Positions 1 to 25,029 of a stretch of DNA of 25,029 nt are shown piece after piece. How positions within the stretch are numbered: the stretch's first letter is position 1; every line of letters starts with the position of its first letter. The stretch comes from a virus. Below the pieces are notes generated by a model, which was not told where the DNA came from, made no database searches, and saw only the letters and a program-made list of their open reading frames with translations. Made by a program: the position numbers and the translations under genes. Where the stretch lies: positions 1 to 25,029 of IMG/VR virus record IMGVR_UViG_3300047319_001302. The stretch is one strand, 5' to 3'.

Positions 1-309
1 GTCGGCATTAGACCAACTCCGAGGCGGCTCGACCGCGGCGGGCTCGGTGTCGGCTTCGCCGTCCGGCTCGTCGGGTAGGTCTGCTTCCTCGGTATCGCCG
101 GGGGCCGGGTCTTCCGGTCCGGGGCCTGGCTCCGTTTCGGGAGCAGGTTCTGGGGCTGCGGGCGGCTCCCGCGGCGGTGTCTGTTGCGCGCGCTGCCGGC
201 GCGGCGGCTCGAGGAGGCCCTCGATCCCGGCCATCACCTCGGCTTCGCTCATGCTGGTGGCGGGCGCGGCGGCGCCTTCGCCGCCAGTCGCCTGGCGCGT
301 TTCACTCAT
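1..309 (-). CDS. Scaffold-like phage protein, N-terminal part (runs off the window)
   Basis: An open minus frame of 103 codons begins at the ATG at 309-307 and continues past the left edge. The visible part starts MSETRQATGG, has a short helix-like stretch near residues 20-32 (SEAEVMAGIEGLL), and then becomes a long disordered acidic and proline-rich segment (repeated PEPAPE, EPGPGPED). It ends in PPRSWSNAD. A disordered acidic leader followed by a P-x-SWS-x-AD motif is what I associate with scaffold-like proteins that sit just after the portal gene in rhizobial prophages. The position, downstream of portal and cargo genes in the same direction, fits. The function is inferred; the main domain lies outside the window. 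Confidence 0.6.
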   Translation of the reverse strand, partial: MSETRQATGGEGAAAPATSMSEAEVMAGIEGLLEPPRRQRAQQTPPREPPAAPEPAPETEPGPGPEDPAPGDTEEADLPDEPDGEADTEPAAVEPPRSWSNAD

Positions 310-329
310 ATTTCACATCCGTCAAAGGG

Positions 330-545
330 TTAAGGTCGCAATCGCTCCAGCGCGCGGACGTACTTGTCGCGCCCGCCGTGCCGCCAATCGACGGCAGCCG
401 CCGCCATCACCGCTATCTCCAGATCGCGCCGGGTAAACCGCACGATACGGCTGCCGTCCGGGGCCAACTCGCCGCGCGCGATCTGGTCGAGCAGCAGCCG
501 CAGCGCCGTCTTCAGCAATTCGCGATTGGTCGGGAAGCCGGGCAA
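330..545 (-). CDS. Small hypothetical phage protein
   Basis: A 71-residue protein in the head-gene operon. It starts at TTG (545-543), one base after the TGA of the upstream gene (549-547), so translation is probably coupled. The sequence is mostly helical with a basic C-terminal half (RHGGRDKYVRALERLRP) and no membrane segment. I do not recognise a family. The gap to the next gene is about 20 bp. The non-ATG start is chosen only because of the junction with the upstream stop. Confidence 0.6.
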   Translation of the reverse strand: MPGFPTNRELLKTALRLLLDQIARGELAPDGSRIVRFTRRDLEIAVMAAAAVDWRHGGRDKYVRALERLRP

Positions 546-546
546 A

Positions 547-717
547 TCAGCGCAGCCCCGGCACGAACAGGAAAATCCCCAGCAGCAGCGCGCAGATCCA
601 GGCGATCCAGGGCCGGCCGGCGACGTAAGGCTGGGCCGGCGGGGTCAGCGCCAGGAACCAGATAAACATCGCGACGACCCAAAGAATCATGACGATCATC
701 GCACCGCTCCCAATCAT
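547..717 (-). CDS. Small membrane protein
   Basis: A 56-residue protein beginning at the ATG at 717-715, which overlaps the upstream TGA as ATGA. Internal ATGs at 699 and 690 are possible. It has two hydrophobic segments, roughly residues 7-22 (MIVMILWVVAMFIWFLAL) and 36-53 (WIAWICALLLGIFLFVPG), joined by a PPAQPYVAGRP turn, so it is probably a small inner-membrane hairpin. In a phage operon this could be a holin-like or accessory membrane protein, but no lysis enzyme is visible beside it, so I leave the function open. Confidence 0.6.
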   Translation of the reverse strand: MIGSGAMIVMILWVVAMFIWFLALTPPAQPYVAGRPWIAWICALLLGIFLFVPGLR

Positions 718-1112
718 GCTGCGTCCCGTTCCTGCATCCGCGCCCGCGCTTCGATGCCGCGCGCCGTGCCGAGCATCTGCCGCAACTCGCCCTTCAATTC
801 TTCGACGGCGCAGTGCAGCCGATAGGCCGCCTCGCGCGCCTCGACATCACCGATCTTGCTGACGCGCCACCTGTCGACGATCTTCTGCTGCACCCGGTCG
901 AGCGCCAGCACCAGGGTCGGGTCGTCGAGCAAGCGCCGCGCCGCCTCGCCGAGCTGCATCGGGTCGCTCGGCGCCGGCTGCGTGCTGCGCCACGGGGGCC
1001 GCGGCAATTTGCGCTCGGCCCACCAGTAGGCGAACGGCGTCCAGATCAACGGGGAATGCCTATATATAGAAGCATGAACCTTCGCACCGCTCTCGCCCGC
1101 GTCCGCGAGCAT
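714..1112 (-). CDS. Helical phage protein of unknown function
   Basis: The open frame is 132 codons from the ATG at 1,112. The convincing coding part is the last 80-100 residues, from WWAERKLPRPPW or MQLGEAARRLLDDP onward, rich in helices and charged residues (VEELKGELRQML). The first 15-20 residues run backward through the TATATATA stretch and the start of the divergent plus-strand gene at 1,074. The true start is therefore probably lower, for example TTG near 1,050 or the ATG at 959. It ends in an ATGA junction with the small membrane protein. No family recognised. Confidence 0.6.
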   Translation of the reverse strand: MLADAGESGAKVHASIYRHSPLIWTPFAYWWAERKLPRPPWRSTQPAPSDPMQLGEAARRLLDDPTLVLALDRVQQKIVDRWRVSKIGDVEAREAAYRLHCAVEELKGELRQMLGTARGIEARARMQERDAA

Positions 1113-1331
1113 GGCTACCTAAACGAGTTTTCAACGCCAGTTGATACGTGGTTCATCGCGCATCGGGTAGCCGGCGGCATGTCCGACGATGCCGTAGAAA
1201 TCCCCGCCCCCCTTGCCTTCCGACTGATCGACAGCGGACAAGTTGTGCGGGCAGGTTACGGTCATGAGCTAGTAAACCGCTTGGGGTGCGGCTCGGTCTG
1301 GTACACTCTCAAACCCGCCGAGGCCAGCTAA
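1074..1331 (+). CDS. Lone plus-strand small protein inside the late operon
   Basis: An 85-residue ORF on the strand opposite to all neighbouring head genes. The start is set at ATG 1,074 (MNLRTALARVREHGYL), just after a TATATATAG element at 1,062-1,070 that could be a -10 region. The composition is protein-like, with aromatic and glycine positions such as DTWFIAHRVAGG and GCGSVWYTLKP, and it does not read like a shadow. It converges on and overlaps the 3' end of the gene at 1,269-2,450 by 63 bp. The arrangement fits a moron, an independently expressed cargo gene in a lysogen. No family recognised. Confidence 0.5.
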   Translation: MNLRTALARVREHGYLNEFSTPVDTWFIAHRVAGGMSDDAVEIPAPLAFRLIDSGQVVRAGYGHELVNRLGCGSVWYTLKPAEAS

Positions 1332-2450
1332 CCCGCCGGCCGACAGCAACGGCAAATTGCCCTTAACGAAATCGATCAACGCCTGCTGCGGCGTCACACC
1401 CCGCTTCCCGGCAGTCAAGCGGACACGATCTTCCAGCACCTTGAGAAACGGGTCAGCCGTCGATTTCAGCCCGGTCTGCTCCCCGCCGCCAACCCAGGCC
1501 GATGCCTGATACTGTGCCGGCGTCATCCCCATTTTAGCCGCCTCTTCCTGTTGCAATCGTTCAAGAAAACCATAAGCCGAGGGCTCGGGGACGTCGACCG
1601 GCCGCCCCATGGTATCGGTCATACCCAGTAGCCGAGCATTGTGCGCATCAATGGTGACCGGCAACTGGTTGCCTTGCAGATTCTGCGAAAAGCTCGCCGG
1701 CTTCGGGTTCTGCAATACCGGGAAACCACCGTTGTCGAGCACATTCCGCGCATTCTGAATGTGCAGCCGCTGAGCCATGTGTCCATATGGTGCCGGCAAA
1801 GGCGGGTCAGTGATCGGCAAGCCCTGCTGCGCTTGTGTGTAATAATAAGAGGCATTCCGCGCATTCTCGGCGACCTTCGACCGCGGCGAGGTCGACGCTA
1901 CTAGATCCATGTACCGGCTATAAGCCTGCTGCCCAGCCTCATCGCCAAGAATGTCGCGAAACGAGGCGCGGAGAGGCTCGGTGTTGTACCATTCGAGGCC
2001 GCCCATTTGAGCGCCTCGGCCCACCACTTCATTGACCCGCGCCATGTTTGCCGGATCAGCAAGAGCTTGGGTCCGCGCCGGCACGCCTCGCGCCGGCACA
2101 TAACGCTCCAGATTAAGCTGCGGCACGTCCGGCACTTCAGCGAGGCGCGAATAATCGAATAGCGGCGCCTCAGTTCCCTTGCCGAGATTGGGCGCAGTTA
2201 ATGAACTCGCCGCCTTGCCCAAACGCGTTGCCAGCGGTGCCGGCCCGAACGCGCCGAGCAATGCCTCGGTATCGCCTGTCGCGAAAGCCCGGTTGATGTC
2301 CTGTATTCCGGACCGCGCCATCTCGCCCGACAGCACCCTGTCGAGCCATGGCTGCGTCATCGGCTGCATCGCGGTGCTGGCCTGCGCAGCCCCGGCCGCC
2401 TCCGGGTCGCCGCCGCCGAGAAGCTGCTGCAGCCAGTCGAGGACCGCCAC
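1269..2450 (-). CDS. 393-residue phage-associated protein of unknown function
   Basis: A long minus ORF starting at GTG (2,450-2,448; MAVLDWLQQLLGGG), with a stop four codons upstream in the same frame. The N-terminal third is A/G/P-rich. The centre has conserved-looking stretches such as LEWYNTEPLR, YMDLVASTSPRSKV, ARNASYYYTQAQQG and LQNPKPASFSQNLQGN. The C-terminus has AKMGMTPAQYQASAWVGGG. I think this is a phage cargo or virion-associated family seen near portals, but I cannot name it firmly. The gene has more A/T-ending codons than the portal gene, suggesting later acquisition. The convergent plus gene overlaps its last 63 bp. Confidence 0.75.
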   Translation of the reverse strand: MAVLDWLQQLLGGGDPEAAGAAQASTAMQPMTQPWLDRVLSGEMARSGIQDINRAFATGDTEALLGAFGPAPLATRLGKAASSLTAPNLGKGTEAPLFDYSRLAEVPDVPQLNLERYVPARGVPARTQALADPANMARVNEVVGRGAQMGGLEWYNTEPLRASFRDILGDEAGQQAYSRYMDLVASTSPRSKVAENARNASYYYTQAQQGLPITDPPLPAPYGHMAQRLHIQNARNVLDNGGFPVLQNPKPASFSQNLQGNQLPVTIDAHNARLLGMTDTMGRPVDVPEPSAYGFLERLQQEEAAKMGMTPAQYQASAWVGGGEQTGLKSTADPFLKVLEDRVRLTAGKRGVTPQQALIDFVKGNLPLLSAGGLAGLGGFESVPDRAAPQAVY

Positions 2451-2452
2451 CG

Positions 2453-2569
2453 CTAAGGGTTAACCGGCGCGTATGTCGGCCAAGGCCGATCGACATTCAC
2501 GACCGAAGCCGGCCTCGGCGGATTGCCTTGCGGCACGGGGCGCGCCGGAGGCAGGACGGCTCTCTCCAT
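2453..2569 (-). CDS. 38-residue proline-rich ORF between portal and the 393-residue gene
   Basis: The minus frame from ATG 2,569-2,567 to TAG 2,455-2,453 encodes MERAVLPPARPVPQGN followed by more proline-rich sequence ending WPTYAPVNP. Its stop sits 2 bp before the GTG of the 393-residue gene, so it fills most of the space between that gene and the portal stop at 2,640. No clear Shine-Dalgarno is visible. It may be a real linker gene or only an open stretch in high-GC DNA. Confidence 0.35.
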   Translation of the reverse strand: MERAVLPPARPVPQGNPPRPASVVNVDRPWPTYAPVNP

Positions 2570-2593
2570 CAGGACACAGTATTAATAGTACAG

Positions 2594-2612
2594 GCGCGCG
2601 TGCGCGCGCGTG
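2594..2612. repeat. Alternating purine-pyrimidine (GC/GT) tract
   Basis: Nineteen bases of strict alternation (GCGCGCGTGCGCGCGCGTG) lie between the portal stop and the 38-residue ORF. Such tracts can adopt Z-DNA; no protein-coding or hairpin role is evident. Confidence 0.6.
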
Positions 2613-2639
2613 ACTCAGAAAGCGGTGCGCTGTCAAGCA

Positions 2640-4958
2640 TTAAATTGCCGGGCCATTAAACTGCGGCCCTGGCCCGCCCTGCCCCGCGGCATAAGCCCCG
2701 GCGGCGAATTTGAGCTCCACTTCCCTCTGCTTCACCGCCGCCTCGGCCTCGACCTTAGCGCGCGCGATCAGCAAATCGTGCTGGGCTTTCTGCTGCTCCA
2801 AATCCATCTCGTGCTGCTGCTTCTGCTGCTCCAGCATCATCTGATGCTGTTGCTTCTGCTGCGCTAATTGCGCCTCCAGCTCGGCCTTCTGCTGCGCCGC
2901 CGCGGCATCGGCCTGCGCCTTCATTTGCACCGCCGCTACCGCCGCCTGCGCCTTGATCTGCGTCGCCTGAACCGCGGCCTGTGCCTGCATCGCGCCCGGA
3001 TCGGGCGGCGGTGGCCCACCCGGCGGTGCCGCGCCAGGCGGCGGCGGCTGCGACGGGTCGGCGAAAAACGATTGCTTAAACCCGGCATTCTCCTGCAACG
3101 CCTTCAACGCATCGTAGACATTCTGCGTATAAACCAGCGGCCCCTTCGGCCCGCCCTGCTGCTGCACGATCCCGTTCTGCAGCTGCACCACCGTCATCAG
3201 ATGCGTCAGGACCTGGTCGCGGTTGCCCGTCCCCAATCCCACCGATACCGTCACCGGCATCGCCTCGCGCCACTCGCGCGGGTCGATCCGCAGCCAGCCG
3301 CCGGTCACCCGGATGATCCGCTCCTGCTGCTGGTGCTTGCGCACCAGGCCGAGAATGCCGCGCATGAGCTGCTCGACGCCGTGCGCGAAGATCCGGGCAA
3401 ACAGCTCGACCCGCTGCGCCTGCGCGCCCTGCGCCATCGCCAGACCGGCAGCCGTCGTATTCGACAGGGCGTCGGGGGAAATCGCGTTGTTCTGTCGCGC
3501 GACCCCGGTGCGGATTTCCTGCGTCTCGTCGATGTACTGCACCAGCGGAAAGCTCTTATCCGCCGTGTACGGGATCATCATCGGCTGAATGCCGCCAAGG
3601 CGGCGCGACCGAACGATGCCCCCCGGCCGCAGAGTCAGCAAATCATCAAACGTATTTTCGTTAACAGAGTCGTCGGCTACTTCAATTCGCGGCCAATTCG
3701 ACAGATACGCATTGTCGACCATCTGCCGCACGATCGACGACTTGATCTCCTGCAAATCGGCCGTCAGATCCGCCAGCGACAACCCCACCAGCCGGTGCGA
3801 TTGCGGGATCGGCGTGATCGGGACAAATTGGATCTCATCAGCACACTCGATGCACGCCTCGCCGTTCTTGGTGAGGATGATCAACCCGTGCCCGGCGGTC
3901 ATCACCTGGTACAATTCGGTGGTCTTGCCGTCCTTGCTGAGCTGGGCGTAATTCTCCTCGACCCAGATGTGCCGCGCCGGGGTGCGCGCATCGTCCTGAA
4001 ACGGCGGCAGATCGTCGCCACGAAACCGCTCGACCCGCTCGATATTCATTTCCATGTCGTCGTGCAGCGGCACCAAATCGAGCGTGTCCTCGTCGTAGCC
4101 CTGCTCGACCAGGTCGCTGTAGGTCCACCGCCGCCGGTGCGCCAGAAACGGGATGTCGCCGCGCTTGGCCCGCCGCGAAAACAGGATCTCCTCCGGCGCG
4201 ACGTTCTCAATGCGGATGCGCGGAAACTCGCGCGTCGTCCGCAACGTCACGTCAATCAGCTCGATTTCGGGCGGCGGGGCCGGAGGCATCGGCGGCATCG
4301 GCGGCGCCGGCGGCATGCCCGGCACCATCGACGCCTGCGGTTGCTGCGGCGGCGGCGGAAACGGCAGGTCCAAGCCAAAACTATCGCGCGGCTGCTTGTA
4401 GCGCCGCTCCTTCACGATCTCGACCTCGGCCTCACCCAGCAATGCATCCAATTGCGGCTGCACCAGCCCGGTGTAGCTCTGCGTCTCCACCTCGCGCTGC
4501 GTGTCGGCCCAGTATTTGACCCAGCCGAGCCGCTCGAGCAGCGCATCCTTGAACCAATCATGCAAAATCATGAAGCCGGGGTTTTCGCGCTCGAATATGT
4601 GGTTGACGTACTCCGTCGCCTGCTTTGCCGCCTGCTCCATCCCCGGCCGCGGCGGCTCCACGATGCAAATCTGATCGCTCGCGGTGAAAATCCGCATCAA
4701 GGCCGGCAATACCCACTCGACCGCCTCAAGGACGGATCGCATGACCACATTCGACCGGTCAGTGCCGACCGGGCCCGGCAACTCGCCCTCGTAATATTTG
4801 AGCGCCTGCAGCCGGTCCTGGCTCAGACTGCCGCCGTCCTGACCCAGCGCCTCGTCCAGCTCGCGCTGCACGATCGCCTTCACCTCGTCCTCGTCCCAAT
4901 CGCCCCCGATCCCCTGCGGGATGTTGCCGGGCCGGTCGGAACCGTAGGGGCTGCCCAT
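2640..4958 (-). CDS. Portal protein (P22-like)
   Basis: The portal forms the dodecameric ring at one capsid vertex through which the terminase pumps DNA and to which the tail joins. This 772-residue protein has the size and pattern of P22-type portals. Residues about 48-95 (LQALKYYEGELPG, DRSNVVMRSVLEAVEWVLP) match the conserved N-terminal region. An insertion at about 205-235 is a P/M-rich loop. Residues 520-600 form the stem/wing region. The last 130 residues are a Q/A/K-rich coiled coil (repeated EQQKQQH), like the long helical barrel of P22. It starts at ATG 4,958, 13 bp after the upstream stop. The order terminase, portal, scaffold supports it. Confidence 0.88.
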   Translation of the reverse strand: MGSPYGSDRPGNIPQGIGGDWDEDEVKAIVQRELDEALGQDGGSLSQDRLQALKYYEGELPGPVGTDRSNVVMRSVLEAVEWVLPALMRIFTASDQICIVEPPRPGMEQAAKQATEYVNHIFERENPGFMILHDWFKDALLERLGWVKYWADTQREVETQSYTGLVQPQLDALLGEAEVEIVKERRYKQPRDSFGLDLPFPPPPQQPQASMVPGMPPAPPMPPMPPAPPPEIELIDVTLRTTREFPRIRIENVAPEEILFSRRAKRGDIPFLAHRRRWTYSDLVEQGYDEDTLDLVPLHDDMEMNIERVERFRGDDLPPFQDDARTPARHIWVEENYAQLSKDGKTTELYQVMTAGHGLIILTKNGEACIECADEIQFVPITPIPQSHRLVGLSLADLTADLQEIKSSIVRQMVDNAYLSNWPRIEVADDSVNENTFDDLLTLRPGGIVRSRRLGGIQPMMIPYTADKSFPLVQYIDETQEIRTGVARQNNAISPDALSNTTAAGLAMAQGAQAQRVELFARIFAHGVEQLMRGILGLVRKHQQQERIIRVTGGWLRIDPREWREAMPVTVSVGLGTGNRDQVLTHLMTVVQLQNGIVQQQGGPKGPLVYTQNVYDALKALQENAGFKQSFFADPSQPPPPGAAPPGGPPPPDPGAMQAQAAVQATQIKAQAAVAAVQMKAQADAAAAQQKAELEAQLAQQKQQHQMMLEQQKQQHEMDLEQQKAQHDLLIARAKVEAEAAVKQREVELKFAAGAYAAGQGGPGPQFNGPAI

Positions 4959-4971
4959 CAGCGATTACCGC

Positions 4972-5352
4972 TCAAAACTGCACCGGAGGAAGCTGTAATC
5001 TGGCCTGCCAACCCGGCAACATCGAAGGATTTTTCCCGGTCAAGCCGCGCGACCAATCACCGGTCACTTGGGCCGGCGACTGCCACGGCTGCGCCGGCTG
5101 GCTCGCCCCGATCCCGCTGTCGCGCAACAGCCGGATCAGCGCATCCCAATCGCCCGGCTGCAACGGCGCCGCGCCCGGCTGCGGCATCTGCAAATTCGCC
5201 GCCCCGGTCATGCCGGTCGTGCCGGTGACGCCTGTCGGCGGCGTCGCCCCAGTCGGCAATGTCTGCTGCGGATTAAGCTGATTCTGCCCAAAGCCCTGCG
5301 CCGGATACGCCGCCAGCAACCGCTGCAACTGCGACAGCTCGTCCTCGGCCAT
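4972..5352 (-). CDS. Disordered P/T/Q-rich phage protein
   Basis: A 126-residue protein with a short helical start (AEDELSQLQRLLAAYP), a low-complexity centre (TGATPPTGVTGTTGMTG) and a second helical patch (DWDALIRLLRDSGIG). The ATG at 5,352 overlaps the upstream TGA by one base (TGATG), so it is coupled to the preceding small gene. Similar disordered proteins occur just before portal genes in related prophages. No enzymatic motif is visible and the function is unknown. Confidence 0.65.
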   Translation of the reverse strand: MAEDELSQLQRLLAAYPAQGFGQNQLNPQQTLPTGATPPTGVTGTTGMTGAANLQMPQPGAAPLQPGDWDALIRLLRDSGIGASQPAQPWQSPAQVTGDWSRGLTGKNPSMLPGWQARLQLPPVQF

Positions 5353-5525
5353 CAGCCGGCAACCACAACCCGCTTGCCGGGATTATCGGCGCGCGCCTTG
5401 GCAATCGTGGCGGCCGGGCCATTCTTGCCGCCACCACCCGCCGCCGTGTCCTTCGGCTGCGGCGGGCGAACGTGATTAACCGCCGGCTTGCCCTTCACCG
5501 GCGCAAACATGTCCATAACTGCCAT
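5352..5525 (-). CDS. 57-residue basic glycine-rich protein
   Basis: The ATG at 5,525 follows a strong Shine-Dalgarno (AAGGAGCG, 4 bases before the start), which decides the start even though the frame stays open further upstream. The protein begins MAVMDMFAPVKGKPAVNH, has a GGGGKNG linker, and ends in a basic KARADNPGKRVVVAG. No family recognised. The frame upstream of this ATG encodes the second half of a zinc-knuckle pattern; see the entry at 5,536-5,709. Confidence 0.6.
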   Translation of the reverse strand: MAVMDMFAPVKGKPAVNHVRPPQPKDTAAGGGGKNGPAATIAKARADNPGKRVVVAG

Positions 5526-5535
5526 CGGACGCTCC

Positions 5536-5709
5536 TTATATATAAGCCATGGCCATGCCGGCACGGGATGCGCCGAGCCCGCCGCGTCGCAGCAAGAAGT
5601 AATCCCGCAGCCGTTGCACTCGGGGCACGGCAGTTGCTGCTGCCAGCTTAGGCCGAAGCCCACGGCACAACCCGCCGCCCCCGCTGCCCCGGCACGCCTC
5701 GCAGATCAC
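5536..5709 (-). CDS. Small zinc-knuckle protein, probably frameshifted
   Basis: The frame starts at GTG 5,709, overlapping the upstream TGA as GTGA, and reads (M)ICEACRGSGGGGLCRG, a C-x2-C-x-G-x-G zinc-binding half. It then loses its character (KLAAATAVPRVQRLRDYF) and stops at TAA 5,538-5,536. In the +1 frame, about 30 bases further on, the DNA encodes PCPECNGCGITSCCDAAG, the expected second cysteine half. That frame runs without a stop into the 57-residue gene. I read this as one small zinc protein split by a single-base indel, or less likely a programmed +1 shift. The junction start is the strongest evidence that it is a gene. Confidence 0.45.
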   Translation of the reverse strand: MICEACRGSGGGGLCRGLRPKLAAATAVPRVQRLRDYFLLRRGGLGASRAGMAMAYI

Positions 5710-6179
5710 ATCCAGCCGCCGCGCGGCATCATCTGGTTGAGCGGGCCGGATGTCCGCAACGCCGACGCCGCCCGGTCGTTATAATCCCGGCCCTGGATCG
5801 CCTGATCCAAGTCCACCGGCAAGGCGCCCTGGTTAAACCGCCGCAGCAAATCATGCAGGCTGCGCATCGACGCATCGACACTCGCCCCCGGCATTGCCGG
5901 CGGCTGAAATTGCGGCGCGGCCGGCACCACCGTGTCGCGATTGCCCCTCGGCGCCGCCGCACGCCCGTAAATCCCCGCATCATTCGGGTCGGTCGCGCTG
6001 AAATTGAAATCGCGCCCGCCCGGCGGCACCACATTGTCGCCACCCAGCCGCCACGGCTCCTGCGCCGGGATCCCCGCCGGCGGCGGCCCATACCAAAACC
6101 CCGGAGGCGGCTCGGCCGCCGGGCCGCTCGGCGCCCAACCACCCAAATACGCCCGCAATACGTCAAGCACGTCCGGCAT
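5706..6179 (-). CDS. Proline/glycine-rich phage protein
   Basis: 157 residues from the ATG at 6,179, which overlaps the upstream stop as TGATG; the longer reading to 6,368 is low-complexity and rejected. It begins MPDVLDVLRAYLGGW, continues with a proline-rich region (AAEPPPGFWYGPPPAG) and ends with a helical segment (SVDASMRSLHDLLRRFNQG) and QMMPRGGWM. The pattern suggests a flexible virion-associated or assembly protein. No family recognised. Confidence 0.65.
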   Translation of the reverse strand: MPDVLDVLRAYLGGWAPSGPAAEPPPGFWYGPPPAGIPAQEPWRLGGDNVVPPGGRDFNFSATDPNDAGIYGRAAAPRGNRDTVVPAAPQFQPPAMPGASVDASMRSLHDLLRRFNQGALPVDLDQAIQGRDYNDRAASALRTSGPLNQMMPRGGWM

Positions 6180-6433
6180 CAGCGGTCGCGCCGCTTCGCC
6201 AGCAACGCCGCCCGCGCCTCCCGGTCGACCGCGTGATCCGGCTCCGCCCCGTACAGCGCACCCGATACATCCTCCCCCTCGACACCCTTGCGCAGCCGCG
6301 CCACCTCGGCCTCCAGCGCCGTCAGCCGGGCCGCCAGCGAGGCGTTGCCCGCGCGGATCTCGCCCCACACCGTCTCAACCTGCTGCACCCGCTCCGCCAA
6401 CGCCTCAAACATCCGCGCGTCGCTGCTGCTCAT
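6179..6433 (-). CDS. Small coiled-coil protein
   Basis: 84 residues from ATG 6,433, which overlaps the TGA of the TGT-like gene as ATGA. Residues about 8-50 form a heptad-like coiled coil (LAERVQQVETVWGEIRAG, LTALEAEVARLRKG). The C-terminal part is charged (DREARAALLAKRRDR). The opening MSSSDA also begins the 37-residue ORF at 7,274-7,387, hinting that the two genes share a translation-start cassette. Function unknown. Confidence 0.65.
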   Translation of the reverse strand: MSSSDARMFEALAERVQQVETVWGEIRAGNASLAARLTALEAEVARLRKGVEGEDVSGALYGAEPDHAVDREARAALLAKRRDR

Positions 6434-7068
6434 CCACACACCCTCTCCGGCGCAAACAAATCCGTTTGCCGCGCCGCGTATGTCAGCATCGGCGTGGTCG
6501 CCGCATAACGCGATGCACTCGACCCGTCGATGCTGGTTGCGCCCGCCGCCGCAGCCATCGCCATCCGCTTGGCACTGTTGACCCGCGCAACGTGGTAATG
6601 CACCCCGTGCTCGGCGCAAAACCTGCCCCATTCCGCCATCGTCGCCAGTTTCCACTCGGTGCTGCCGCCGAGAAAAATCCCAACCCGCGAACCGATATGC
6701 GGCTCCAAATCACTCGTTTGCATGCCGTCCTGCACCGCTATCAACACCAGCGGCGCGACCGACAGGCATCGGTTCATGTACCGCAGCGACAGCGCCAGGC
6801 TATCAAGCCCGCCGGCAACGATATCCGGCAACACCAGCCAGTCGGCGACAACCGGCTGAGCAGCGAGCCAATCGAGAAACGCCTCATAGCGGTCCTCGTC
6901 GAATTGGCGCCCGGCTTGGTGATCAGACCAGGCGCCGTTATCGCCGCAGATCCGCCCAAACCCTTCTGTCCGCCACTCGGCGGCGCGTGATACCAGGAGC
7001 CCCCATCCGTGCCGCCTTAGCGCGTCGAGGTTTCGCCGCGTCCCGGTCCGGCTGGCGTAGCAGATCAC
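6430..7068 (-). CDS. TGT/DpdA-like TIM-barrel protein (putative 7-deazaguanine transglycosylase relative)
   Basis: A 212-residue protein that begins MICYASRTGTRRNLDALRR. It has a DNGAWS motif (43-48), a PDIVAGG motif (81-87), AVQDG (111-115), FLGGSTEWK (132-140), and HVARVNS followed by GATSIDGSS (166-174). A series of short conserved segments ending in Gly-rich and Asp motifs in this order is what I associate with the tRNA-guanine transglycosylase superfamily and its phage DNA-modifying branch (DpdA), which swap guanine for a 7-deazaguanine. It is shorter than classical TGTs (about 370), and I see no Zn-binding CxCxxC site or preQ0 synthesis genes nearby. Fold assignment moderate; activity not established. 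Coupled on both sides by ATGA. Confidence 0.5.
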   Translation of the reverse strand: MICYASRTGTRRNLDALRRHGWGLLVSRAAEWRTEGFGRICGDNGAWSDHQAGRQFDEDRYEAFLDWLAAQPVVADWLVLPDIVAGGLDSLALSLRYMNRCLSVAPLVLIAVQDGMQTSDLEPHIGSRVGIFLGGSTEWKLATMAEWGRFCAEHGVHYHVARVNSAKRMAMAAAAGATSIDGSSASRYAATTPMLTYAARQTDLFAPERVCG

Positions 7069-7277
7069 CGTATCCCGGCATCCCTGGCGCGAAGCGTCTG
7101 TGCCGCGCGTGCGTCCTCCTGCGAGATCAGCTCGTCAAGTCCGAGCAGTGCCCGCAGAACGTGCTCGCGGCTACCGACGAAATCTTCCTTGAACATAATC
7201 CCGGCCTGCAGCAGCACTTTTAGCGCATCCGCCAGGGAGTTGCGGACGGCGCAGATCTGCTCATGATCATCCATCAT
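7065..7277 (-). CDS. Small helical protein
   Basis: 70 residues beginning MMDDHEQICAVRNSLADA. The ATG at 7,277 overlaps the upstream TGA as ATGA, and the stop overlaps the TGT-like gene as ATGA. The protein is a helical, leucine-rich single domain (LKVLLQAGIMFKEDF, LRALLGLDELISQED). It could partner the TGT-like protein given the double coupling, but nothing in the sequence proves it. Confidence 0.65.
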   Translation of the reverse strand: MMDDHEQICAVRNSLADALKVLLQAGIMFKEDFVGSREHVLRALLGLDELISQEDARAAQTLRARDAGIR

Positions 7278-7387
7278 CGCCGATCCACCCACAGCCACAG
7301 CCGCAGGATCACTTCCAGCCACCACGCGTCCGCCAGCGGATCAGGATGCACCGTCGCCGCCTGAATCGCCGCGTCGCTGCTGCTCAT
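7274..7387 (-). CDS. 37-residue ORF with tryptophan-rich C-terminus
   Basis: The ATG at 7,387 is preceded by a good Shine-Dalgarno (GGGAGCG). The peptide starts MSSSDAAIQAATVHPD and ends with a hydrophobic, Trp-rich helix (WWLEVILRLWLWVDRR) that could lie in or on a membrane. Its stop overlaps the next start (ATGA). The longer open frame to 7,558 is a shadow of the 62-residue gene. Confidence 0.5.
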   Translation of the reverse strand: MSSSDAAIQAATVHPDPLADAWWLEVILRLWLWVDRR

Positions 7388-7401
7388 GCCCGCTCCCTGT
7401 G

Positions 7402-7485
7402 TTATGCTCGCCGCGGCGTGGCGGATAGGGTAGCTCCCGACAAGCCCGACTTGTTTCCGCAACCGGGCTTCCGCTGCTGCCTCAT
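7402..7485 (-). CDS. 27-residue basic ORF
   Basis: ATG 7,485 overlaps the TGA of the 62-residue gene as ATGA; TAA is at 7,404-7,402. It encodes MRQQRKPGCGNKSGLSG and a short basic tail. It exactly fills the space between two genes in a fully overlapping operon, which is the main support. Too short to judge by composition. Confidence 0.35.
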   Translation of the reverse strand: MRQQRKPGCGNKSGLSGATLSATPRRA

Positions 7486-7670
7486 ACCGGCCGCCTCTCG
7501 CCGCGCTCGTACGCCTCCCGGCCATCGAGCGCGTTGTGGACCACAATGCCGTCGTCATCCACCGGATCGCACCAGCATTCGAGGCTCACCTCGTGCTCGC
7601 GCAAATCGGAGAGCGGCAGCACGTGCATCCGCAACTCAGCGTCCAGCGTCTGCCGCAGAAGCTCATCCAT
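7482..7670 (-). CDS. Small acidic protein
   Basis: 62 residues from ATG 7,670, directly abutting the upstream TGA (TGAATG). The sequence starts MDELLRQTLDAELRMHV and contains an acidic patch with two cysteines or tryptophans (LECWCDPVDDDG) before a charged end (REAYERGERRP). Possibly a small metal-binding or regulatory protein; not recognised. Confidence 0.6.
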   Translation of the reverse strand: MDELLRQTLDAELRMHVLPLSDLREHEVSLECWCDPVDDDGIVVHNALDGREAYERGERRPV

Positions 7671-7916
7671 TCAGCGCAGCCCGGACGCAACCGCCTTCGC
7701 AATGTACAGCTCATCCTGAGAAAGCTGGATCGCACCAACCCCGACGCTCACCTCTTGACCCAAGTGCCCAATACACTCACGCTGGATCATCTCCACCAGC
7801 ACATCCCACACGCCTCGTGGCAAGGCCAGCTTCGGAAACAAATCGGCAAAGGCACCAACCACCTCCTCCGCAATCTCCTGACAACCTTCCCACTCGGCCA
7901 ACTCCTCCTTCGTCAT
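7671..7916 (-). CDS. Small helical protein next to terminase
   Basis: 81 residues from ATG 7,916, which overlaps the terminase TGA (TGATG); a GTG three bases earlier (7,919) is an equal alternative. It begins MTKEELAEWEGCQEIAEE and is helical throughout, with LPRGVWDVLVEMIQRE in the centre. No motif I recognise. It is the first gene after terL in transcription order. Confidence 0.65.
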   Translation of the reverse strand: MTKEELAEWEGCQEIAEEVVGAFADLFPKLALPRGVWDVLVEMIQRECIGHLGQEVSVGVGAIQLSQDELYIAKAVASGLR

Positions 7917-9214
7917 CACACTATCCCCAGCGGCGCATACTTCAGCGCCTTCGGCCGGCCCCGCGGCGCCTCATACGCCACGCACATCAGCCCAAACGCA
8001 TCCGCGCAATGACTGCTCCAATCGTGCTCGGGCCCGAGGCCGACGTCGCGCACATCCTCCGACTTGCGCTCGTGGTACCAAGCCAAAGCCTCCCGGCCCG
8101 CCTCGGTGGTGTCTTCATTGAACCATATCGACGGAAAAAGCCTTCTCCCCGCCTCGATCCGGGCCCGCGCCGCGCCCCGGCCCTGGTTCGGGATCACCTC
8201 GACGCTGAACCCAGCCTGGCGGAAGGCGCTCTCAAACGACACCTCGTACACCCTGTCGTGCGTCGCGCCGTCATGCGGCAAGTACACATTCGCCTTGCCC
8301 CAGCCCTTCTCCCGCAGCCACGCCACGTGCACCGCAAGGGGCTCACCAACGGATTCGTAATAGTCGAGGATTCGGACTTCCCCGCGCCCGACAAACTGCA
8401 CCACCCACTGCGCATACGCGTCGCTCCGGGCCCCCGTGCCGCCAATGTCGACATACACCCGCACCGGCAAGAGCGGATCCTTGCTGACGTGCCCGATCCG
8501 GCCTTCTTCCTTCGCCTCATTCAGCAGCCGCGCGTAATACGCACCGACATGGCCGGTGGCGAATTCGCCTAACCACACATGCCCGTACTGATCCGGCCGC
8601 CGGATCTCGTCCTCCCGCCGGATCTGCTCCAATGTCGCCGGAAACCACGGATTGTCCCGGTACGTCAGGCCGACGATCTTGCTGTTGTCCGGCGGCGTCT
8701 CCCGGAAACGCTGGTTGGTCGCCGAGGCGCGCCGCTCCGGGTTCCACGTCACCCAGATCTCGCTGCCCGTCTCACGCACCGTCGGGATCGTCTTCTGCCA
8801 GGCTATCTCCGATACCTGCTCCGCCTCGTCCACCCAGAGAAGGCGTATTCTGGCGGTGGATTTCACCGATTCGATATTCCGCCGCAGCCCGACAAAGCTA
8901 AAGTCGATGCGGCCGTCACGGGTCCGGATGTACTTCTCGCCAACCTCGTAGTGGCCCGCCAACCATGGCTCGCTCTCGATCGCCAGCTTGATCTCCGCCA
9001 TCGATGACTCGTCGAGGCTGTTCTGAAACTCGCGCCCGCAGACAATCACCCCCGACTGGTTGGCCATGCTGCAGCGCAGGCCATACACCGCCGCCATCTT
9101 CGCAAAGGATCGGCTTTTTGCCGATCCCCGGCCGCCCCAGGCGCCGCGATACAGCGCCTCGCCCGAGAAGACCGGGATCAGCTTCTCCGGCAGCTCGATC
9201 GACTGCGCACTCAT
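7916..9214 (-). CDS. terL: Terminase large subunit
   Basis: The packaging motor ATPase and headful nuclease. The 432-residue reading starts at ATG 9,214, overlapping the upstream TGA as ATGA. Visible motifs: Walker A GGRGSAKS (27-34), Walker B LLWVDE (125-130), coupling motif TWNP (156-159). The RNase-H-like nuclease has Asp256 (YVDIGGT), Asp315 (LPHDGATHD) and Asp405 (SHCADAF) as the likely metal triad. Length and order match the terminase_3/PBSX-type family. The small subunit lies 1.2 kb upstream rather than directly adjacent, with an unknown gene and a gap between. Stop overlaps the next gene. Confidence 0.93.
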   Translation of the reverse strand: MSAQSIELPEKLIPVFSGEALYRGAWGGRGSAKSRSFAKMAAVYGLRCSMANQSGVIVCGREFQNSLDESSMAEIKLAIESEPWLAGHYEVGEKYIRTRDGRIDFSFVGLRRNIESVKSTARIRLLWVDEAEQVSEIAWQKTIPTVRETGSEIWVTWNPERRASATNQRFRETPPDNSKIVGLTYRDNPWFPATLEQIRREDEIRRPDQYGHVWLGEFATGHVGAYYARLLNEAKEEGRIGHVSKDPLLPVRVYVDIGGTGARSDAYAQWVVQFVGRGEVRILDYYESVGEPLAVHVAWLREKGWGKANVYLPHDGATHDRVYEVSFESAFRQAGFSVEVIPNQGRGAARARIEAGRRLFPSIWFNEDTTEAGREALAWYHERKSEDVRDVGLGPEHDWSSHCADAFGLMCVAYEAPRGRPKALKYAPLGIV

Positions 9215-9822
9215 CCCCGGCTCGCCCGCAATAACCGCCGAGCTCCCTCTACCCGATACAGCGCTTCCGTCTGCCAATATACCGGCGTCAGCTCACCTTG
9301 CTCGGTGAGCCCAAGCCGAGCCAGCGTGTCCAGCCGCTCGCGATCCGCCTGCCGCGCAATCTCGTCCTCACGGCGGGCCACCGCGATTTGTCGCCGCCGC
9401 TCCGCTTGCCGCCACTGCCGATCACTCTCCGCCCGGTACTCCGCCTCGCGCTCAGCCCGCGCCGCCTCCCAGGCTTGCTGCGCCCTCGCCGGCGCCGCAC
9501 TCGTCGGACGGGGCGACGCGTCGCCATAGCGCGAGCCGCTCGCCGTGTACTCCCGCCCGTCCGGACCAAACAGCGTGTCCTTGTGCCGCCTGAGAAAATC
9601 CTCCCAACTGTCGCCACTCGACGGCGACACCGCCTCGATCACGTCAATGCGGCCGCATTTGCGGATCTCCGCAATTACCGACGCCGCATCCGCCTCAAAC
9701 CATTCCGCCGGCAATACCGCAGCCCAGCGGCTGCCCCAATACCCACGCCGCGCCCGCGCGTGAAAGCGCAATGCCACCGCACGCCGACGGTTCTCTACCG
9801 GCTCCAGCCGCAATTCGCTCAC
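9211..9822 (-). CDS. Charged helical protein upstream of terL
   Basis: 203 residues from GTG 9,822 (GTGA overlap with the upstream ORF). The N-terminal 75 residues look like a compact alpha/beta domain (RGYWGSRWAAVLPAEWF, RIDVIEAVSPSSGDSW). Residues about 115-170 are an R/E/A-rich coiled coil (WEAARAEREAEYRAESDRQW). The C-terminus is LTPVYWQTEALYRVEG. It sits between the two terminase subunits. Not recognised; a packaging or DNA-associated accessory role is only an inference from position. Confidence 0.7.
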   Translation of the reverse strand: MSELRLEPVENRRRAVALRFHARARRGYWGSRWAAVLPAEWFEADAASVIAEIRKCGRIDVIEAVSPSSGDSWEDFLRRHKDTLFGPDGREYTASGSRYGDASPRPTSAAPARAQQAWEAARAEREAEYRAESDRQWRQAERRRQIAVARREDEIARQADRERLDTLARLGLTEQGELTPVYWQTEALYRVEGARRLLRASRG

Positions 9823-10097
9823 CGCGACGGCACCCGACTGGTGTCAACGCAGAAGGCTGCCGATACGGAGGCTTGTTTCAGGACGTAGGCGAGCGCCGTG
9901 TTGCAGTTGCTCATCGAGGTAAAGGGTACCACCACCGCACCTCCACCCGTCACCGTCACCACCATCACCGATATGCTGACGACAAGGGCAACCAGTGACA
10001 CATTGGGGACTCCGGTGGTGGCGTTAGTGACGGTGGTGGTGACGGAAAGTGGTGGGGGATTGCGGAAAAAAATATTCGAGGGGTATACCGAAACCAC
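9819..10097 (-). CDS. Doubtful small ORF ending in a GTGA junction
   Basis: The 92-codon frame starts at GTG 10,097 and stops at 9,821-9,819, overlapping the next gene's GTG. The last 31 residues (MSNCNTALAYVLKQASVSA) look protein-like. The first 60 are T/V-rich because they run through a GTG/CAC repeat region, with one possible membrane stretch (SLVALVVSISVMVVTV). The junction suggests that at least the 3' end is translated. It may be a remnant gene reading into non-coding repeats. Confidence 0.35.
   Translation of the reverse strand: MVSVYPSNIFFRNPPPLSVTTTVTNATTGVPNVSLVALVVSISVMVVTVTGGGAVVVPFTSMSNCNTALAYVLKQASVSAAFCVDTSRVPSR
9929..10057. repeat. CAC/GTG-rich imperfect inverted repeat
   Basis: The left arm (about 9,929-9,968) is rich in CACC and CCGTCACCGTCACCACC. 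The right arm (about 10,014-10,057) mirrors it with GGTGGTGG and GTGACGGTGGTGGTGACGG. The arms could pair over about 35 bases with mismatches. It lies in the gene-poor gap between the terminase genes. Confidence 0.55.
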
Positions 10098-10163
10098 ATA
10101 TACGATATGGGGCCGTCAGCCACCGATATGGAACCAATCCTGTCAGGGGGTGGCCCGGCCCCG

Positions 10164-10298
10164 TCACCTGCCCCGCGGGTTGCTGCGGGGCCTGGCTGCC
10201 TTCACCGAGGGGGAGCGGTGTGTCGGCGGCTTGCTGGGCTGCGGCGCCTTGGTGCTGGTGGGCTTCTTCGGGGCCTCGACGATCGGGTTGGCTGCCAT
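10164..10298 (-). CDS. 44-residue basic proline-rich ORF, possibly frameshifted
   Basis: ATG 10,298 follows an AAAAGG Shine-Dalgarno at 8-base spacing. The peptide reads MAANPIVEAPKKPTSTKAPQ and stays basic and proline-rich to its TGA. Third codon positions are mostly G/C, as in real genes here. In another frame the same region encodes ADTPLPLGEGSQAPQQPAG and continues for more than 50 codons with plausible composition but no start codon. A single shift would join the two into a longer protein. Function unknown. Confidence 0.35.
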   Translation of the reverse strand: MAANPIVEAPKKPTSTKAPQPSKPPTHRSPSVKAARPRSNPRGR

Positions 10299-10383
10299 CG
10301 GGTTTGCCTTTTAGTCTACGCGCGCGAGGGAAGCGGCGTTTGAATGGGGGATCAGGTGGGGGATGGAAGGGTAATGTGCTGGC

Positions 10384-10399
10384 GAAACCCTAGGGTTTC
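10384..10399. repeat. Perfect 16-bp palindrome
   Basis: GAAACCCTAGGGTTTC reads the same on both strands and lies 40 bp beyond the small-terminase stop. It is followed by a partial echo (GCGGGTTTCG). It could be a protein-binding site or part of a packaging signal; it is not followed by a T tract. Confidence 0.75.
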
Positions 10400-10438
10400 T
10401 GCGGGTTTCGTGGCAGAGGCTGGCGGAGCACGTATCCT

Positions 10439-10945
10439 CTAGCCCTCGTCATCCGGCTTGGGTAGACGCTTCGGAGCGACCGGGACTAGCTGGATCATTG
10501 TAACCAGCGGCCGATCCGGGTCGCCCGTCAGCTCCTGGGTGACTTTGTCACCGAATTGGCGCGGCAGAAGCTTGGATAACAGCCACTTCCTGTTGTCACA
10601 CATCAGCCTGGCACGCTGCACCAGAGCGTTGTCGGGAATACCATTCACTGTGATGTCAGCGTCACCGATTTCGATTACCTCTTCAGCGACGCTTTCGAGG
10701 CCCATTTCCCTTGCGCGAGCGTATTGCGAACCGACAGTGTCGGGCCATTTCCTCACCCACTTCCGCACTGCCATTTCATCTGGCAGTGACGGATCACGGC
10801 AGATGGAGCGAAGGCTTTCACCTGCGGTAAGGCGATCGAGGATCAACTCGAGGACTTCGTCTGAATAGACGGGTTGCGATCCATTACGACCGCCGCGTTT
10901 AGCGGGAGCAGCCTTTTGCATGGCAGGATTAGCGGTGGTTTGCAC
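10439..10945 (-). CDS. terS: Terminase small subunit (Sf6-like)
   Basis: The small terminase recognises the packaging site and recruits the large subunit. The 168-residue reading starts at GTG 10,945; ATG 10,921 is an alternative giving 160. The N-terminal DNA-binding part is typical: YSDEVLELILDRLTAGESLR, then ICRDPSLPDEMAVRKWVRKW (helix-turn-helix about 45-70). The central helices (YARAREMGLESVAEEVIEIG, ALVQRARLMCDNRKWLLSKL) and the PRQFGDKV motif are hallmarks of the Sf6-type small terminase-like family. Length and location in front of terL agree. The AT-richer codon use differs from terL. Confidence 0.85.
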   Translation of the reverse strand: MQTTANPAMQKAAPAKRGGRNGSQPVYSDEVLELILDRLTAGESLRSICRDPSLPDEMAVRKWVRKWPDTVGSQYARAREMGLESVAEEVIEIGDADITVNGIPDNALVQRARLMCDNRKWLLSKLLPRQFGDKVTQELTGDPDRPLVTMIQLVPVAPKRLPKPDDEG

Positions 10946-10980
10946 AGCCTGGCACCATTGCTAGCGTTTCAACGCACAAG

Positions 10981-11326
10981 TCAAGCACAATCGGCTCCGT
11001 CAGTAGCGAGTCGATTGACGGCGTCGCAGAAGTCGATGTTTTCGGTGAGCATGAGATAAACCAGGGATCGATTTCGACGATGCTCTCGTTGCACCATTCT
11101 CCGCGAGTGACTCGGATACTGTTCCAGCCGCCGAGTTGGCGTTGCATTTCGGCCTTTGCGTGCTCGGCGATGTCCTGCGCGATGGGGTGTTTGGTATCTT
11201 TGCGGACAGCAACAGTTCGGTGAGGTAGCGGGCATTGAGTTCGAGGCTTCGGACGATGTTGCGCATGAGTTTGATTTCGAACAGATCGTTGTAGCGGCTG
11301 ACAAGCTTGGCTCCTCGATAGGTCAC
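10981..11326 (-). pseudogene. Gene broken by two frameshifts
   Basis: Three minus frames each carry one coding-like piece, in order. Piece 1, from GTG 11,326: (M)TYRGAKLVSRYNDLFEIK and on to NARYLTEL. Piece 2: DTKHPIAQDIAEHAKAEM, QLGGWNSIRVTRGEWC, IVEIDPWFI. Piece 3: YLMLTENIDFCDAVNRLATD, ending at TGA 10,981. Outside its piece each frame turns S/R/T-rich, as out-of-frame reading does. Each step is a shift equivalent to one lost base. Joined, they give a protein of about 115 residues, of unknown family. It fits exactly between the DUF6456 stop and the terS start. Either a decayed gene or two sequencing indels. Confidence 0.6.
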
Positions 11327-11330
11327 GTCG

Positions 11331-11855
11331 TCACATCCTGAAATGGTTTTGGAGAGTGCCAAGCGTGCTCAAGAGCACGCCTTTGACGACGTGCGGATGA
11401 ACGGCTTCGCCGCACCACGATCGTCGCAGTGCGAAGTCTCGCATGCTGCAATCGTTGCCGAGCACGTGCCAGGCGCAGGCTCCTGCGGGTGACGCTAGGC
11501 CGCCGAGGGCGTCGATGGCGCGGTCGAGGCTGGTCTTGGCCCAGAGGCTGCCCATGGGCTGTGCGAGCTTCACGCCGCCGCTGACGTGGGTCCGTGACGG
11601 GTCTGTGGCGTGGAGCGGGTCGCTAGCGGCGGCTCGGAAGAGCGTGTGAAACTGCTCGCCGGCGGCTCTCTGCGCTGCGGTGATGGAGCCGTTGCGTTCG
11701 AGCTTGGCCAGCAATCCTTCGGCTCTCCAGGGCACGCCGATGCGTCCGGCGGTGTCGGCGATTTGGCGGCGATCGCGGGTGATGCGGGAATGCTGTCGGC
11801 GCTCTGGTGACGGTTTGGCACTGGTGACGGTTTGGCTTGATGTCATATGTGTCAC
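11331..11855 (-). CDS. DUF6456-type protein
   Basis: 174 residues from GTG 11,855 (GTGA overlap). After a basic disordered leader (SPERRQHSRITRDRRQ), residues about 40-80 (LLAKLERNGSITAAQRAAGE) and 125-170 (CAWHVLGNDCSMRDFALRR, then VKGVLLSTLGTL) match the pattern of the DUF6456 helical domain common in alphaproteobacteria and their phages, including the SPAGACAWHVLG motif. The domain is often linked to transcription regulation, but its biochemical role is unknown. Stop TGA is 5 bp before the start of the broken gene. Confidence 0.75.
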   Translation of the reverse strand: MTHMTSSQTVTSAKPSPERRQHSRITRDRRQIADTAGRIGVPWRAEGLLAKLERNGSITAAQRAAGEQFHTLFRAAASDPLHATDPSRTHVSGGVKLAQPMGSLWAKTSLDRAIDALGGLASPAGACAWHVLGNDCSMRDFALRRSWCGEAVHPHVVKGVLLSTLGTLQNHFRM

Positions 11856-12214
11856 CGATCTGTGGTTTTGGTTGGCATTCGTTTGATGGCGTCGGCGGTG
11901 TGGCGGATTGTGCTATTGAGCAGGTTTGTGACGTAAGCGATATCTTCTGGGGTTGCGGGTGGCGTCGTTAGTTTCGGGCGGGCGGGTTTATTAAATTTCT
12001 TTCGGTAATGGGCTTCGGCGATATCGGCTCTGGCGGGGTCGAACCAGTTGCCTTCTGGGTCGCACGGTGAGGTTTTGACGTGTTGCTCGACATCGAGGAA
12101 GGCTCTGCGGAATCCGTAGGTATCGGCGTGCCATTGCCACTTCTCCGGCACGGAGAGAGCGGCGAAGCCGGCACGTTTCTGCTTATCGAGGGCTGGTTGG
12201 AAGAGGTAGGTCAC
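11852..12214 (-). CDS. 120-residue protein after the replication gene
   Basis: Starts at GTG 12,214 (GTGA overlap with the DUF1376-type gene). It begins (M)TYLFQPALDKQKRAG, with aromatic-rich VPEKWQWHADTYGFRRAF and PEGNWFDPARADIAEAHYRK, and ends basic (DAIKRMPTKTTDR). Its place directly after a replication-initiator-like gene is where many phages keep a helicase loader, but there is no P-loop, so I do not assign that role. Confidence 0.7.
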   Translation of the reverse strand: MTYLFQPALDKQKRAGFAALSVPEKWQWHADTYGFRRAFLDVEQHVKTSPCDPEGNWFDPARADIAEAHYRKKFNKPARPKLTTPPATPEDIAYVTNLLNSTIRHTADAIKRMPTKTTDR

Positions 12215-13077
12215 TTCAGTTGCTCGATTTCCTCGGGGGAGAGAGGCGGTGGGGGGCCTGGCGGTCGGTCTGGGATGTATTCGAAGTTTGGGTCGTGTCC
12301 GTTTGGTTTTGGTGACAGGTCTGGTTTGGCGTTGATGGCCCATCGCAGCCATCGGGGTCCGTCACGAATGGCATTCGGGTAGAGCAGGAACTTCTCGGCT
12401 TCCAGGTGAAGGTCAACGGGCGGCAGATTGTGCTTGGCGCGTAGCTCGGCGGCGGCACGGATCATTTCTTCACTGACATCGAATTTGTCACCTTGAGAGA
12501 GAGGGTCTTCGCCGGGCGCCTCGCGCGCGCGGCTCTCTCTCTCCTCTGAAGTACCTTTGATAAAAGGTACGTAAGAAGGAGTATCCGTTACCGTATGAGG
12601 TTCCGTTACCGTATGAGGTTCCGTTACTGCGCAAACGACATCCGTAACGTTTGTCGTATGTAACGCGTTACGTGGGTTGTTACGTCGCCACTCTGCAATG
12701 CGTTTCCGCTCTGCTTCTCTACGCTGTACGTTGGCGGCGTGGGATGCGTACGCACGCTTGACTTCGTCGCACATCACGGGATGGTAGAGGCGGCCGTCTG
12801 AGCAAAGAATGAAGCCGTGCAATGCGTTAGCACGGACCTTGGTCCAGCGGCGACCGGCGCCCGAGAAGCCGGCGAGCGCACGATCGTCGTTTGGCAGCGA
12901 GCCTCCCGGCGTCTGCTTCCAGGCGCGGCACCATAGCATAAAGGCGGCCCAACATTCTTCCGGGGTCGCAATCGCTATCAATTCACTTGCGAGCAAGCGA
13001 TCGACGTGAAGGCGAAAATCGCTGAGCATGCTGACGTCATAATCAGGGGGAACGAGGGGCTCCGGTCGATCGTCCAC
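12211..13077 (-). CDS. DUF1376-type phage replication protein
   Basis: The likely start is GTG 13,077, 5 bp after the upstream stop; the frame beyond is arginine/proline junk. The 288-residue protein has an N-terminal domain of about 120 residues (LVPPDYDVSMLSDFRLHV, TPEECWAAFMLWCRAWKQTP, GSLPNDDRALAGFSG) typical of DUF1376/YdaU proteins found in prophage replication modules. A basic coiled segment (RREAERKRIAEWRRNNP) and a low-complexity linker with the 6-residue repeat TEPHTV follow, then a helical C-terminus (MIRAAAELRAKHNLPP) and a proline tail. The linker is encoded by the GTTAC repeat cluster. Probably the initiator; inferred from context. Confidence 0.75.
   Translation of the reverse strand: MDDRPEPLVPPDYDVSMLSDFRLHVDRLLASELIAIATPEECWAAFMLWCRAWKQTPGGSLPNDDRALAGFSGAGRRWTKVRANALHGFILCSDGRLYHPVMCDEVKRAYASHAANVQRREAERKRIAEWRRNNPRNALHTTNVTDVVCAVTEPHTVTEPHTVTDTPSYVPFIKGTSEERESRAREAPGEDPLSQGDKFDVSEEMIRAAAELRAKHNLPPVDLHLEAEKFLLYPNAIRDGPRWLRWAINAKPDLSPKPNGHDPNFEYIPDRPPGPPPPLSPEEIEQLK
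12551..12570. repeat. 8-bp inverted repeat inside the replication gene
   Basis: GTACCTTT and AAAGGTAC are perfect arms around a GATA loop in a locally AT-rich stretch, 15 bp from the first GTTAC repeat. It could help strand opening or be a binding site. Confidence 0.6.
12585..12684. repeat. Cluster of seven GTTAC/GTAAC motifs (candidate origin iterons)
   Basis: CCGTTACCG lies at 12,585 and 12,603 and CCGTTACTG at 12,621, a strict 18-bp period with an identical TATGAGGTT filler. An inverted copy CCGTAACG is at 12,642. A perfect palindrome GTAACGCGTTAC is at 12,660-12,671, and another GTTACG at 12,679. All fall inside the linker-coding part of the replication gene, as lambda's iterons do in gene O. 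Origin activity is an inference. Confidence 0.6.
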
Positions 13078-13082
13078 GATGC

Positions 13083-13280
13083 CTATCCGACGCGTTGGAG
13101 TGAGAGGGCTTCGCGCCCGGCGAGCCAGCCGAGCATGAAGGTGCGGACCTCGCGCCAGCGCGAGCGGCGGGGGAATGTGGGGATGCCGAGTTGCTGCCGG
13201 ATGACGGCGGCGGCGATGCCGCCGCGGCGCCACAAGGTGATCGTCACATGGACGTCGGCGTAGAGTTGGGCTTGGCTCAC
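13083..13280 (-). CDS. Small basic DNA-binding-like protein
   Basis: 65 residues from GTG 13,280 (GTGA overlap). The sequence (M)SQAQLYADVHVTITLW, then GIAAAVIRQQLGIPTFPRR, looks like one short helical domain with a possible helix-turn-helix around residues 20-40, and an aromatic/basic end (WREVRTFMLGWLAG). No family recognised. Its TAG is 5 bp before the replication gene start. Confidence 0.6.
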   Translation of the reverse strand: MSQAQLYADVHVTITLWRRGGIAAAVIRQQLGIPTFPRRSRWREVRTFMLGWLAGREALSLQRVG

Positions 13281-13585
13281 GGTGCGGCCCCGGCTTTGCG
13301 CATGGCGGCGCGGAGTTCGGGCATGCGGGCTTGCCAGCGGGCGTAGAGGGAGGCGTCGTCGCTCGGCGGCCGGGCCGGCGGCACCGCATCCCAGGTGTCG
13401 TGAGCGTCGGGGGGGATATGGCGGGCGACGGCGGATTTGGCGCGGCCGAGGGCGGCGGCGATGCTTTTGAGGCCGCAGCCCGCGGCGAGCATGGTTCGCA
13501 GGGTGGCGATCTCGTCGGCGTCGAACGGCGATGACTGATAGCCCGAGCGTGTGTAGCGGCCGGTGTAGGTGGAGTGGTTGCTCAT
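13277..13585 (-). CDS. Small HTH protein
   Basis: 102 residues from ATG 13,585, overlapping the RusA stop as ATGA. After a Ser/Tyr-rich leader (YTGRYTRSGYQSSPFD), residues about 24-55 (EIATLRTMLAAGCGLKSIAA, LGRAKSAVARHI) form a resolvase-like helix-turn-helix with an A-A-A-L-G-R turn. A proline-rich linker and a helical end (LYARWQARMPELRAAMRK) follow. Likely a DNA-binding regulator of the early module; targets unknown. Confidence 0.65.
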   Translation of the reverse strand: MSNHSTYTGRYTRSGYQSSPFDADEIATLRTMLAAGCGLKSIAAALGRAKSAVARHIPPDAHDTWDAVPPARPPSDDASLYARWQARMPELRAAMRKAGAAP

Positions 13586-14052
13586 GCGGCGGCCTCCGCA
13601 GGCGCGAGCGGCAGTGCCCATGCGGCGACTGTCACCGGGCTGATTGTTACCACCAGTTTGGGCTGGAGCCCGTAGATTTTGCGGGCGCGGGCCTCGACAA
13701 TGAGGGCGTCGTCTCTAAACACCACACCGTTGAATGCGTCGGCCATTAACTTCCACAAATTATCCAGATCGGGCCTGCCGCTTGGCCGGATGAGCCCTAA
13801 GATGGCGAGATTGCGGCGCTTTCTGCTCCAGCTTGCCGGGATCGGCAGCTCCGCCAGCAGCTCGACCGACACCGGCTCGTCGAGCACGGCGGCGCCCATG
13901 TGCAGCATGGTGTTGGCGGCTTCGATGCGGAGCGCGGCCATTGCGTTGCGCTGCGGCGCGGGGACGAAGTGGGCGCCGGTGCGGGCGGCGATACGCATCC
14001 TCGCAAATGGAGTCGGAGGCCCCATAAGGACCACAGTCACGGGCTTAGACAT
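13582..14052 (-). CDS. rusA: RusA-family Holliday junction resolvase
   Basis: Cleaves four-way junctions during phage recombination and before packaging. The 156-residue protein has the RusA layout: beta-strand start (PVTVVLMGPPTPFARMR), a basic middle (IPASWSRKRR), and the catalytic block GRPDLDNLWKLMADAFNG followed by VVFRDDALIVE. The acidic residues Asp95, Asp97 and Asp115 and Lys101 sit where RusA's metal ligands and lysine are expected. Start ATG 14,052 overlaps the 3' end of the homing endonuclease gene by 8 bp. Confidence 0.88.
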   Translation of the reverse strand: MSKPVTVVLMGPPTPFARMRIAARTGAHFVPAPQRNAMAALRIEAANTMLHMGAAVLDEPVSVELLAELPIPASWSRKRRNLAILGLIRPSGRPDLDNLWKLMADAFNGVVFRDDALIVEARARKIYGLQPKLVVTISPVTVAAWALPLAPAEAAA

Positions 14053-14785
14053 TGCCGCGTTCCTCGCGCCACTTAGCCCAACGGCGCAACTGCCCTTCGG
14101 TCAGCTTCTTCCTGGTTTCGTCAGAAGGGGACCGTCCTCGCATAGCGTCGGCTCGCGCTTTAACGGCGGCGGGATCGGCTTTGCGGCCAGTCAGCGACCG
14201 CGAGATCTTTGCTCGCTGTTCTGGCGATATGATCCGCCCTTTAGCTATTCGCGATAGCGTTTCCCGATGTGTTTTCGACAAGGGCCTGCCGGTTTGAATG
14301 TCGATCAGGCGCTGAACATGTTCAGGCGACAGTTTGCGCCCGCGCTGCGGGCCAATAACGCGCTCGACGAACTCCGGGTCTTGCCAAAGTGCCTTGCGCG
14401 CCGCACGCATGCGCTCGCGTGTCTCGTCACTTACGTCATAAGCTCCGTCACCGCCGCCGGTTAAATTGTATCCGCCGTCGCGCACGTGTGTTTTCAGGGA
14501 GACGATTAACTCTTGCTCTAGGCGTGCTAGCGACGCTTTGTCATCAGCGGTTGCGATGACTTCGAAGCGGAAAGCCCTGACGCCATGTCGCGCTAGGGCT
14601 CGATGAATAAGATGCAGCGGGCTGTGCTTTGCGGTTGATATGTGGGAAGCCCATCGCGCGCTCGGATGCCTCGTTGTTACGCCGATATAAGCCGCGCCGG
14701 TCTTGATGTTGGCGATACGATAGACGTACCCAAACGAGGCGACGGGCTCGCCGAGGAGTGACACCGTGATCGGCTGCGCGGTCAT
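14045..14785 (-). CDS. GIY-YIG homing endonuclease with rusA-like leader
   Basis: The ATG at 14,785 overlaps a 22-residue ORF as ATGA; a GTG at 14,797 is possible. Residues 19-110 form a GIY-YIG nuclease domain: YVYRI then AAYIGVT (the GIY and YIG strands), Arg44, His48, a conserved Glu in LEQELIVSL, and YNLTGGGDG. Residues 115-240 are repeated DNA-binding modules of the NUMOD type (SDETRERMRAARKALW, LSPEHVQRLI, LSKTHRETLSRIAKG, SDETRKKLTEGQLRRW). The first 16 residues (TAQPITVSLLGEPVA) do not belong to the nuclease. They resemble the start of RusA (SKPVTVVLMGPPTP), the next gene, suggesting insertion at the rusA 5' end. Confidence 0.85.
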   Translation of the reverse strand: MTAQPITVSLLGEPVASFGYVYRIANIKTGAAYIGVTTRHPSARWASHISTAKHSPLHLIHRALARHGVRAFRFEVIATADDKASLARLEQELIVSLKTHVRDGGYNLTGGGDGAYDVSDETRERMRAARKALWQDPEFVERVIGPQRGRKLSPEHVQRLIDIQTGRPLSKTHRETLSRIAKGRIISPEQRAKISRSLTGRKADPAAVKARADAMRGRSPSDETRKKLTEGQLRRWAKWREERGNV

Positions 14786-14850
14786 GCGGTTGTCCACCGC
14801 TCATTCCAGTCTTTGAACGCGAACTGGCGCAACCCTTCCATGCCGGTCAC
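14782..14850 (-). CDS. 22-residue linker ORF
   Basis: GTG 14,850 overlaps the methyltransferase TGA (GTGA), and its own TGA overlaps the homing endonuclease ATG (ATGA). The peptide contains LRQFAFKDWNERWTTA. Perfect junctions on both ends suggest it is translated, either as a real tiny gene or as the remnant of a gene cut by the homing-endonuclease insertion. Confidence 0.4.
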   Translation of the reverse strand: MTGMEGLRQFAFKDWNERWTTA

Positions 14851-15782
14851 CGGACAAACCCAAATTGGCTGAACACGTTGCGGAAACGGTCACCGTGCGG
14901 GCCATAGTAGAAGAAGGCTTGGCCTTGAGTCGGCATGCACTCGTCGCCATCGGGGTCGACGAACTTCACCCGGCCGCGGGTGAAACACAGCAGGTCGGCG
15001 GCCGACTCGGCGTGGTGGAACCATGCACCATCGGTGTAATTGTGGGTGAGGACGATGGCCTGGGCGACGTTGCGCGCGGTGACTTCATCGACCAGCTTAG
15101 CGATGAACTGGCCGACCAGGGGGGCAGCGTAGGGTGGGTTAAGCCACACCCGGCCGTGCCAGGGTTGCACCAGGCCGTTGTCGGCGGCGGTGTAGTGGCT
15201 GATGGCGCGCACGATCTGCTGCGCCACCGGGTGGGTTGCCGGGTCGAGGTCGATCTCGCCCATCACCTCGCGGGCGGCCTCGATGTATTGCGCCGGGGTA
15301 AACCACTCGTTGTTGCCGGTGCCGAGCGCGCGGAAGTTTTCGTCCGCTTCCAGCCCCGCCTTGCGATAGGCGGCAACGATCTGCTGTGAGCGGTATTTAA
15401 CCTCGTCGGAGAGCTTCTTAGCCCACCGGGAGACGGTGTCTACGCGAATGCCGCTTAGCTCGGTGGCCTTGCTGGCAGACAAGATAGCAGGGTCTGCAAT
15501 CTTGTTTCGGCCGAGGCCGTGCCCGATGCTGACATTCTCATTCCACCAGCGGACGAAGTCCTGCTGTTCGTCAATCTTTAGCTCGATGGCCTGCTCCAGC
15601 AGCGGCCAATCTTTAACCCGAGCCGCATACTCGATGATGGCATCGGCCTTTGCCTGCTCGACCTTGGTTGCTTCCGGCGACACGGCCGGCAAGCCGCTGA
15701 GGTGCCGCAGCCTCAGCGCACCCACGGCCGCATAATACGAGTCGTGCAAATCGACGCTGGCGTCGTAGGTGCGCTCAGCCAT
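14847..15782 (-). CDS. Phage DNA N-6-adenine methyltransferase (Dam family)
   Basis: Methylates adenine in the phage DNA, commonly to evade host restriction. The 311-residue protein has an N-terminal region of about 95 residues, an HTH-like segment at about 100-127 (ASKATELSGIRVDTVSRWAK), and a Dam-type catalytic domain from residue 158: NEWFTPAQYIEAAREVMG, EIDLDPAT, and the catalytic NPPY at 215-218 (VWLNPPYAAP). The C-terminus has a VKFVDPDGD and QGQAFFYYG pattern typical of phage Dam proteins. No restriction enzyme is visible. ATG 15,782; its TGA overlaps the next ORF. Confidence 0.88.
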   Translation of the reverse strand: MAERTYDASVDLHDSYYAAVGALRLRHLSGLPAVSPEATKVEQAKADAIIEYAARVKDWPLLEQAIELKIDEQQDFVRWWNENVSIGHGLGRNKIADPAILSASKATELSGIRVDTVSRWAKKLSDEVKYRSQQIVAAYRKAGLEADENFRALGTGNNEWFTPAQYIEAAREVMGEIDLDPATHPVAQQIVRAISHYTAADNGLVQPWHGRVWLNPPYAAPLVGQFIAKLVDEVTARNVAQAIVLTHNYTDGAWFHHAESAADLLCFTRGRVKFVDPDGDECMPTQGQAFFYYGPHGDRFRNVFSQFGFVR

Positions 15783-15909
15783 CAGCGCGCCTCACGTAAG
15801 CCGCCGGCAGCGAGGCGCAGGGGGAAGCTGCGGCCGGAGGTTGGCCGCCGCCTCGCTGCCGGCGTACCGGCGGCGTGCCCCGACGCGCGCGGCCGGGTAG
15901 GGTACTCAC
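15775..15909 (-). CDS. 44-residue basic ORF over a hairpin
   Basis: GTG 15,909 overlaps the upstream TGA (GTGA) and the stop at 15,777-15,775 overlaps the methyltransferase start region by 8 bp. The peptide is R/P/G/A-rich (GRARRGTPPVRRQRGGG) because it crosses a 15-bp inverted repeat, so its protein status is uncertain. The junctions are the only support. Confidence 0.3.
   Translation of the reverse strand: MSTLPGRARRGTPPVRRQRGGGQPPAAASPCASLPAAYVRRADG
15803..15863. repeat. 15-bp perfect inverted repeat upstream of the methyltransferase
   Basis: GCCGGCAGCGAGGCG at 15,803-15,817 pairs with CGCCTCGCTGCCGGC at 15,849-15,863 around a 31-base loop that can also fold. On the minus-strand transcript it would form a strong stem 20 bp before the methyltransferase start. 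No U tract follows, so attenuation or mRNA protection is more likely than termination. Confidence 0.7.
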
Positions 15910-15998
15910 CGAGCCCACCGGCGGATGCTGTAGCCGCACAGCATGGCGGCCGGGATGGCGGCGGCGAGGTAGGCGACGGCGATCGCGGCGGCGGTCAT
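15906..15998 (-). CDS. 30-residue membrane peptide
   Basis: ATG 15,998 overlaps the upstream TGA (ATGA), and the stop overlaps the next GTG. The peptide is a single hydrophobic helix (AIAVAYLAAAIPAAMLCG) with a short basic end (SIRRWAR), so it would insert with a cytoplasmic basic tail. Function unknown. Confidence 0.5.
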   Translation of the reverse strand: MTAAAIAVAYLAAAIPAAMLCGYSIRRWAR

Positions 15999-16279
15999 GC
16001 GGCTTTACCCGCGGGAGGATTCCGGAAAACCTCCGGAGCGATCAGGCAGCCGTGTCGAACAAACAGCAATTGCCACTTGGCCGAGACGCCGCGCTGGCGC
16101 CACTTGTAGATGGCTTCATCGCGCGCCCCGAATTGCCGGCCTAGGCGTTCGATCTCGTCCCAAGCGGCAGCATCTACCTTGCTTCTCGCCCTGAGTTTTG
16201 CCCAGCCCGATTGAGTAGCCGCGCGATCCAATAGGCTATCCAGCCGGCGAGCCATTTCATCTTCCCCCCAGGCTTTCAT
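15995..16279 (-). CDS. Cro/YdaS-like small regulator
   Basis: 94 residues from ATG 16,279, overlapping the upstream TGA as ATGA. The C-terminal part (WDEIERLGRQFGARDEAI, YKWRQRGVSAKWQLLFV, then RHGCLIAPEVF) matches the pattern of phage Cro-like helix-turn-helix proteins, where the recognition helix is followed by W-R-x-R-G-V. The N-terminal 45 residues are a charged helix. It is probably a DNA-binding regulator of early genes, distinct from the Cro-like protein at 16,652. Confidence 0.65.
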   Translation of the reverse strand: MKAWGEDEMARRLDSLLDRAATQSGWAKLRARSKVDAAAWDEIERLGRQFGARDEAIYKWRQRGVSAKWQLLFVRHGCLIAPEVFRNPPAGKAA

Positions 16280-16533
16280 TTCTCGGCCGCCCATTCAGCG
16301 AGGCGGCGGCGGACGGCGCCGCGCTCGACTTCCTGAGCGTCCATTTCGGCGAGCAGCGCCACCGCCAACTCGCGGCGACGGGCTGAGGAGAAGCGTCGAT
16401 AGAGGCTGTGGCGCGCGGTATCGAGAGGGATGCCGAGCAGCCGGGCCAGCCTCTTCATCGTGTCGCGCGGGTAGACCGCGCGGATAGCGGCGGCCTCGTC
16501 GATCATCGGAGTCGCAATTCTGTTGCGGTGCAT
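16276..16533 (-). CDS. 85-residue HTH protein
   Basis: The ATG at 16,533 follows an AGGGGCG Shine-Dalgarno; the longer frame to 16,707 is rejected. The sequence MHRNRIATPMIDEAAAIRAV, then DTMKRLARLLGIPLDTARHS, contains a helix-turn-helix at about residues 25-45 followed by LYRRFSSARRRELAVALL and a basic helical tail. The same layout occurs in small regulators of rhizobial prophages. Target unknown. It is the second gene of the leftward operon. Confidence 0.7.
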   Translation of the reverse strand: MHRNRIATPMIDEAAAIRAVYPRDTMKRLARLLGIPLDTARHSLYRRFSSARRRELAVALLAEMDAQEVERGAVRRRLAEWAAEK

Positions 16534-16590
16534 TTGACCGCCCCTCTCGCCAATGTTCGGGATGCGAGAGGAGGCAAAGTGGCAGAGGTG

Positions 16591-16650
16591 CCGGCAGCCG
16601 CAGTTATGGGATGGCGTCCGGGGGTAACGGACGGTGGCTGCGGCTGCCGG
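16591..16650. repeat. 13-bp perfect inverted repeat between two regulators
   Basis: CCGGCAGCCGCAG (16,591-16,603) pairs with CTGCGGCTGCCGG (16,638-16,650) over a 34-base loop. It starts 1 bp after the Cro-like gene stop on the minus strand and ends 58 bp before the next start. It may act as a partial terminator or RNA stabiliser in the leftward transcript; no U tract is seen. Confidence 0.65.
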
Positions 16651-16651
16651 G

Positions 16652-16849
16652 TCATGCTGCGTCGGCTTGAGCCGCCCGCAGTACATCTTGCAGGCGACGG
16701 TAAACATCGAGTGTTGGTGAAGTACGACCGACTCGCCACCGATAAAACGTTGTGTGCGCTATGTTTGCGCGCTTACACAACTCGGCGACGGAGAGGCCAA
16801 CCTCATCTGCCAAACGCTCAACATCGGCGGGCGAAAGCAGGCAATCCAT
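16652..16849 (-). CDS. Cro-like regulator
   Basis: 65 residues: MDCLLSPADVERLADEVG, then LSVAELCKRANIAHTTFYRW (helix-turn-helix about 19-39) and a short helical end (VYRRLQDVLRAAQ). It is the first gene of the leftward operon and divergent from the CI-like repressor across about 90 bp containing three operators. This is the standard cro/cI arrangement. No Shine-Dalgarno precedes ATG 16,849, and the predicted -10 element ends 9 bp before it, so the mRNA may be leaderless. It presumably binds the same GTGCA operators. Confidence 0.75.
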   Translation of the reverse strand: MDCLLSPADVERLADEVGLSVAELCKRANIAHTTFYRWRVGRTSPTLDVYRRLQDVLRAAQADAA

Positions 16850-16857
16850 GAGGCAAA

Positions 16858-16886
16858 GTTTGCGTGCAATATTGCACGACGGTCAA
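16858..16886 (-). promoter_or_regulatory. Leftward early promoter (cro side)
   Basis: On the minus strand: -35 TTGACC (16,886-16,881), a 17-bp spacer that contains operator O1, then a weak -10 GCAAAC (16,863-16,858). Operator O2 abuts the upstream side of the -35. The expected transcript start is at or next to ATG 16,849. Confidence 0.55.
16864..16877. promoter_or_regulatory. Operator O1
   Basis: GTGCAATATTGCAC, a perfect 14-bp palindrome (16 bp with the flanking C and G), sits in the spacer of the leftward promoter. It is the best match among five sites of form GTGCA-N4-TGCAC. Confidence 0.8.
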
Positions 16887-16900
16887 GTGCATTCTTGCAG
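16887..16900. promoter_or_regulatory. Operator O2
   Basis: GTGCATTCTTGCAG has one mismatch in the last half-site base. It lies 23 bp from O1 (start to start) and abuts the -35 of the leftward promoter. Confidence 0.7.
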
Positions 16901-16921
16901 AATGACGCCGTCTATATGGCC

Positions 16922-16935
16922 GTGCAAATGTGCAC
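16922..16935. promoter_or_regulatory. Operator O3
   Basis: GTGCAAATGTGCAC has both half-sites perfect. It ends 2 bp before the repressor ATG and would overlap its transcription start, which suggests autorepression. Confidence 0.75.
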
Positions 16936-16937
16936 TT

Positions 16938-17207
16938 ATGGATGACGATCAGGAAGCCGCTCGGCGGTTTGTTAAAGACATCCTGCGGATAACCGGCTGG
17001 TCATCGAACCGGCTGGCAAAAGAAGCCCAGATATCGCACACGACGATATCGCGGTTTTTAAATAACCAGGATGTGACCCATACTTTGTCGGCTCGGACTT
17101 TATCGAAAGTCCGCAATGCCGCAGCCGCGTCGCAGGGGATCACCCTTGCTCAACTTGACGCAATATGGCTGGTAGCCCAGGGTCGCCCGACTACGCGTTC
17201 TGGATAA
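16938..17207 (+). CDS. CI-like repressor (short form)
   Basis: 89 residues from ATG 16,938 (MDDDQEAARRFVKDIL); longer frames upstream run through the operators. Residues about 12-45 are a helix-turn-helix of the XRE/HTH_3 type (SSNRLAKEAQISHTTISRFL), followed by a helical tail (ITLAQLDAIWLV). There is no C-terminal S24/LexA-type autocleavage domain, so RecA-triggered self-cleavage is not expected and induction must work another way. The gene is divergent from the Cro-like gene and followed by a strong terminator. No Shine-Dalgarno is visible; O3 occupies that position. Confidence 0.8.
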   Translation: MDDDQEAARRFVKDILRITGWSSNRLAKEAQISHTTISRFLNNQDVTHTLSARTLSKVRNAAAASQGITLAQLDAIWLVAQGRPTTRSG

Positions 17208-17239
17208 CGGACCCCTACTAAGCATCGCTCTCTCCATCA

Positions 17240-17279
17240 AACGCCGGACGGGCTGATCCCCGTCCGGCGTTCACATTTT
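17240..17279 (+). terminator. Rho-independent terminator after the repressor gene
   Basis: AACGCCGGACGGG (17,240-17,252) and CCCGTCCGGCGTT (17,259-17,271) form a perfect 13-bp stem with a CTGATC loop, followed by CACATTTT. It isolates repressor transcription from the rightward operon. Confidence 0.85.
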
Positions 17280-17336
17280 ACGGCTTAGCCAAGCGACTAG
17301 CGACGGCGCTTTCCTCCCTTCGACCGGGCGGCGGGT

Positions 17337-17350
17337 GTGCAATTTTGCAC
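17337..17350. promoter_or_regulatory. Operator O4
   Basis: GTGCAATTTTGCAC, both half-sites perfect, directly abuts the -35 TTGACG of the rightward promoter. Confidence 0.8.
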
Positions 17351-17379
17351 TTGACGTACGTGCAGGAATGCACATCATT
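17351..17379 (+). promoter_or_regulatory. Rightward early promoter
   Basis: -35 TTGACG (17,351-17,356), a 17-bp spacer that contains operator O5, then -10-like ATCATT (17,374-17,379). The layout matches the leftward promoter base for base in spacing. It would drive the ParB-to-integrase operon. Confidence 0.55.
17360..17373. promoter_or_regulatory. Operator O5
   Basis: GTGCAGGAATGCAC, both half-sites perfect, lies 23 bp after O4, the same distance as O1 to O2, inside the promoter spacer. Confidence 0.8.
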
Positions 17380-17436
17380 GCTCCCACGACCGGCACCAAC
17401 CCATCCCGGGCGTGTGCCCTCGTGAGGAGTGTTGTG

Positions 17437-18456
17437 ATGAGTGATACCAAGACGACGACCTGGGCGCCGGCAGTGCGGTGCGATCTGACGGCCGGGTCGC
17501 AGGCGTTCGCGCATGCGGTCGAGAAGTTCCGCGCCTGGGCGGCGGAACAGCAACGCCCGTCGCTGGATTTTCTTACGACGGGGTGGCACACGATCACCCC
17601 GGAGATTGCGGAGCAGTTGCTGATCTGCAACCGGCATAACCGCAAGCTGCGCTATACCGATGTGCTGCGTTATGCCACCGATATGTCGACGGGGCGGTGG
17701 CTCAAGACCGGCGAGCCGGTGATCATCACCGACGCCGGCGATCTCGAGGACGCCGGGCACCGCTGCATGGCGTGCCTGTTCTCGGGCTGCTCGTTTCCGA
17801 CGTTCGTGGTAACCGGCGTTCCGCACGACGACCAGTTGTTCAGCTTCATCGACAACGGTGTCTCCCGCACCGGGGACGATACGCTGCACTGTGCCGGGCT
17901 CAACGGGCTGAGCGGCAACATCCAGTCGGCGATCAAGAACTACGCCATCCGCTACGACGAGGGCTTGCTGCACTGGCACGGGCGTCCGTCGATTACGCCG
18001 ATCGCCAACCACCACATTCTCGACTATGCGCAGGCGCATCCGTCGCTGGCGGTGGTGGCGCACAAGGTGGCGGACGTCTACCAGGCGGCGATCCGGCGGC
18101 TCGACGACAAGGTTGCGGCAACCTTTGTCGGATGGAAGATCCACGAAGCCTACGGCACTGGCGTGTTTGACGAGTTCATGATGTCGCTGACGCAATCGGA
18201 TCTGCCCGCTGGGCATCCGGTTCTGGTGCTGCAGAAGCGTCTTGATGACCACGAGGCAGCCAAGGACGCGGCGCCTCGGTCGGCCAAAGCTAAGTTCAAG
18301 CTCAATGGCGTCAAGACCGTGGTGCTGGCGATGCGCGCCTTTCTGTATTGGCAGGAGGGTCGGATGAACGTGCGGCGGCTCGATCCCGGTATGGATGATC
18401 CGTTCCCCCGGATCGAGAAGCCGGAGGAAGGCGAACTCGCCGCCGCCGCACAATAA
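17437..18456 (+). CDS. ParB-fold (ParB/Srx-like) phage protein
   Basis: The ATG at 17,437 has an AGGAG Shine-Dalgarno 8 bp upstream; the frame back to 17,335 crosses the operators and is rejected. The 339-residue protein has a ParB-nuclease-like domain at about 50-150: TITPEIAEQLL, NRHNR (65-69), DVLRYATDMSTGRWLKTGEP, DAGHR (105-109) and SFIDNGVSRTGDD, a pattern I know from phage 'ParB-like' proteins whose box II has the GxxR signature. The C-terminal 180 residues are helical. The role could be gene regulation, DNA nicking or partition; not known. First gene of the rightward operon. Confidence 0.75.
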   Translation: MSDTKTTTWAPAVRCDLTAGSQAFAHAVEKFRAWAAEQQRPSLDFLTTGWHTITPEIAEQLLICNRHNRKLRYTDVLRYATDMSTGRWLKTGEPVIITDAGDLEDAGHRCMACLFSGCSFPTFVVTGVPHDDQLFSFIDNGVSRTGDDTLHCAGLNGLSGNIQSAIKNYAIRYDEGLLHWHGRPSITPIANHHILDYAQAHPSLAVVAHKVADVYQAAIRRLDDKVAATFVGWKIHEAYGTGVFDEFMMSLTQSDLPAGHPVLVLQKRLDDHEAAKDAAPRSAKAKFKLNGVKTVVLAMRAFLYWQEGRMNVRRLDPGMDDPFPRIEKPEEGELAAAAQ

Positions 18457-18464
18457 CTCGACAG

Positions 18465-18493
18465 GGGCGGGGGGAAACTCCCGCCCTTCTTTT
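18465..18493 (+). terminator. Hairpin with T-rich tail between the two ParB genes
   Basis: GGGCGGG (18,465-18,471) and CCCGCCC (18,480-18,486) flank GGAAACT, followed by TTCTTTT. It looks like an intrinsic terminator, but the downstream gene is 15 bp away in the same direction, so it probably attenuates the operon. Confidence 0.7.
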
Positions 18494-18507
18494 GCAGGAT
18501 CAGCCCG

Positions 18508-19545
18508 ATGCCATACCCCCATCACCCCGACACTGAACTCTTTCCGATGCTGTCGGAGGACGAACTAATCGAGCTTGCCGACGATATTGCTGCCAATGGA
18601 CTGTATGAGGCGATCAAGCTCGACCCTACCGGCGAGATTCTGGTTGACGGCCGCAACCGCGAGGCGGCCTGCGATATAGCCGGTGTCGAACCGCGCTATG
18701 TGCGCCTGCCGGATGGCACTGACATCTTCGCTTACATCGTCGCGACGAATCTGCGCCGCCGACATCTGTCCGCCGCCACGCGCCACGACGTTATTCGCGC
18801 AATAGCAGCCCGTAACCCAGATTTGAGTAATCGGCAAATAGCCAAGCTGGCCAACGTCAGTCATGTGACTGTAGGACAAGCAATCTCCGTTCAACTGGAC
18901 AGGGGCCTTCCAGTTGAACGCAAGACCATCGGTGCCGATGGAAAGTTAAGACCGGCATCGGGGAAGATCAGCGAAGTAACCAGAGCGGCGGTTATTGCAG
19001 ATTTAAAAAAATATCCCTGGGAGCAGCGCGACATCGCCGAGCGCCACGGCGTCTCGGTCGGCACCGTCGCCGGCATTAAACGCCGCCTCAAATCGGAGGG
19101 CGGTTTACCCAAGCCCACCACGCCGACCATCGCTGAGCAGCTGGCCAAACGCGCTGCCAATCTGCCGCGTTTCGACACGATGACCCGCGAAGAACGTGGC
19201 ATGGGCTCGCGCGAATACGGCGCCGAGCAGCACCCGGAGTACCCGCCGGGCTGGACCCGCGACCATGTCCACCGCGAGAAGTACGGACGCATCCAGATTT
19301 ACACGCCGGCGCAAATTGAGGAGCAGGCGCTCGCGAAACGCAACATTGCGAGCATCGGGGGATTAAAAATCTTCTTCGAAAACGCTCTCGATATCGAGGA
19401 CCTAGACAGACTCAGCGAAAATTCGCAGGAGTTTAACGACCTCCAGGTAGAAAAATTCGGCCCGCGAGTCCTCGATTTGATTGCCGGGTATCTCGCCCGC
19501 ATCAAAGCCCGCAAAGCGCCCAAGCTGACGATCGTAAAGCCGTGA
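18508..19545 (+). CDS. ParB-like DNA-binding protein
   Basis: 345 residues from ATG 18,508 (AGGA Shine-Dalgarno). The N-terminal ParB domain includes LADDIAANGLYEAIKLDP and GEILVDGRNREAACDIAG (42-59) and an LRRRHLSAATRHDVIRA helix pair. Residues 106-126 (LSNRQIAKLANVSHVTVGQA) and 172-194 (RDIAERHGVSVGTVAGIKRR) are two separate helix-turn-helix units. The final 120 residues are a distinct domain (FFENALDIEDLDRLSENSQE). ParB proteins use CTP to slide on DNA in partition, but related phage proteins act as regulators. No parA is present. Stop overlaps the next start (GTGA). Confidence 0.82.
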   Translation: MPYPHHPDTELFPMLSEDELIELADDIAANGLYEAIKLDPTGEILVDGRNREAACDIAGVEPRYVRLPDGTDIFAYIVATNLRRRHLSAATRHDVIRAIAARNPDLSNRQIAKLANVSHVTVGQAISVQLDRGLPVERKTIGADGKLRPASGKISEVTRAAVIADLKKYPWEQRDIAERHGVSVGTVAGIKRRLKSEGGLPKPTTPTIAEQLAKRAANLPRFDTMTREERGMGSREYGAEQHPEYPPGWTRDHVHREKYGRIQIYTPAQIEEQALAKRNIASIGGLKIFFENALDIEDLDRLSENSQEFNDLQVEKFGPRVLDLIAGYLARIKARKAPKLTIVKP

Positions 19546-19622
19546 TCCTCGACACTGTTGGCATAGTGATGGCGGTGCTCTGCGCCCTGGTGACAGTGGC
19601 GTGGATGTGGGTGCTGCTGTGA
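19542..19622 (+). CDS. 26-residue membrane peptide
   Basis: GTG 19,542 overlaps the ParB TGA (GTGA) and its own stop overlaps the next GTG. It is one hydrophobic helix, (M)ILDTVGIVMAVLCALVTVA, ending WMWVLL. Perfect junctions on both sides support translation. Function unknown. Confidence 0.55.
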   Translation: MILDTVGIVMAVLCALVTVAWMWVLL

Positions 19623-19831
19623 TACGTCCGTCCCTCGATCAGCTTCTCTACCGGGTGTTTTGCGAAGCGCAGGCCCTACTGCGCGAGGCGGAGCGGCTCG
19701 ATGCCGGCCGGCTGCCGCGGATTGCCGAGCGGCTGCTGCCGCTGAGCCGGGCGGTGGAGGCGGTCGAGGACCACGAACAGCGCGCCGCCGAGGCCGAGGA
19801 TCGCGCGGCGGCGTGTATGGGATGGCTGTAG
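19619..19831 (+). CDS. Small charged helical protein
   Basis: 70 residues from GTG 19,619 (GTGA overlap): (M)IRPSLDQLLYRVFCEAQAL then LREAERLDAGRLPRIAERLL and an E/A/D-rich tail ending CMGWL. The whole protein looks like a helical bundle or coiled coil. No family recognised. Confidence 0.65.
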   Translation: MIRPSLDQLLYRVFCEAQALLREAERLDAGRLPRIAERLLPLSRAVEAVEDHEQRAAEAEDRAAACMGWL

Positions 19832-19962
19832 TGTGGTGGCGTGACCGCTGGTGCCGCAAGCGGCTGACGTGGCCGCAGCGGGTTCTGTTTTACCGCCGCT
19901 GCGCGTGTCCCGCCGGGATCTGTTTGCCGCAGGGGCCGGGCGGCCCGGTCGAGCCGCGATGA
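19822..19962 (+). CDS. 46-residue basic W/C-rich protein
   Basis: ATG 19,822 is chosen; GTG 19,831 (TAGTG junction with the previous stop) would remove three residues. The peptide contains WWRDRWCRKRLTWPQ, then RRCACPAGICLPQGPGG with four cysteines, so it may bind metal or be membrane-attached. Its TGA overlaps the next ATG. Similar tiny basic proteins are common in rhizobial phage early operons. Confidence 0.55.
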   Translation: MAVVWWRDRWCRKRLTWPQRVLFYRRCACPAGICLPQGPGGPVEPR

Positions 19963-20234
19963 CTGGCGCGCTGGCCGCCGGGCTGCTGTGGCTCGTCGCC
20001 GACACGGTTGACCCGCAGGTGCTGTCGATCGAGTGGCCCGACGGCAGCTCGGAGACGGTGGCGGCCACCAACGCCGGCATCTGCGCAATTGCGGTGAGCG
20101 CGCTCCTGAGCGGGCTATGGCGCCCGGTGGGGCGGCCCGAGCCGCCGCTGAGCGCGAGCTGCAGCACCGGCAATGCGTTTGCCGCCGATGCGTTTTGTAT
20201 CAAAGGACACGACCGCGACTGCGGGAGGCGATGA
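19959..20234 (+). CDS. Small protein with hydrophobic segments
   Basis: 91 residues from ATG 19,959 (ATGA). Two hydrophobic parts, GALAAGLLWLVADTV (2-17) and AGICAIAVSALLSGLW (55-70), flank a polar domain (LSIEWPDGSSETVAATN). The tail has cysteines and charges (CIKGHDRDCGRR). Possibly a small membrane protein. Unknown family. Confidence 0.6.
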   Translation: MTGALAAGLLWLVADTVDPQVLSIEWPDGSSETVAATNAGICAIAVSALLSGLWRPVGRPEPPLSASCSTGNAFAADAFCIKGHDRDCGRR

Positions 20235-20377
20235 AGATGGGCGCGATCTCATTCTCGAATTGCGTTTTCGAGCAGCCCGCACGGCGACGTCGCCGCTGCC
20301 GATCGTTGTTTCTGCCGGCCGGGATCATGCTGTGGGTGGCCGCGGTCGGCTGGGTGCTGGCGGCGCTGGCGCTATGA
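20231..20377 (+). CDS. 48-residue membrane protein
   Basis: ATG 20,231 overlaps the previous TGA (ATGA). A basic cluster (ARRRRRCRS) precedes one strong transmembrane helix at the C-terminus (IMLWVAAVGWVLAALAL), so the basic side should stay in the cytoplasm. Stop overlaps the next ATG. Confidence 0.55.
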   Translation: MKMGAISFSNCVFEQPARRRRRCRSLFLPAGIMLWVAAVGWVLAALAL

Positions 20378-20604
20378 GCGATCCGTTGGCACCACAATCC
20401 GGCGATTGTCCATTAAGCGAGAGCGAGGTGCGCGAATTGATTTATGCCGCGCTGTCGATCAATGACCGGCTAACGATCGATGATTGCGGTGTCGCGCATT
20501 TCGGCGGCAGCCAGAACGATGTCGAGGATTTCCGCGAAACCATCAATCGCCTCTGGCATCGCAGTGTCGGTTGGATTGAGCGACCCGAAGAGGCTAAACG
20601 ATGA
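20374..20604 (+). CDS. Small acidic protein before the exonuclease
   Basis: 76 residues from ATG 20,374 (ATGA): SESEVRELIYAALSINDR, then a short beta-like stretch and DFRETINRLWHRSVGWIE. Acidic overall. Directly coupled to the YqaJ gene, so it may be a recombination accessory factor, but no motif shows this. Confidence 0.65.
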   Translation: MSDPLAPQSGDCPLSESEVRELIYAALSINDRLTIDDCGVAHFGGSQNDVEDFRETINRLWHRSVGWIERPEEAKR

Positions 20605-21503
20605 CCGAGCCCGCACGCGAGCAGTGGCAGATAACCTCGATCGGCGAGTGGCTCGAGCGGCGCCGTCACCACATCACCGCCAGCAGGATTGGTGCCCTGT
20701 TCGACTGCCACGATTACCTGTCACGCGAAGGGCTGGCGGCTGAACTGAGGGGCGAGTCGGGCGAGGTGCCGAATGCCAGCATGCGCGCCGGCAACATCCT
20801 CGAGGGCGGCTTCCCGGCGGCGGTGCGGCTGGATGACAAACCGTGGGCGCTGAGCAAGGCTGACACCTATCACTGGCTGCCCGAGCACCGGCTGGGCTGC
20901 ACGCCGGACTTCTGGATCGGCGATGACGGGTTGTTCCAGGCCAAGACTGCCAGCACCGAGCAGTGGCAGAAATGGCACGGGCATCCGCCGCTGATGTACC
21001 TGCTGCAGACCCTCACCGAGCTGATCGTCACCGGGCGCACCTGGGGCGTGCTGGGAGTGATGATCCGGGCCGGCGGCTATCCTATCCATTATTACGAAGT
21101 GGCCCGCCACGAGGCGGCGGAGCGGCGCATATTGGATGCTGTCGCGGCCTGGTGGCGGGCGTTCGATGCGGGCGAGTTCCCGGCGGCGGCGCCGAGCGCG
21201 GAGATCGCCGAGATGCTCGACGACGGCAGCCACCTCGACCTTTCCGATAACAATTACCTTTGCTCCGGCCTGCTGCCCGAGCGCGAGAAATTAAAGGCGG
21301 AGCTTTCGGCCGGCGAAAAACGCGTGTCCGAGATCGACAGCATCATCAAGGCAGCGATGGGCAACGCGTCGAGTGCGTGGATACCTGGGTACAACCTTAC
21401 GTACCGCTCGCAGAGCCGCAAGGAAGTGACCATTCCGGCCAAGACGTTCCGCGTCCTGCGGGTGCGCGCCGCCGCCGAGGAGGAGGGAGCCGATGTCCAA
21501 TGA
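20601..21503 (+). CDS. YqaJ-type viral recombinase (lambda-exonuclease fold)
   Basis: A 5'-3' double-strand exonuclease that makes single strands for the partner annealing protein. The 300-residue protein begins with ITASRIGALF (25-34), the usual start of the fold, then Glu68 in NILEGG, Asp103 in CTPDFWI and FQAKTA with Lys115. These match the catalytic series; the residue two before the lysine is Gln rather than the common Glu, which also occurs in some family members. The C-terminal 70 residues are a helical extension (LPEREKLKAELSAGEKR). ATG 20,601 overlaps the previous stop; 3' end overlaps the next gene by 11 bp. Confidence 0.85.
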   Translation: MTEPAREQWQITSIGEWLERRRHHITASRIGALFDCHDYLSREGLAAELRGESGEVPNASMRAGNILEGGFPAAVRLDDKPWALSKADTYHWLPEHRLGCTPDFWIGDDGLFQAKTASTEQWQKWHGHPPLMYLLQTLTELIVTGRTWGVLGVMIRAGGYPIHYYEVARHEAAERRILDAVAAWWRAFDAGEFPAAAPSAEIAEMLDDGSHLDLSDNNYLCSGLLPEREKLKAELSAGEKRVSEIDSIIKAAMGNASSAWIPGYNLTYRSQSRKEVTIPAKTFRVLRVRAAAEEEGADVQ

Positions 21504-22551
21504 ATTAGCGCCGCTGCCGTTCGAGCAGATGCAGGCGCTGGCGCAGTCGATCGCGCGCAGCGGCATGTTCGGCATCCGCACGCCGGACCAGGCGATGGTG
21601 TTGATGTCGATTGCGCAGGCCGAGGGCCGGCACCCCGCATTGGCGGCGCGCGACTACCACATCATCAATAATTCGCCGAGCAAAAAGAGCGAGGCGATGC
21701 TGCGCGACTTCTTGGGTGCCGGCGGCAAGGTGCAGTGGCACGAGTTGACGGACGACGCTGCCGAGGCGACGTTCAGCCATCCGCAAGGCGGCGAGGCCAA
21801 GATCCGCTGGGACGCGGCCCGCGTCACGAGGGCGGGCCTCGGCGTCAATGCCATGCACAAGAAATATCCGAGGCAGATGTTGCGCAGCCGCGTGGTGTCA
21901 GAGGGTGTTCGCACCATCTGGCCGATGGCAACCGGGGGGCTTTATGCCCCGGAAGAAGTCGCCGACATGCCACCGCGCGAGCCGATCGACGTGACGCCGG
22001 CCGCGCCGATCGACACCGCCGCCGACCTCGATGCGTTTGCCGCCGAGCCAATGGTCGACGAGGAGCGGCTGCACCAACGGGCCGAGGGCGTTGCCAAGGA
22101 AGGCACAGAGGCGCTGCGCGGCTTCTGGGAGAGGCTGGCGGGCTCGGAGCGCAAGTCTCTGCAACCGCTCATGCCTACGTACAAGGCTGTCGCTGTAGAG
22201 GCTGACGAGCGGGCGCGGGACGACGACCCGTTCGGCCTGCCGCCGATCTCCGAAGAGCACTTCACCCATGTCGACACAACCAAGCACGCACTGATCCTGG
22301 AGCACCCGGCGGTGCCGTTCGCCGCGGCGGTGCGCGGGCTGGTGCCAGCCGCCGGCGACGACGGCGAGTTGGACTGGGCCGCCTGGTCGCGGGCGTTTGT
22401 TGCCCTCGTCGAGCAGGCGACGCCGGCCGAGGCGCGGAAATGCCGGCTCAGCGATCTGCCGCATTATGGCAAGTGCCGCACTGAGGATGGCGATGCGGCG
22501 CGGGCGGTGCTAGAGGCGGTGAACGCGAAGAGCAAGGAGGCGGCGCAATGA
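21493..22551 (+). CDS. RecT-like single-strand annealing protein
   Basis: Pairs complementary strands produced by the exonuclease. ATG 21,493 follows a full AGGAGGGA Shine-Dalgarno inside the end of the exonuclease gene. The first 160 residues carry the RecT-family pattern: TPDQAMVLMSIAQAEGRHPA, an AMLRDFLGAGGKVQW segment, and MLRSRVVSEGVRTIWP with YAPEEVAD. The remaining 190 residues are acidic, proline-containing and variable, with a charged region (ADERARDDDPFG). The assignment rests on the RVVSEGVR motif and the position next to YqaJ. Confidence 0.75.
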   Translation: MSNELAPLPFEQMQALAQSIARSGMFGIRTPDQAMVLMSIAQAEGRHPALAARDYHIINNSPSKKSEAMLRDFLGAGGKVQWHELTDDAAEATFSHPQGGEAKIRWDAARVTRAGLGVNAMHKKYPRQMLRSRVVSEGVRTIWPMATGGLYAPEEVADMPPREPIDVTPAAPIDTAADLDAFAAEPMVDEERLHQRAEGVAKEGTEALRGFWERLAGSERKSLQPLMPTYKAVAVEADERARDDDPFGLPPISEEHFTHVDTTKHALILEHPAVPFAAAVRGLVPAAGDDGELDWAAWSRAFVALVEQATPAEARKCRLSDLPHYGKCRTEDGDAARAVLEAVNAKSKEAAQ

Positions 22552-22739
22552 AGAAGATGCGCGAGGTCAAATGGGAGCCCGGGCGCTGGATTGACTTCGC
22601 ATATCCCGGCGGCGCGATACGTGAGCGTGACGGGACCATAGTGGCGACCGGCCTCATGATATCGGAGGAAGACGCCGAAAAGCTGAAGGCAAAGATCACG
22701 GCGGAGTGGCCCGCGTGGCGGCGACGCAACACTAATTAG
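22548..22739 (+). CDS. 63-residue hypothetical protein
   Basis: ATG 22,548 overlaps the RecT-like TGA (ATGA). The sequence begins MKKMREVKWEPGRWIDFA, has a compact beta-like centre (GGAIRERDGTIVATGL) and ends with a charged helix (SEEDAEKLKAKITAEWPAW). Single small domain; no recognised family. Confidence 0.7.
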   Translation: MKKMREVKWEPGRWIDFAYPGGAIRERDGTIVATGLMISEEDAEKLKAKITAEWPAWRRRNTN

Positions 22740-22749
22740 GAGAGCGCCG

Positions 22750-22791
22750 ATGGCCGCCCCCCCAGCCGTTGATATCCAGCCGCTGACTTGA
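22750..22791 (+). CDS. 13-residue ORF with strong ribosome-binding site
   Basis: TTAGGAGAGCGCCG precedes ATG 22,750, which encodes MAAPPAVDIQPLT and stops 4 bp before the next gene's ATG. The ribosome-binding site is better than that of the next gene, so this may be a leader peptide that hands ribosomes on. Confidence 0.3.
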   Translation: MAAPPAVDIQPLT

Positions 22792-22795
22792 ACTG

Positions 22796-22981
22796 ATGTC
22801 TCGCGGGCCAACAACATTCCGACAACGGGACGTGTCCGCAGCCATGAAGGCGGCGACGGACGCCGGCTATGCCGTGGTCCGGGTCGAAATTGACAAGACC
22901 GGGAAGATCATTCTCGTAACGTCAAAGGCGGGCAATACCGTCGAGGAGGAGGTGGCCAAGTGGGACGCGGCGCTCTCGTGA
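22796..22981 (+). CDS. Small conserved-looking protein before integrase
   Basis: 61 residues: MSRGPTTFRQRDVSAAMKAA, TDAGYAVVRVEIDKTGKIIL, ending EEVAKWDAALS. An RQRDV-x-A helix followed by a beta-hairpin (VRVEIDKTGKIILVTS) recurs in rhizobial prophages just upstream of integrases in my experience, but the function is unknown. It might be a small DNA-binding or excision-related factor; this is only positional inference. Its TGA overlaps the integrase GTG. Confidence 0.7.
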   Translation: MSRGPTTFRQRDVSAAMKAATDAGYAVVRVEIDKTGKIILVTSKAGNTVEEEVAKWDAALS

Positions 22982-23976
22982 GACTGAAGTACATTCACCA
23001 ATTCCGCGACCGCTACGGACAGGTCCGCTACTACTTCCGACGCGACGGCCGCCGCACGGCGCTTCCCGGCGCACCTGGGACACTGGAGTTCATGGAGGCT
23101 TACCACAGAGCCTCCGCAGGCTTTGAGGTGCCCCAGCGTGCGTCTAGCGCGGCGGGATCGGTTTCCGCCGTGATCGCCGCCTATTACCAGCACAATGCAT
23201 TTGTCGCGCAGGCTGCCAGCACCCGAGCGACCCGCCGGCGCATCCTCGAAAACTTCCGCGCCGAGCATGGTGCGCTTTCAATCACCGGGCTGCGGGCAAA
23301 TCATATTGCCAAGATACTCAGCGGGAAGACGCCGGGGATGGCGAAGCAGTGGATGAATGCGCTGCGCGGCCTAATGCGGTTTGCAGTGCTGATCGGGGCG
23401 TGCCCGACCGATCAGACTGTCGGGCTTAAAGCTCCCCTCATATCCAGCCCCGGCCACCATAGTTGGACCGAAGACGAGATCGCCCGATATATAGCGCGGC
23501 ACCGGATCGGAACGCGCGCCCACCTCGCGATGGGGCTACTGCTTCACACTGCCGCCCGGCGGGGCGACATCGTGCGCCTCGGCCCGCAGCACATCCGCAA
23601 CGGCGTGTTGACCTACGTTCAGCAGAAAACGAAGCGGCGCCTGGAAATTCCGGTCGCAGCCGAGCTTGTCGAGATCATCGCCGCGTCGGCGGGCGGCCAT
23701 TTGACCTTTCTGACAACCCAAGCCGGAATGCCCTACAGCGCTGAGGGGTTTGGCAATCTGTTTCGACAGTGGTGCAACGAGGCTGGGTTGCCGCACTGCT
23801 CCGCGCATGGGTTACGCAAGGCCCAAGCCCGGCGGCTCGCCGAGGCCGGCTGCAGCGCACCGCAGATCGCTGCCATCACGGGGCATAAGACGCTGAGCGA
23901 GGTACAGCGCTACATCGAGGCGGCATCACAGAAGACGCTCGCGGTAGCCGCGATGAGGACCGTAGCGCGAACATGA
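22978..23976 (+). CDS. int: Tyrosine-type integrase
   Basis: Catalyses site-specific integration and excision. The start is set at GTG 22,978 (GTGA overlap), giving 332 residues; GTG 22,960 would add six. An N-terminal arm-binding part (RLKYIHQFRDRYGQVRYYFR) and core-binding domain (about 60-150) precede the catalytic domain. Catalytic residues: Arg194 (TAARRGD), a Lys in QKTKRR, His277 and Arg280 (HGLRK), His303 (ITGHKT) and Tyr312 (QRYIEAA). It is the last gene of the repressor-controlled rightward operon and lies beside the tRNA-fragment attachment site. Confidence 0.93.
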   Translation: MRLKYIHQFRDRYGQVRYYFRRDGRRTALPGAPGTLEFMEAYHRASAGFEVPQRASSAAGSVSAVIAAYYQHNAFVAQAASTRATRRRILENFRAEHGALSITGLRANHIAKILSGKTPGMAKQWMNALRGLMRFAVLIGACPTDQTVGLKAPLISSPGHHSWTEDEIARYIARHRIGTRAHLAMGLLLHTAARRGDIVRLGPQHIRNGVLTYVQQKTKRRLEIPVAAELVEIIAASAGGHLTFLTTQAGMPYSAEGFGNLFRQWCNEAGLPHCSAHGLRKAQARRLAEAGCSAPQIAAITGHKTLSEVQRYIEAASQKTLAVAAMRTVART

Positions 23977-23979
23977 ATT

Positions 23980-24158
23980 GGCAAACTCAGTTTCGGGTTT
24001 GCCAAACAGGCCAAAAATCGCTGCAATTTCAATGGTAAAATGCGTGGGTGCGGTACCCTCGAGGACCGCAATAATATAATGTTTTCAATGCTGTTTGCCA
24101 GATTTTGGGGGTAATGCCTCCTATTGATATCAAAGGCTTTTTTGACGGATTGGCAAAC
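23980..24158. repeat. Four GGCAAAC/GTTTGCC motifs (candidate integrase arm sites)
   Basis: GGCAAAC at 23,980-23,986 and 24,152-24,158; the inverse GTTTGCC at 23,997-24,003 and 24,093-24,099. The first pair forms an inverted repeat and the last abuts the tRNA fragment. This non-coding 180-bp stretch between int and att is AT-rich relative to the window, as expected for attP arms. Confidence 0.6.
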
Positions 24159-24202
24159 TCACATGCCGGGGGTCGCAGGTTCAATCCCTGCCGCGCCCAC
24201 CA
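24158..24202 (+). other. 3' part of a tRNA gene, probable tRNA-Val(CAC); prophage attachment site
   Basis: Reading as a tRNA 3' half: anticodon loop CTCACAT (anticodon CAC), stem GCCGG, variable GGGTC, T-stem GCAGG, T-loop TTCAATC, T-stem CCTGC, acceptor CGCGCCC, discriminator A, CCA. The T-stem pairs perfectly. The required 5' half (acceptor GGGCGCG, anticodon stem CCGGC) is absent upstream, where phage DNA sits instead. So this is the tRNA end duplicated by integration. The isotype is deduced only from the loop. Confidence 0.8.
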
Positions 24203-24262
24203 CGCGTTAAGCATGAATTGAGTTCACGTTATCTGGCAATGTGAAGTGAGTTCAGCTATGAT

Positions 24263-24300
24263 CCTGGTGCCGCGGGGAATAGGCCCCGCGGTTTACCAGG
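24263..24300. repeat. Long interrupted hairpin
   Basis: CCTGGT (24,263-24,268) and ACCAGG (24,295-24,300) enclose CCGCGGGG (24,270-24,277), AATAGG loop and CCCCGCGG (24,284-24,291). Fourteen base pairs with a small asymmetric interior loop. It lies just before the 22-residue ORF and is not followed by a T tract. Confidence 0.75.
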
Positions 24301-24309
24301 GAGGGCCGG

Positions 24310-24378
24310 ATGCAAATCCAGCTCTTCCTGTCCCTTGGTTGGCTGCGGCTCCGCGTAAAGATCCGCATCCGCCGGTAG
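24310..24378 (+). CDS. 22-residue cationic amphipathic peptide ORF
   Basis: ATG 24,310 follows a GGGAGGG ribosome-binding site at 5-base spacing. The peptide is half hydrophobic, half basic: MQIQLFLSLGWLRLR then VKIRIRR. It could sit on or in the membrane. It is enclosed by 8-bp inverted arms (CCTGTCCC at 24,327 and GGGACAGG at 24,378) and preceded by the long hairpin, so its expression may be controlled by RNA structure. Unknown; a small-toxin-like peptide is one possibility. Confidence 0.4.
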   Translation: MQIQLFLSLGWLRLRVKIRIRR

Positions 24379-24440
24379 GGACAGGGCGCCGGGAGAGTGA
24401 TTGGCTCTCTCGGCCGCCCCTGGAACATAGGAGCGATTGA

Positions 24441-24623
24441 GTGGACAGGCAAGAAATACGCGAGGCACGGCAGCGGCTTGGGGTGACCCAGGCGCAGCTC
24501 GCTCAGGCGCTCGGCGTTACGGCGCGCTCGGTGATCGCCTGGGAGAAAGGCGAGGCGCCGATCAGCACGGTTGTCGCGCTGGCGATCCGCCACCTGCTCC
24601 AGCAGCACGAGGCTGCAGAATGA
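24441..24623 (+). CDS. XRE-family HTH regulator
   Basis: 60 residues from GTG 24,441, with AGGAG 8 bp upstream. The HTH is complete: REARQRLGVTQAQLAQALGV then TARSVIAWEKGEAPISTVVA (residues about 5-45), a classic HTH_3 fold with the W-E-x-G turn. It lies outside the attachment site, so it belongs to the host or a neighbouring element. Its stop overlaps the next ATG (ATGA), giving a two-gene operon. Confidence 0.8.
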   Translation: MDRQEIREARQRLGVTQAQLAQALGVTARSVIAWEKGEAPISTVVALAIRHLLQQHEAAE

Positions 24624-24955
24624 CCATCATCGACACGCTGAAGCTCGCCCGGAGCCTCCAGAGTAAGGGTGGGTTCACCCAGGAAACTGCGGAGGCTACC
24701 GCCGAGGCGCTAAACGAGGCGCTCAACAGCAGCGGCGTCGCCACCAAGGCCGACATTGCCGGCCTCAAAGCCGATATTGCCGGCCTTTCTATTGCCACCA
24801 AAGCTGACATCGACAGGCTCGCCGTCTCTAGCAAAGCGGATATCGGTCGCCTCGACAGCCGCCTAAACCTACTCGACGGCAAAATCACCATTGCGCTGTG
24901 GGCGATCGGCATCAACGCCGCCGCGACCATCGCAATGCTGGTCAAACATTGGTGA
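24620..24955 (+). CDS. DUF1640-like coiled-coil membrane protein
   Basis: 111 residues from ATG 24,620 (ATGA). MTIIDTLKLARSLQSKGG starts a helical head, residues about 38-80 are a repeat-built coiled coil (TKADIAGLKADIAGL, TKADIDRL, SKADIGRL; spacing about 14), and residues 88-108 are one transmembrane helix (ALWAIGINAAATIAMLV). This order is typical of DUF1640/CCDC90-type bacterial proteins, whose role is unclear. Probably anchored with the coiled coil in the cytoplasm. Confidence 0.75.
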   Translation: MTIIDTLKLARSLQSKGGFTQETAEATAEALNEALNSSGVATKADIAGLKADIAGLSIATKADIDRLAVSSKADIGRLDSRLNLLDGKITIALWAIGINAAATIAMLVKHW

Positions 24956-24957
24956 GA

Positions 24958-25029
24958 ATGATGAAGCACCTTATCCTCGGCGCGCTTGCCGCCGCAGCCG
25001 TCGTGTTCACCGCGCAGGCCGAGCCAAAC
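24958..25029 (+). CDS. Start of a secreted protein (runs off the window)
   Basis: ATG 24,958 or 24,961 opens 24 codons to the window end: MMKHLILGALAAAAVVF then TAQAEPN. A lysine-histidine start, hydrophobic core and AQA cleavage motif form a Sec signal peptide. It starts 3 bp after the DUF1640-like stop, so it may share that operon. The mature protein is not visible. Confidence 0.6.
   Translation, partial: MMKHLILGALAAAAVVFTAQAEPN

Follow-up and report, generated by a model that had tools for sequence, protein, structure and literature searches.

A short DpdA-like protein of the tRNA-guanine transglycosylase superfamily, predicted to place host-made 7-deazaguanine in phage DNA

The closest described systems to the gene considered here are those of phages that carry the transglycosylase DpdA, which was defined in PMC6884629, a paper that also lists 76 phages with DpdA and no preQ0 genes. 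The DNA of one DpdA-only phage, Orion, was unmodified, and that of another, 7-11, held traces of dADG (PMC6884629). For MED16, likewise DpdA-only, PMC8306585 reports dADG at 0.13% of G plus m6dA, and the Orion result is explained there by the lack of preQ0 biosynthesis genes in M. smegmatis. Phage-encoded YhhQ has been noted as well, with no correlation with any phage group (PMC6884629). Solo DpdA genes are thus already known, as is a DpdA gene beside terminase: phage Megan has two DpdA genes, together with que genes, directly before TerL. The first-pass annotation of the locus described below had presented both its solitary transglycosylase gene and the position of that gene among late and packaging genes as unusual, and in light of these precedents neither is.

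The stretch of DNA that we analysed (the window) is an entire IMG/VR record of 25,029 bases. It is linear, with a tyrosine integrase gene at the right (22960-23976, plus strand) that suggests a temperate phage, and it has no tail genes; because it is linear and tail genes are missing, the record is probably incomplete. A leftward operon on the minus strand encodes the small and large terminase subunits, TerS (10439-10945) and TerL (7916-9277), and, by a library match, the portal protein (2640-4958). Within this packaging and head operon lies the gene for a short DpdA/TGT-superfamily transglycosylase of 212 aa (6430-7068, minus strand), which starts with GTG at 7068 and ends at 6430. As read from the sequence, its start overlaps the stop of an 86-aa ORF directly upstream (7065-7325, minus) in a GTGA at 7068-7065, and its own end overlaps an 84-aa frame of no assigned function directly downstream (6179-6433, minus) in an ATGA at 6433-6430. 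Because of these overlaps with both neighbours the gene appears coupled within the operon, which agrees with its earlier description as translated with late genes. Homologues of the 86-aa ORF also stand just upstream of the short gene in two related loci (L003 and L018). We do not take the late-operon position as a functional clue, since the place of the gene varies between relatives and the Megan DpdA is next to TerL; several short-family members adjoin RecE/RecT genes.

The adenine methyltransferase that had been attributed to the phage is present: a Dam-type N6-adenine DNA methyltransferase (14847-15782, minus; Pfam Dam PF05869, PHROG 111) is its second DNA modification gene. As had also been stated, no preQ0-synthesis gene was found across the 25-kb window, itself a probably incomplete record. 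Other genes in the window include a homing-type GIY-YIG endonuclease with a NUMOD3 motif (14045-14797, minus), located between RusA and the Dam methyltransferase gene, and a 393-aa protein with DUF7178 / PHROG 3842 (1269-2450, minus), which has no assigned function and lies downstream of the portal gene. Two adjoining genes at 17335-19545 (plus) encode a 373-aa PHROG 5931 protein, also of no assigned function, and a ParB-like/HTH protein.

What lies at 6430-7068 is a genuine, intact and conserved ORF, not a chance frame. All five segments that first drew attention to it (DNGAWS, PDIVAGG, AVQDG, FLGGSTEWK and GATSIDGSS) occur in this ORF in the order claimed, and they represent the most conserved positions of a 90-sequence alignment of the family. 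In this alignment D82, Q113, G115, F132, G134, G135, K140, H159, R162 and D181 are invariant, D43, N44, G45, V163, N164, S179 and G182 are conserved at least 90%, and the window protein keeps every one of these residues. Comparison with relatives 67-73% identical gave dN of 0.23-0.31 and dS of 1.6-3.2, the latter near saturation, for a dN/dS of about 0.1-0.2; because dN is far below dS, the window protein is under strong purifying selection.

Members of this family are widespread. Three queries scanned against viral contigs yielded overlapping sets of at least 552, 191 and 336 relatives. Bacterial genomes contributed 79 loci, a good many of them from Caballeronia, Paraburkholderia, Pseudomonas, sphingomonads and actinobacteria. 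In Caballeronia sp. INDeC2 (L118 9776-10666) and Pseudomonas nitroreducens (L142 9821-10682) the member is split over two ORFs, possibly as a broken copy. Among phage records, identity to the window protein is 46% for the proteins of Erythrobacter phages R6L and ZS04 and about 27-30% for relatives in Mycobacterium and Arthrobacter phages. Several of the latter are labelled 'DpdA-like tRNA-guanine transglycosylase', including the short-family members Phegasus gp54, Aoka gp40 and Sonali gp81, and these names are annotation only. R6L gp10 is labelled 'hypothetical', and the 'DarB-like antirestriction protein' label of the ZS04 member (L013 20001-20642) is unsupported by our analysis. Pfam, NCBIfam and PADLOC models gave no usable match to the window protein; DUF3151 was rejected as its family (E 0.034, under the cut-off of that model), and PF01702, the canonical TGT model, did not match up to E 1. 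PHROG 15826, labelled 'unknown function', covers the full length of the protein (E 6.5e-42). A search of PDB sequences with the window protein, as a single sequence or a profile, retrieved no TGT.

Homology to DpdA is reached only by profile-profile methods. An hhalign comparison with 16 phage DpdA proteins gave a probability of 95.9% (E 5.8e-9, 148 columns), and use of the whole family (217 rows) gave 95.4% (E 1.8e-8); none of 30 column-shuffled controls scored above 0.8% against DpdA. The match grows with the size of the DpdA set, from 12% with a single sequence to 77% with 11 and 96% with 16. A DpdA HMM built for this study, and phmmer with two DpdA proteins, did not retrieve the short family. 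In the profile alignment, D43 falls on the aspartate of the DpdA motif DSGA, D82 on LD, G134-G135 on GG, and D181 on the aspartate of DSS. A small set of bacterial TGTs aligns over the second half of the protein (VQDG, GGST, RVN and SIDG; pairwise E 1e-4), with VQDG on VQGG, GGST on GGLSVG, and SIDG on the nucleophile motif FDC. The C-terminal zinc site of TGT (CxCxxC...H) is absent from the window protein, whose end comes about 30 residues past D181. Judged by these profile comparisons, the window protein belongs to the TGT superfamily and is remotely homologous to DpdA. The alignments also single out four codons, all on the minus strand, whose products are candidate functional residues: D43 (6940-6942) in the DNGA motif, matching DSGA in DpdA and the aspartate of DSGGF in TGT; D82 (6823-6825) in PDIV, matching LD..G in DpdA; Q113 (6730-6732) in VQDG; and D181 (6526-6528) in SIDG, the putative nucleophile.

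Structure prediction had been set beforehand as the test of a TIM-barrel, TGT-like fold, and the assignment survived it: AlphaFold2 run on the 90-sequence alignment produced a small TIM barrel with high confidence (pLDDT 96.8, pTM 0.92). The best structural match among viral models was a 499-aa protein of an uncultured marine virus (BFVD A0A0F7L9Z1; 43% identity), a longer relative that contains the short-family domain and in which a fusion to another domain may exist. The best named viral matches (E 5e-7 to 2e-6) came from Arthrobacter phage Mufasa8 and Microbacterium phage Megan and are queuine tRNA-ribosyltransferases, and the Sonali DpdA was also among the viral matches. When Foldseek was run against the PDB, TGT chains appeared from rank 5 and among the top 50, mixed with pyruvate kinases and epimerases. 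Re-alignment with VIA-align ranked pyruvate kinases first, and the absence of TGT among the 50 matches listed is uninformative either way. The modelled barrel is thus compatible with TGT, and is generic enough in comparison with the PDB that it does not prove a TGT.

The genomic surroundings of the family link it strongly to preQ0 genes. Models made from the Que proteins of Sonali and PSASB_03, plus neighbour-cluster models, were searched in 324 family loci, which reduce to 229 non-redundant loci at 95%, and a gene was counted as a preQ0 neighbour when it lay within 1.5 kb on the same strand. Such a gene adjoins the short gene in 102 of the 229 loci. In 45 it is biosynthetic (QueC, QueD, QueE or FolE), the locus types being QueC alone (19), QueC+D+E (9), QueD alone (7), QueE alone (4) and 5 other combinations; in 57 it is a YhhQ/VUT-type importer. 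No locus combines synthesis with import, against 11 expected under independence, but the pattern is confounded with clade and host group. Nearly all marker matches in the 229 loci fall within 1.5 kb of the short gene (QueC 33/34, QueD 20/22, QueE 15/16, Vut 57/57), a zone that makes up 22% of the bases in the loci; the binomial reckoning ignores shared ancestry. Across the family tree there are at least 29 switches between having and lacking a preQ0 neighbour. The neighbours score above the cut-offs of established models: QueE above TIGR04508 in L028, L045 and L036, QueD above TIGR03367 in L068, and QueC, PTPS, FolE and Vut_1 above those of Pfam. These preQ0-linked relatives, along with the barrel, the 96% match to DpdA profiles and the second-half alignment to TGT, support the original description of the window protein as TGT/DpdA-like.

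No preQ0 gene lies near the window gene or near its closest relatives, all of which are solo. In locus L028, whose protein is 68% identical to that of the window, the short gene overlaps a genuine QueE gene, and therefore the linkage to the pathway reaches the window's own clade. Searches of whole contigs found QueC, QueD or FolE in a minority, and found none of the three in the 91-kb contig of a 73% identical relative (L018). In Phegasus, which grows on M. smegmatis, and in Aoka, a VUT importer lies directly upstream of the short member. Arthrobacter phage Sonali (L017 4881-9874) encodes both the short member gp81 and a classic DpdA, gp87, with ParB, QueC, QueD and QueE.

Host gene content fits a pattern in which the precursor is made, imported or borrowed. 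QueC and TGT are both present in all 29 of the proteobacterial genomes checked whose members are solo (no que or VUT neighbours). Among nine genomes with VUT-linked members, 6 are without convincing QueC and 7 without TGT. Members in Nocardia and Nonomuraea do not follow the pattern: their hosts lack QueC, and no importer is nearby. Enrichment next to the short transglycosylase gene was also seen for PAPS-reductase-like (PP-loop) genes (30 of 43 PAPS-like matches in the 229 loci). In 17 loci, most of them from Caballeronia or Paraburkholderia, a 606-aa form follows closely downstream (for example, L095 10719-12539). A cassette of the Nonomuraea type combines a PP-loop/PAPS-like gene, a cytosine methyltransferase of about 640 aa, a 262-aa PP-loop gene and the short transglycosylase (L163 5593-10744, L165 5707-10588, L167 5420-10591), and its hosts are without QueC or TGT, with no importer nearby. 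Because of this cassette and the enrichment of PP-loop genes, one could imagine that in some lineages the short enzyme inserts a new DNA base outside the known 7-deazaguanines, an idea that we consider doubtful.

Taken with the conserved motifs, these findings make it probable, in our view, that the short proteins are a miniature DpdA subfamily, with the window enzyme predicted to insert host-made 7-deazaguanine into phage DNA. If the enzyme works as TGT does, D181 would attack a guanosine of the phage DNA at its sugar carbon, guanine would leave, and a 7-deazaguanine, either preQ0 or one of its derivatives, would be put in; D43, D82 and Q113 are among the residues predicted to recognise the incoming base. 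Because no precursor gene adjoins the window gene, its enzyme would draw on the host queuosine pathway, and thus the window phage probably borrows the modified base from its host. MED16 is a precedent for a solo DpdA whose precursor is presumed to come from the host (PMC8306585). Elsewhere in the family, members would carry out some of the precursor synthesis on their own (QueC, QueD, QueE, FolE) or take the precursor up through an importer (YhhQ/VUT). Together with adenine methylation by the phage itself, the exchanged guanines may protect its DNA against host nucleases. The first-pass annotation had left a choice between a host precursor and a new role: we favour the former and set the latter aside, since relatives carry pathway genes and DpdA-only phages, like the position near packaging genes, have precedents, so that an unaccompanied gene does not call for a new role. 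Counting against the proposed insertion of 7-deazaguanine is the lack of a nearby preQ0 gene in 127 of the 229 loci, among them the window locus and those of its closest relatives. A solo gene may also be little active, given that Orion is unmodified and that 7-11 and MED16 show traces only (PMC6884629, PMC8306585).

Those solo loci, which are more than half of the total, together with Orion, which has DpdA only and is unmodified (PMC6884629), would also be expected if solo members were degenerate or accessory barrels that bind without exchange, or that depend on precursor from a helper phage or host, the gene being a passenger. The strong purifying selection and the retention of all invariant residues in the window protein make this quite unlikely, as does the ability of the hosts of proteobacterial solo members to make the precursor. 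It is likewise unlikely that the short enzyme modifies host or phage tRNA and not DNA, tuning translation late in infection. Such a role would suit the late-operon position in the window, the homology to TGT as well as DpdA, and the TGT-like VQ.G glutamine where the DpdA set has histidine. It fits poorly with the missing C-terminal zinc subdomain, with a profile similarity far stronger to DpdA than to the (smaller) TGT set, and with proteobacterial hosts that own a TGT already; moreover, DNA methyltransferases, not tRNA genes, recur beside the short gene, and no QueA or QueG/QueH partner was noticed.

The exchange is reversible in principle and the gene is found in many prophages, and so the enzyme might instead serve counter-defence, by removing or replacing the 7-deazaguanines of a host Dpd system or by supplying a mark that mimics the host's. 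We find this very improbable because physical linkage to precursor synthesis and import points to insertion. Least credible of all is an unrelated TIM-barrel enzyme with convergent motifs: the comparison of folds with the PDB does place pyruvate kinase and epimerase barrels level with or above TGT, yet the homology to DpdA withstands profile controls and the family is linked to preQ0 genes. The insertion of 7-deazaguanine into DNA is our preferred reading.

If this reading is correct, 7-deazaguanine modification of DNA would extend among phages and mobile elements far beyond what the DpdA groups described so far imply, and about 205 residues would be enough for its chemistry. The make, import or borrow pattern, in which making and importing never occur together, could serve as a direct rule for predicting the source of the precursor, and it would become testable what sets DpdA-only phages with modified DNA apart from those without. 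Phage YhhQ goes with one subfamily here, whereas PMC6884629 found no correlation with a phage group. The minimal DpdA subfamily and its make-or-import neighbourhood look new, although the short family may have been named earlier. Further DpdA subfamilies are reportedly described in a later paper.

In comparison with bacterial TGT (PF01702), the short protein likewise forms a TIM barrel in which VQ.G, GG, G/R-V-x-T/N and D motifs align in order, and it differs in having no PF01702 match and no zinc Cys/His cluster and in being about 160 aa shorter. The short protein also resembles phage DpdA, the 7-deazaguanine DNA transglycosylase (types of 9g, CAjan and Rosebush; here Sonali gp87, Knocker, Megan and others). 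The barrels are homologous, the motifs D(S/N)GA..G, (L/P)D, H or Q, GG, H and D(S/G) follow in the same order at similar spacing, and both groups are linked to QueC/D/E/FolE. Short members are about 200-220 aa, compared with about 280-360 aa for DpdA, they have the VQDG glutamine where DpdA has histidine, and they often have only one pathway gene, or an importer, alongside. The DpdA of MED16 clusters with proteobacterial TGT homologues in a comparison that seemingly did not take in the short family (PMC8306585). The window phage shares with the DpdA-only phages MED16, 7-11 and Orion a transglycosylase gene without preQ0 genes, and in MED16 the presence of m6dA beside dADG (PMC8306585) provides a precedent for two modifications side by side.

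Follow-up and report, generated by a model that had tools for sequence, protein, structure and literature searches.

The replication origin of the lambdoid phages lies in the middle of gene O and is made up of iterons and an AT-rich region, and in Stx phages two extra iterons add 13 residues to the O protein (PMC7466680). In plasmid pSK41 the origin is located in the middle of rep: the N-terminal domain of Rep binds four Rep boxes, the origin-encoded middle of the protein is a linker and the C-terminal domain is DnaD-like (PMC5703833). For Francisella phage KIRK a putative origin with repeats was proposed within fhv_0043, and the accessible part of that paper does not mention DUF1376 (PMC7924643). 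Phage-inducible islands form a contrast, as the origin there follows the initiator gene on its 3' side (PMC6092414). The DUF1376 domain has been named without a function (PMC5795418), and no report tying DUF1376 genes to an internal origin was found in the literature searched, which was accessible in part and mostly did not include subscription journals. The other statements on published systems likewise refer to the accessible parts of the cited papers.

The DNA analysed here, referred to as the window, is a whole virus record of IMG/VR with a length of 25,029 bases, which may itself be a fragment. A 97-bp block in its putative DUF1376 replication initiator gene is interpreted, on sequence and model grounds and with a probability of roughly 0.85, as the candidate iteron array of a phage origin that lies within the initiator gene and encodes mostly the interdomain linker. 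As in lambda, repeated candidate initiator sites are found within the initiator gene, mostly at the predicted linker between its domains, which supports the lambda-like design proposed in a preliminary description of the sequence. Unlike lambda, the initiator is a DUF1376 protein, the sites share the 5-bp core GTWAC, occur in both orientations and include a central palindrome, and no P-like gene was recognised among the 20 ORFs of the window that were scanned. A Pfam model of the lambda O family exists, and it matched none of 62 aligned family members at E 0.01.

The locus is like that of pSK41, a RepA_N plasmid, in that origin-type repeats are central in the initiator gene and encode a linker, with binding by the initiator a proposal in the present case. 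It differs from pSK41 in its DUF1376 N-terminal domain, in its sites and in that the named phages with relatives are mostly of Pseudomonas and Burkholderia, in contrast to staphylococcal plasmids. KIRK is a parallel in that repeats of a putative origin were likewise placed within a replication gene of a phage, but fhv_0043 is described with Phg_2220_C, which was matched by one of the 62 members here, and the KIRK origin is a prediction for a single phage (PMC7924643, in the part accessible). What would be new is the lambda/pSK41 principle in a different initiator family, DUF1376; as this type of arrangement is known from both systems, the surprise is limited.

Gene content of the window

From its gene content, the window reads as a temperate tailed phage. 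Genes were recognised for the portal protein, the large terminase, RecE-like and RecT-like proteins and an integrase, as well as for the small terminase and RusA, for a GIY-YIG endonuclease and for a Dam-like protein. The homing-endonuclease-like GIY-YIG gene carries a NUMOD3 motif and is located at 14045-14797, between the RusA and Dam-like genes. A DNA-binding protein with a weak ParB-like match (phrog_1033, 1.8e-6) is encoded at 18508-19545, and the record gave no match to PF02195. The 20 ORFs scanned yielded no recognisable helicase or loader gene.

The DUF1376 protein as a single query found no relatives in viral_contigs or genome_contigs, nor did its Dam-like neighbour in viral_contigs, and nothing was found when positions 10000-20000 were compared with phages at the DNA level. 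A GC-skew turning point had been anticipated near 12.6 kb. No sign change occurs there; the change of sign falls at about 9.5-10 kb, and the skew, judged from the ORF map, follows the coding strand. GC skew was rejected as origin evidence.

A cluster of GTWAC sites within the initiator gene

The putative initiator gene occupies 12211..13077 on the minus strand and encodes 288 amino acids when read from the GTG at 13077, a start codon that is uncertain. Within it, seven GTTAC/GTAAC sites in both orientations span 97 bp (12587..12683), confirming the seven motifs in 100 bp noticed before, and are regarded as putative initiator-binding sites. GTTAC is present on the plus strand at 12587, 12605 and 12623, which are the three sites reported on an 18-bp period, followed by GTAAC at 12644 and 12660 and GTTAC at 12667 and 12679. 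The first three sites belong to three copies of the unit GAGTATCCGTTACCGTAT at 18-bp spacing (12579..12632, plus strand); the direct repeat 12579-12596/12597-12614 was detected computationally, and the third copy, which differs after GTTAC, was read from the sequence. The inverted GTAAC at 12644 and a perfect 12-bp palindrome, GTAACGCGTTAC at 12660..12671, were also found as described, the latter forming a head-to-head pair of GTWAC sites.

Ranked by improbability, the GTWAC cluster comes first of all 5-mer clusters in the window, and none of 100 windows simulated under an order-1 Markov null reached the observed minimum for such clusters. The second least expected cluster, nearly as improbable, consists of eight CAGCA/TGCTG 5-mers in less than 100 bp (2769-2861) within the portal gene (2640-4958) and is perhaps a coding repeat. 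GTTAC is not enriched window-wide, with 18 occurrences against 14.86 expected and 25 of 100 shuffles reaching 18; the special feature of this motif in the window is its local cluster only.

The motif cluster is independent of the protein sequence. In 2000 synonymous shuffles of the initiator gene, seven GTWAC in 100 bp were never reached. The codon phases of the seven sites are, in gene order, 1,1,2,0,0,0,0; the 18-bp-spaced sites are in phase 0 and are translated as Val-Thr. Four sites fall in phase 0 and the others in phase 1 (two) or phase 2 (one), so a single peptide repeat cannot account for them.

An AT-rich hairpin, GTACCTTT-GATA-AAAGGTAC at 12551..12570, adjoins the array and could act as an unwinding element. 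It is present in the predicted single-strand DNA fold of 12541-12690 (z -2.95, none of 200 shuffles being as stable), and the most AT-rich 24 bp of the initiator gene, starting at gene nt 494, also adjoin the array. The flanking hairpin of the preliminary description is therefore present and folds, but its AT content is unexceptional: 80 of 100 synonymous shuffles were equally AT-rich, and AT-richness was rejected as origin evidence. A pure purine run of 15 nt on the coding strand (12533..12547) is perhaps the counterpart of purine-rich tracts in relatives; the purine maximum of the window gene is at nt 346, not at this run.

The DUF1376 protein

The N-terminus of the window protein matches DUF1376 (PF07120) with 40.5 bits against a Pfam cut-off of 30.1 (E 3.6e-10), and the gene matches phrog_22470, 'replication protein', at 8.7e-31. 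Both models are matched by all 62 aligned family members (limits 0.01 and 0.001). In an AlphaFold2 model built with the alignment of these 62 proteins (A2), block means of pLDDT were 85-98 for residues 1-135 and 40-59 for residues 141-200.

A layout of domain, linker and domain is predicted for the initiator. The N-terminal domain, residues 1-135 (12673..13077, minus strand), is predicted to be winged-helix-like and DNA-binding, residues 141-200 probably form a disordered linker in the model, and a C-terminal helical region, residues 203-250 (12328..12471, minus strand), is presumed to recruit a helicase or its loader. The GTWAC sites fall about 395-491 nt into the gene and encode residues 132-164. 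The earlier statement that they encode only a linker of a DUF1376-type protein thus holds for the protein family and for most of the block, but the end of the long helix of the N-domain is encoded by them as well.

With the model as query, Foldseek gave no match at E <= 0.001; the top two matches, both weak, were the plasmid initiator chains 4pta (E 0.47) and 5kbj (E 0.50), which we take to be RepA_N proteins. VIA gave Z 3.7-4.5 for plasmid initiator chains, tied with other winged-helix chains, and no match at Z >= 5 among 335 chains, a weak match excluding nothing. From these matches, a winged helix is considered the likely fold of the modelled N-domain, and a relationship of DUF1376 to RepA_N is taken only as a lead. 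The RepA_N Pfam model had no match among the 62 members. Five of the 62 matched the 'O-like' phrog_678, the window protein not being one of them, two matched a 'DnaD-like helicase loader' PHROG, and some members matched 'replication initiation' PHROGs.

The next gene is shown in 13 annotated homologue regions; in four of them (L003, L004, L005 and L012) a helicase or loader gene comes directly behind the initiator gene, and in others the next gene is RusA or unnamed. In L005 (phage Solano, 2977-3999) the DUF1376 frame is open throughout, yet the record annotates only a short part of it at the 3' end and, over the frame, an ORF on the opposite strand.

Repeats in related initiator genes

Relatives were found by tblastn in 35 phage and six plasmid records, from which 17 regions were taken; the named phages were mostly of Pseudomonas and Burkholderia. 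An alignment query (A1) against viral_contigs yielded at least 600 stretches and at least 583 relatives, of which the best 80 were kept, so the sample represents the nearer relatives and is not random. Together, 80 viral loci, 16 phage or plasmid regions and the window provided 97 genes, 96 of them complete and one (L098) incomplete; L011, truncated by the end of its record, is outside these counts and was a row of A1. The complete genes were reduced to 75 non-redundant representatives by shared 12-mers. In the viral loci, numbering within the gene begins with the tblastn match rather than with a known start codon.

For each gene, 200 synonymous codon shuffles served as the null for pairs of 6-mer repeats within 150 bp. 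Direct repeats were above the synonymous null (p<=0.05) in 62 of the 75 sampled genes and inverted repeats in 40, against 4 and 7 of 72 neighbouring open frames (100 shuffles), these controls being one mechanically picked frame of 600-1500 nt in 72 of the 75 loci that may not be a real gene. Repeat maxima in significant genes were located, from the 5th to the 95th percentile, at nt 385-608 for direct and nt 344-763 for inverted repeats, the direct ones mostly just beyond the N-domain. After masking of tandem hexamers, 49 genes remained significant for direct repeats, 38 for inverted repeats and 56 for the two summed; L022 and L037, which belong to the same clade as the window, are among the 19 genes with no excess. 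A first automatic motif finder often picked up tandem hexamers or motifs due to chance, and recovered only four one-strand sites in the window; owing to this unreliability, the counts rest on the tests of repeats against recoding and on direct pattern counts. At the level of sequence, these comparisons establish that most sampled DUF1376 initiator genes have lineage-specific clusters of repeats at one shared position.

Tandem hexamers of at least three units (GGACAG, GGGACA, ACCGGA and others) were present in 55 of the 75 genes, and 51 of the 55 runs start at nt 427-649, behind the motif block. They are often purine-rich in the relatives whose sequences were read, and the window gene has none. 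By analogy, an unwinding or single-strand-binding element is a possible role for them. The copy number of a GQGEGEG-type hexamer tandem differs among the near-identical L004, L005, L006, L070, L075, L076, L077 and L089; with such variation between nearly identical initiator genes, the hexamer repeat appears to expand and contract quickly.

Motif conservation with different linker peptides

In nine relatives (L023, L024, L026, L027, L031, L032, L034, L055 and L059) the linker contains 4-9 GTNAC sites, almost all of the form CGTNACG. Their spacing is mostly 12 bp with jumps of 11, 22, 23 or 24 bp, the first three of which alter the reading frame. The sites are mostly in codon phase 1, as are two of the seven in the window, and read Arg-Asn/His/Asp. 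The Arg codon is CGT in 54 of 66 cases within the CGTNACG blocks versus 25 of 290 outside. Pairs of the form CGTNACG-N5-CGTNACG, 12 bp apart, occurred in 9 of 30 whole records, a hand-chosen set including the nine relatives and the window. By hand comparison with the locus ranges, all listed pair places are inside the initiator gene, and the backward pattern, used as a control, was absent from the 30 records. The window has no match to the pair pattern because its spacing differs.

TEPHTV is missing from the 60-residue linker stretch of each of these nine relatives. They keep the motif and lack the peptide, the reverse of the combination (peptide kept, motif lost) that had been named beforehand as evidence against an origin. 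The homologue check proposed with it, GTTAC spacing kept with a variable protein, came out mostly in favour of an origin: the motif occurs with other peptides, but the 18-bp spacing is not shared.

The palindrome adds to this comparison. GAAACGCGTTTC, which has the same geometry as GTAACGCGTTAC of the window, was found in all three codon phases across seven other genes (L020, L033, L035, L045, L047, L068 and L073). There are 10 copies of GNAACGCGTTNC in 8 of the 75 sampled genes, the window copy included, and these too cover all three codon phases; 442,987 bp of flanking sequence contained none.

A protein-level origin of the repeats can be weighed against these results. TEPHTV-like repeats could have arisen by slippage in an unconstrained linker, with the DNA motif as a by-product, and both the modelled disorder of the linker and the slippage-like tandem hexamers in 55 of the 75 genes, variable in copy number among near-identical phages, would fit. 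Slippage of this kind does not account for inverted GTWAC copies in three codon phases or for relatives that retain the motif with different peptides, and the recoding null, the CGTNACG relatives and the palindrome kept in all phases already largely refute this explanation, which we regard as highly improbable. As had been suggested from the window alone, there is clear evidence in the sequences for selection on the DNA rather than on the peptide, with none of the 2000 recodings reaching the cluster and the motif kept with other peptides in nine relatives.

Motif classes and the N-domain tree

The expectation that the motif itself would be conserved in homologues failed for the closest kin of the window among the matches listed, L020 (68% identity over 109 columns) and L021, which have GAAACGC sites and the motif CCTACAAGG, respectively, not GTWAC. 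Other groups have TGTCCC, TGTSAC, TCCGNNGGAA, CTNAAGGA or GCATTGCC in the same place. A motif class was assigned in 46 of the 75 sampled genes and 29 remained without one, an assignment that is descriptive as the classes were named after viewing the sequences. On a tree of the N-domain of the 46 labelled genes, with the linker excluded, motif class needs 16 changes, compared with a mean of 30.7 and a minimum of 26 in 500 shuffles, a signal that shared descent alone could produce. What the tree adds is that the motif persists across divergences over which the linker peptide is lost. A comparison of seven GTNAC genes with seven GAAACGC genes for specificity residues gave five differing columns and is confounded by descent.

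The sites might instead be bound by a different protein of the phage, for example a repressor or a ParB-like partition protein, and merely be located in this gene. A palindrome with repeats does resemble a centromere or an operator, the window encodes the weakly ParB-like protein at 18508-19545, and in phage phi297 a ParA-like gene is found close to the homologue. These points are outweighed by the tracking of motif class with the DUF1376 N-domain tree and by the position of the blocks at one point of the DUF1376 gene family; furthermore, ParB_N (PF02195) exceeded its cut-off in none of the 30 records including the window, some of which may be fragments, and two gave weak matches. Service to another protein is thus rated very unlikely.

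Proposed function of the array

If the block is a phage origin, the N-domain would bind the GTWAC sites, and the head-to-head palindrome would probably nucleate this binding. The resulting nucleoprotein complex may open the adjacent AT-rich hairpin or purine stretch, and the C-terminal part of the initiator would bring in a helicase or its loader. An autoregulatory operator, bound by the initiator to control its own expression and not replication, would fit all of the sequence evidence, since it requires specific binding alone. An operator would be oddly placed about 395-491 nt into the gene instead of at its start, and the layout matches the origins of lambda and pSK41 (PMC7466680, PMC5703833, in the parts accessible), so that a purely regulatory role is considered unlikely. 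With the array read as an origin, the preliminary description was right on the sequence and probably right on its meaning.

Beyond the window, there is about an even chance that DUF1376 genes represent a large undescribed class of self-contained replicons, with an origin in the linker, fast-evolving motifs, a palindrome core in several lineages and a tandem hexamer in most sampled members. On this broader reading, the motif family would comprise GTTAC, GTTTC, GTCAC, GTCCC, GTCTC and others, many of them one base apart.

The results suggest a likely function, that of an origin-binding replication initiator, for a domain still labelled as of 'unknown function'. Origins would become predictable from sequence alone in many temperate phages, and the sampled genes would offer a ready set of initiator-motif pairs for studying how initiator specificity changes. 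If the DUF1376 genes are indeed self-contained replicons, the co-evolution of initiator and origin specificity would be naturally documented in this family.

Follow-up and report, generated by a model that had tools for sequence, protein, structure and literature searches.

A probable lambda-plan immunity region with five GTGCA-N4-TGCAC sites in a temperate phage genome

The stretch from 16858 to 17379 of IMGVR_UViG_3300047319_001302 (the window, herein the whole 25,029 nt of viral DNA analysed) raises the question of how two opposed early operons of a temperate phage might be closed by a single small repressor. An initial annotation, made from the sequence alone, had described five sites of the form GTGCA-N4-TGCAC in this region, and had proposed that one repressor acts through them on both a leftward and a rightward promoter.

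Sites and promoter geometry

Scanning recovers all five sites as described, with perfect half-sites at 16864, 16922, 17337 and 17360, and a single mismatch in the site at 16887. They are numbered below alongside the promoter elements that they surround.

16864–16877, no strand: O1, GTGCAATATTGCAC, perfect, within the leftward promoter's spacer; corresponds to OR1 of lambda
16881–16886, − strand: −35 TTGACC of the putative leftward (cro) promoter; best −10 CAAACT, 18-bp spacer, 3/6 matching
16887–16900, no strand: O2, GTGCATTCTTGCAG, one mismatch (TGCAG), abutting the leftward −35; corresponds to OR2 of lambda
16922–16935, no strand: O3, GTGCAAATGTGCAC, perfect, 2 bp 5′ of the repressor ATG; corresponds to OR3 of lambda
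17337–17350, no strand: O4, GTGCAATTTTGCAC, perfect, abutting the rightward −35; corresponds to OL2 of lambda
17351–17378, + strand: putative rightward promoter, TTGACG, 16 bp, CATCAT; −10 4/6 matching
17360–17373, no strand: O5, GTGCAGGAATGCAC, perfect, within the rightward promoter's spacer; corresponds to OL1 of lambda

The motif is not equally frequent elsewhere, as perfect sites beyond the cluster number zero in the 25,029-base record, and the only one-mismatch site outside it is an isolated example at 15015. Base composition predicts 0.028 perfect sites for the whole window and 0.0006 for 522 bp. Similarly, 5,000 Markov-1 samples of the 522-bp stretch yielded none with more than one perfect site, and none with more than one site at ≤1 mismatch. 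A literature search using the operator half-site, of incomplete coverage, found no report of a GTGCA-N4-TGCAC operator, and an Rfam search of the window returned no match.

At both promoters the paired sites lie 23 bp apart, with TTGAC immediately 3′ of the first and the second beginning 3 bp past the hexamer. On the leftward strand O2 (CTGCAAGAATGCAC) is followed directly by TTGACC and then by O1, whilst on the rightward strand O4, TTGACG and O5 succeed one another at equal distances; measurement thus bears out the identical order that had been claimed. The accompanying description of a 17-bp spacer holding an operator, followed by a −10 region, stands with regard to the operator within the spacer, but the −10 elements are weak and the spacers measure 16 bp (right) and 18 bp (left). 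The rightward promoter is the sole sigma-70-like match in the region in a promoter scan. Candidate −10 elements in a relative, L010 (IMGVR_UViG_3300038471_000012), follow the same pattern (CATCAT rightward, with hexamers at the same positions, and CACATT leftward), and because of this agreement the weak CATCAT/CAAACT-type elements may be used by the host polymerase. A TATATG at 16913 was considered as the −10 of the repressor promoter and rejected, being unconserved in L010; the position of that promoter is therefore not claimed. O3, at a distance of 35 bp from O2, had been described both as overlapping the repressor start and as a sixth element of control; it ends 2 bp before the ATG at 16938, abutting the gene only, and is itself one of the five.

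In lambda (NC_001416), measured alike, PR and PL each have operators 24 bp apart, and the −35 likewise falls between OR2 and OR1 in the one and between OL2 and OL1 in the other. The geometry is nearly identical, and with gene order also as in lambda the initial likening to OL/OR is upheld; the further assertion that the present arrangement differs in being more compact, with each −35 sandwiched, therefore fails.

Two small regulators and their operons

The genes surrounding the sites are as follows.

12211–16849, − strand: leftward early operon encoding the Cro-like protein, small DNA-binding proteins, Dam, RusA and DUF1376 (profile matches)
16652–16849, − strand: first gene of the leftward operon, Cro-like HTH protein, 65 aa (HTH_31, 3e-7)
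16938–17207, + strand: prophage repressor, 89 aa, HTH domain only (sub-threshold HTH matches)
17240–17271, no strand: perfect 13-bp inverted repeat with a 6-base loop, then CACATTTT, between the repressor gene and the rightward promoter
17437–23976, + strand: rightward early operon encoding a phrog_5931 protein, ParB-like protein, YqaJ nuclease, RecT-like protein (weak match) and integrase (profile matches)

As in the lambda switch, O1–O3 fall between divergent HTH genes (between 16849 and 16938), and a second early promoter past the repressor gene carries O4 and O5 around TTGACG at 17351. The functions of the lambda PR and PL operons are well established and, judged by gene content, the present operons would mirror that division of labour, with the leftward resembling PR and the rightward PL.

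The Cro-like protein is 83% identical in L010 and 98% identical in a further locus, L009, with a predicted structure of four helices (pLDDT 90). The repressor has an equally short homologue in L010 (77% identical), is modelled as five helices, and finds homologues in the HTH portions of longer repressors, some of which bear an S24 peptidase. A profile search found no S24 match within its 89 aa, and hence nothing of the C-terminal domain of the lambda CI family; it holds no domain known for cooperativity. Residues expected to face the DNA are HTTISR in the repressor and HTTFYR in the Cro-like protein, a similarity that suggests a common target. Searches of annotated phages returned no match for the repressor, whilst the Cro-like protein matches Komagataeibacter phages phiKX1/phiKX2 (43%); amongst annotated lambdoid phages no sequence identity to either regulator was found. 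Searches by fold turned up nothing beyond generic HTH matches, none of them significant.

The inverted repeat at 17240–17271 is a possible terminator of the repressor gene, although a terminator scan did not flag it and its T run is short. L010 has no such repeat after its repressor gene, which the rightward promoter nearly adjoins.

Conservation, exchange and the wider repressor family

L010 carries the same five sites, with half-site bases kept at 50/50 positions, including the deviant G of O2, and N4-gap bases at 16/20. O2 is identical throughout (14/14 bases, mismatch included). Between the divergent genes, conservation reaches 40/42 for site bases versus 31/46 for the others (p=0.0008), and the cro genes share 72% DNA identity. 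The rightward promoter module of L010 lies close 3′ of the repressor gene but ahead of different genes, and it is therefore the promoter–operator module itself that is conserved.

A second relative, L008 (IMGVR_UViG_3300046721_000265), displays a natural exchange. Its homology to the window covers 15792–15998 at 93% and resumes from 17385 on at 86%, delimiting the following feature.

15999–17384, no strand: exchanged immunity cassette, without homology to L008 whilst both flanks match

In place of this cassette L008 has different small regulators (repressor/Cro) and operators of an AATAGG-N6-CCTATT type, paired 22 bp apart around TTGACC at both promoters. Regulators and operators have thus been exchanged together with the promoter–operator geometry retained, which argues for assigning the sites to the regulators whose genes lie between them. 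The pair of genomes provides, from beyond the enteric lambdoid phages, a clean case of exchanged immunity in which regulators and operators move as one block.

The region adjoining the cassette varies as well. A stretch encoding a Dam-type methyltransferase (14795–15791, − strand; Pfam Dam, 2.6e-14) is missing in L008, where homology breaks off at 14794 and resumes at 15792, and the gene would appear to be a removable one beside the immunity cassette. Adjacent to this, a GIY-YIG-like ORF (14045–14797, − strand; read by eye, region 13582–14797) shares its initial residues (MTAQPITVSLLGEPVA) with RusA and splits the rusA gene, which is continuous in L008. Some 740 bp of the window (13999–14736) are not present in L008 and L009, and the downstream RusA ORF has a substitute N-terminus, MSKPVTVVLMGPPTPFARM. 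It is as if a homing endonuclease gene came with a replacement for the severed part of RusA.

Homologues of the repressor HTH, taken from three samples of approximately 400 genomes each, extend the comparison to distant prophages, in keeping with the initial suggestion that related prophages be scanned for the motif. With near-duplicates included, a GTGCA-type site (≤2 mismatches, ≤250 bp upstream) accompanies 13/17 homologues that have Arg at the R39 position, leaving four Arg-type homologues without a recognisable site, and 0/11 of those that lack this residue. Once near-duplicates, the window and L010 are excluded, GTGCA heads the 1,024 half-sites in the Arg group, occurring at 11/15 loci versus a mean of 1.8 across all half-sites (GCGCA and CTGCA come next), and is found at 0/7 loci of the non-Arg group. 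The resulting Fisher p=0.002 is somewhat optimistic because the Arg split was noticed by inspection before counting, and the rank, being computed inside the Arg group, is subject to the same after-the-fact choice. As GTGCA lies upstream only of Arg-type homologues, the sites are tied to the 89-aa repressor. This gives a clear operator for a repressor family spread across prophages of several genomes, along with a testable rule, namely that Arg at the R39 position accompanies a (G)TGCA-type half-site.

Paired sites recur within this family, 23 bp apart around TTGACA in L018 and 22 bp apart in L019, the latter having two more sites, at 785 and 812, beyond the repressor gene. Since S24-bearing homologues (L018, L022 and L037) use similar operators, the 89-aa repressor may be a reduced form of such proteins. 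At L025 (2182), L026 (2182) and L034 (1748) Lys replaces Arg, and GTGA-type palindromes, as seen by eye, adjoin TTGAC, a pairing suggestive of a residue-to-half-site code that extends further across the repressor family. Matches to Azospirillum repressors (~31%) were dropped, with no such sites seen upstream, and of two scans of bacterial genome contigs for homologues one was empty whilst the other gave one weak Duganella match.

The proposed switch and its counterparts

The five sites are very probably where the phage's own repressor binds to govern its two opposed promoters, and the proposal that one repressor closes both operons draws support from synteny, conservation, the scan of homologues and the cassette swap of L008. 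We hold with considerable confidence that the whole is an immunity region of a temperate phage on the lambda plan, with one repressor, five operators and two early promoters. The 89-aa protein, probably as a dimer, would bind all five operators. O1 and O2 would bracket the −35 of a leftward promoter driving the Cro-like protein and then the DNA-metabolism genes, whilst O4 and O5 would do likewise at a rightward promoter driving the recombination genes and integrase. Occupied pairs would cover the −35 and spacer and so exclude RNA polymerase, shutting both early operons in the lysogen. At O3 the repressor, the Cro-like protein, which may use the same sites, or both would limit repressor synthesis.

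How the Cro-like protein takes part is where the nearest competing account departs, and in that respect alone. On this account the five operators all serve the repressor, whereas the Cro-like protein would bind O3 alone, yielding an asymmetric switch like those of phiKO2 and PY54. In phiKO2 the CB repressor occupies three sites in OR and two in OL, with Cro confined to OR3 (PMC4997575), and the site association here was examined with repressor homologues rather than with Cro. However, the residues expected to face DNA are common to both proteins, and also to the repressors of relatives that have this operator, and we regard such asymmetry as possible but not the favoured reading. It is decidedly improbable that the sites serve the Cro-like protein or a host factor, with the 89-aa protein having another target or no role in lysogeny. 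Palindromes of this size would fit many HTH proteins, and the Cro-like protein is the more conserved regulator in L010; yet the joint exchange in L008 of sites and phage regulators speaks against a host factor, and the repressor homologues of distant prophages have the same upstream motif, in dependence on a residue of the recognition helix. That the palindromes cluster by chance, the stretch being short and A+T-richer, can be set aside almost completely. At ≤2 mismatches the whole window does hold 15 GTGCA-N4-TGCAC matches against 16.8 expected, and is thus without enrichment, so that information resides only in the near-perfect, clustered sites; it is the density and conservation of these that refute the idea, and their exact geometry and association with the repressor family weigh further against it.

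A more specific version of the lambda-plan reading can be offered tentatively, and is rather doubtful in its entirety. Here two proteins consisting only of DNA-binding domains would read the same half-site in a lambda layout, the repressor having lost S24. Given that loss, cooperativity would come from contacts between HTH dimers 23 bp apart, as with C proteins, and induction would proceed via an antirepressor rather than RecA.

Set against lambda, the preferred arrangement of one repressor and five operators shares the operator pair that encloses the −35 of each early promoter (one member upstream, in contact with TTGAC, its partner within the spacer), a third site adjoining the repressor gene, and the placement of cro and DNA-metabolism genes on one side with recombination and integrase genes on the other. 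It differs in having 14-bp sites of another sequence, five rather than six of them, an O2–O3 distance of 35 bp rather than 23, and a repressor without a C-terminal domain. A further difference amounts to three bases, as the lambda TTG doubles as the end of OR2/OL2, whereas TTGAC here abuts the site.

The N15/phiKO2 immB region has 3+2 operators and a repressor without a RecA cleavage site (PMC4997575). Both regions place three operators between repressor and cro and two beyond the repressor gene, and CB, like the present repressor, lacks a cleavage site; however, the immB operators are of a TA-N10-TA type rather than GTGCA-N4-TGCAC, and its far operon opens with repA, in contrast to the recombination and integrase genes found here. 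The region would appear to work like immB, and is not classed as one. Phage 933W has three OR sites and no OL3, with a repressor reported to be non-cooperative (PMC3317979); it shares the total of five operators because OL3 is missing, but has a full-length lambdoid repressor and another operator sequence. C proteins of restriction–modification systems (C.Esp1396I, C.BclI) are similarly small HTH proteins without an extra domain, and are the best, though not significant, fold matches of the repressor model (best E 0.024, 14–22% identity). Their gene context is different, and they serve as a model of small-repressor action with no kinship claimed. Particular to this switch are the operator sequence, the 35-bp O2–O3 distance and a repressor that is a DNA-binding domain only, and the general picture of such switches is unchanged.

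In phage phiKX1 (L011, 3950–3990) the elements GTGTAAGTTTTCAC and GTGAAAGTTTGCAA lie, by eye, either side of TTGCGC and ~23 bp apart, upstream of a related regulator. This isolated Komagataeibacter phage probably has the same promoter–operator plan with another operator.
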